From contig JABWBA010000027.1 in the NCBI GenBank assembly GCA_013360745.1, positions 1 to 38,619 of the forward strand: a stretch of DNA of 38,619 nt, written 5' to 3'. The translations under genes and the position numbers were made by a program. This DNA comes from Chthonomonadales bacterium (GTDB lineage Bacteria; Armatimonadota; Chthonomonadetes; Chthonomonadales; CAJBBX01). Shown piece by piece: positions 1 to 38,619 of this stretch. Within the stretch, counting starts at the first letter, position 1. Each line of letters begins with the position of its first letter. The notes below the pieces were generated by a model, which was not told the origin of the DNA, ran no database searches, and saw only the letters and a list, made by a program, of their open reading frames with translations.

Positions 1-1
1 G

Positions 2-109
2 ACGGAGCAGTCGGCGGCGGGCAGCGAGGAGATGGCTTCCAGCAGCGAAGAGCTGGGGGCGCAGTCCTCGGCGCTCCGCGACCTCGTCGTCCAGTTCAAG
101 GTCTCGTAG
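2..109 (+). CDS. C-terminal end of a methyl-accepting chemotaxis protein (partial)
   Basis: Only the last 35 codons lie in the window; the gene continues upstream. The readable tail is rich in Glu, Gln, Ser and Ala (TEQSAAGSEEMASSSEELGA) and ends in LRDLVVQFKVS followed by TAG. This Glu/Gln/Ser pattern and the final L-x-x-x-V-x-x-F motif are typical of the end of the coiled-coil signalling hairpin of chemoreceptors. Thirteen bases separate it from cheW, which fits co-transcription of a receptor with its coupling protein. Family assignment rests on the tail pattern and on the neighbour. Confidence 0.7.
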   Translation, partial: TEQSAAGSEEMASSSEELGAQSSALRDLVVQFKVS

Positions 110-122
110 AAAGGAGCCGACC

Positions 123-620
123 ATGTCCACCGCAACCCTGCAACGAGACGCCCGCCAGGAGAGCGACTCCCTGAGCACGGGGACCACGCAACTGGTGAGC
201 TTTTCGCTGGCGAACGAGTTGTACGGGATCGAGATCACGAAGGTCCGTGAGATCATCCTGATCACGGAGATCACCCGCATCCCGCAGACGCCCCATTACG
301 TGAAGGGGCTGATCAACCTCCGCAGCACAGTGATTCCGGTCGTCGACCTGCGTGCGAAGTTCGGGCTGCCGGAGAGCCCTTTCACGGACGAGAGCCGCAT
401 CATGGTGCTGCAGGCCGTCGGCAAGACGATCGGCATCATCGTCGACGCGGTGAGCGAGGTGCTCCGGATCAAGCAGGACCAGATTGCCCCTCCGCCGCCG
501 ACGGTGGCGGGGCTGGGTCGTGAGTACCTCACGGGCCTGGTGAAGCTTGAGAAGCAACTGTTGATCTTGTTGGACATCGACAAGACGCTGGACCATGACG
601 AGATGGCCGGCATTGGCTGA
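123..620 (+). CDS. cheW: CheW chemotaxis coupling protein
   Basis: 165-residue protein matching a single CheW domain, the SH3-like adaptor that links chemoreceptors to the histidine kinase CheA at the membrane. After a polar 20-residue N-terminus come the hallmarks of the family: QLVSFSLANELYGIEI, VREII, IPQTPHYVKGLINLRSTVIPVVDL and the C-terminal VDAVSEVL strand. The ATG is preceded by AAAGGAGC (110-117) at good spacing, which fixes the start. It follows the end of a chemoreceptor gene by 13 bases, so the pair probably forms an operon that continues upstream. A perfect hairpin downstream ends the unit. Nothing looks damaged. Confidence 0.95.
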   Translation: MSTATLQRDARQESDSLSTGTTQLVSFSLANELYGIEITKVREIILITEITRIPQTPHYVKGLINLRSTVIPVVDLRAKFGLPESPFTDESRIMVLQAVGKTIGIIVDAVSEVLRIKQDQIAPPPPTVAGLGREYLTGLVKLEKQLLILLDIDKTLDHDEMAGIG

Positions 621-650
621 ATGCCGGCGGGTCCTTTCGCGATCGAACTG

Positions 651-680
651 CAAGCCCACGAGCGAAGGCTCGTGGGCTTG
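651..680. terminator. Bidirectional hairpin terminator between cheW and top6A
   Basis: Perfect 13-bp inverted repeat CAAGCCCACGAGC / GCTCGTGGGCTTG around the loop GAAG. It lies in the 84-base gap between two convergent genes, cheW on the plus strand and top6A on the minus strand. There is only a weak T-rich stretch after it on the plus side (TTCGTTG), so the mechanism is inferred from the hairpin and the convergent position. Confidence 0.75.
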
Positions 681-704
681 TTCGTTGAAAAGCGGCCGTG
701 GCGT

Positions 705-1886
705 TCAGTCCAGCCAGTCCTTTTCGCGAAGCCTTTGCGGCGCGTACTCTTCGGTCACGTAGCTGATGTCCTTGCTGATCAGCGCTTCGACCTCGAGCTT
801 GAAGCCGTTGTCGAGCAGTTGCCGGATCTCGTGTTGCCACTCCTTCTTGTGCTCGAACCAGGGATAGCCGGCGATCTGCTTGGCGCGCTTGCGGTCGGTG
901 TCGTTCAATCCGATCTGCACGCTCTTCGAGAGCCCGCACCGCTCGAAATCCTTGCTCCGCAGGCCCAAGAAACGCGCGTCGGGAATGGCCATGCGGCGGG
1001 ATTCGTAGGCCAGGTTGATCGACCCCTGCTTGATGACGCTATAGATGTAATACCCCCAGGGATCGTTATCCAGGAGGCAGAAGACCGGTAGTTTCAGCTC
1101 GTTGTGCAGCCGGTAGAGCAGCCGGCGGACGCCGCGCGACGGCTGGCCGCCCCCATGGGTGAGAATGCACTTGTGCTTCCGCCAGAACTTGTCCTCGTTG
1201 AACCGCCGCCAGACCGTGTCCTTTTCGACGTGGAGGACGAACTTCGCGTCGCACTTGCGGAACCGGATCACGTCGGGCTCGCAGATCGATGGGATCGAAT
1301 AGCCGCCCGAACCGAGCCGCGTGCAGTCGATCTCGTCCCCGCTGTCGATGAGCGTGATCTCCCCGACCATCGTGCCGCGGTTGCTGGCGTAGACGTGCAA
1401 TTCCTCGCGCAGGGCCTCGAGCGCCACCTCCACGTCCTCGATGATCGGGTCGCACTCCGCCTGGTCGCTGAACGTCTCTTCCTTGGTCCCTTCGATCGTG
1501 TGTTTGAGGATGTAGAACAGACCACGGATGCTGGTGGTCTTGCCCTCGTCGATCAATTGCTTGCAGCCGGTGGCCACCAGCAGTGTCTGCATGTAGCTCT
1601 TCGCCTGCGACAGGTTGAAGAGCTGCCGCCGGTTCGTATTGCCGCCCATCTCGATGATTTTTTTCTTCGGGCTGTAGTGCACGTTGGACAGCGTGCGGGC
1701 CGGGATGTCGACGTGCGGCTCCCGGTTCTTCTCCGCAGCGAGCACGACACCGTCGGCCAGGCCCGTCAGGCGGCCGAGCGTCTTCTTGTCCTGCTCCGTG
1801 TACTTCACCGGAGTTTTTTTCTCACCAGGGACTCTTTTCGGGGCTTTCTTGGGCATCACAAGCGCTTCGAGAGTAGAAGGTGTCAT
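705..1886 (-). CDS. top6A: DNA topoisomerase VI subunit A (Spo11/Top6A family)
   Basis: 393 residues from the ATG at 1886. Subunit A is the DNA-cleaving half of the A2B2 type IIB topoisomerase; it makes the transient double-strand break through a tyrosine. The 5Y-CAP region holds TSIRGLFYILKH with the probable catalytic Tyr125 after the conserved Arg. The Toprim metal site is visible as Glu221 in FVLHVEKD and as DNDPWG (Asp273, Asp275). Length is near that of archaeal Top6A. The subunit B gene ends 68 bases upstream on the same strand, so the two are one operon. The start is uncertain: the ATG at 1886 lies inside a heptamer repeat, and an in-frame ATG at 1856 begins the lysine-rich MPKKAPKR; neither has a clear Shine-Dalgarno. 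Topo VI is archaeal and plant in origin and patchy in bacteria. Confidence 0.93.
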   Translation of the reverse strand: MTPSTLEALVMPKKAPKRVPGEKKTPVKYTEQDKKTLGRLTGLADGVVLAAEKNREPHVDIPARTLSNVHYSPKKKIIEMGGNTNRRQLFNLSQAKSYMQTLLVATGCKQLIDEGKTTSIRGLFYILKHTIEGTKEETFSDQAECDPIIEDVEVALEALREELHVYASNRGTMVGEITLIDSGDEIDCTRLGSGGYSIPSICEPDVIRFRKCDAKFVLHVEKDTVWRRFNEDKFWRKHKCILTHGGGQPSRGVRRLLYRLHNELKLPVFCLLDNDPWGYYIYSVIKQGSINLAYESRRMAIPDARFLGLRSKDFERCGLSKSVQIGLNDTDRKRAKQIAGYPWFEHKKEWQHEIRQLLDNGFKLEVEALISKDISYVTEEYAPQRLREKDWLD

Positions 1887-1961
1887 TGGTCATTGGTCAT
1901 TGGTCATTTGCCTGCGCGACAAGCCGCCCACAACCAATGACCAATGACTAATGACTAATGA
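1883..1961. repeat. Inverted array of TCATTGG heptamers between top6B and top6A
   Basis: Left arm: three TCATTGG units and one TCATTTG at 1883-1910. A 23-base spacer follows. Right arm: CCAATGA twice and CTAATGA twice at 1934-1961. The arms are reverse complements over most of 28 bases, so the transcript or DNA could form a long imperfect hairpin. The array supplies the stop codon of top6B (TAG at 1957-1955) and its last His codon lies just beyond the arm; it also contains the upstream start codon of top6A (1886-1884). The unit resembles cyanobacterial short tandemly repeated heptamers (STRR class) as I remember them; that resemblance is from memory. Confidence 0.9.
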
Positions 1962-3970
1962 CCATTTTGGCGATCGACGATCAGTACGTTTTCGCCGTAT
2001 TCTTCGGGATCTTCGTCGATGATGGGTTGGCCGCTCTCGTCGAAGCGGAGGTCGGCATCGGCGGTCTTCTTGGTGGCGACCCGCAACAGGTCGTTGTAGA
2101 GCCGTTCACGGTCGGCGCCGTTGAGCCGGCTGCAGGCCGTGGCCACCTCGCCGAGATAGCGGAGGAAGATCGCCCGCCGCTGTCCCTCCTGCTTCACCTT
2201 CTGGCGGCGTTTGACGTACATTCCCAGTTTGCGTCCGACGGCCTGGAACCCCAGGCGCAGCTCTTTCTGGATCTCCGGGTAGGCGGCGATGGCCTCCTTC
2301 GATTCGCTCGTGAAGGGGACCCAGACGCTGGCGACGTGGACCATCACCGTCACCGGCCCGCTCGGCAGGCCGCCGCGCGACTGGCTCAGGCCGTAGGCTC
2401 GCCAGTTGGTCTGCATGATCGTCTGCGTGATCGCGCAGGCGCCGGCCTGGAACTGCAGCGGCACGCGGTTGGCATAGCGCAGCACGTTCATCGACTGCCC
2501 CGAGCTGAGATTCACGTTCCGCATCGCCTCGTGAAGCTTGTCGATGCTCTGCTTCTTGAGCTTGCCGGGCGAGATGCGGGTCTTGAGGCCGGCCTCTTTG
2601 AGGATGCGATCGGCCGCTTCGAACCCCAAGCCTTCAAAGCTCGTCGCCAGGAATTGCCGCAGCGTGCGGCTGTCGCTCTGGGAGAGCAATTCCTCCAGGG
2701 CCTCGCGCGAGACCTTGTGGGCCGTCGGTTCGCCGCCGTAGGCCAGGCCGACTTCGATCACGAAGGGATTGCCGCGGTACACGGCCGGCGGGCGGGTCGC
2801 CGCCACGTAGAACTCGGCCGGCACGACCTGGTGCAGCCCCTTGAGAATCAACTCCTCGCCGATCGGCACGATACAGTCGGTCGCGGGGGCCTTGATCTTC
2901 GTTTCCTGGATGGCCTTGTAAAGCGCGTCGGCCTCGTGCCGGCCGATCCGCTTGGTATTCGCACGCGTGCTGACTTTGGCTGTCTCGCAGATCCGCCTGG
3001 CGACCGCCGGACTGACGCAGGTGAACGTATCGCTGAGGAACGCCGAGAGCGTCTTCGCCTCGGAATCCTTGAGCATGGCCACCAGCCGGCCCAGTTCGAT
3101 CCCGTACGGATGCGGCTTGATCTCCTTGGGTTCCGGCGGCAGACTCTCGGCAACCCGCGAGTAGCTCTTCGCGTTGCCGTCGGGATCCTGGTAGTGGATC
3201 GTGACGTGCGGATTGGCGATGGCGGTCTGCTCGAGATAGTCGTCAACGCTGCCCCGGCCCCGCTGGTAGCGGGCCTCGAGTTCGATCGTCACTCGCGTGC
3301 CGTGGTTGACCTCAATCCATTCGATCCCGAGTTTCTCGATGGCCTCGCGCCCCTTTTCGCCGGGCGGGACGTCTACCCCTTCGCCGCGGCCGTTGAGAAT
3401 CTCGGGCTTGTTGTGCTTCGTGTCGATCTGGATTTCGTAGTAGTGGGCCGGCTTTCGCGGCGAGATCTTCGACATGATCTTCACCGGCTTGCCGGTGGTC
3501 AAAAGGCCGTACATCCCGGCCGCGCTGATGCCGATGCCCTGCTGGCCGCGGCTCATCCGCAGCCGGTGGAACTTCGAGCCGTAAAGCAGTTTCCCGAAGA
3601 TCATCGGGATGGTTTTCTTCAAGATCCCCGGACCGTTGTCCTGCACTCCCACCTTGAACCGGCTCTCGCCGGTGGTCTCGATATGGACCCAGATCTCGGG
3701 GAGGATGCCGGCCTCCTCGCAGGCGTCCAGAGCGTTGTCGACCGCCTCCTTCACCGTGGTCAACAGGGCCTTTCGGGGGTTGTCGAACCCGAGCAGGTGA
3801 CGGTTCTTGGCGAAAAACTCGCTGACGGAGATGTCGCGCTGGCTGGCCGCCATCGATTGGGCCGTGGCCCGGCGGCGAGGCGCCGAACCGTTGGCCGAGG
3901 AGGGCTGACCATTCGAGCCGCCATCAACCACCTCGTCTGCGGCGGCGGTCAGGGCAGAATCGTCGTCCAT
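1955..3970 (-). CDS. top6B: DNA topoisomerase VI subunit B (Top6B, GHKL ATPase)
   Basis: 671 residues from the ATG at 3970. Subunit B is the ATP-driven clamp that dimerises on nucleotide binding and gates the double-strand passage done by subunit A. The GHKL fold is clear: N-box KEAVDNALDACEEA, G1 box DNGPG, and the G2 lid SRGQQGIGISAAG; an H2TH-like and transducer region follows. An acidic, low-complexity N-terminal extension of about 45 residues precedes SVSEFFAKNRHLLGF. Reading can extend to a TTG at 4009 (13 more residues), but neither site has a strong ribosome binding site; I prefer the ATG. The C-terminus past the transducer (ILIVDRQNGH-like end) is longer than in the shortest archaeal forms. 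It is first in an operon with top6A and its last codons run into the heptamer array. Confidence 0.94.
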   Translation of the reverse strand: MDDDSALTAAADEVVDGGSNGQPSSANGSAPRRRATAQSMAASQRDISVSEFFAKNRHLLGFDNPRKALLTTVKEAVDNALDACEEAGILPEIWVHIETTGESRFKVGVQDNGPGILKKTIPMIFGKLLYGSKFHRLRMSRGQQGIGISAAGMYGLLTTGKPVKIMSKISPRKPAHYYEIQIDTKHNKPEILNGRGEGVDVPPGEKGREAIEKLGIEWIEVNHGTRVTIELEARYQRGRGSVDDYLEQTAIANPHVTIHYQDPDGNAKSYSRVAESLPPEPKEIKPHPYGIELGRLVAMLKDSEAKTLSAFLSDTFTCVSPAVARRICETAKVSTRANTKRIGRHEADALYKAIQETKIKAPATDCIVPIGEELILKGLHQVVPAEFYVAATRPPAVYRGNPFVIEVGLAYGGEPTAHKVSREALEELLSQSDSRTLRQFLATSFEGLGFEAADRILKEAGLKTRISPGKLKKQSIDKLHEAMRNVNLSSGQSMNVLRYANRVPLQFQAGACAITQTIMQTNWRAYGLSQSRGGLPSGPVTVMVHVASVWVPFTSESKEAIAAYPEIQKELRLGFQAVGRKLGMYVKRRQKVKQEGQRRAIFLRYLGEVATACSRLNGADRERLYNDLLRVATKKTADADLRFDESGQPIIDEDPEEYGENVLIVDRQNGH

Positions 3971-4039
3971 GTCGCTCGACGTTCCTGGAAGTCGCGTCGT
4001 CTTCTGCAATGCTGAGGCTCCGTGGGTGAGATTGGGCAG

Positions 4040-4068
4040 ATTATAACGGATTTTCCGGCCTATTCCCA
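4040..4068 (-). promoter_or_regulatory. Possible promoter of the top6B-top6A operon
   Basis: Reading the minus strand, a perfect -10 TATAAT occupies 4045-4040. A -35 at 17-bp spacing would be TGGGAA (4068-4063), which is a weak match. The predicted transcript start near 4033 leaves about 60 bases to the ATG at 3970. The call rests on the -10 and on the position in the divergent gap before the DUF1800 gene. Confidence 0.45.
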
Positions 4069-4218
4069 GGCGGCTTTGGCCGCAGTTACGGTACAGATCC
4101 TACTCGCCGCACATCCGGCGCATAAAGACTCACCCGTGGCACCGCCCCAAGCCGACGAATCATGGGGAGTCCCAAAGACCCGCATGAAAACCTCCCGCCA
4201 ACGATTGAGGAGCCGTTC

Positions 4219-5742
4219 ATGGTTTCAACCACGATCCGCCGGACCCTGATTGCCGCAGCCGCACTGGCGGGGCTTGCTGGCTGCGCCGCGCTCCGGGATG
4301 CGGTGCGCCGCTATGCGGGAGCCAACTGGGCGCCGCTCCCGGTGCCGGAGTCCAGCGAGGCGCTCGACCGAGCTCGTCTCGTCCTGAATCGCGCCGCCTA
4401 CGGCCCGGCTCCCGGAGATCTTGCCCGAGCGCTTGATACCGGTATCAGGGGATGGATCGAATCCCAGCTGGCCGATGAAGGGAGCGATTCGCCCGCCGTA
4501 TCCCTCCGAATCGCCGGATTGGAGACCGTCGAGGGCGCGACAGACGCTCCCGACCGCTTCGCCAGCCTGAGCGACGCCCAGCTGATGGACGAACTGCAGC
4601 GAGCGGTAATCGTGCGAGCCGTCTACAGTCAAGCCCAGCTTCGCGAAGTCATGGCGGACTTCTGGACGAATCACTTCAACATCTACGCACTCAAAGCGGA
4701 CGGTCGCGTTCTCCTGCCCGTGTTTATCGAAACCGCCCTTCGCCCGCACGTTCTGGGCAACTTCCGCGAGATGCTCCTCGCCACCGCGCGGAGCCCTGCA
4801 ATGCTCGCCTATCTGGACAATCAGAGGAACCGTCGGGGAGTGGCCAATGAGAACTACGCCCGCGAACTGATGGAGCTCCACACCGTGGGCGTGCATGGCG
4901 GCTACAGCCAATCGGATATCCGAGTGTTGGCGCGTGCGCTGACAGGCTGGACCGTGGCCGAAGGCTTTAGCCGCGGGCAGTTTCGATTCGACCGGGCCCT
5001 GCACGATATCGAGGCCAAACGGGCGCCGTTTCTCGACCTGATCCTGCCGCCGGACGGCGATCAGACGGAGGCGGAATCGGCCATCAGCCGCCTCGCGGAG
5101 CATCCTGCAACGGGCCGATACCTGGCAAGAAAGCTCTGCGTCCGCTTCCTCGGGCATGCGCCGGAGAAGGTCCTGAGCGCCGCGGCCAACGCCTACGCCT
5201 CGTCGGATTGCGCCATCCGGCCGATGCTCCGCCCCATCCTGCTCGACGCCCTAGCGAGCCGCGGCGACGTGCGCCCCTCCCTCAAGCGCCCGTTCGATTT
5301 CGTCGTCTCGGCGCTTCGCGCGTTGGGGGCCGATACGGATGGCGGACCGTCGATCCAGACACGTCTGGCCGAGATGGGCCAGCCCCTCTACCAGTGGCCA
5401 ATGCCCGACGGTTTCCCGGACCGAACTGCGGCGTGGACCGGCAGCCTCCTTCCACGATGGAACTTCGCGCTGGACCTCTGCTCCGGCAAACTCGACGGTG
5501 TGACGGTACGCCCCCTGGAAGCCCCGCTCGCCGACGGAGATCGGACACCGCTCCGCGCCCCGTCCGCCATCGTCTCCGCCCTTCTCGGGCGATCGCCCGA
5601 CGACCCGATCGCCCGATCCATTGCGGCAACGATCCAGGAGGGGCTCCAATCGAGCCGCGCCGATCGATCGAACCTGAAGGATGTGGTCGCCAACACGGCC
5701 GGGCTCACCCTGTGCGCTTCGGCCTTTCAGTGGAGAGGGTAA
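4219..5742 (+). CDS. DUF1800 family secreted lipoprotein
   Basis: 507 residues from the ATG at 4219, chosen because GAGGAG (4206-4211) sits seven bases upstream. That start gives a clean lipoprotein signal peptide ending in the lipobox LAGC (MVSTTIRRTLIAAAALAGLAGC), so the protein should be anchored in an outer-facing membrane. The body has the DUF1800 signatures: LNRAAYGPAPGDL, DFWTNHFNIY, FREMLLATARSPAMLAYLDN, NYARELMELHTVGV and DIRVLARALTGW. DUF1800 proteins are of unknown biochemical function and are nearly always paired with DUF1501 proteins in Planctomycetes, Armatimonadota and Proteobacteria, as here four bases downstream. Reading in the same frame extends upstream to 4162, but that start has neither a Shine-Dalgarno nor a signal sequence. 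Confidence 0.93.
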   Translation: MVSTTIRRTLIAAAALAGLAGCAALRDAVRRYAGANWAPLPVPESSEALDRARLVLNRAAYGPAPGDLARALDTGIRGWIESQLADEGSDSPAVSLRIAGLETVEGATDAPDRFASLSDAQLMDELQRAVIVRAVYSQAQLREVMADFWTNHFNIYALKADGRVLLPVFIETALRPHVLGNFREMLLATARSPAMLAYLDNQRNRRGVANENYARELMELHTVGVHGGYSQSDIRVLARALTGWTVAEGFSRGQFRFDRALHDIEAKRAPFLDLILPPDGDQTEAESAISRLAEHPATGRYLARKLCVRFLGHAPEKVLSAAANAYASSDCAIRPMLRPILLDALASRGDVRPSLKRPFDFVVSALRALGADTDGGPSIQTRLAEMGQPLYQWPMPDGFPDRTAAWTGSLLPRWNFALDLCSGKLDGVTVRPLEAPLADGDRTPLRAPSAIVSALLGRSPDDPIARSIAATIQEGLQSSRADRSNLKDVVANTAGLTLCASAFQWRG

Positions 5743-5746
5743 CAGC

Positions 5747-7018
5747 ATGGCAGCGCACCTATCGCGCAGGGAACTGCTGACCGGAACGGCTCTGGCGGCG
5801 GCGCTGGCCGCCTCCGATCCCCGGCAGATGGCGCTCGCATCGGTGGCGGCGGTTCCGGAGCGTCGTCAGGATCGGGTCCTTGTGACGCTGTTCCTGAGGG
5901 GCGGCGCCGACGGACTCTCCATCGTGCCGCCGGTGGCCGATCCCGAGTACCACAGGCTGAGACCGACGCTGAGTCTGGCCTCTCCTCAGGATCGGTCCGC
6001 ACCCAGGGCCGCACGGGCCATCCCGCTCGACGACTACTTCGGCCTCAATCCGGCGCTCCGGTCCATCGAACGCCTCTATCGGGATGGGCTCCTCGCTGTG
6101 CTCCATGCCGTCGGCTCCGGAGACCGCACGCGCTCCCACTTCGAGGCGATGGCCGTCATGGAACGGGGCCTCGCCGGCTCCACCGAGGGACCCTCCGGCG
6201 GGTGGCTGGCGCGCGCCGTTACGGCTGACGACGAGGGGGGCGTATCGCCGCTCCGAGCCCTCGCGTTCACCGAAACCATGCCCGATATCCTCCGGGGAGC
6301 GTCCGGCGCTACCGTGATCCGATCCCTGACCGACTTCCGACTCCACGGCGATCTCGAGACCGCCCGGACCCTGCAAGCGCTCTACGGCATGGACCCCGCC
6401 GGCGACGCGGACCTCGGCCTGCTCCAGGCCGGGCGGGGCAGTCTGCGCGTGATGGACGCTATCGCCGCACTCCATCCGGCTGCCTATCGGCCATCCGGGG
6501 GCGCCGTCTATCCGCCGGGTCCGCTGGGCGACGGCCTCCGACAGACCGCCTGCCTGATCAAGGGCCGCCTGGGCCTCGAGGCCGCCTTCCTCGATGCCAC
6601 CGGCTGGGATACCCATGTGGCCCAGGGGCGCGACAGCGGCTGGCTGCCGGCCCGTCTCGCCGAACTGGGCCAGGGGCTTGACGCCTTCACCAGAGACCTT
6701 GGTGCGGAGATCGGGCGGGTGACCGGAGTGGTCATGACCGAGTTCGGTAGGCGCGCCTATGAGAACAGCGGTCTGGGCACCGATCACGGCAGAGGCAGCT
6801 GCATGTTCCTGTTCGGGGCCGGAGTCGCGGGCGGCAAAGTGCATGCCGCCTGGCCCGGCCTTGCGCCCGGGGCCCTCGAGCCGCCCGGCGACCTTGCCGT
6901 CACAACGGACTACCGTCGCCCGCTATATGAAGCGGTCCGGAGAACCCTCGGCGCGACCGCCGCTGCGGCCGCCTTCCCGGACTATACGCACACACCCATC
7001 GGAGTCGTAAGCGCCTGA
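5747..7018 (+). CDS. DUF1501 family protein with Tat signal
   Basis: 423 residues. The ATG at 5747 follows the DUF1800 stop by four bases and has GGAGAGG (5732-5738) upstream. The N-terminus LSRRELLTGTALAAALAA carries a twin-arginine motif, so folded export by Tat is expected. The conserved core of the family is present: VLVTLFLRGGADGLSIVPP near residue 45, DDYFGLNPALRSIERLY, LHAVGSGDRTRSHFEA, ATGWDTHVAQG and VVMTEFGRRAYENSGLGTDHG near the end. The His, Asp and Glu-rich motifs resemble the alkaline-phosphatase/sulfatase fold to which the family is related; the substrate is unknown. Operon with the DUF1800 gene suggests they act together outside the cytoplasm. Confidence 0.93.
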   Translation: MAAHLSRRELLTGTALAAALAASDPRQMALASVAAVPERRQDRVLVTLFLRGGADGLSIVPPVADPEYHRLRPTLSLASPQDRSAPRAARAIPLDDYFGLNPALRSIERLYRDGLLAVLHAVGSGDRTRSHFEAMAVMERGLAGSTEGPSGGWLARAVTADDEGGVSPLRALAFTETMPDILRGASGATVIRSLTDFRLHGDLETARTLQALYGMDPAGDADLGLLQAGRGSLRVMDAIAALHPAAYRPSGGAVYPPGPLGDGLRQTACLIKGRLGLEAAFLDATGWDTHVAQGRDSGWLPARLAELGQGLDAFTRDLGAEIGRVTGVVMTEFGRRAYENSGLGTDHGRGSCMFLFGAGVAGGKVHAAWPGLAPGALEPPGDLAVTTDYRRPLYEAVRRTLGATAAAAAFPDYTHTPIGVVSA

Positions 7019-7056
7019 GCTGGCCGATGGAAGGGGCGAGAGGCCCGTTGTCGTAG

Positions 7057-7077
7057 GGGCGGGCCGAGCGCCCGCCC
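7057..7077 (+). terminator. GC-rich hairpin after the DUF1501 gene
   Basis: GGGCGGGC and GCCCGCCC form an 8-bp perfect stem around CGAGC, 40 bases after the stop codon. No T-run follows, so this could also be a plain repeat element; the position favours a terminator. Confidence 0.45.
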
Positions 7078-7130
7078 GGAGGGGCTCATCCGCTGAAGCG
7101 GTTCCTGTATCGCCCCTGTGCGCCCACGTC

Positions 7131-7192
7131 CACCCAATCCCACCCAATCCCACCCAGTCCACCCCGCCCACCTATGCCCACCCACTCCCACC
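7131..7192. repeat. C-rich tandem repeat (CACCCAATCC) in the intergenic gap
   Basis: Three head-to-tail decamers, CACCCAATCC twice and CACCCAGTCC once (7131-7160), continue as degenerate CCCACC units to about 7192. The array lies in the 356-base gap between the DUF1501 gene and the methyltransferase. The rest of that gap holds the hairpin at 7057-7077 and the promoter at 7259-7287. One strand is almost free of G through the array. Confidence 0.85.
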
Positions 7193-7258
7193 CACGCTGT
7201 GCCCGTACTTGCCCATGTAAGACAACCGTCCCACGCGGCCAACGAACGCGCCGATTCC

Positions 7259-7287
7259 TTGACATCGCTAAACAGAATCGGTATCAT
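7259..7287 (+). promoter_or_regulatory. Sigma-70 type promoter of the methyltransferase gene
   Basis: TTGACA (7259-7264) and TATCAT (7282-7287) with a 17-bp spacer. A transcript starting near 7294 would have an 80-base leader before the ATG at 7375. Confidence 0.75.
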
Positions 7288-7374
7288 GTGTTTGCAGCTA
7301 TATGCGACACAGTCGCAACTAAATCCGATTGCGACGATGCGTTCGCCGTCAACCGGGTCCATAGAGGTGCTACC

Positions 7375-8178
7375 ATGCAAGACGCACTGCCCGGAGCCCA
7401 TCTTCGGGCTGAAACAATGCCAGGACACTGGGTGCTGGCCAAACTGGGCAAACGGGTGCTGCGCCCGGGCGGCCTTGGTCTGACGAAGCAGATGCTCGCA
7501 GGCCTCAACGTCCAGCCAGCCGACCGGGTGGTCGAGTTCGCGCCCGGCCTCGGCATCACCGCCCGCCTGACCCTCGGCCGCCGCCCGGCCGCCTATACCG
7601 CAGTCGAACGGGATGAAACCGCAGCCGATCTGCTGAGGCGCTGGCTGACCGGTCCGACCCAGCGGTGCCAGACCGGAAGCGCAGACCGTTCCGGAGTGCC
7701 CGATGGCGCTGCCACTGTCGTATATGGTGAGGCCATGCTCACCATGCAGACCACCGAAACCAAGCGGCGCATCCTGAGCGAGGCCTATCGGATCCTCGAG
7801 CCTGGTGGCCGATACGGCATCCACGAACTATCCCTCAGCCCCGATGATATCCCCGACACCATAAAACACGAGATCGAACAGGCGCTGAGCCACTCGATCC
7901 GCGTGGGAGCGCGCCCCCTGACCTGCGCCGAATGGCGTGAGGAGCTGACCCGGGCGGGTTTCGAGGTGTGCGAGGAACATCGCGCTCCGATGCATCTCCT
8001 GGAGCCGATGCGCCTTGTGCGCGATGAAGGCTGGTTCGGCGCCATGCGCTTCCTGATGAACGTCGTTCGCGACGCTCCGGCACGGAAGCGGGTCCTCCAG
8101 ATGAGGAGCGTCTTCCGCCGTTACGAGGCAAATCTCGGCGCGATCTCGCTGATTGGAGTCAAAACGTCCGACCGATAA
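7375..8178 (+). CDS. Class I SAM-dependent methyltransferase
   Basis: 267 residues from the ATG at 7375, which has AGAGGTG (7363-7369) upstream; an open frame runs back to 7174 but is translated repeat and promoter DNA. Motif I for S-adenosylmethionine binding is VVEFAPGLGITA near residue 43, followed by an acidic strand end (TAVERDE). The motif IV region is degenerate (TVVYGEAMLTM) and a later strand is RILEPGGRYGIHEL, typical of Methyltransf_11 proteins. The C-terminal third (LEPMRLVRDEGWFGAMRFL, RRYEANLGAISLIGVK) would form the substrate lid. The substrate cannot be told from sequence. It is monocistronic with a strong promoter. No signal peptide or membrane segment is seen. Confidence 0.88.
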   Translation: MQDALPGAHLRAETMPGHWVLAKLGKRVLRPGGLGLTKQMLAGLNVQPADRVVEFAPGLGITARLTLGRRPAAYTAVERDETAADLLRRWLTGPTQRCQTGSADRSGVPDGAATVVYGEAMLTMQTTETKRRILSEAYRILEPGGRYGIHELSLSPDDIPDTIKHEIEQALSHSIRVGARPLTCAEWREELTRAGFEVCEEHRAPMHLLEPMRLVRDEGWFGAMRFLMNVVRDAPARKRVLQMRSVFRRYEANLGAISLIGVKTSDR

Positions 8179-8322
8179 AAAAAGGAGCGACGAATCGCGC
8201 GGGACGGACGCGCGACGCCGGATCGCATTCCGCCATCACCGCCCTGCGCCAGTGTGCAGGGTGTGCCGGAGAGGAGCGTCCCGACGGCATCGTCCGGCGA
8301 CCATCGATTGCAGCCGATCCTG

Positions 8323-8353
8323 TTGACATCGTCGGAGCGGACGGTGCTATAAT
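8323..8353 (+). promoter_or_regulatory. Promoter of the tRNA-Leu / tRNA-Gly pair
   Basis: TTGACA (8323-8328) and TATAAT (8348-8353), both consensus, are 19 bp apart. TGC immediately before the -10 makes it an extended -10, which can offset the long spacer. It lies 34 bases before the first tRNA. Confidence 0.8.
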
Positions 8354-8387
8354 AGCGATGCCATGGGGACCGCGGCCATTCCGTGGC

Positions 8388-8468
8388 GGGCGAGTGGTGG
8401 AATGGCAGACACGCTGGTCTTAGGAACCAGTGCCGAAAGGTGTAGGAGTTCGAATCTCCTCTCGCCCA
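8388..8468 (+). tRNA. tRNA-Leu (anticodon UAG)
   Basis: 81 nt. The acceptor stem GGGCGAG (8388-8394) pairs with CTCGCCC (8461-8467), with discriminator A. The anticodon arm is CTGGT-CTTAGGA-ACCAG, giving UAG, which reads CUN leucine codons. The long variable arm TGCCGAAAGGTGT and the T-arm with GTTCGAATC are as expected for a class II tRNA. CCA is not encoded. Confidence 0.96.
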
Positions 8469-8494
8469 TGGTATGGCGTACCGGCGTCCCGCAT

Positions 8495-8566
8495 GCGGGA
8501 GTAGCTCAGTGGTAGAGCGCCTCCTTGCCAAGGAGGAGGTCGCGGGTTCGAAACCCGTCTCCCGCT
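8495..8566 (+). tRNA. tRNA-Gly (anticodon GCC)
   Basis: 72 nt. The acceptor stem GCGGGAG (8495-8501) pairs with CTCCCGC (8559-8565), with discriminator T. The anticodon arm is CCTCC-TTGCCAA-GGAGG, giving GCC. The T-arm is GCGGG-TTCGAAA-CCCGT. CCA is not encoded. It is probably co-transcribed with the tRNA-Leu 26 bases upstream. The accessory region begins directly after it. Confidence 0.96.
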
Positions 8567-8589
8567 TGTTCCCTCGCGGATCAGGCTCC

Positions 8590-8871
8590 TCATTTCGCCG
8601 CACCTGACGCCGTCACGCTGCCAATGCCGGAGCGCGACCTGACAGGGGGGTAGTCACGGGAACCCACTTTTCCCTTGTAAGGGTTCACGTTGCCCCGCGT
8701 GGACCAGTTGTATAGGAAACTTCCATCGGGTGCCGACCTATAGTGCGGGGCAACGTAGGTCCCATCCGTTCGGAAGTAACCGCGGACGCGTACGCTCCGC
8801 TGAGCGTCGCCCGCTAGCCCGACGGCGAGGAAGACAACGCACCAGAGCAGGACAAGCCTTCGCACGAACAT
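8590..8871 (-). CDS. Small secreted protein with G-Y-x-R-x-D-G-T / NPY motif
   Basis: 93 residues with a clear start: AAGGAGG eight bases before the ATG at 8871. The first 23 residues ([20 protein letters not shown]) form a signal peptide. The mature part reads [20 protein letters not shown], then [16 protein letters not shown], a short motif pair that I recognise from many small exported bacterial proteins of unknown function (often GYxRxDGTYVxPHxRS...NWSxxGNxNPYTGxxG). No enzyme residues can be named. It is the last in a string of minus-strand genes and lies head-on against the tRNA-Gly. Confidence 0.85.
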
Positions 8872-9077
8872 GCGGACACCTCCTTACTCACGAAACAACG
8901 TAACATACGCCACGAGTGGCCCAACGGCGTTACCAACGACTGCGACCGGCGCGCAACCATGATGGCCCAACTGGCAGGCTGGCCTCCCATCACACAGCAC
9001 CGGCAACTGCCCCTTGGGCCTGCCTGTGGGGTGGGCGTGCCTCACCGCTGCGAACCTAGAGCACCTGTGTCCGCGCG

Positions 9078-9389
9078 TTAGGAAACGGCCGGCACCGTAT
9101 CGAGAGCGGCACTCAGTCTGCGGTATTCCAGAACCGCGCAGAACACCCCGTACGCAATCCATGCGACGACAGCGCACGCAACGAGGATGGTGATGAAGCG
9201 CACGGCTCTGGCTGATTCCCTTCGCTCGACGTCGGTGATTACACCTGTCGCCACGAGGTACGCTAGGAGTTCGGCTCGGTACTTCTCAGTAGCTAGGGGG
9301 TCCAAGAACCGCTGCCAGAAGGTCGGAGGCTTCGGGGCCTCGGGGACGTGGCGCTGCCCCTGTGCGTCGCTGACAGGACCACCTGCCAA
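9078..9389 (-). CDS. Small single-pass membrane protein, unknown function
   Basis: 103 residues. Start is a TTG at 9389 preceded by GGAG at a spacing of six. The N-terminal half is polar (PKPPTFWQRFLDPLATEKYR); residues 65-88 (AVRFITILVACAVVAWIAYG) form one transmembrane helix. No family is recognised. A good minus-strand promoter lies about 65 bases upstream. It may be specific to this accessory region. Confidence 0.6.
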   Translation of the reverse strand: MAGGPVSDAQGQRHVPEAPKPPTFWQRFLDPLATEKYRAELLAYLVATGVITDVERRESARAVRFITILVACAVVAWIAYGVFCAVLEYRRLSAALDTVPAVS

Positions 9390-9731
9390 TGGTGCTCCGT
9401 TGTGCGGCGGGTCCGACGGTCATGCGGGGTTCCGAGCGTGGCGTGACAGTCATGATAGCATTATACGCTCTTTGACCACGGCCGGGCAAAGCGCACCGGA
9501 CGCAGAAATCCTGCAGGCAACACTAGAATCGTACTTACAGTCGCAGCGCGACTGGATCGCAAGGCCCACGACCACAACATCACGGAGGACATGGGCCGTG
9601 CCACATGCTTCCGGTTCGGATGCATCCCGAACGTCCATCTTGCAGGACGCCTGTCACGACCTTTGCCCCTATCGCCGCGCCCCGCTCATGCGGTGGCCGA
9701 TGGACTCGCGCCCTATCCCCCGCCGTGAACC
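9390..9731. other. Intergenic stretch without a supported gene
   Basis: This 342-base gap between two minus-strand genes contains the promoter at 9460-9489. The remaining open frames, including a 62-codon minus-strand frame ending at 9450, lack ribosome binding sites and recognisable sequence. Confidence 0.6.
9460..9489 (-). promoter_or_regulatory. Promoter upstream of the 103-residue membrane protein
   Basis: On the minus strand, TTGCCC (9489-9484) and a perfect TATAAT (9465-9460) are separated by 18 bp. The expected transcript start near 9453 leaves a 64-base leader to the TTG start at 9389. Confidence 0.6.
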
Positions 9732-10484
9732 CTAACGCATCTGCGCGACAATGCGGCTTCCTGTGGCACTCAGTATCTTCAGGCGGAATCGCTTCAGGTT
9801 CGAGACGGTAGTAAGTTTGGCGGCGAACTCGCGCAGGGCCGACCTGGCGATGAGGACCTCTGTCCTATAGATGCGGGTCTCGTACGTTCCCGGACTTACC
9901 TCGACTACCCCCTGCAGCTTGCTGATGGCCTTCTCGACATCCGACGACACAGCGACGCTGGGCACGCCTCGAATCTCAAGCTCTATGTGTTGCCCCACGC
10001 CGAACGCCAGCTTCTCCAACTTGCTGAGGAGCCTCTCTGCCATCACCTCCGCGGTCTGCGCCAAGGCCACTTTGCTGGCCAGTTCCTCCGACACATCCGG
10101 AGCGCCAGTTCGCTGCGCAGCGTCTGAGTAGATACGCTCTGCAGTGTCTACACGGACGGCTCTGAGTTCAACACGAGCCCGGCACTGCAGCCGCCGTACA
10201 CGAATGCCATCAATGTCTTCAGTGGTGTCGGTCGCCACCTGCGTGAACGCCTCGCCGGTGACGAAGATATCGGCACCGAACCGCCGGCCGATCTTGGCGG
10301 CTTCTGTGTCGGCGCCGCGCCCGCCCTTCACGATCCGATCCACTGCGTCGCTGTACCGGATATCCCGGTACCGGTCCTGGTCCACCACCTTATAGCCGGC
10401 CTCAATGAGTTGCCTGCACAACTCCGTCTCGACCGCCGGGTCGGGGATGCGTGGCTGAGCCAGGTGCCGTTCTGGGACAACCAC
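9732..10484 (-). CDS. CsgG/TolB-like secretion-associated protein, N-terminus uncertain
   Basis: 250 residues from a GTG at 10484. The fold pattern is that of CsgG/FlgT/TolB-N type proteins: a strand (MVVPER), an amphipathic helix EVTELCRQL-like, GYKVVDQDRY, then AAKIGRRFGADIFVTGEAFT and CRARVELRAVRVDTAERIYS. A second alpha/beta unit follows (ELEIRGVPSVAVSSDVEKA). Such proteins sit in the periplasm or outer membrane. The GTG has no Shine-Dalgarno. A strong one (AAGGAG, 10619-10614) precedes a TTG/GTG start at 10609 or 10603 in another frame that overlaps the gene by more than 100 bases. In the gene's own frame the sequence stays open back past 10600 without a start. A frameshift joining the two is likely. 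Exact function unknown. Confidence 0.65.
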   Translation of the reverse strand: MVVPERHLAQPRIPDPAVETELCRQLIEAGYKVVDQDRYRDIRYSDAVDRIVKGGRGADTEAAKIGRRFGADIFVTGEAFTQVATDTTEDIDGIRVRRLQCRARVELRAVRVDTAERIYSDAAQRTGAPDVSEELASKVALAQTAEVMAERLLSKLEKLAFGVGQHIELEIRGVPSVAVSSDVEKAISKLQGVVEVSPGTYETRIYRTEVLIARSALREFAAKLTTVSNLKRFRLKILSATGSRIVAQMR

Positions 10485-10654
10485 AATGACGCGCCAGCGA
10501 CGAGGCAGTCTGGCATCACGGACACTGCACGCGAAGCCGTCGTCAGGGCGCGAAAACCCGGAAGTTGGACGGTCCAGGCATGAGCGATCACGCGCGTTAT
10601 CACGGGCAAGTTCTCCTTTGTGAATGACTTACCGCCGTCGGGCGGTCAATGGGA

Positions 10655-10855
10655 CTACAGCCCCTTGAACTTCAAGTTGAGCCATGAGGCCAACCCCAAG
10701 CAGAGCAACAGAAGCACCACATCGAGGTCAGCACCAAACACCGTCTGCAGGCCGGGGAATAGTGCGTGATGGGCTTTGTACAGACCCCAGAAGACCAGGC
10801 CGGCTTTCGCTATCGCGATCCACATACGGTTATCGGGGTACAGCACACGGAACAC
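10655..10855 (-). CDS. Small two-helix membrane protein
   Basis: 66 residues. GTG start at 10855 with AGGAG seven bases upstream. Two hydrophobic segments are visible: WIAIAKAGLVFWGLYKAHHA (about 12-31) and DVVLLLLCLGLASWLNL (about 45-61). The leader (AAAGGAGAACT) is nearly identical to the one before the 10609 start of the next gene downstream, which suggests related or duplicated translation signals. No family recognised. Confidence 0.6.
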   Translation of the reverse strand: MFRVLYPDNRMWIAIAKAGLVFWGLYKAHHALFPGLQTVFGADLDVVLLLLCLGLASWLNLKFKGL

Positions 10856-11118
10856 AGTAGTTCTCCTTTCTAGACGGTTCTCTTGTCATCGAGCGGTCCA
10901 GTGGCACACGCTGTCAATAGCTAGGCAATGTAGACCACGCATGTTCGGTTGGAGTCGCAGGCCACCAGTAAGGTCCTCGAGATCCGAACCGGGACCTCCT
11001 TGAAGGCGTCGAACGGCGTGCGTGCCCGGTGCATACTAGCTTGCTCCTCAGCGAATGCCGCCGCCACCGCCCGCTACCGCCAACGCCGGAAGGTCCTGCT
11101 GCGATTGCCATGCGGTCC

Positions 11119-12450
11119 TTATTCCGAGCCTCCGTCACCTCGGTCCGTGGCAGAAGGAACTGACGCCTCCTGTCGCTCAGTTTGTGCGCGTGATTCCGAG
11201 CGTGCAGGAGTTGCCACGTCGGACACTGTACTGTTCGCGTTCGCCTCCCGCGGCGGCGCAGATGGCCCCGCTGAAGCAACTCGCCTCTCAATCCACCACG
11301 AGAATGGCCACAGGCCCCCCAGCACTAGAGGGAACAGCCACAGAGGCGTCCTCCACCACAAGGGATCGCCGCTTAGCCCGGTGGCCTGCGACGCATGGCG
11401 CGCGTACCCGATGAGGGCCCAAACGAGCAAGGAGATCATAGGCACGACCATGCAGAGCCAGTCGCGAATCCAGACGTGCATCTGGATGATGTGGCCCGTT
11501 GGCGACCCGAAGCCATAGCGTGTGATGTTCCAGTGCTCCGCGACTATCGCCGCGGAGGCCAGTAGGGAGAGAACGGCGAACACCACACCCAATCCTAGTG
11601 AACCGCCTCCCAGATGCACGATCGGAGCATCTCCTCCCTTGGAAGTGCCGGTCACAAGCGTGAACATCCCGACAAAGACTATCTCGAAAAGCATGAAAAA
11701 CACGATGCCGTCTTTGACGAGGTTGCCAAGGAATTCCATGCGTAGTTGCCAGCTCTGTGGCCCAGGCTGCGACAAAGCAGGCAAGACCCACAGTAAGCCG
11801 CCGAGTACGTATGCAACGTAGAAAATGGACGAAAGGGAGACAGCCTTGCTCCATCGAACGATGGCATAAGCAAGGGACGGGAATTCGCGGGGCGCCGTCT
11901 GCCCGACGAGCCATGCCGCGAAACTGATCGCGAAGACGGCGACCATCACTACGAGTATGAACACCCGGTGAGACCACATCTGGATGCACGTCCTCTTAGC
12001 CAGGTTCCAGCCTCGGTTGCCTTGCAGCCACGACGCCACCAGATATCCTATGAGAAGGCTTGGCAGACCAGCCACCGAAACCTTCACTGAGATGGTCTCC
12101 TGCAGCTGGGTTGAAACGGCCAACAGCACTCCGGATACATAACCCGGATCGTGGTCGGTCCTTAATGCTGCCCATCGAACCACCAAGGCGCAGACAATCA
12201 GGGGAATCCACGCAATGGCCGCCATCGATGTCTGCAGTACGCTCCAGTAACGTCCGCGATCGGTACTAGATCCGTCTGTCTCTCCGTAAGGACGCGCATT
12301 CAGGACGGCGTACGACCACGTGTTTGGCCACCACTGGTGGCCGTGCCGGATGCTCGCGATATAGCAGTCATAGTAGATGTGCGTTTCGAAAACTGCTAGA
12401 GTCGGTAGAACGATGAGAGCGTACATCATCACTTGCTCGACAAGGCTCAT
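11119..12450 (-). CDS. Polytopic membrane protein of unknown function
   Basis: 443 residues from the ATG at 12450, which has AGGGAG seven bases upstream; an ATG at 12471 in frame lacks one. About nine or ten hydrophobic segments run from MMYALIVLPTLAVFE near the start to TPLWLFPLVLGGLWPFSWW near residue 385, including VFILVVMVAVFAISFAAWLV and LGVVFAVLSLLASAAIVA. The C-terminal 60 residues are polar and low in complexity (Ala, Ser, Arg, Glu). I recognise no transporter or enzyme motif. It lies just downstream of the interrupted caspase-like lipoprotein gene (117 bases) on the same strand, so the two could act together at the membrane. Codon use looks less GC-biased than in the flanking backbone. 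Confidence 0.75.
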   Translation of the reverse strand: MSLVEQVMMYALIVLPTLAVFETHIYYDCYIASIRHGHQWWPNTWSYAVLNARPYGETDGSSTDRGRYWSVLQTSMAAIAWIPLIVCALVVRWAALRTDHDPGYVSGVLLAVSTQLQETISVKVSVAGLPSLLIGYLVASWLQGNRGWNLAKRTCIQMWSHRVFILVVMVAVFAISFAAWLVGQTAPREFPSLAYAIVRWSKAVSLSSIFYVAYVLGGLLWVLPALSQPGPQSWQLRMEFLGNLVKDGIVFFMLFEIVFVGMFTLVTGTSKGGDAPIVHLGGGSLGLGVVFAVLSLLASAAIVAEHWNITRYGFGSPTGHIIQMHVWIRDWLCMVVPMISLLVWALIGYARHASQATGLSGDPLWWRTPLWLFPLVLGGLWPFSWWIERRVASAGPSAPPREANANSTVSDVATPARSESRAQTERQEASVPSATDRGDGGSE

Positions 12451-12567
12451 TGTCTGGCTCCCTGCTGACATGCGCCGTACCCATTGTCAGTTGGGCTCTA
12501 CAGCACGTGCCGCACACGATGATTGGGTTCTGACCCACACCCGCAGGCGATCACTGCCATGGAATCA

Positions 12568-14367
12568 CTACCGCCCTGGCTTCACCGGGAACTCAGAGCG
12601 CGCGCGTGTAGTCAGCTCGTTGATCGGCGTAATCCTGCCTTCAGGATAATCGACGTAGGCCACGCGCCAGATGCCGTACTCAGGAAGCGGCCGCGGGCAC
12701 ATAAACGACATCGGATTCCCGCTCGTCGTCTCGACCCACACGTACGGCGTGGTTGCTGCCGTGACGCCGTGTGCCGAAAAATAGTGGACATAGAGCTCGT
12801 ATCTACCGCTCGGGAGTGACGTCGCGGTGATGTGTTCTGGACCGAAGCCGTCGACATCGTCCACGTCCAATGCCGCTCCCCAAGAGGTGACTTTGTTGTA
12901 CCAGTAACATTCCGTCAGGCCCTGTGCCGACCCGCTGATCGGATTCAGGTGCAGATCCACGTCGGTTCCGTCCGTGTTCCAGCTCAGTTCAGTCCACAGC
13001 GCCTGGCTCGGGAAGCTGCCGGTGAACCGCACCTCTTCAACGTCTTCTCCGGTAGGGGTCACGGCGTGGACTCTAAGAACGTTTGATCCTGCTCGACACA
13101 CCGTGCTGCCATGGAAATTGCCGTTGGAGTTGACTGTCAGGGGAGACGGGACACCGTTTATCTCGACACTGGCATAGGAACCCGCAGGCCATGGGCTGAT
13201 ACTGCCTGCGTACTGCAGGACCCGCGTTGTGACCGTCTGTCCGGGACGTGGTGTCGTGATCGTGATACTGCCGGCGGTAGTGGGGGTCGCATTCAACGTG
13301 ATGTCTGGATCACCAGCGATCTTGAGCATGTACGGGTTACCGTTGAACACACCGCCCTTGAGGTGCTGCGGGAGGTCGTCCACGGCCTGCTGAAGATTCC
13401 TGCCCCGTGCCATGCGCAGAAGAAGGCGGTTGTAGGCCCAGGGCGACACGGGTTGTGAGTCGGTCCATCCAGCGTAGGAGGCAATACCCACTCCGAACAG
13501 TGTGTTGCTCATCGTTGCGTCGTACGATCCGCAACCGGCATTCAAGAACAGGCCTCTGGCAAACTTGCGGTCCTTGTAGTTGGTGTCCCAGAACTTCGGT
13601 CTTACTCCGATGAATGATCGCGTCTGTGTCCGCTCGCCGTTGGCGCCATCGAGACCCCAGTCCACGATAATGACGTCAACCTCGCCGCCAGTCCACGCCG
13701 ACCAGTAGGTGGGGATTGAGTTCACCCAGTTGACCTACTGACCAGTCATCATGGAGTAGTTGCCTGGTACGCCGGAGTGGCCGAGGTACAGGATGAGGGA
13801 AGCCGAGCTAAGCTCTCTGAACCGCTCGACAGTTGCAGCAGCGCCGTTGATCCGCTCAACGCGATACCCGAGTGCCTCGAGCAAGTCTGCCGACAGATCT
13901 AACATGCTTGACGCATCAGATAAGGCGGGGTCATCGGAAAGCGTGTTGACCACCGCCGCGTTCTGGTTTCCGGTTGGCGCTCGGCCACGGCGAATCTCCG
14001 AGACGGCGGCCATGACTTCGGCTCTCAGCGCTGGCATATCAGGCGGAACGAACTTAGGCATGTCCTGAACCCAGACGAGCCGCCCCCCACTACGCATGGT
14101 GACGCCCAAGGAACCATCGCTGCCAACGACGACTTCACGGACACGCTCGTCCGCAGCCGCCACGCGACGGGCCTCATCCAGCGCGGTGGGGTTCTCTATG
14201 CCGCCATTTGAGCGGAGTACATCACCCACCCGGTTCGCCACGGCTTCTGCGTCGGCGGCGGCCTTCTTGAGGTCGCCGTTGCCGCCGCCTCCGCAACCAA
14301 CCGCAGCGAGAATAATAAGAACCGCGACTAGCGCCAGACCAAGTCGAGTGCTTCTGAACCTGAGCAT
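12568..14367 (-). pseudogene. Caspase-like lipoprotein with YfaP/DUF2135-type domain, interrupted by one in-frame TAG
   Basis: A single reading frame of 600 codons is broken only by TAG at 13737-13735. Start: ATG 14367 with GAGGAG seven bases upstream; the signal peptide ends in a lipobox (LAAVGC, then GGGG). The first part (to about residue 210) ends in SLILYLGHSGVPGNYSMMTG, a strand followed by the His of a clan CD (caspase-like) site. After the TAG the same domain goes on: VDVIIVDWGL, then LFLNAGCGSYDA with the candidate catalytic Cys and SYAGWTDSQPVS. The C-terminal part has Ig-like strands and TDVDLHLNPISG...DVDDVDGFGPE, a YfaP/DUF2135-like domain. The amber sits between the putative His and Cys, so the upstream product would lack half the active site. 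Restart at GTG 13725 is possible but would lack a signal peptide. Nonsense mutation, readthrough or sequencing error cannot be told apart here. Confidence 0.75.
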
Positions 14368-14439
14368 TTCCTTTCTCCTCTCATTCTGCGATGACAAATG
14401 TCTATGCTGAACGCACGATAGGACGATGCGCGCGTGGAG

Positions 14440-14766
14440 TCACGTCAGACCGAAGAAGCTCGACGGCGGCTTGTGATAGCGTTGTGCTAACAGGAGTACG
14501 GCAATGACGATCCAGATCATGAGCGCCCATGCGCAACCGCCCGACGGGAACCGCCTGCTACTCTCGAACAGAAACTGGACCCATGATAGTGCGAGCGCAA
14601 TACCCAGAAGGATGGGTGCAAAATCGAGTCTCGCTCGGGATCCGTTCATCACGATCTCTATGGCTCCGAGGATCACAACCGCGATGATGCCAGGCAGCCA
14701 ACCGCCCGAACATCCCTGGGTACACGATGGTGTTTGATCGAATTGGTTCGTCGGTCCTATGAACAC
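14440..14766 (-). CDS. Small membrane protein with three hydrophobic segments
   Basis: 108 residues. GTG start at 14766 with GAGAGGTG five bases upstream. Segments GWLPGIIAVVILGAIEIVM, FAPILLGIALALSWVQFLF and GCAWALMIWIVIAVLLLA are hydrophobic. The N-terminus has two Cys (TPSCTQGCSGG). No family is recognised. It precedes the caspase-like lipoprotein gene by 72 bases on the same strand. Confidence 0.6.
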   Translation of the reverse strand: MFIGPTNQFDQTPSCTQGCSGGWLPGIIAVVILGAIEIVMNGSRARLDFAPILLGIALALSWVQFLFESSRRFPSGGCAWALMIWIVIAVLLLAQRYHKPPSSFFGLT

Positions 14767-14817
14767 AATGCACCTCTCTATCAGCTCTCACTATCGAACC
14801 CATCAACCATCCAAACA

Positions 14818-14955
14818 TCACCGATCGTAACTGATGAGAGACGGTTGAAGTTGACCCACCCGGGGTGGGCATTTCCGCTCAGCCTTGGCCTTCAGATCCT
14901 CGAGCTCCTGACGGAGTTTGCCCAGTTCAACCGTCGTGGCGAGACGCGGCTTAGC
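14818..14955 (-). other. Out-of-frame coiled-coil reading frame, possible displaced C-terminus
   Basis: Forty-five open codons after a TGA at 14958-14956 read VELGKLRQELEDLKAKAE then RKCPPR, a good heptad coiled-coil followed by a Cys-Pro turn, and end at TGA 14820-14818. There is no start codon or ribosome binding site. The frame overlaps the 3' end of the preceding membrane-protein gene in a different register, so it may be its original C-terminus displaced by a frameshift near 14955. Confidence 0.35.
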
Positions 14956-15476
14956 TCATGGAGCGGATCCAATCCCCTCACGAACCACAATAAAACGAGC
15001 AAGGCCCACATATGACCTATAGCGTCATTGGCGAACTCGATGTCGAACGGGCGGTCCATGACGGACTTCACCTTGACCGCGGGATCATAAGCCGTTGCCT
15101 TGCAGTTCGGCCCCAGGAGTCGGGCCTTTGCCCCCGCTGCTTGTCTTATCGCCTCGTAGACCAGGTACACGCCCGCCACCAAGGATCCCAGAACGATCAC
15201 ATGACCAATGAAGTGGAAGCCCTCGTCTCCGGCGAGCGGCGCACCGACGAACAGGGCGACCAATAGGGCACCCGCGCACCCCCATGTCGCACTCTTCGCA
15301 TCTATCAGATCGTGGTCGTGGCAGCGGTCAAAGTAAGGGAAGCGGAACTCCTCGTTTCCCTCAGGACGGTACAGGCTCTCGGTCCGGAACTTGGTGCTCG
15401 GCTCGCCGCAGCAGACGCACAACGGGAGTGCGACGAACTTGTCAAGGAGATCGCGCGGAAACTGCACTGTTGTCAC
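14892..15476 (-). CDS. Membrane protein with Cys/His cluster, unknown function
   Basis: 194 residues from the GTG at 15476, which has GGAGG eight bases upstream; the frame is open further upstream but without such a site. Near the N-terminus LPLCVCCGEPSTKF and FDRCHDHDL give a Cys-x-x-Cys...Cys-x-His-x-His cluster that could bind zinc. Two hydrophobic helices follow (ATWGCAGALLVALFVGAPLA and FIGHVIVLGSLVAGVYLVY), and a third lies near the C-terminus (GHMWALLVLLWFV). The last 25 residues are Arg/Ser-rich and may be the product of a frameshift, since another frame there encodes a coiled-coil. It is the first of the minus-strand series. Confidence 0.6.
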   Translation of the reverse strand: MTTVQFPRDLLDKFVALPLCVCCGEPSTKFRTESLYRPEGNEEFRFPYFDRCHDHDLIDAKSATWGCAGALLVALFVGAPLAGDEGFHFIGHVIVLGSLVAGVYLVYEAIRQAAGAKARLLGPNCKATAYDPAVKVKSVMDRPFDIEFANDAIGHMWALLVLLWFVRGLDPLHELSRVSPRRLNWANSVRSSRI

Positions 15477-15568
15477 GGTCGTGTCCTCCGAGGCATGCCT
15501 CACGGGGCTTATCCTTATTTCCAATGACGCGCGAGGCTGGCATCGGCGCTGTTTTGCGAGATACATAG

Positions 15569-16036
15569 TCCGTTTTTGATCTCGATCAGGCCGGGACACG
15601 AGAAGACCGGGCCGAAGGAAACGCAGCGCACGCCGGGGCGCCGAGGCGGCACCGCGGAGTGTGCCAACTGCTCATTGCCAAGGACCGTGGCGGTGAGTTC
15701 GGCGACGCCGCGTTGTATCTGCAGATGCTCGGGTCTGATCGGTTCCAGATCACGGACCGAGATAACTGGGAGCGATCGTCTCCGGCACGAGGCTTAGCTG
15801 GAAGGACGAAGCGGAGCACGGCGGCGAGTGCAATCCAGGAGGCCCTAGCGCAGCGCGGCAAGCTTACGCGGGCCGACCTCGTCAAAGTGGGCCACGCCAA
15901 TGGCGCAAGCACAGGCGTCACGGACGGCGTGCTGAAGTCGCTGCGGGAAGGTGGGCACATCCTTCGCACGAGGGCCGCCAGCGGCGAGGCGGCGTTTGAG
16001 CTCGCTGGCGAAGGCGAACGCACGCGCTACATTTAG
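15569..16036 (+). pseudogene. Gene fragment: possible replicative ATPase tail with winged-helix end
   Basis: The frame opens after a TAG at 15566 and runs 155 codons. It has no ATG; GTG at 15659 lacks a convincing ribosome binding site. GVCQLLIAKDRGGEFGDAAL resembles the last strands of DnaB/RepA-type ATPases (compare IAKxRxGPTG). The C-terminal 70 residues (AIQEALAQRGKLTRADLVKV, DGVLKSLREGGHILRTR) look like a winged helix. The whole is read as the 3' end of a phage- or plasmid-type replication gene. The assignment is weak. Confidence 0.4.
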
Positions 16037-16084
16037 CCGTCGCTTCCCGCAACGCCGACAGTCCGACCCACACGAGACAAAGGC

Positions 16085-16104
16085 TATAATGCAATAACAT
16101 TGCA
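16085..16104 (+). promoter_or_regulatory. Promoter -10 with overlapping palindromic operator before the DUF4143 gene
   Basis: A perfect -10 TATAAT lies at 16085-16090. It overlaps by one base a perfect dyad TGCAAT-AAC-ATTGCA at 16090-16104, which would cover the transcription start. The -35 is poor (TCCGAC at 16062-16067). A repressor site over the start point is the simplest reading. Confidence 0.55.
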
Positions 16105-16128
16105 CATTAGCCCGAGGTGAAGCCGCCT

Positions 16129-17352
16129 ATGTACGTCCTTCGCACAATCGAGGACTTCCTCCTGCGCGCCTCGGCGCGTTTCCCCGTGGTGGTCGTTACG
16201 GGCGCGAGGCAGGTGGGGAAGACAACAACGCTGCGGCGCATTGCTGAGCCCCAGCGGACCTACGTAACCCTCGACGATCCTCTCGTCTTGGATTTGGCCC
16301 GGAGGGATCCAGCTCTCTTCTTTCAGCGCTTCCGACCGCCGCTGCTGGTGGACGAGATACAGTACGCGCCGCAGCTGCTTCCTTACATTAAGATGCTGGT
16401 TGATGCGGAGCGCCGGCCCGGGATGCTGTGGCTGACCGGATCGCAGCAGTTCCACGTGATGAAGGGGATGTCCGAATCGCTTGCCGGGCGTGTTGCGATT
16501 GTCAGGATGCTTGGCCTCAGCCTCCGTGAGGCGATGGGCCTCGGCGATCAGGACCGACCGTTCGTGCCCGATATGGGCGGCATCCTTGCGCGGCAGGCTC
16601 AGGTGCCTTCCGTATCGCTGAGTGATCTCTATCGGCGAATCTGGCTCGGCTCGCTGCCCGCCATTGCGCTCGACGATTCACCCGAACGGGATGCGTTCTT
16701 TGGGTCCTATGTGCAGACGTATCTGCAGCGGGACCTGCGCGACCTCGCCCGTGTCGGCGACGAACTGGCATTCCTGCGCTTTGTGCGAGCCTGTGCGGCG
16801 CGCACAGCCCAGCTTCTGAACGCGGCCGAACTTGCCCGAGATTCCGACGTTGCGCCGAATACCGCCAAGGCGTGGCTCTCTATCCTGGAGGCTTCAGGGA
16901 TCGTCTTCCTCCTCGAGTCCTACCACTCCAACCTGACGAAAAGACTCGTTAAGGCGCCCAAGCTCCATTTCGTTGACACCGGTCTTTGCGCCTACTTGAC
17001 AGGGTGGACGACCCCTGAGTCGCTTGAGGCCGGAGCGATGTCGGGTCCGATCTTGGAGACGTGGGTGGTCGGCGAGCTTCTCAAGACGTGGTGGCACAAC
17101 GGGCCGAATCCCCCTGTCTGGCACGTCCGCGATCGGGGAGGGCTCGAGGTGGATGTGGTGATCGTGCACGATGGGACCATCTACCCGTTGGAGATCAAGA
17201 AGACGGCATCGCCCAGGGTGTCGGATGTCGGCGCGTTCCGGCGTCTTTCGGCGCTCGGAGCTCGCGTGGGACCGGGCGGCATCGTGTGCTTATCGCCCAA
17301 CGTACTGCCGCTGACTGAGATGGCGTGCGCGATTCCGGTGGGGGCCCTGTGA
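16129..17352 (+). CDS. AAA_14 / DUF4143 ATPase
   Basis: 407 residues from the ATG at 16129, with GAGGTG nine bases upstream; a GTG at 16117 overlaps that site and is less likely. The N-terminal AAA+ domain has Walker A GARQVGKTT (about 25-33) and Walker B PLLVDEIQ, with sensor-like WLTGSQQF. A helical linker (GSYVQTYLQRDLRDLARVGD) leads to the DUF4143 domain, which ends in LEVDVVIVHDG...YPLEIKKTA, the Asp and Glu-x-Lys pattern of PD-(D/E)XK nuclease folds. Such ATPases are widespread, variable between strains and often found with toxin-antitoxin genes; their role is not settled. Here a Phd/VapC module follows 128 bases later on the same strand. Confidence 0.9.
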   Translation: MYVLRTIEDFLLRASARFPVVVVTGARQVGKTTTLRRIAEPQRTYVTLDDPLVLDLARRDPALFFQRFRPPLLVDEIQYAPQLLPYIKMLVDAERRPGMLWLTGSQQFHVMKGMSESLAGRVAIVRMLGLSLREAMGLGDQDRPFVPDMGGILARQAQVPSVSLSDLYRRIWLGSLPAIALDDSPERDAFFGSYVQTYLQRDLRDLARVGDELAFLRFVRACAARTAQLLNAAELARDSDVAPNTAKAWLSILEASGIVFLLESYHSNLTKRLVKAPKLHFVDTGLCAYLTGWTTPESLEAGAMSGPILETWVVGELLKTWWHNGPNPPVWHVRDRGGLEVDVVIVHDGTIYPLEIKKTASPRVSDVGAFRRLSALGARVGPGGIVCLSPNVLPLTEMACAIPVGAL

Positions 17353-17480
17353 CATTTCGGATGTGCCGTGGCGCTCCCGAGGCGTTCCCGTCATCGGAAA
17401 GCCGTTGCGCGGACATGGGAGCGCGGCAGGGCTTGAGGTACCAACTAGACAGTATAGACGTATTATGGAGGCCCACGCCT

Positions 17481-17732
17481 CTGACTGCATGGCAACTCCA
17501 GGAGGCCAGGAACAGGCTGAGCGAGGTCGTTGATCGGGCCAACGAGTCGGGCGTGCAGGTGATCACGCGGAGAGGCAAGGAGGTGGCTGTCATCATGTCC
17601 TGGGACGACTATCGGCGCGGTTACGGGCGGCAAGGCGACCTCGTAGACTTCCTGATCCGGTCGCCGCTCGCCGGGAGCGGGATCGCCATCGAGCGCGACC
17701 GAACTCCGATCAGACCGCAGCCCGAGCTGTGA
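17481..17732 (+). CDS. phd: Phd/YefM family antitoxin
   Basis: 83 residues if translation starts at CTG 17481, which has GGAGG (17467-17471) nine bases upstream. The family start TAWQLQEARNRLSEVVDRA follows at once, as in other Phd proteins. GVQVITRRGKEVAVIMSWDDYRR completes the DNA-binding and dimerisation fold. Upstream in-frame starts (ATG at 17415 or TTG) would add residues unlike the family. The C-terminal 30 residues would bind the toxin. The stop overlaps the vapC start (GTGA), the usual coupling in these operons. The antitoxin would repress its own operon. Confidence 0.85.
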   Translation: MTAWQLQEARNRLSEVVDRANESGVQVITRRGKEVAVIMSWDDYRRGYGRQGDLVDFLIRSPLAGSGIAIERDRTPIRPQPEL

Positions 17733-18025
17733 GATACCTGCTCGACACGTGCACCACCAGCGAGTTCGCGCGGCCCAGACCGAACGAGGGGCTGGTCGAG
17801 TGGCTGCGGCGCCAGGACGAGGCCGGTCAGTCCATCAGCGTCCTCGCTATGGGTGAAGTCGTGGCCGGCATCGAGCGCGTCACCGATCCGAACCGGCGCG
17901 CGACGCTGCAGAACTGGCTGGAGCGCGATCTCGCCGAGCGCTTCGCGGGAAGGATCGTCCCGATAGACGCTGCGGTTGCCCGGGTGTGGGGGGCATTATT
18001 CGCGTCAGCCGCCGCATCGCTGTGA
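17729..18025 (+). pseudogene. vapC: VapC-type PIN-domain toxin, 3' truncated
   Basis: GTG start overlaps the antitoxin stop by four bases. MRYLLDTCTTSEFARPRPNE carries the first catalytic Asp of the PIN ribonuclease, and SISVLAMGEVVAGIERV the conserved Glu region. The match continues through GRIVPIDAAVARVWGAL and then stops: full VapC/FitB proteins go on for about 45 residues with the D-x-L-I-A-A-T-A helix and the final Asp, which are absent. The last codons, from about 18000, are antisense to a kinase gene fragment. Without the C-terminal acidic residues the nuclease should be inactive. Confidence 0.85.
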
Positions 18026-18218
18026 CCTCTCGGATCACTCCCTCGCGCGCCGCATCGTCCGGAACGCGCAGCAGCTGCACCGCCGCCTGACCAATCACCT
18101 GACCGAACGCGATCTCATCGGTCGCAAAGACCCAGCCGTACGAGCCCGTGCCGGCAACCGACGCCAGACGGTACCGACCATCAACGATGTAGTCGAGCAG
18201 CATCTTCGGATCAAACAA
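18003..18218 (-). pseudogene. N-terminal remnant of a Ser/Thr protein kinase
   Basis: From TTG 18218 (or ATG 18203) the minus strand reads MLLDYIVDGRYRLASVAGTG then SYGWVFATDE, the start of a Hanks-type kinase with its glycine-rich loop. AAVQLLRVPD stands where VAIK is expected, so the invariant Lys appears to be Gln. The match ends with REVTAMRRLT near 18003, at the point where the truncated vapC begins on the other strand. About 200 residues of catalytic domain are missing. The frame runs on antisense to vapC until 17880. Confidence 0.7.
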
Positions 18219-18242
18219 CGCTCACATTCCCCCTCAACCTCT

Positions 18243-18298
18243 CGCCTCTCGCCTCTTGCCTCTTGCCTCTCGCCTCTTGCCTCTTGCCTCTTGCCTCT
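18243..18298. repeat. Eight tandem YGCCTCT heptamers
   Basis: Units in order: CGCCTCT, CGCCTCT, TGCCTCT, TGCCTCT, CGCCTCT, TGCCTCT, TGCCTCT, TGCCTCT, each seven bases with only the first base varying. Degenerate CAACCTCT and CAACCCTC flank it. The array is 25 bases upstream of the kinase remnant and 31 bases beyond the end of the glycoside hydrolase gene. The minus strand is purine-rich. Confidence 0.95.
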
Positions 18299-18328
18299 CA
18301 ACCCTCAGCTTCCCGTCGTATCGGGCCG

Positions 18329-21300
18329 TTAGGGCCGAGCGAGCTCGCAGGCGGCATCGATCGTGCGACCCCGCATTTGCGCCCTGCAATGGAGGCGGAT
18401 CGAACCGTCGTCGCGAGGAAGCGGCAACGTAAGGCGGATCTGCTTCGTCGCTCCCGGTTTGACGGTCAGAGTCCCGTGGGCCTCGGCGGTCCGGTCGATT
18501 CCGAGGCGTACTGTTACGGGGCACTCGATCGAGGTTCGATAGGGGTTGGTGACCCGCGCCTCGATGAGGATTCGGCCTTCCTGAGCGTCGATCCGGCCCG
18601 ATACGGTGAGCAGCGGACCGATCCAGCGGACCTCGTCGGGCAGGTACCGCACGAAGGTGGGCGCATCGTCCACCCGCAGGAGCAGGGTCCCCTCGCTGGC
18701 GGACTGAAGGACGGAGTTCCCCATCAGGTCGGTGGTCTGAATCCGGGCCTTATGCGCCTGAACGCCCACCCATTGGGGTCCTGTACGGCTCCAGATTGCG
18801 GCCAGGCGTTCCCCGGCGCTGCGGAAGGTTCTCACTTCGATACCGCGCCCGGGCGCAGCCGCTCCCAGACTCCGCGCTCGTCCCAACAAGACGGCCAGGG
18901 TGCGGAAGGCGAAGAAGGCGGCTCTCGGGCTGAGATCATCGCGACAGAGGCCGTACCCATCTTCAAGATCGAACGGATCGGCCCCAGGATCGTTGAGGCG
19001 AAACCACAGAATCTTCTCTACGGGACCTTCGGACAGCGCGACGATGCAGCTCCTGGCCAGAAGGGAGGCCTGCACTCGCTCGGTGACCCCATCGGGCGTC
19101 TGGACGCTTCGCGACAGCTCGGTGATCCAGATCGGACGGGCTAGGTGCGCAGCGCTACAGAGCTCCTTGATATGGCGCAGTCGGCGAGCCAGCTCGGTCT
19201 CGGGAGCAAGGGGACTGTAATGATGGATCGAGATCGCATCACACCACCGTCCGTAACCCTTCTGCAGCAGCGCATCCAGGAAATCCGGTCGCGGCCCGCT
19301 CCCCGCAACACCCGGCATGACCACGATCGCCCGGGGATTCCCCCGTTTGGCCGCGACGAAGGCGGTTTTGAGCAGGGCGCCATAGCGCACGGGATCGGGC
19401 GCCGGCTCCCAGAAGGCCGGGCTGTCCGGTTCGTTCCAGATCTCCCAGCATTGGACGATGTCCCTGTATCGTCGCACGACGTTCTCAACATAGGCCGCCC
19501 ATGCCTTCAGGTCGGGCTGATGCAGCCACGGGCGCTGTCCTGCGCTGCCCGGAGTCCAGCTTGACGCCCACTCTGGAGGGAAGCCGAGGATGAGCAGCGG
19601 CTCGATCCGCTGTGCACGCGCCTGGCGCGCCGCCGTGATCCCGAGCGGCTCCACCGCCGTCAACCGCAGATCCCCGCGCCCAACCCGGCCCGACAGGGGA
19701 TCCGGCCCATCAAAGGACCATCGTGCGAGCAGGCCGTCGGCCGGAGGCCTGGCCTTGCGGGCCAGCGCGGCGATATCGGCGGGCCCCAGTGCGCGTTGGT
19801 AGAGAACGAGTTCGTCGAGATCCAGGGGATTCGCATCCCCGATGACGAGCGGCGATCCGTTCGTGAGGAGGCGCCCTCCATCAAAGACCGCCGTGGTGCG
19901 CACGGCGCCATCGACATAGAGGGCTACCTGACGGATATGGCGCGAATAGGTTACCGCGTAATGCCTCCAGCGCCCGTCCCGGCCGTCCACCCGGGCGTCG
20001 AACTCCACCGCAGAACCCGGGTCCTTTTCAGAGGAGGCTGAGAAAGCGAATCTGCCGCTCTGAGCGCGAAGAAAGACGCTGTAGTTGCGTGGGCCTCCGT
20101 ATGCGCCCTTGCTCACGATGTTCTGCCGGCCTGCGTCACCCCCGGGTGTCCGAGCCCAGAACGCGATGGTAACTTCGTCGGTCGCATTCAGGCGGGCTCC
20201 ATCGTTGGCCTGCAGCGCCTTCTGGCCGGTACGCATACCGTGGCCGGAGGGGCCGGGGATCATCGCGGGCCGATCCCATACCCAAACGCCCGGAGCGGGA
20301 TTCACCTGCTCCCAGGATAGGCCGATGCGCGTGACGCCGATGCCGCCGAGGCGATTGAGGCTGCGAAGGGTTCTGTCGGCCGCCGTTGGAAGCCCGTAGA
20401 CGGCCCCGTTGCTGCCGAGCCGGGCATCGGAGCGCCGCCGCAGCGGCTCGGTGCCACGAAGGAGACCGAAACGCCCGATCCATTCGCGACTCCTCCCGGC
20501 GACCTCGAAGCGGAAACGGACGGTGTACGGCCCGAAACGCTTTACCATCGGCACATAGGACAATGACCGGTGTCCACCCGCGGGAATCGCGGCGATCCCG
20601 AGGTCGGCGGTGATGGTGCGACCGTCCATATCGATCAAGCGGGCCGAGCATCGGCCTGTCATGGCGCTCGAACCTTTATTCCTCAGAATCAGGCGCAGCT
20701 CCGCCTTTTGCCCCTGCACAAAGATCCCTGCCGGTTGCGTCGGCACGACCTTGCCCATGATCGCGTCGAGCGGGTTGGGTTCGATCTGGGCCGCGAGGCC
20801 GCTCAGGCCGACCCGGGCGATTCCGCCCGAGGCCTGGAGCTTCGACCGATCCTCCGGCGGAGCGAGAAGGATCCTCCGGACGGCGACGGGTTGGCGGATG
20901 GGGGACGGCGACTCACCCGTGCGCACCAGCGGTTTCCACGCCGGATTATCCGTAATGGGAATGTCTACCCGTCGCCATGTGGTGAAGTCGAGGCTGGCTG
21001 CGGCCGCTTCGAAGAACCGCCCTTCGGCATCCTCAATCGTGATGCGCAGCTCCGATCCCGAACCATCGCCAAGCGCCCACAGGCCGATACTCCGGCAATC
21101 GAACGCCCCTGTCGGCTCGAGCCGCACGGCGGAGACCATGGACCGTGCGGGATCGGTGAAGTCAGCGCTGAGCAGTATGTATCGCTCGGCGCCTTCCCGT
21201 GGCAGGGCGGCTGCGATCTGCAGAGCGCTCGTGCCGAGCGAGTACGCGATTCGATCGCCGCCGAGCCTCCAACCGCGCGTTGCCTCCATCGGATCGAGGA

Positions 21301-21424
21301 CTTGCTCAACCGGCCCGCCCTGGGTCCTGGCGTCGATCCCGGACAGGAGGAGGCCAATCAGCGGCAGAATGGCTGCCGCCAACGGACGAACGGGACGACG
21401 ATTCGGCGAAATAGCCAGCGGCAT
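18329..21424 (-). CDS. Large secreted clan-A glycoside hydrolase with nested LamG domain
   Basis: 1031 residues from the ATG at 21424, which has GGGAG five bases upstream; an ATG at 21448 lacks one. The signal peptide is PLAAAILPLIGLLLSGIDA. Residues up to about 330 form beta-sandwich regions. The (beta/alpha)8 barrel starts at VTRIGLSWEQVNPAPGVWVW (about 364-383). It is then interrupted by a LamG/concanavalin-like domain (about 397-592: ATDEVTIAFWARTPG, GRWRHYAVTYS, LDELVLYQRAL, LLARWSFDG) and resumes with RIEPLLILGFPPEWAS. The acid/base is probably Glu665 in EIWNEPD and the nucleophile Glu769 in PIWITELSRS, as in GH39/GH5-like enzymes. A C-terminal beta domain follows. The likely substrate is an extracellular polysaccharide; the exact family is not certain. 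It is divergent from the histidine kinase gene. Confidence 0.85.
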   Translation of the reverse strand: MPLAISPNRRPVRPLAAAILPLIGLLLSGIDARTQGGPVEQVLDPMEATRGWRLGGDRIAYSLGTSALQIAAALPREGAERYILLSADFTDPARSMVSAVRLEPTGAFDCRSIGLWALGDGSGSELRITIEDAEGRFFEAAAASLDFTTWRRVDIPITDNPAWKPLVRTGESPSPIRQPVAVRRILLAPPEDRSKLQASGGIARVGLSGLAAQIEPNPLDAIMGKVVPTQPAGIFVQGQKAELRLILRNKGSSAMTGRCSARLIDMDGRTITADLGIAAIPAGGHRSLSYVPMVKRFGPYTVRFRFEVAGRSREWIGRFGLLRGTEPLRRRSDARLGSNGAVYGLPTAADRTLRSLNRLGGIGVTRIGLSWEQVNPAPGVWVWDRPAMIPGPSGHGMRTGQKALQANDGARLNATDEVTIAFWARTPGGDAGRQNIVSKGAYGGPRNYSVFLRAQSGRFAFSASSEKDPGSAVEFDARVDGRDGRWRHYAVTYSRHIRQVALYVDGAVRTTAVFDGGRLLTNGSPLVIGDANPLDLDELVLYQRALGPADIAALARKARPPADGLLARWSFDGPDPLSGRVGRGDLRLTAVEPLGITAARQARAQRIEPLLILGFPPEWASSWTPGSAGQRPWLHQPDLKAWAAYVENVVRRYRDIVQCWEIWNEPDSPAFWEPAPDPVRYGALLKTAFVAAKRGNPRAIVVMPGVAGSGPRPDFLDALLQKGYGRWCDAISIHHYSPLAPETELARRLRHIKELCSAAHLARPIWITELSRSVQTPDGVTERVQASLLARSCIVALSEGPVEKILWFRLNDPGADPFDLEDGYGLCRDDLSPRAAFFAFRTLAVLLGRARSLGAAAPGRGIEVRTFRSAGERLAAIWSRTGPQWVGVQAHKARIQTTDLMGNSVLQSASEGTLLLRVDDAPTFVRYLPDEVRWIGPLLTVSGRIDAQEGRILIEARVTNPYRTSIECPVTVRLGIDRTAEAHGTLTVKPGATKQIRLTLPLPRDDGSIRLHCRAQMRGRTIDAACELARP

Positions 21425-21577
21425 GGTAGCTCCCAGCGATCGGCGCAATGCTGCAAGCGGCTCGAGAGGCGATCATTACGCGGACGCGTTATCTCCGATC
21501 GTCCGGCGCCAGCAATGAGCGCGCGCCTTCGGATCCGCTGCAGGCGGTTGGTCTGTCTGGTATATAGCATATATCCC

Positions 21578-23434
21578 ATGGACGAACATCCTGACGCGAG
21601 CCAACCATCGAATGGCGCGGCCCTGGCGCGACGGGTGGCGGCTCTTGTCGGCCATCTTGCCCGAATCCATGCGCGGATCGCTAACTATGCCGATATGGGT
21701 GAGATCGTCTCTGCGTTATGCGAGGCGACCGTCAGCGGCGGTGAGTTTGAACGTGCCGGCATCCTCGTATTCGAGGAGCGTAGGGGTGAGTTCATCGATA
21801 TGGGCTACTGGGATGTCTCAGGCGCAGCCCGTAACGGTGGTAGAGCGGTTCAATGCCCATCGTCCGGGACGGAGTGCGTCTGCGCCGCGCTGATTCGGGG
21901 CGATGAAACGGTCCTCCACTGCGATTCGATGTGCAGGCTGCCCTTCTGTCCATTGACGGAGCCACATGAGAACGGGGCGTGCGTAGTCGCCGCTCTCCGT
22001 ATGGGTGATCGCCTCATCGGATTGATATGGGGTCAACACGAGCGCGGTGGGACCGAGGAGGACAGCAGCAACGCGAACATCCTCGCCCACTGGTCGGCGG
22101 TTCTGGCCGGCACCCTTGAGCACGCCCGGCTCCTGCATGAAAACAGGCGTCGCCTTCTGCTCGCCGCTCAGCTCGCCCGCGTCGGCGCTGCAACAGCGGC
22201 CGAGAGCAACATCAGCGAGGTCCTCCGTCTTGCCCGGGATGGCATCGTTGATGCGGGCCTACTGGACCGCGTGGCGATATTTCTGCGCGAGCCGGGCGAG
22301 GACCGCTTCCTGGGCTCCTGGGGCACCACGCGTGAAGGCGAGATCGAGGACCTGAGCGAGCGGATCATCCGCATCGGGGCGTCGCCCAAAGACTCTCTGT
22401 ACCAGATCGTCTACGGCGATATGCCGTTCCTGCTGACCGATGATTACACTGCCGCTGAGAACCTGCCCCCGGGCCATCGGATGTACGGAGTACGGTCGCA
22501 TTGCGTGCTGCCGCTCCGAGCCGGCAAGGAGATCGTCGGTATCATCGTGGGTGATAATCTCCTGACCGATCGGCGCATCACCGAAGAGGATGTCGCCCTC
22601 TTGCTCCCGCTCTCAGAACAGGTCGCGGTGGCGGTCGTCAACGCTCGGCTGCACTCTGAGCTGACTCGAGCGCGAGAGAGCCTGGCCGAAGAGGTGCGAG
22701 TGCGTACAGCAGACCTTGAGGACTTGAGCGCTGAGATGTCCGCCTTCGTCCATACTCTGTCGCACGATCTTCGATCGCCGGTACGCGCGGTCGAGGCGTT
22801 CATCTACAGTGCGCTCCATTACGCCCCGGCGGCCCTGCCACTCGAAGTGCGGCGCGATCTGGAACGAGCCCACGCGTCGACGGATCGTATGGGTCAGTTG
22901 ATCGAGGCGCTCCTTGCGCTGGCCCGACTCGGTCGGCGTCGGCTGAATCTAGAGACCGTACATCCGGATGAAATCGCGGCCCAGGCTCTGTCCTCGATCC
23001 GATCCTCGTTTTCGCACGGTGTCGATGTCCGGATTCTGCCGATGCCGACGGCGCTGGCCGATGCTGAGATGCTGAGGATCGTCTATGGCGAGCTGCTGGA
23101 TAACGCGATGCGCGCCACGCGAGGGGCCACCCTTGCCCGCGTCGAGGTCGGTTATTCGGACGGATCGTATTATGTGAGTGACAACGGAATCGGTTTCGAG
23201 CAGCAATACGTTCACGCCCTATTCGACCTGTTTCGCGGCTCCCAGGGCGGCTCCGAACAGTTGGGGGCCGGTCTCGCCATCGTACGGCGCGTCATCGGCA
23301 TGCACGGCGGCGCGGTTTGGGCCGAAGGCGTCGTGGGCGAGGGCGCCGTATTCCGATTCACCATCGGCGAAACCCGAGGGGCGCCGCCGGCGAATGCCCA
23401 CACGGTTGTCTCCCATGCTGCCGAGCAAGGCTAG
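21578..23434 (+). CDS. Soluble GAF-GAF sensor histidine kinase
   Basis: 618 residues from ATG 21578. No membrane segment or signal peptide is present, so it senses in the cytoplasm. GAF 1 (about 30-185) contains a cysteine cluster: Cys93, 100, 102, 115, 119, 124 and 135, in CPSSGTECVC and HCDSMCRLPFC. GAF 2 spans about 205-355. A coiled-coil with RTADLEDLSAEMSAF leads to the HisKA helix with His396 (LSHDLRSP). The catalytic domain has the N box ELLDNAMRA, G1 DNGIGF and G2 GAGLAIVRR. This layout resembles phytochrome-type kinases, but no bilin-binding PAS/PHY set is seen. The response regulator is not in the window. No Shine-Dalgarno precedes the ATG; a -10-like TAGCAT or TATATC lies just upstream, so a leaderless message is possible. 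The frame is open upstream, antisense to the hydrolase. Confidence 0.88.
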   Translation: MDEHPDASQPSNGAALARRVAALVGHLARIHARIANYADMGEIVSALCEATVSGGEFERAGILVFEERRGEFIDMGYWDVSGAARNGGRAVQCPSSGTECVCAALIRGDETVLHCDSMCRLPFCPLTEPHENGACVVAALRMGDRLIGLIWGQHERGGTEEDSSNANILAHWSAVLAGTLEHARLLHENRRRLLLAAQLARVGAATAAESNISEVLRLARDGIVDAGLLDRVAIFLREPGEDRFLGSWGTTREGEIEDLSERIIRIGASPKDSLYQIVYGDMPFLLTDDYTAAENLPPGHRMYGVRSHCVLPLRAGKEIVGIIVGDNLLTDRRITEEDVALLLPLSEQVAVAVVNARLHSELTRARESLAEEVRVRTADLEDLSAEMSAFVHTLSHDLRSPVRAVEAFIYSALHYAPAALPLEVRRDLERAHASTDRMGQLIEALLALARLGRRRLNLETVHPDEIAAQALSSIRSSFSHGVDVRILPMPTALADAEMLRIVYGELLDNAMRATRGATLARVEVGYSDGSYYVSDNGIGFEQQYVHALFDLFRGSQGGSEQLGAGLAIVRRVIGMHGGAVWAEGVVGEGAVFRFTIGETRGAPPANAHTVVSHAAEQG

Positions 23435-23449
23435 TGGCGTTGCGGCAGC
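23417..23449. terminator. Possible terminator hairpin between the kinase and aminotransferase genes
   Basis: GCTGCCG (23417-23423) and CGGCAGC (23443-23449) pair perfectly around a 19-base loop spanning the kinase stop codon. The genes converge here. No T-run is seen, so support is modest. Confidence 0.3.
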
Positions 23450-23483
23450 CCTGTCCATCGGCAGAACGAATGGCGATCGGACG

Positions 23484-24689
23484 TTAAGCCTCCTCAGCTC
23501 GAAGCCGCTCGACCACGTCCCAGATCGCGGCACAGATATACCGATTGTCCTCCTCGGACATCGCCGGATGCATCGGCGGGCAGAATAGCCGGGCGCCAAT
23601 ATCCTCCGATATCGGCAGATGGAGATCGCCGACATGACGCTGGAGAAACGGTACGGCGCTGTGCACCGGCGGATTGGCGATGATCGTGTTGACGTGGTGC
23701 AACTCACGGAGCATCGCACAAAGTCGGTTCCTCATCTCGCCCGCCCATTCTCGTTTCACGAGCATCGTGTAGAGGTAATAGCTGTGACGACAGTCCGGCG
23801 GTTCGTAGGGCACAGTCAGCTCCGGAATATCCCGAAGCATCGCCGTGCGGGCCTCCGCGACACGCCTTCGGGCATCGATAAACCCATCCAGTTTACGGAG
23901 CTGCACCCGCCCGACCGCCGCCTGAACGCTGGTCATCGGATAGCTGCTGCCCCACCCGTCCGACCCCCCAAAGAACCGCAGTTTGATGAGTCGCTGAGCC
24001 AGGAGATCATCGTCGGTCGTAATGGCGCCGCCTTCGCCGAGCGTCGTCATGTTCTTCTGTGTATGGAAACTGAAGATCGTCATCCACCCCTTCGCTCCGA
24101 TGGGTTGCCCTTTGTAGGCGCCGCCGGCCGCCCGAGCGGCATCCCCGATGACCTTGAGCGGACCGTGGATCGGATGAGGTCGGCGCTGGGCGATTTCGAG
24201 TAGCTCATCCATGGGAGACGAGAGGCCGTTCATATGAACCGTGAGGATCGCCCTTGTACGTTCGGTAATCCGCCGCTCTACGTCCGCAGGGTCCGCCTGC
24301 AGAGTCTTCGGGTCTACTTCACAGGGAACCCATGTGCCTCCCTGCCCGATGATCGCCATCGGGGCGGCCTTGAAGTTGATGGACGGGCAGATGACTTCAT
24401 CGCCGGGCTCAAGGTCGAGCGACATCATGGCCATATCGAGGCCGACACCCGCGCTGTTGATCGTGATCGCATGCTGCACGCCGACATAGTCGGCGATATC
24501 AGCCTCAAACAACTCGCCTTCCGAACCGCTTATCCGAAAGCCGCGCTCAGGATGGGCTGCGTGCCGGATCGATAGGATCGCGGCTTCGATCTCCTCTTCG
24601 CCATAGACAGATCCAAGCGAAGGCTCACCCGCATAGTCGATGCTCGGACGTCCCTGCAGCAGCACGTCCCGGCGTTCACTATTGATCAT
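23484..24689 (-). CDS. DegT/DnrJ/EryC1 family PLP-dependent aminotransferase
   Basis: 401 residues from ATG 24689, with GGAGG nine bases upstream. Family members transaminate nucleotide-linked keto-sugars, or make 3-amino-5-hydroxybenzoate, in the cytoplasm. Seen here: GSEGELFEADIADYVGVQHA, GDEVICPSINFKAAPMAI, the cofactor Asp183 in KVIGDAARAAGG, and the Schiff-base Lys212 in FSFHTQKNMTTLGEGGAI, all in the expected order. The C-terminal small domain has HSYYLYTMLVKREWAG. Length is typical. It stands alone with no other sugar-nucleotide genes next to it, so the product cannot be named. It converges with the histidine kinase gene. Confidence 0.92.
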   Translation of the reverse strand: MINSERRDVLLQGRPSIDYAGEPSLGSVYGEEEIEAAILSIRHAAHPERGFRISGSEGELFEADIADYVGVQHAITINSAGVGLDMAMMSLDLEPGDEVICPSINFKAAPMAIIGQGGTWVPCEVDPKTLQADPADVERRITERTRAILTVHMNGLSSPMDELLEIAQRRPHPIHGPLKVIGDAARAAGGAYKGQPIGAKGWMTIFSFHTQKNMTTLGEGGAITTDDDLLAQRLIKLRFFGGSDGWGSSYPMTSVQAAVGRVQLRKLDGFIDARRRVAEARTAMLRDIPELTVPYEPPDCRHSYYLYTMLVKREWAGEMRNRLCAMLRELHHVNTIIANPPVHSAVPFLQRHVGDLHLPISEDIGARLFCPPMHPAMSEEDNRYICAAIWDVVERLRAEEA

Positions 24690-24806
24690 AACCGTATTCC
24701 TCCGGCTATGAGTTCGACGGCGCTATGACTGCAGCCTTCCGGAACGTTCGACGATTGTCATGTTCGAGGCGCGAGTCCATCCTTCATTTGCTGAGAGGAT
24801 GCGCAT

Positions 24807-24831
24807 CGGATACCGGAACTTCCGGTATCCG
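24807..24831. promoter_or_regulatory. Perfect 12-bp dyad in the divergent gap
   Basis: CGGATACCGGAA and TTCCGGTATCCG flank a single C. The dyad is 117 bases upstream of the aminotransferase start and 79 bases upstream of the -35 of the PEP-CTERM gene. Such a compact symmetric site fits a dimeric regulator; a cruciform or terminator is possible but there is no T-run. Confidence 0.55.
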
Positions 24832-24909
24832 GGGTTCGTCCTTATGCTATACGGGGCGGTTCAACCGAAGGATCATGAAAATCGACTCTACGGATTTGCT
24901 TCGAAACTA

Positions 24910-24938
24910 TTGACATTGCGGCGGACTCCTCGTATACT
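24910..24938 (+). promoter_or_regulatory. Promoter of the PEP-CTERM gene
   Basis: TTGACA (24910-24915) and TATACT (24933-24938) with a 17-bp spacer. The transcript would start near 24945 and carry a leader of about 137 bases before the GTG start. The whole gap 24690-25081 holds this promoter and the dyad; other frames in it have no support. Confidence 0.8.
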
Positions 24939-25081
24939 CTCTTCGTGCGATCCTGAACGTCGATGCAGGACCAAGGGATTGTTGGCTTCGTTTCTTCCGG
25001 GAACGCAGTCGGTGACTGATCGATCTAGCATTTATGGGTATCGCTACAAGAACAAATACAGAAGAAAGGTAGGTAGCGCCT

Positions 25082-25888
25082 GTGAGACTTAGTAGCGTAT
25101 TACTAGTCCTTGCAGTACTCGCAACGGCACTTGTTCCCGTTGCAGTGTCCGCTCAAGCGGTCGACGATTTCGCCTATGTCCCGGCCACCAATCTGGGCGG
25201 CCAGAACGGCGGTTCAGGATGGGCCGGACCCTGGGGTTCGTCGTCTCCGTTCTCGCCAGCATTCACGATCACCTCGGGCGGTTTGACCTTCCCGGGCCTC
25301 ATCACGAGCGGCAACGCCGTTCGTACCAACTATTCCGGCAGCTCGTGGGCCTACATCAACAGGTTCACGTCAGCCTCCTACGGCGCTCCTAACTCGAGCA
25401 CCTGGGTTCAGTTCCTGGTTCGTCCCGATACTGGTTTCGGACAGTGGGGCTCGATGGTCCTTGGCGGCGCCTACTGGGCAACCAACTCGGTTACGGTCGG
25501 CTTGAACAGCGACAATACCGGGACGTACCTCTACATTCAGCAAGGCCCGAATCCGCCGATCAGGACGCCGTTTGCCTACAGCGCGGGCAACACCTATCTG
25601 GTCCAGGCCAAGTTCGATATCGATGGCACGGGCTCCCTTGTCAATGTCAAGGCGTACGCATGGGTCAACAACATCATGCCCACCGCCAGCGTAACCGCGA
25701 ACGGACTCAACTGGAGCGGCGTCGGCAACAGCCTGCAGCTCTACTCGTCTGGGGACTATACGTACGATCAGTTCCATGTCGGCGACACACCGGATGATCC
25801 GGTCCCTGAGGCCGGCACGATGGTCGCACTGGGCAGCTTCCTGAGCATGGGCGGCGTCTTCCTTCGCCGCCGGTTCTCCAAGAGCTAA
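25082..25888 (+). CDS. PEP-CTERM sorted secreted protein
   Basis: 268 residues from a GTG at 25082, with GGTAGG upstream. The signal peptide is MRLSSVLLVLAVLATALVPV followed by AVSAQA. The mature part is Gly, Ser, Asn and Thr-rich with repeated aromatic beta-strand patterns (GGSGWAGPWGSSSPF, WVQFLVRPDTGFGQWGSMVL), consistent with a concanavalin-like sandwich, possibly sugar-binding. The C-terminus is a PEP-CTERM tail: VPEAGTM, a short hydrophobic helix and RRRFSKS. Exosortase would cleave there and anchor or release the protein; no exosortase lies in the window. It is monocistronic, with a consensus promoter and a strong terminator, which suggests high expression. Confidence 0.9.
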   Translation: MRLSSVLLVLAVLATALVPVAVSAQAVDDFAYVPATNLGGQNGGSGWAGPWGSSSPFSPAFTITSGGLTFPGLITSGNAVRTNYSGSSWAYINRFTSASYGAPNSSTWVQFLVRPDTGFGQWGSMVLGGAYWATNSVTVGLNSDNTGTYLYIQQGPNPPIRTPFAYSAGNTYLVQAKFDIDGTGSLVNVKAYAWVNNIMPTASVTANGLNWSGVGNSLQLYSSGDYTYDQFHVGDTPDDPVPEAGTMVALGSFLSMGGVFLRRRFSKS

Positions 25889-25915
25889 TCCGCGCGAGCG
25901 ATCGTTCGTACTGTG

Positions 25916-25949
25916 AGCGGCCCGGCGAAAGCCGGGCCGCTCTCTTTTT
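25916..25949 (+). terminator. Rho-independent terminator after the PEP-CTERM gene
   Basis: AGCGGCCCGGC and GCCGGGCCGCT form a perfect 11-bp stem closed by GAAA, followed by TCTTTTT within three bases. This is the clearest intrinsic terminator in the window. Confidence 0.95.
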
Positions 25950-26089
25950 ATCCCCTCGAGACTGGCGTGCATCGGCGACAGACACTCTGGTCCAACTCCT
26001 GTGCTTCGATCGGAGCCGTGGGATGGGACACTGCAGGTCATCGATGACGGGTAGACTCTACTCGTATCTATCCGGAACGGGAGTGTCCA

Positions 26090-28648
26090 ATGATCCGGCG
26101 TCAGCCAACGGTTATCCTTAGCATCGGCCTGTGTCTGTTAACCGCCGCGAAGGCGCAGACGCCTGTTCCGTTGCCCACGGGAAAGACGATTACGCCCAGA
26201 GGCAAACACACGCCGGTCGGCAGCTTCCCGTGCAACATGGCGCTGGTCCGGTCGGGAAAGTACGCCCTGGTCACCAACGCGGGATTTCGCCAGGCGCTCA
26301 CCGTTGTCCATGTACAAACCGGCGAAGTTGCGTCCCGTATCGAGTTCTCCAAGAGCCGCAACGGCGTCAAGGAAGGGCTTTACTACGGGCTGGCCGTTCG
26401 GCCCGGCGCTCAATATGACGAGATCTGGGTCTCACGAGGATCCGAAGAGCGCGTCACTCTCTTTACCGTAGACGAAGGCGGCATGCTCCGTGAGGCCGAT
26501 CAGAGCATTCCGATCCGCAGGCCCGGCGGAAGCAGCGCCCCGCGGGAGGTCGCAGCAGGGCTCGCTCTCAACTCGGATGGCTCTCGGCTGTACGTAGCCG
26601 GCAACAACACCTCTCGCGCCACTGCTTTTCGGGGGACCCTCAATATCCTCGATACAACACAACGCCAAACGATAGCCACGGTCGAGGTGCCCGGATTCCC
26701 CTACGATGTCATCGCTCTGACAAAAGGGAGGCTTGCCGATCGTAAGGTCTATGTCAGCAGTGAGCGGGACGGCGTGGTCGCGGTCATCGACCCTTCAGAC
26801 GCCCGACTGATACGGACCATACGCACAGGAGCCAACCCAACAACGATGGCGCTCGACCACGAGCAAAAACGCCTCTTCGTCTCCAACTCGGGCAGCGACA
26901 CGATCAGTATCATCGATACAGAACGGGATCGCATCGTCGAGACGATCCTCGTCCGACCGGAGGATCTGCGAGGACTGCCGGGCGCCACGCCCCTCGGACT
27001 GGCCCTCGGCCCTGATGAGCGGCGGCTCTATGTGGCGTTGGCCGATATGAACGCTATCGGCGTGGTCGACCTCCAACGCAGGGGTTTGATCGGCTTTATC
27101 CCCGTCGGATGGTATCCGACCTCTCTCAGCCTATCCCACGACGGCAGCCAGATCCTCGTGGCCAACGGCAAAGGCACAACCGTACAGAATCCCAATGGGA
27201 CCCCGGCCGGCCCCGGCGGCGCCTGGGGTCAGTACATTCCGAACATCATCGAGGGCGCCGTCTCGAGCTTCGCCACGCCAGCGGATAGCGCGCTCGAAGG
27301 GGAAACGCTCCGAACGCTCGCCAACAACCGCATCGCCGAGGCGCGCCGCACGGAGTTCCGAAATCCGGGCATCAAGCACGTCTTCTACATCATCAAGGAG
27401 AATCGGACCTACGATCAGGTGTTCGGAGATATCCCGTCGGGCAATGGGGACCCGAGCCTCTGCCTGTTCCCCCGGGATGTAACGCCGAACCAGCACGCGC
27501 TCGCCGAGCGATTCGGTCTGTTCGACAACTTCCACTGCTGCGCCGAGGTATCAGCCGACGGATGGAACTGGTCCGTATCCGGCATGGCCAACGAGTACAC
27601 CGTACGCAACTCCCTGTACAGCTACAGCGGACGGGGCAGAGCCTACGACTACGAAGGCCTCAACAACGGCTCCCCCGTCGATCTGATGGGCTTGCGGGAT
27701 GTTGCTGCCTCACCCGGCGGCTATATATGGGACCTGTGCGCCAGAAAAGGCGTGTCCTTCCGCAACTACGGTTTCTATTTGCAGGAATACGGCGAGGAGG
27801 ATCGTGACAAGAAAGGGTCAATCGTCGCACGGCCCAATACCGCCGTCAAACGAGCGCTGATCCGGGCGACCGACGAGAGCTTCCTGCAGTACGACCTCGC
27901 CTATGCCGACAGTGACGCCTGGGTGACCTATCAATGCCCAGCTCCGAACCAGAAACGCGCCTTCGGAGTCCGCAGGGCCACGAGCCGGTACGCCGAATGG
28001 AAGGCGGAGTTCGATGAGTTCGTCCGCAACCGCAACTTGCCCCGATTCAACATGATCCGGCTCCCGAGGGATCACACTCAGGGTACCACCGTCGGTGTCA
28101 GCTCGCCCCGGGCCATGGTGGCCGATAACGATTACGCGGTCGGCCAGATCGTAGAAGCGATCAGCGCATCACCATACTGGACGAAGAGCGCCGTGTTCAT
28201 CGTCGAGGACGACGCGCAGGCGGGTCACGATCATGTCGACGCACACCGCTCGGTTGCCCTGGTGATCAGCCCCTACTCACGCAGGTCCGCCGTCGACAGC
28301 CGGTTTTATAACACGGACAGCGCGCTCCGCACCATGGAGCTGATCCTCGGCCTCCCACCCCTGTGCCAGTATGACGCGGTAGCGCCACCGTTCGACTGCT
28401 TTACCCGGCGGCCCGAGAACGCCGAGCCCTACACCGCCATCCTGCCCGCCCGTGAGATTATCGCCGAGGTCAACGGCAGGACGGCGTTCAAGGCCGATCT
28501 CTCCGCCACGCTCAACTTCGCCGATGCGGATGCGGCGCCGGATGCCATCCTCAACCATATCCTGTGGCACGCAATCAAAGGCCCGGATGTCGCCGAACCC
28601 CCTTCCCGGTTCGGGCTCAGGGTCGCAGGAGATCATGACGATGACTGA
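26090..28648 (+). CDS. YncE-like beta-propeller fused to phosphoesterase domain
   Basis: 852 residues from ATG 26090 with GGGAG upstream. A signal peptide (VILSIGLCLLTAAKAQ) directs export. Residues about 40-390 are a YVTN/YncE-type propeller with repeats such as DGSRLYVAGNN, KVYVSSERDGVVAVIDP and KRLFVSNSGSDTISIID. Residues about 415-800 are a phosphoesterase of the alkaline phosphatase superfamily (PF04185 type): KHVFYIIKENRTYDQVFGDI with the metal-binding and nucleophile region, GLFDNFHCCAEVSADGWNW, and AVFIVEDDAQAGHDHVDAHR with metal ligands. Two neighbouring Cys (HCC) occur in the active-site loop. This fusion is known in several phyla; the substrate is unknown, with phosphate esters or phospholipids possible. 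Its stop overlaps the next gene, a translationally coupled operon. Confidence 0.92.
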   Translation: MIRRQPTVILSIGLCLLTAAKAQTPVPLPTGKTITPRGKHTPVGSFPCNMALVRSGKYALVTNAGFRQALTVVHVQTGEVASRIEFSKSRNGVKEGLYYGLAVRPGAQYDEIWVSRGSEERVTLFTVDEGGMLREADQSIPIRRPGGSSAPREVAAGLALNSDGSRLYVAGNNTSRATAFRGTLNILDTTQRQTIATVEVPGFPYDVIALTKGRLADRKVYVSSERDGVVAVIDPSDARLIRTIRTGANPTTMALDHEQKRLFVSNSGSDTISIIDTERDRIVETILVRPEDLRGLPGATPLGLALGPDERRLYVALADMNAIGVVDLQRRGLIGFIPVGWYPTSLSLSHDGSQILVANGKGTTVQNPNGTPAGPGGAWGQYIPNIIEGAVSSFATPADSALEGETLRTLANNRIAEARRTEFRNPGIKHVFYIIKENRTYDQVFGDIPSGNGDPSLCLFPRDVTPNQHALAERFGLFDNFHCCAEVSADGWNWSVSGMANEYTVRNSLYSYSGRGRAYDYEGLNNGSPVDLMGLRDVAASPGGYIWDLCARKGVSFRNYGFYLQEYGEEDRDKKGSIVARPNTAVKRALIRATDESFLQYDLAYADSDAWVTYQCPAPNQKRAFGVRRATSRYAEWKAEFDEFVRNRNLPRFNMIRLPRDHTQGTTVGVSSPRAMVADNDYAVGQIVEAISASPYWTKSAVFIVEDDAQAGHDHVDAHRSVALVISPYSRRSAVDSRFYNTDSALRTMELILGLPPLCQYDAVAPPFDCFTRRPENAEPYTAILPAREIIAEVNGRTAFKADLSATLNFADADAAPDAILNHILWHAIKGPDVAEPPSRFGLRVAGDHDDD

Positions 28649-29459
28649 TCCGCACCCTTCGACGGGCTTCACCAGCTATCACGTTCACACAAAGTGGAGC
28701 GATGGGGCCGAGACCGTCGCATCAACCGTCGCACGGGCCGCCGCCCTCGATTTGGACGAGGTAGGGATCAGCGACCATTTCGTCCTCCATCCGAGCGGCG
28801 TCGCGCTGGAGTGGAGCATGCCCACCGAGCGCCTCGACGAATACACGCGCGACATCATGACCGTGGCCGCCTCCGCCCCGTTGCCGGTGCGCCTCGGGAT
28901 CGAGTCCGATTTCATCCCGGAGACCGCCGAAGAGACCATACGCAGGCTCGACCGCTGCCCCTTCGACTACCGGATCGGCTCGGTTCATTTCATCGACGGT
29001 TTCCCGGTCGATGAACACAGCCGGTTCTGGGAGGGCCTCAGTCAGGAGGAGGCAGACGACAAGTGGCGTGATTACTATCGGCGCGTCATCCTCATGGCGC
29101 AGTCCGGCGGATTCGACATCGTCGCCCACCTCGATCTGCCGAAGAAGTTCGGCCGATACCCGGTGGCCGATCTGAGCGCAGACGCCCGACACGCGTTGGA
29201 TGCAATCCGCGACTCGGGCATGGCCATGGAACTCAACACATCGGGCCGCTATCAGACCGCCAGAGAGGCCTATCCCTCCCCATGGCATCTCCGAGAGGCT
29301 AAGCGACGAGGAATCCCCGTGCTGATCACCGCGGACGCCCACAACCCCGCCAACCTCAACCGGGACTTTCGCGCTGCCGCTGATTTGCTGCGGGAGGCCG
29401 GCTATACCGAGGTCACGCGCTTCTCCGGCCGCGAGCAGATTCGGACCCCTCTGGGATAA
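28641..29459 (+). CDS. PHP-domain phosphatase, histidinol-phosphatase-like
   Basis: 272 residues from ATG 28641, nine bases after AGGAG; an ATG at 28635 is also in frame but too close. The gene starts inside the last codons of the preceding gene (8-base overlap). The PHP metal site is intact: SYHVHTKWSDG, ISDHF, LGIESDF, IGSVHFID, DIVAHLDLPKKFG and LITADAHNP. The order and the sequence around GSVHFIDGFPVD match histidinol-phosphatases of the HisK/HisJ type, which complete the penultimate step of histidine synthesis in the cytoplasm. No other his genes are near, so another phosphate ester is possible. It is followed eight bases later by the SRAP gene. Confidence 0.88.
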   Translation: MTDPHPSTGFTSYHVHTKWSDGAETVASTVARAAALDLDEVGISDHFVLHPSGVALEWSMPTERLDEYTRDIMTVAASAPLPVRLGIESDFIPETAEETIRRLDRCPFDYRIGSVHFIDGFPVDEHSRFWEGLSQEEADDKWRDYYRRVILMAQSGGFDIVAHLDLPKKFGRYPVADLSADARHALDAIRDSGMAMELNTSGRYQTAREAYPSPWHLREAKRRGIPVLITADAHNPANLNRDFRAAADLLREAGYTEVTRFSGREQIRTPLG

Positions 29460-29466
29460 CGGGCCG

Positions 29467-30165
29467 GTGTGCGGGCGGTATACCATCGTCCATGATCTCG
29501 CCTCGGTCTGCGAACGGTTCGGCGTCCGTCCCTTGCCGTTCGACCCGGGTCCGCGCTACAACATCGCACCGACACAGGGCGTGCCGATCATCATCAACGA
29601 CGGGGGCCGACGAGAGCTGCTCCTGGCCCAATGGGGCCTTGTGCCGTTCTGGGCCAGGGATCCGGAGATCGGCAGCCGGCTCATCAACGCCCGCGCCGAG
29701 ACGCTCGCCGAGAAAGCCTCCTTCAAGCACGCGCTCGCAAGACGCCGGTGTCTAATACCCGCCGACGGATTCTACGAATGGCTACGGACGGGCGGATCCA
29801 CGCAACCCTATTACATACGCAGGACCGACCAGGCCCTCTTCGCCTTCGCAGGCCTCTGGGAAGAGTGGGGTTCGCCCGATGGCAGCCCGCTCATCTCCTG
29901 CGCGATCATCACCGTCGAGCCCAACGCACTGCTGGCGCCCATTCATAACCGGATGCCCGCCATCCTCTCCGAAGAGCAGGAGGAGCCGTGGATGGCGGGC
30001 GTGTCCGCCCGACAACGGAGTACGGCGCGGACTGAGCCGCCTGAGGAGCGCTGGCGCGGTATGCTCCGCCCCTGGCCTGGCGATGACCTCGAAGCGTACG
30101 CCGTATCCCGAGCCGTCAATAATCCCCGGTATACCGGGCAGGACTGCATCGACCCCGCACCGTAA
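29467..30165 (+). CDS. yedK: SRAP family protein (YedK/HMCES), abasic-site DNA crosslinker
   Basis: 232 residues. Start is GTG 29467, so that Met1 is removed and Cys2 (MCGRYTIV) becomes the N-terminal nucleophile, as in all SRAP proteins; the Cys forms a thiazolidine crosslink with abasic sites in single-stranded DNA. Other conserved elements are present: RYNIAPTQGVPI, QWGLVPFWA, LINARAETLAEKASFKHA (catalytic Glu), RCLIPADGFYEW and the His in APIHNRMPAIL. The C-terminus after DLEAYAVSRAVNNP is normal. It is the third gene of the operon; why a DNA-protecting protein is coupled to phosphatases is not evident. No SOS box is seen directly upstream. Confidence 0.96.
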   Translation: MCGRYTIVHDLASVCERFGVRPLPFDPGPRYNIAPTQGVPIIINDGGRRELLLAQWGLVPFWARDPEIGSRLINARAETLAEKASFKHALARRRCLIPADGFYEWLRTGGSTQPYYIRRTDQALFAFAGLWEEWGSPDGSPLISCAIITVEPNALLAPIHNRMPAILSEEQEEPWMAGVSARQRSTARTEPPEERWRGMLRPWPGDDLEAYAVSRAVNNPRYTGQDCIDPAP

Positions 30166-30175
30166 ACTGATCCCA

Positions 30176-30197
30176 GAGGCGTAACCCGTGACGCCTC
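30176..30197 (+). terminator. Short hairpin after the SRAP gene
   Basis: GAGGCGT and ACGCCTC form a 7-bp stem with an 8-base loop, ten bases after the stop codon and just ahead of the next ribosome binding site. There is no T-run; it may end transcription or mask translation of the next frame. Confidence 0.35.
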
Positions 30198-30210
30198 ATG
30201 GAGGTGCGAG

Positions 30211-30763
30211 ATGATGGCAGTATTCGGAGCGGCTGCGGCAACCGTCTCATCCATTTGCCCTCTGGTAACCGACCGTGAGATGGCCCTGTCGCGTGCATGG
30301 GCGGCCGCAAAGTTCGAAGGCGCCATCGTTGACGCTCCGCCGGCGGCTGGCCTGTACGTGATCGCCAACCATGACCCTGTCCAGAAGAACGGCCGGGCCG
30401 GCCGCCCGATGAACATCGCAGGCGTTCGCTACGAACGGATACCCTTCAACGGCGCCGGCGTGCACGGCGTCGATCCGTACACCTTCTGGTCCCAGGTTTG
30501 CCCTTCGATTACCTGTTGCTGGGACGTACGGCGCGAGGATCTCGACTATGCAGGTCTGCGGAGGCTTGTCGGACAATGGCGAGCGCTGGCGCCGCTGATG
30601 CTCGCCGACTACTACCCGCTCCTACCCTACTCCACCCGCAGCGATCCCTGGGTCGCGTGGCAGTTTCAGAGCCCGGAGGAAGGGCGAGGGGCTCCGGCTC
30701 GCGGTGGACCGGGCGCCCGGCGTGGGCGTCGTTGCGCTGGAACGGAAGGAGGACGCGAGGTAG
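30211..30763 (+). pseudogene. Deletion remnant of an NPCBM-domain glycoside hydrolase gene
   Basis: GGAGGTG precedes ATG 30211. The first part (to about residue 75) has FEGAIVDAPPAAGLYVIANH and VQKNGRAGRPMNIAGVRYER, the start of an NPCBM carbohydrate-binding domain, which should go on for 100 residues. Instead the frame jumps to IPFNGAGVHGVDPYTFWSQV and CWDVRREDLDYAGLRRLVGQ, then LADYYPLLPYSTRSDPWVAW, which I read as the C-terminal part of an alpha-galactosidase-like enzyme. The middle of the gene, probably 400 residues or more, is missing. After QSPEEG near 30685 the natural reading appears to shift one base (GEGLRLAVDRAPGVGVVALE) and stop at TAG 30761-30763; the unshifted frame runs on antisense to the nucleotidase gene. 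No active product is expected. Confidence 0.6.
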
Positions 30764-32181
30764 CGTTCGACGGCAACGCGTATATCAACGCCCCGATCGA
30801 TGATCCGCACCGATGGGATGCGGTATTCGGTGTCCGCGACGTAATCCACCATGGCTACGCGATAGATGCGATCGGGTTGGACGCTGTCCAGATCGCCGCT
30901 CCAGCAGGTCGACGGATACTTGCGCAGGAGCTCACGCACCTCGGCCCCGCGGAGGAGTACGGTGATGACGATGTTCCGGAACGGCATCGCAGCGTAGAGA
31001 TCGTATCGGCGGACGCGCGAGCGGGTCAGAACGTCGATCAGCCCGGCTCCCAGCGGGTTGAGCGCGAGATCCGTTCCTGCGGCCCTGCGCATCGCATCGA
31101 CGGTAAGCTGCGTCGTCACTCGAGATCTCGATTCGCGCGTGGCGCCAGGGTCCGGGATCCCGCCGATAACCTTCTCAAAGGGCCGCAGAAACGGCGCTAG
31201 AACGCGCTGCACCTTCGGATCAGCAGGTAATGATCCATCCACGGGCGTCAGCCTTCCCTCAGCCGAGACGAGACGATAATCCCCATCAACCCGTCCGAAG
31301 TTGAGGTCCAGCCGTCCTACGTTGACGCCGTACTCGCCATCCTGTACGATCGGCACTCGCCTTCCGGATGGGCCGGTAACCCATAGCGGCTCATAGAGAA
31401 ACGTGTGCGAATCTCCGCCCACAATGGCGTCGATGCCATCGACGGAGCCCGCCAGCAGAAGATCCATCGGCATGCCGATATGGGTCAGAGCGATCACGAT
31501 ATCGCACCGCTTCCGCACCTCGGGCACGACGGACTTCATCGCCGCAAAGGGGTCCGTGATGCGCCAGCCGCGCGTCTGAGGATAACCGGCCGATCGTGGT
31601 GCGGTGACGGATACGATCCCAACCCGAAGACCGTTGATCCTCTTAATCACGTACGGGCGGATGCCGGGTAGCGGCTTACCCGTGCCGTCGGCAAGGTTGG
31701 CGCAGAGCCACGGAAACCTCGAGGCGCGGACGAAGCGGAGGAGCGCGGCCTGCGAACCGCGCGCGTCACCGGCATCGACCGCATCCCGGGCCTTGAACTC
31801 GTTATTGCCGATGGCCCCTGCGTCGTACCCGGCCACGTTCATCGCCGCGATATCGGCCTGTCCTTCGTAGGCGTTGGTCAACGCACCGCGCGTAAACACG
31901 TCACCCGCATCGAGCAGCAGCTCATCGCCGGGAATCTCCGCCCGGAGCCGCCGGATCAACGTGGCGCGTCGGGCCGCCCCGCCGACGTCCTCCCGCAGCG
32001 CGCCGCCCCGACCCTGTTCCGCATAGGCGAACGGCAGGAGACGCCCGTGGACATCGTTGGTATGGAGGATGGTCAATCGAACCGTTTCGCCCGTCGGCGC
32101 AGAGGCGCGCGCCGCCAGGTGGAGGAGCCCCGCCACGATCAGGATCCGACCGCGATCGCCGAGCCGCATTCGGATAGTCAC
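30622..32181 (-). CDS. Secreted 5'-nucleotidase / 2',3'-cyclic phosphodiesterase (UshA-like)
   Basis: 519 residues from GTG 32181, whose GTGA overlaps the TGA of the upstream GH106-like gene: a coupled pair. The signal peptide is GRILIVAGLLHLAARASA. The metallophosphatase domain has the dimetal motifs VRLTILHTNDVHG, LLLDAGDVFTRG, AIGNNEF, VIALTHIGMPMD and VGGDSHT in order. The C-terminal nucleotide-binding domain follows (TDLALNPLGAGLIDVLTR, YDLYAAMPFRNIVITVLLRG). The enzyme would hydrolyse nucleotides outside the cytoplasm. The last 46 residues after VERYLASS are low-complexity and antisense to the converging hydrolase remnant, so the natural C-terminus was probably lost or overrun. Confidence 0.9.
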   Translation of the reverse strand: MTIRMRLGDRGRILIVAGLLHLAARASAPTGETVRLTILHTNDVHGRLLPFAYAEQGRGGALREDVGGAARRATLIRRLRAEIPGDELLLDAGDVFTRGALTNAYEGQADIAAMNVAGYDAGAIGNNEFKARDAVDAGDARGSQAALLRFVRASRFPWLCANLADGTGKPLPGIRPYVIKRINGLRVGIVSVTAPRSAGYPQTRGWRITDPFAAMKSVVPEVRKRCDIVIALTHIGMPMDLLLAGSVDGIDAIVGGDSHTFLYEPLWVTGPSGRRVPIVQDGEYGVNVGRLDLNFGRVDGDYRLVSAEGRLTPVDGSLPADPKVQRVLAPFLRPFEKVIGGIPDPGATRESRSRVTTQLTVDAMRRAAGTDLALNPLGAGLIDVLTRSRVRRYDLYAAMPFRNIVITVLLRGAEVRELLRKYPSTCWSGDLDSVQPDRIYRVAMVDYVADTEYRIPSVRIIDRGVDIRVAVERYLASSFRSSATTPTPGARSTASRSPSPFLRALKLPRDPGIAAGGVG

Positions 32182-35100
32182 CGGGACACCATCACATCCG
32201 GAGGCGCGAGGAGACCCATCGGCCACAGCACGTACCCCTCGCTGTAGGCGTCTCCTTCGGTCATCCAGTTGCCAGGACCATAGGCGGCCGCACTCATCGG
32301 ACGCTGATGGAGCGGGCCGAACGTATTCCTGCGCGTCAGATAGAGGTGGAGATCGAAGCCCCCATCCGCCTGAGCGCCGGGCGGAAGACCGGTCTCATAG
32401 GGCTCCCACGCGAGCAGCCGATCTGGTGCGGTACCGTCGACAAAGGCGGGATCCTGCGCGAGATCGGCGGTACGAGGCAGAGGCGCTCCGCGCGGCAGGA
32501 CAAAGCCGCAGGCCGCCGACAAGGATGGCGTTCTGATGCTGGACGCAGCCCTACCCTCGGGCAGGGGGATTTCCAGACTGATCGCTCCGCCGTAGAAGGG
32601 TAGCCCCTGAGCCGTGAGGTCGCCGACGGCAAGCGTCTGCGGCAACGGCCCGATCGCGCATCGGCTGCCAACAACCTCTACGCCGAACTCCCCGATCACG
32701 TAGATGGCTTCGAGACCGATGCCGGCGTGGTACCGTGTCGTGACGGTCACGTCGTTAGGCCCCTCACGCAGCAGGCCCGGAGGGATCCGAACCGGAACGA
32801 AACAGATATCCACCCACGTCCCATCGACGTCGTCCAGCGGAAGAACGGTACCGTTGACCGCGACCGAATGGACCGAAGCTGGCTCGATGACCAGCGCGAT
32901 TCGCCCCGTCGGCGCAGCGCGCACGTCGAACTGATAGAGCGTCTCCACCTCGCTGAGGATCGCATGGCCGGATTTGCCCACAAACCACGGCTGCAGCATC
33001 TCGCCGCCCCGCGCCTCCAGACTGAGGGAGCCGCGGACCTGACGATCGGCCCGCAGAACGTCCATCCGGGTCGACCAGTCGCCGCCCGGGTATCGCCATT
33101 GGACCATATCGAGCACGCAGGTGTTGGGCTCAGAGAGCCGATATCGGAACGGTCCTTCGATGGCGATCCGCCCCGGGCCCGTCTCAGCTCCCTGCCCTGC
33201 CCGCGGGTTCGGCGGCTCCGTCGGCTTCGCCCCGACTGCGCCCCCATACACGAGGATCATCGTTTCGCCCGCGGCCAGCTGGAGCGGCGTCTCGATCCAG
33301 GCGCCGTCGATCTGGGCCTCGACCCCCTCGATCTCGCCCCGGAGGCAGTCCCATCGCGCAACCGGACCCCGCGCCACGACGCGCAGCCGCGCCGACGGCG
33401 TTCCGTTCTCGCGGTCCGTATTCAGCGCCATCAGGTACGTCCGTCCCTCGGAATCCCGCCTGAGCTGCACGTACACTGAGGTCACCGACCCGCCCGAAGC
33501 GGCATCAAGGACCTCCACAGTGCGCCCCACGGCTCGCTCGCAGGCTGCGATGGCCATGGTCCGCTCCCACGGAGTCGCCACCGCGCCCGCAGCCAACCGG
33601 GACGGCGCATCGGAAGGCGCTGCATCGAGATAGGCCGGAGGCGGTCCGACAACGACCACAGCGCCTCCGCGCGCTGCGAAGCGCTCGAGCAGGGCCAGCG
33701 TGCTGGAACGGATGGTATCGAGGCCGCCGACCACCACTCCCCGATAGGAGGCCTTGCCAACGCGGAGCGTCCCATCGTCCTCAACGATCGCCCGTTCCGC
33801 GAGCATCCCCTCATCGCCGTAGTCGAAGTCGATCTGGGCGCCTTGAAGCCATCCGAAGAGTTCGGCATATCGTTCTTCGAGCCTCTGAATGCCGGCGTCT
33901 CGTGCGCTCAGGAACCCCGACCAGCCGGTATGCACCCGCGCCCAGACGCTCTCCACGGGGTTCAGAACGAGCAGATCGCGGACGCGATCGCCTTGATCCA
34001 TGAGCAGGCCCATCCGCGCAAACGCGGTCTCGACATGGCGATACGCCCTCCACCACGCCGATTGGTGGAAGATCGAGGCCGGGAAGTCCCGTTTGGCCTC
34101 GCCCTCCATGGTGTACCACGAGAGGTGATGGCATCGGACGTTGACGCCGAAGAGGGTCTGCCAGGCGCCGACGTCCCGATGTCCTCGAAACGGCATCTGC
34201 CAGCCAGTGCAGCCGTAGAGCTCCGACAATAGCCGGCGACGCCCGAGCTGCCGCGCCGCGCTCTGCAGCTGCTTGGCCACCCAGTAGGCCCGATTGCCCT
34301 CGGTGAGCAGGTCGATGCCCGGCACATCCATGTGCTCGTAACACCGCATGACCGAGCCGCACATCGCCGTCTGGGCGGCGAGACTGTCTTCGTGCAGGAC
34401 GTGCCCGGTCACGAGGACGCGATGGTCCCGGCACCATCGGGCGTACGGGCGCATGAACCCTTCGAGAAAGAGCCGCATCAGGATCTCGACGAACCGCCAT
34501 CGGATCGGAGAGACCGGTTCGCCGTCACGAAGGAGGAAGAGCTCCGGCAGATGGTCGAGGAGGTCGACGCCGAATGCCTCCTGGTATCGGCGCGGCAGGG
34601 CGTCGGTCCACGGAACCTGGCGCTCCGAACGCTCGCCGTCGCCGCCAAACGGGTCCATCAACGCCCCTCGATGGGGCTCATCGGTGAAGATGCCCCGTAT
34701 ACTCCTCCCGAGTCGATCGCCGCATGCCTCGGCATAACGGGCATGGGTCCGTTCCAGGAACCGCTCGGTTGCCTCCGGATTCATCGTGTCGACATAGGTC
34801 TGGCCGTTGTAGAACGAGCGCTGTTCCATCTCCACGATCCGGAACCAGAGAACCGTGCGATCAGGCTCCGCTGGCGTTTCCTCTCTTCCGGTGAGGCGTC
34901 GAACCTCGCGGACGGTGTGTCCATCACGGATTCCGCTGAAGACCGCCAGGGCATCCTCGGGCCATGCGGACCGGCCGGACGCCGCCTCCTCCATCCGCAG
35001 GAAGCGCATCCGGAAGGCGGGGTTTTCGGTGACCATCCCGCCCGCCGTCCCGCTCGGCCAGCGGTCCTCATCGTAGAGCCAGGCCTCCATGCCCAGCCCC

Positions 35101-35333
35101 TCCGCCCTGTCGGCGCACGCGTTGATCAAGTCCAGCCACTCCCGGCCGAGATACTCCGTGGCCAGACCGGTACGGGAATGCATGAAGAACCCCCCCATAC
35201 CCATGGCCTTGAGGACCTCCACCTGGCGGAGGAGCTCCGCTCGGTTCAGCCGTCCGTTCCACGACCAGAACGGCAGGCCGCGATAGGCTGCGGGAGGATC
35301 GAGGAAGAGCGTTGGGAGAGGGGGGGTTGGCAT
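32178..35333 (-). CDS. GH106-like (alpha-L-rhamnosidase type) glycoside hydrolase
   Basis: 1051 residues from ATG 35333, which has AAGG nine bases upstream; ATG 35348 and a start at 35381 are in frame but lack a site. The N-terminal barrel has the GH106 hallmarks: RGLPFWSWNGRLNRAELLRQ, GMGGFFMHSRTGLATEYLG, GLEAWLYDEDRWPSGTAGG-like sequence (actual text GMEAWLYDEDRWPSG), RGIFTDEPHRG and LLSELYGCTGW with candidate acidic residues. Long beta-sandwich domains follow, including a C-terminal sugar-binding-like region. Known members of the family cleave alpha-L-rhamnosides from pectin-type glycans. No signal peptide is evident, so it may act in the cytoplasm on imported oligosaccharides. It is coupled to the secreted nucleotidase downstream and divergent from the beta-helix gene. 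Confidence 0.85.
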   Translation of the reverse strand: MPTPPLPTLFLDPPAAYRGLPFWSWNGRLNRAELLRQVEVLKAMGMGGFFMHSRTGLATEYLGREWLDLINACADRAEGLGMEAWLYDEDRWPSGTAGGMVTENPAFRMRFLRMEEAASGRSAWPEDALAVFSGIRDGHTVREVRRLTGREETPAEPDRTVLWFRIVEMEQRSFYNGQTYVDTMNPEATERFLERTHARYAEACGDRLGRSIRGIFTDEPHRGALMDPFGGDGERSERQVPWTDALPRRYQEAFGVDLLDHLPELFLLRDGEPVSPIRWRFVEILMRLFLEGFMRPYARWCRDHRVLVTGHVLHEDSLAAQTAMCGSVMRCYEHMDVPGIDLLTEGNRAYWVAKQLQSAARQLGRRRLLSELYGCTGWQMPFRGHRDVGAWQTLFGVNVRCHHLSWYTMEGEAKRDFPASIFHQSAWWRAYRHVETAFARMGLLMDQGDRVRDLLVLNPVESVWARVHTGWSGFLSARDAGIQRLEERYAELFGWLQGAQIDFDYGDEGMLAERAIVEDDGTLRVGKASYRGVVVGGLDTIRSSTLALLERFAARGGAVVVVGPPPAYLDAAPSDAPSRLAAGAVATPWERTMAIAACERAVGRTVEVLDAASGGSVTSVYVQLRRDSEGRTYLMALNTDRENGTPSARLRVVARGPVARWDCLRGEIEGVEAQIDGAWIETPLQLAAGETMILVYGGAVGAKPTEPPNPRAGQGAETGPGRIAIEGPFRYRLSEPNTCVLDMVQWRYPGGDWSTRMDVLRADRQVRGSLSLEARGGEMLQPWFVGKSGHAILSEVETLYQFDVRAAPTGRIALVIEPASVHSVAVNGTVLPLDDVDGTWVDICFVPVRIPPGLLREGPNDVTVTTRYHAGIGLEAIYVIGEFGVEVVGSRCAIGPLPQTLAVGDLTAQGLPFYGGAISLEIPLPEGRAASSIRTPSLSAACGFVLPRGAPLPRTADLAQDPAFVDGTAPDRLLAWEPYETGLPPGAQADGGFDLHLYLTRRNTFGPLHQRPMSAAAYGPGNWMTEGDAYSEGYVLWPMGLLAPPDVMVSR

Positions 35334-35467
35334 CGTACCGGCCTTCATTAGGGAATCAGGACGTTGTACCCTATCCTGCACTCCGACGGACCGGGTGCAG
35401 GGATCGGATCCGCCGACGCCGAAGGTTCGTTCGGTCGAACCGGATCGGACGTGATCGGAGGACGTGG

Positions 35468-37261
35468 ATGTTCATCGGATGTCTTGCCCCACTGCTCGTG
35501 GCCGGACCTGCCCACACTCCTCCGCCCCGCGTGTTCCGGGTCGAGGCCGAGGGCAAGGGAGACGCGTCGGCGGCGATACGCTCCGCCATCGCGCGAGCCA
35601 GCGATTCGGGTCCGGGCGCCGTTGTCGAACTCGGCCCCGGAACGTTTCGCGTGTCCGCGCCGACCCCGCGAGCCTATTGCTTCTCCGTCGCCGGCGCCCG
35701 AGGCCTGACCATCCGAGGGCAAGGGCGTGCGACGCGCCTTGTGGTAACGGAGCCCGACGCGGGCCTCTTTCTCATCAGTGACGGCTCGGACGTAGCCCTT
35801 ACCGACCTGTCGGTCGACTACGATCCCCTGCCCTTTACTCAGGGCGTCGTCCGGCAGGTCAGCGTCGAGGAGGGCTGGTTCGATCTGGAGATCGACCCGG
35901 GATATTCCACCCCCGACAGTCGGAACTTCGTCGAAGCCGCCGAGCCCTATGGGAAATGGGGGATGATCATCGATCCCAGGCTGAGGCGCATCCGGTCGGG
36001 TACGAGCGATCACTTCATGACGCCCCGCTGGGAGCGGCGAAGCGGACGAACGTGGCGGTTCTTTACCAACGGGGAGCACTACCGCCTCGCGCTGCGCGAC
36101 ATGCGCCCGGGCGATCGCTATGTCCACCTCGCGCGGGGATACGGCGGGGCCGTGCTGGCCCAGGGCTGCGATGGCATCCGTATCGAGAACGTGACCGTCC
36201 ACGCCTCCCCGGGCCTGGCCGTAGGGCTGGTCGGCAATCGCGGTTCCATCCGCGTCCGCCGACTACAGGTCCGGTTCCCGGCAGGTCACGACAGGCTTCT
36301 CACGACCAACGCCGATGGCGTCCACTGCCAGCAGAACCGATCGGGGCCGATCATCGAAGCCTGTCATTTCGAGGGGATGGCCGACGACGCCATCAACATC
36401 TATGCACCGCCCAACATCCTGCTGGAACGTCGGACTCCCACGGAATGGCTGCTCAGCGCCGGATGTCGGATCGTTCAGGGCGATCGGCTTCAGGTTCTCG
36501 ACCCGCGGTCGGGCCGCGTCCGCGGCCTCGTCCGGGCGACGAACGTAGCCCTCGCGGGTGATCGATACCGGGTCACTCTGGACCATGCACTCGACGGAGC
36601 CGTGGCCGGACCCGACCATCGGACGGGGGATACGCTGTACAACCTCGACGCGTGCGGCGCCGGATTCCGGATCATCGGGAACGAGATGATCGGCCATAGG
36701 CGCTACGGCTGCCTCCTCCGGGCTCCCGATGGGCTGGTGGAGGGGAACACATTCGCGGACACGACCGGCGCAGGACTGGCGATCCTCAACGAGCCCGACT
36801 GGCCGGAGGGACCGATGCCGGGAGCGATCACCGTCCGGAACAACCGCTTCCTGCGGGGCGGGACCTGCCGCGGCTACGCCGACGGAGCGCATGGGCAGAT
36901 CCTCGTCCGGTCCACGGCTCTGGGGAACAGTACCGCAAGCGAGGCCGGTATCGACGGGATCGTGATCGCAGGAAACGCGTTTGAGGGGTATCTCGGCGTG
37001 GCGGTCCGGTTGGAGGCTGTTCGGCACGTGAGCATCCGGGACAATCGCTTTCGTGGAGGACGGTACGCGATGGTCCGCGGAGCTCCGATCATCGAGCTCA
37101 TCGGAACCTCAGAGGCTGTTCTGACGGGTAATACGCTAACGGATCGCAGGGCGGAGGTTGCCTGCGGCGTGCTCGTCGTCGGCGCAGGGGCGACAGTTGA
37201 GGTTGCGGAACAGACGACGAGCCTTCGCCCCGGCATCGAAGCGGTCGTGCGGCGTCCATAA
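35468..37261 (+). CDS. Right-handed parallel beta-helix protein, pectate-lyase/GH110-like
   Basis: 597 residues from ATG 35468, with GGAGG six bases upstream. A short hydrophobic N-terminus (MFIGCLAPLLVAGPAHT) looks like a signal peptide. GDASAAIRSAIARA and VVELGPGTFRVS are the usual N-terminal cap of Pectate_lyase_3 proteins. The helix coils follow with repeated GLTIRGQG, DVALTDLSVDYD, GIRIENVTVHASPG and GPIIEACHFEGMADDAINIY. The last, with NADGVHC before it, resembles the active-site coils of GH110 alpha-1,3-galactosidases, where paired Asp residues act. The C-terminal coils (GIVIAGNAFEGYLGVAVRLE, HVSIRDNRFRGG) complete the solenoid. Exact specificity is unknown; it likely acts on extracellular glycans beside the neighbouring hydrolases. 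A DUF1080 gene follows 75 bases later. Confidence 0.85.
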   Translation: MFIGCLAPLLVAGPAHTPPPRVFRVEAEGKGDASAAIRSAIARASDSGPGAVVELGPGTFRVSAPTPRAYCFSVAGARGLTIRGQGRATRLVVTEPDAGLFLISDGSDVALTDLSVDYDPLPFTQGVVRQVSVEEGWFDLEIDPGYSTPDSRNFVEAAEPYGKWGMIIDPRLRRIRSGTSDHFMTPRWERRSGRTWRFFTNGEHYRLALRDMRPGDRYVHLARGYGGAVLAQGCDGIRIENVTVHASPGLAVGLVGNRGSIRVRRLQVRFPAGHDRLLTTNADGVHCQQNRSGPIIEACHFEGMADDAINIYAPPNILLERRTPTEWLLSAGCRIVQGDRLQVLDPRSGRVRGLVRATNVALAGDRYRVTLDHALDGAVAGPDHRTGDTLYNLDACGAGFRIIGNEMIGHRRYGCLLRAPDGLVEGNTFADTTGAGLAILNEPDWPEGPMPGAITVRNNRFLRGGTCRGYADGAHGQILVRSTALGNSTASEAGIDGIVIAGNAFEGYLGVAVRLEAVRHVSIRDNRFRGGRYAMVRGAPIIELIGTSEAVLTGNTLTDRRAEVACGVLVVGAGATVEVAEQTTSLRPGIEAVVRRP

Positions 37262-37336
37262 TATCCGGATGGGCGCGCTCCCTGTCGCCCCTACACTGAG
37301 CCTTCTGCGGCTCACGAAAGAGAGGATCCATCGAAT

Positions 37337-38026
37337 ATGTACGTGCTTGCCGTTGTTGCGGCCGGATTGGGACTGGCGTTCGGCGCTCCGGTCCAGGGGC
37401 AGAAGCCGACCGAACTGGCGCTGTTCACCGGCGCCCAGGAGGATCTAGCGGCGAACTGGGTCCGTCGGGGAACCGATCAAGCCGCCGCGTGGAAGGTGGA
37501 GAACAGCGCGATGATCGTGGGGGGAGGCGATATCGCCACCCGTGCGACGTTCAGCGATTTCCATCTCCACATCGAGTTCCGCACGCCGAACATGCCCAAT
37601 GCGAAAGGGCAGGCGAAGGGCAACAGCGGGATCGGACTCCTCGGGCGCTACGAGATCCAGGTTCTGGATTCCTACGGCATCGAACCGCCGGGTACTGGCG
37701 ACTGCGGTTCCGTCTACGGACAGGCGGCCGCGTTGACCAACGCCTGCAAGCCGCCGATGGAATGGCAGACCTACGAGATCATCTTTCGGGCTCCGCGCCT
37801 GGGCGACGATGGAGCCATGCTCGCCAAACCGATCGTCACCGTCATTCAGAACGGCGTGGTGGTCCAGAACAACGTCGTCCTCGAAGCGATGACGGGCATC
37901 CAGTCCGCGGCTGAGCGTCAGATCTCGAAGACCGGGCCGATCGTGCTGCAGGACCATGGCAATCGGGTGGAGTACCGAAATATCCGCATTCGCGCCTTGC
38001 CGGCAAAGGGAGCGGACAAATACTGA
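37337..38026 (+). CDS. DUF1080 protein (3-keto-disaccharide hydrolase family)
   Basis: 229 residues from ATG 37337 with GAGAGG upstream. The signal peptide is MYVLAVVAAGLGLAFGAP. The concanavalin-like DUF1080 fold is visible from AANWVRRGTDQAAAWKVENS, through FSDFHLHIEFRTP, GNSGIGLLGRYEIQVLDSYG and WQTYEIIFRAPRL, to GPIVLQDHGNRVEYRNIRIR. The motifs YEIQVLDS and LQDHG...EYRNI are diagnostic. Some members of the family hydrolyse 3-keto-glycosides; others have no tested activity. It is typical of Planctomycetes and Armatimonadota. Placed after the beta-helix gene on the same strand, it may belong to the same glycan-use locus. A hairpin ends it. Confidence 0.94.
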   Translation: MYVLAVVAAGLGLAFGAPVQGQKPTELALFTGAQEDLAANWVRRGTDQAAAWKVENSAMIVGGGDIATRATFSDFHLHIEFRTPNMPNAKGQAKGNSGIGLLGRYEIQVLDSYGIEPPGTGDCGSVYGQAAALTNACKPPMEWQTYEIIFRAPRLGDDGAMLAKPIVTVIQNGVVVQNNVVLEAMTGIQSAAERQISKTGPIVLQDHGNRVEYRNIRIRALPAKGADKY

Positions 38027-38096
38027 GCGTCGGCCTTCGAGGCATGGCCGCGCATTGCGGTTGGCGGTCCGGCCAGCGACGATGGATCGCGGATCA

Positions 38097-38124
38097 GGGC
38101 CGTCGCACTGGAGTGTGACGGCCC
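38097..38124. terminator. Hairpin terminator between convergent genes
   Basis: GGGCCGTCGCAC and GTGTGACGGCCC form a 12-bp stem with one G-T wobble around the loop TGGA. It lies in the 115-base gap between the DUF1080 gene and the minus-strand small protein gene. No T-run. Confidence 0.65.
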
Positions 38125-38141
38125 GTTGCGCGATGGGATGA

Positions 38142-38315
38142 CTATACCGTCGGTTCGGCCATAGGCGCGGAGTTCTCCGTCGGCGGCGCCTTGGGTCCTC
38201 CGGTCGGCCTCGGATTATCCCGCACGTTCATCCAATACATCCCGCCGCCGATGCAGAGGGCCAGGATTGCGACGATGATGACAATCACAACGGGCAGGGG
38301 TAGGTCTCGCTTCAC
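38142..38315 (-). CDS. Small single-pass membrane protein downstream of a DUF1559 gene
   Basis: 57 residues from GTG 38315, preceded by GGGAGG at a spacing of about nine. One transmembrane helix (LPVVIVIIVAILALCIGGGM) follows a short positive N-terminus (VKRD), and the tail is Pro-rich (NPRPTGGPKAPPTEN). It lies 63 bases after the end of the DUF1559 gene on the same strand. From memory, such short proteins commonly follow DUF1559 pseudopilin genes in these phyla; their function is unknown. Confidence 0.75.
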   Translation of the reverse strand: MKRDLPLPVVIVIIVAILALCIGGGMYWMNVRDNPRPTGGPKAPPTENSAPMAEPTV

Positions 38316-38378
38316 GTTACACGTCCTCCCAGGAGATGCCGGTGCGCTGCCTGGATCGCGCACCGGCGCAGGACTATT

Positions 38379-38619
38379 CTACCAGTCGACGTTGGGGCGG
38401 AACAACCACGCATGGCAGCCATCCCACCAGTAGGATCCCGGGACGCCGTTGGCGTCGTAGCCGGTGTACGGGTCGGTGTTGCCGTCCGTATTTTCTGGCG
38501 TGATGGCCGCGCCGAGACGTCGCCATTTCGCAGAGCCGTCCGCAGCGACGAAGTTCGCACCGCCGGTGTGCACCCACATCGTCCCCGATGGCGTGAACAT
38601 CGCGCTGCGTCCGCCGGTG
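38379..38619 (-). CDS. DUF1559 (H-X9-DG) pseudopilin-like protein, C-terminal part
   Basis: Only the last 79 codons are in the window; the gene starts beyond 38619. The text GGRSAMFTPSGTMWV, then HTGGANFVAADGSAKW, shows the H-x9-DG motif that defines the C-terminus of type II secretion-like pseudopilins of the DUF1559/SBP_bac_10 group, abundant in Planctomycetes and Armatimonadota. The final stretch (ENTDGNTDPYTGYDANGVPG, then SYWWDGCHAWLFRP) is typical of the armatimonad type. The N-terminal type IV pilin-like helix, which would confirm it, is outside the window. Confidence 0.88.
   Translation of the reverse strand, partial: TGGRSAMFTPSGTMWVHTGGANFVAADGSAKWRRLGAAITPENTDGNTDPYTGYDANGVPGSYWWDGCHAWLFRPNVDW

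Follow-up and report, generated by a model that had tools for sequence, protein, structure and literature searches.

Known heptamer repeats and stop-codon structures

Intergenic heptamer repeats that are biased toward start codons are already known in bacteria: direct repeats of TAACTGA occur in Beggiatoaceae, Cyanobacteria, and Bacteroidetes (MacGregor 2015, PMC4679880), and heptameric repeats have been reviewed (PMC4692102). Among the tandem heptanucleotides of cyanobacteria (STRR), three are recorded for Calothrix PCC7601, as cited in PMC4692102. A different kind of intergenic feature is the ribosome termination structure (RTS): within an operon, a stable hairpin forms on a stop codon or directly after it (PMC7518266). 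Termination-reinitiation coupling operates where stop and start overlap or lie within about 20 nt of each other (PMC10666635), and coupling through RNA unfolding has been described for rpmI-rplT with a spacing of +52 nt (PMC12548453).

The array analyzed here lies between top6B and top6A, the genes for the two subunits of topoisomerase VI, in a 38,619-nt stretch from a Chthonomonadales bacterium (contig JABWBA010000027.1; hereafter, the window). With the TAACTGA repeats, it and the related arrays share tandem 7-base units, few copies per set, a mostly intergenic position, a bias to one orientation directly upstream of starts, and a patchy distribution across phyla (PMC4679880). The unit here is instead CHAATGA (TCATTNG on the opposite strand), which contains ATG and itself becomes the start codon, and inverted pairs forming hairpins across a gap are recurrent, whereas a single inverted repeat was reported in a Beggiatoaceae genome (PMC4679880). 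The cyanobacterial STRR and heptameric long simple sequence repeats are likewise intergenic heptamer tandem arrays as far as they are covered in PMC4692102; the descriptions in this citing literature do not include a stop-hairpin-start architecture. As in RTS, a stable hairpin sits at a stop codon, but RTS are defined by folding rather than by repeats, and their description makes no mention of stop and start codons being provided (PMC7518266). As in MS2 coat-lysis and rpmI-rplT (PMC12548453), a downstream start is predicted to be buried in a stem, to be melted by the ribosome on the upstream gene, at a distance comparable with +52 nt; those cases are experimental, whereas opening is predicted here and a conserved start (position 1856) lies outside the stem. 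A literature search by heptamer strings returned no match. Within the literature searched, what is new is that the unit is the start codon itself and that inverted pairing recurrently brackets the gap from stop to start.

Heptamer array at the top6B-top6A junction

On the forward strand, four TCATTKG units (three TCATTGG and one TCATTTG) face four inverted CYAATGA units (two CCAATGA and two CTAATGA) across the spacer (Table 1). The units are exactly 7 bases long, head to tail, and present in at least two copies, as in heptanucleotide tandem repeats, and the array is both intergenic and start-oriented, with the top6B stop and a top6A start codon inside it. Searching with a 14-base doublet (at most 2 mismatches) gave 7 matches in the window, 6 of them within the array, against a chance mean of 0.15, and no shuffled sequence reached 7. 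The arms are 93% complementary over 1882-1908/1936-1962, and the minus-strand RNA at 1880-1965 has a predicted folding energy of -44.8 kcal/mol (z = -7.7). Sequence, doublet statistics, and predicted fold all agree with the earlier note, made from the letters of the window, which had described four TCATTGG-type units facing four inverted ones across 23 bases. No Rfam family matched at the array. An intrinsic terminator, defined by a GC-rich stem followed by a U run, was rejected, with 0 terminator-like sites in 1700-2200.

Table 1. Coordinates of the array, its flanking genes, and the surrounding homologous block in the window
Feature	Coordinates	Strand	Remarks
Hairpin 5' arm (mRNA)	1934-1961	-	TCATTAG TCATTAG TCATTGG TCATTGG; holds top6B stop codon
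Spacer, 23 bases	1911-1933	-	Small inner GC hairpin predicted by folding
Hairpin 3' arm (mRNA)	1883-1910	-	CAAATGA CCAATGA CCAATGA CCAATGA; in-frame ATG 1886-1884 within last unit
top6B, topoisomerase VI subunit B	1955-4009	-	PF09239, PF02518; C-terminal tail replaced by array
top6A, topoisomerase VI subunit A, longest form	705-1886	-	PF21180, PF04406; conserved start 1856
Block homologous to L078 DNA	705-4175		87.6% over 705-1802, 83.1% over 1971-4030, 74.2% over 4030-4175

The same note had claimed that the array provides the TAG stop of top6B and the first ATG of top6A. Both codons were found within it, the stop at 1957-1955 and the most upstream in-frame top6A ATG in the last unit of the 3' arm. 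The two units closest to top6B are TCATTAG; because this variant supplies TAG and yet mispairs with CCAATGA, codon supply and arm pairing are at odds in the window array.

Translation from the array start would yield a Top6A beginning MTPSTLEALVMPKK, and translation from 1856 one beginning MPKK; the former is longer at its N terminus by 10 residues (MTPSTLEALV). At the position of start 1856, M[AP]K[KR] is common to all 10 aligned Top6A proteins, and the upstream extension occurs only in the longest form from the window. Judged by this conservation, 1856 is the original top6A start and 1886 the added one. This reverses the proposal that the array had displaced the original start to 1856, which is the start conserved in relatives.

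Junction in relatives and origin of the gene block

The closest relative of the top6BA pair was found on L078, a Pirellulales contig labeled 'Rhodopirellula sp.' AS06rmzACSIP_8 and belonging to planctomycete genome G291. There, top6B is 13 residues longer and is followed by a 9-nt gap and then by ATGCCCAAG, which is also found at start 1856 of the window; the gap contains no array. The C terminus of the top6B product reads ...VDRQNGH* in the window and ...VDRDARGGGLAVKKD* in L078, the tail being replaced by the array in the former. Among 36 relatives, the top6B-top6A gap ranges from overlap to >1.7 kb. The absence of the array from close relatives with no effect on gene spacing had been named beforehand as grounds against a role. 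The array is indeed absent from the L078 junction, but gap length varies freely at this junction.

The host assembly comprises 3.3 Mb in 127 contigs, and the phylum set comprises 291 genomes including the host. By searching and by sampling stretches, no second CHAATGA/TCATTNG array could be found in the host genome, even when three mismatches were allowed, and a 19-base array match occurred in only 2 of the 291 genomes, the host and G034. Top6A was absent from all 290 other genomes of the phylum, whereas 80 planctomycete loci, the majority of them from Pirellulales, carry it at 72-91% identity. DNA homology to L078 ends at 4175 and, inside the block, is interrupted only across 1803-1970, around the array. 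The neighboring CheW and DUF1800 genes have relatives within the host family and order. By tetranucleotide composition, the contig is host-like from 18 kb onward (18-38 kb), and its 1-4 kb segment falls below the host range and closer to L078. Mis-binning of the contig, suspected once top6A had turned out to be missing from the phylum, was rejected on the grounds of this composition at 18-38 kb and of the CheW and DUF1800 flanks, which leaves acquisition of 705-4175.

Because top6A is missing from the other 290 genomes, 705-4175 matches Pirellulales DNA, and the flanking genes have relatives in the host phylum, the top6BA pair was probably acquired horizontally from a Pirellulales-like donor planctomycete. 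The segment is in itself an apparent inter-phylum transfer of topoisomerase VI; a phage carrying top6A was looked for, and none was found. We infer that the array probably arrived together with top6BA, although the orthologous junction in L078 is array-free.

Elsewhere in the window, the composition of 6001-16000 is unlike that of the host (correlation 0.59-0.71); the segment adjoins two tRNAs at 8388-8566 and may be an island. Two further contigs of the host assembly are composition outliers (L171, G000 C110, 0.64; L176, G000 C125, 0.77; compared with about 0.95) and probable contaminants, and L176 carries a CTCTCAG heptamer array.

CHAATGA arrays in planctomycete and viral sequences

The analysis of the wider family covered metagenome assemblies with our own simple gene calls, one heptamer family, and one array-rich genome in depth. 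That genome, G291, is an 11.3-Mb metagenome assembly, which may be impure; it contains 106 CHAATGA doublets, compared with 0 for a reversed-pattern control. At triplet length, the pattern was present in 6 of 50 planctomycete genomes. Set numbers differ between one in the host and many in G291.

In G291, 46 of 61 distinct arrays lie between tandem (co-directional) genes, the other 15, with CHAATGA taken as the top strand, being divergent (7), convergent (6), or without a gene called on the left (2). Called starts between -25 and +60 of an array number 33 on the CHAATGA strand and 3 on the other, a count biased by the fact that the array has ATGs on one strand only. When recounted on gene bodies without their start codons, the asymmetry was weaker but significant, with CHAATGA pointing toward the start in 34 tandem arrays and away in 12 (p = 0.0016). 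Start codons cluster at the second-last unit (giving MTND...) or at the last unit (MT...), and several conserved N termini start directly at the array, e.g. MTSNYFRAEIRAMAGY, MTNSHPNVLILRAPGTNCDRE, and MTNDNFDVAIVGGG. We take MTSNYFRAEIRAMAGY to be a HisC-like and MTNSHPNVLILRAPGTNCDRE a PurQ-like N terminus; two further array-borne N termini of G291, MTNDNFDVAIVGGGPAG and MTNDHSSPSRRAFLKRSASG, are presumably FAD oxidoreductase-like and Tat-signal-like, respectively.

Arrays without an inverted partner outnumber hairpins in G291. Six sites have both arms in the order seen in the window, and in 6 of 6 the 5' arm contains, or comes within 10 nt of, the upstream stop; a start codon lies within the 3' arm in 3 of the 6. 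Loops and flanks are unrelated among these copies. The same stop-hairpin-start plan was seen in the second host-phylum genome, G034 (locus L017), and, from 60 viral stretches carrying the heptamer, in viral contigs L029, L030, L052, L074, and L075. In eight loci (L017, L021, L029, L030, L042, L052, L074, and L075), the stop codon of a long upstream ORF is contained in the 5' arm or is about 11 nt from it at most. By its sequence, the window array is a member of a family of intergenic heptamer-repeat hairpins whose home is in planctomycetes of Pirellulales type and which is seen in viral contigs too; it seems to be a portable device for ending one gene and starting the next, not a one-off.

Related but distinct arrangements were seen alongside this family. 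In viral contigs L019, L046, and L051, direct TCATTAG arrays stand just 5' of the starts of several genes of one phage-like contig; their orientation is opposite to that of the planctomycete start arrays, and TAG often opens the array. Another planctomycete genome, G333 (L178, L189, L199, and L204), has larger nested palindromes at several sites, with outer arms like CTCCGTGGCTCCGTGG and inner ones of CAATGAC type.

Period-7 arrays of other units

A second heptamer array in the window (18238-18307) consists of nine CCTCTYG units, unrelated to the first and in a single orientation, about 22 nt past the stop codon of a minus-strand ORF at 18329-21448 (laminin-G/glycosyl hydrolase-like). Pirellulales loci that had been selected for top6A alone (L125, L105, L130, L146, and L079) also carry period-7 arrays, with the varied units GAGTGGA, ACTGACT, GGGGCGA, ATTTCAA, and TGGCGAR; some are in inverted pairs, as at 1420-1458 and 1497-1531 of L125. 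The array in L079, of unrelated unit TGGCGAR, occupies the top6B-top6A gap. CCTCTYG and TGGCGAR units have no stops, and a reading in which all heptamer arrays provide stop codons in all frames was rejected.

Translation at the junction and competing explanations

With moderate confidence, we read the array as an intergenic heptamer hairpin of the planctomycete family, probably co-transferred with top6BA, that most likely acts as a local element of the translation junction and provides an additional, coupled start. Architecture, family, orientation bias, and the origin of the gene block are read from the sequence itself; arrival of the array with the block and any effect on translation are inferences. 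In the mechanism proposed, the 5' arm (TCATTNG in mRNA) would close top6B, and the 3' arm (CHAATGA in mRNA) would offer the next gene starts in more than one frame. A stable structure would form at the top6B stop codon, with AUG 1886 paired to the CAU codon directly preceding the stop. On reaching the end of top6B, a ribosome would melt the stem at its base and expose AUG 1886, giving some coupled Top6A that is 10 residues longer; basal translation from 1856, which lies outside the hairpin and is predicted to be open, would proceed independently of it.

Folding predictions fit this scheme for AUG 1886 of the window, although the predicted switch is not general among loci. AUG 1886 is predicted to be unpaired with a probability of 0.00-0.01 in free RNA and, once a ribosome footprint covers the top6B stop, of 0.89-0.98; for AUG 1856, the value in free RNA is 0.92-1.0. 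A suggestion that the hairpin hides the top6A start is therefore upheld by prediction for 1886 and contradicted for 1856. Opening driven by the footprint was also predicted in L244/L202, L074, and L075, and in part in L231; L267 stays closed and L017 does not open. From the top6B stop, the starts lie 68 nt (1886) and 98 nt (1856) away, beyond the measured working range of strict termination-reinitiation, which is therefore unlikely (PMC10666635).

A first alternative, possible but in our judgment doubtful, is neutral: in the donor, slippage during replication together with template switching would have produced the heptamer repeat and its inverted copy, tolerated at gene borders and without effect on Top6 expression. 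Among long simple repeats, heptamers are the most frequent class in many bacterial genomes, with polymerase slippage put forward as the cause (Mrazek, as relayed in PMC4679880 and PMC4692102). The unrelated period-7 units at Pirellulales loci, including TGGCGAR in a top6B-top6A gap, the spread of that gap from overlap to 1.7 kb, and the predicted openness of the conserved top6A start would all suit such an origin. Random slippage at tolerant sites would not, however, be expected to leave one heptamer family dominating G291 with a strong strand bias toward gene starts, or start codons at fixed array offsets, and inverted arms require more than slippage.

Somewhat less credible, though like the first a serious contender, is that the hairpin acts as an RTS, insulating termination of top6B and reducing re-initiation, with top6A started independently at 1856. 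RTS folds placed right after stop codons are reported to control re-initiation (PMC7518266), the 5' arm is at or near the upstream stop in all six G291 hairpins and in the eight further loci listed with them above, and 1856 is predicted to be accessible. Against this, the stop in the window sits inside the stem, at its base, and not strictly upstream; where the next gene starts in the 3' arm, insulation would shut that gene off, seemingly a high price for two subunits of one enzyme; and the single, unpaired CHAATGA arrays at start codons are left unexplained.

A mobile palindromic element (REP/MITE-like) inserting at gene ends would fit the many dispersed G291 copies, the patchy occurrence among Pirellulales (6 of 50 genomes), and the presence in viral contigs, but it is improbable given the lack of a constant body (loops and flanks being unrelated between G291 copies), the single copy in the host, the freely varying copy number and arm length, the excess of partnerless arrays over hairpins, and the failure to see a target-site duplication at the window junction. 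The earlier note had also envisaged a mobile repeat that landed between the two genes; the array-free 9-nt gap of L078 and similar arrays throughout G291 agree with an arrival, but a mobile-element body is missing and loops differ by site.

Returning to the translation-junction reading, a broader form of it is speculative, and we put it forward tentatively. CHAATGA/TCATTNG arrays may be a portable translation-junction element shared by planctomycetes, phages, and one or more other phyla, which could be grafted onto any gene border to couple or insulate neighbors: one arm would end a gene, the inverted arm would start the next, and the 7-base period would give stops and starts in every frame.

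Implications

Heptamer repeats beside start codons, an oddity noticed in cyanobacteria and giant sulfur bacteria, have lacked an explanation ever since. In planctomycete G291, the repeat supplies the starts of ordinary genes (hisC-, purQ-, and oxidoreductase-like N termini), and gaps between genes are bracketed from end to end by paired arrays. With a period of 7 (1 mod 3), ATG and TGA fall into all three frames within 21 bases, which offers a testable reason why the repeat fits any border. For annotation, it follows that MTND... N termini in array-rich genomes can derive from repeats. The topoisomerase VI pair offers a clear example of such a repeat that seems to have traveled with genes gained from elsewhere.
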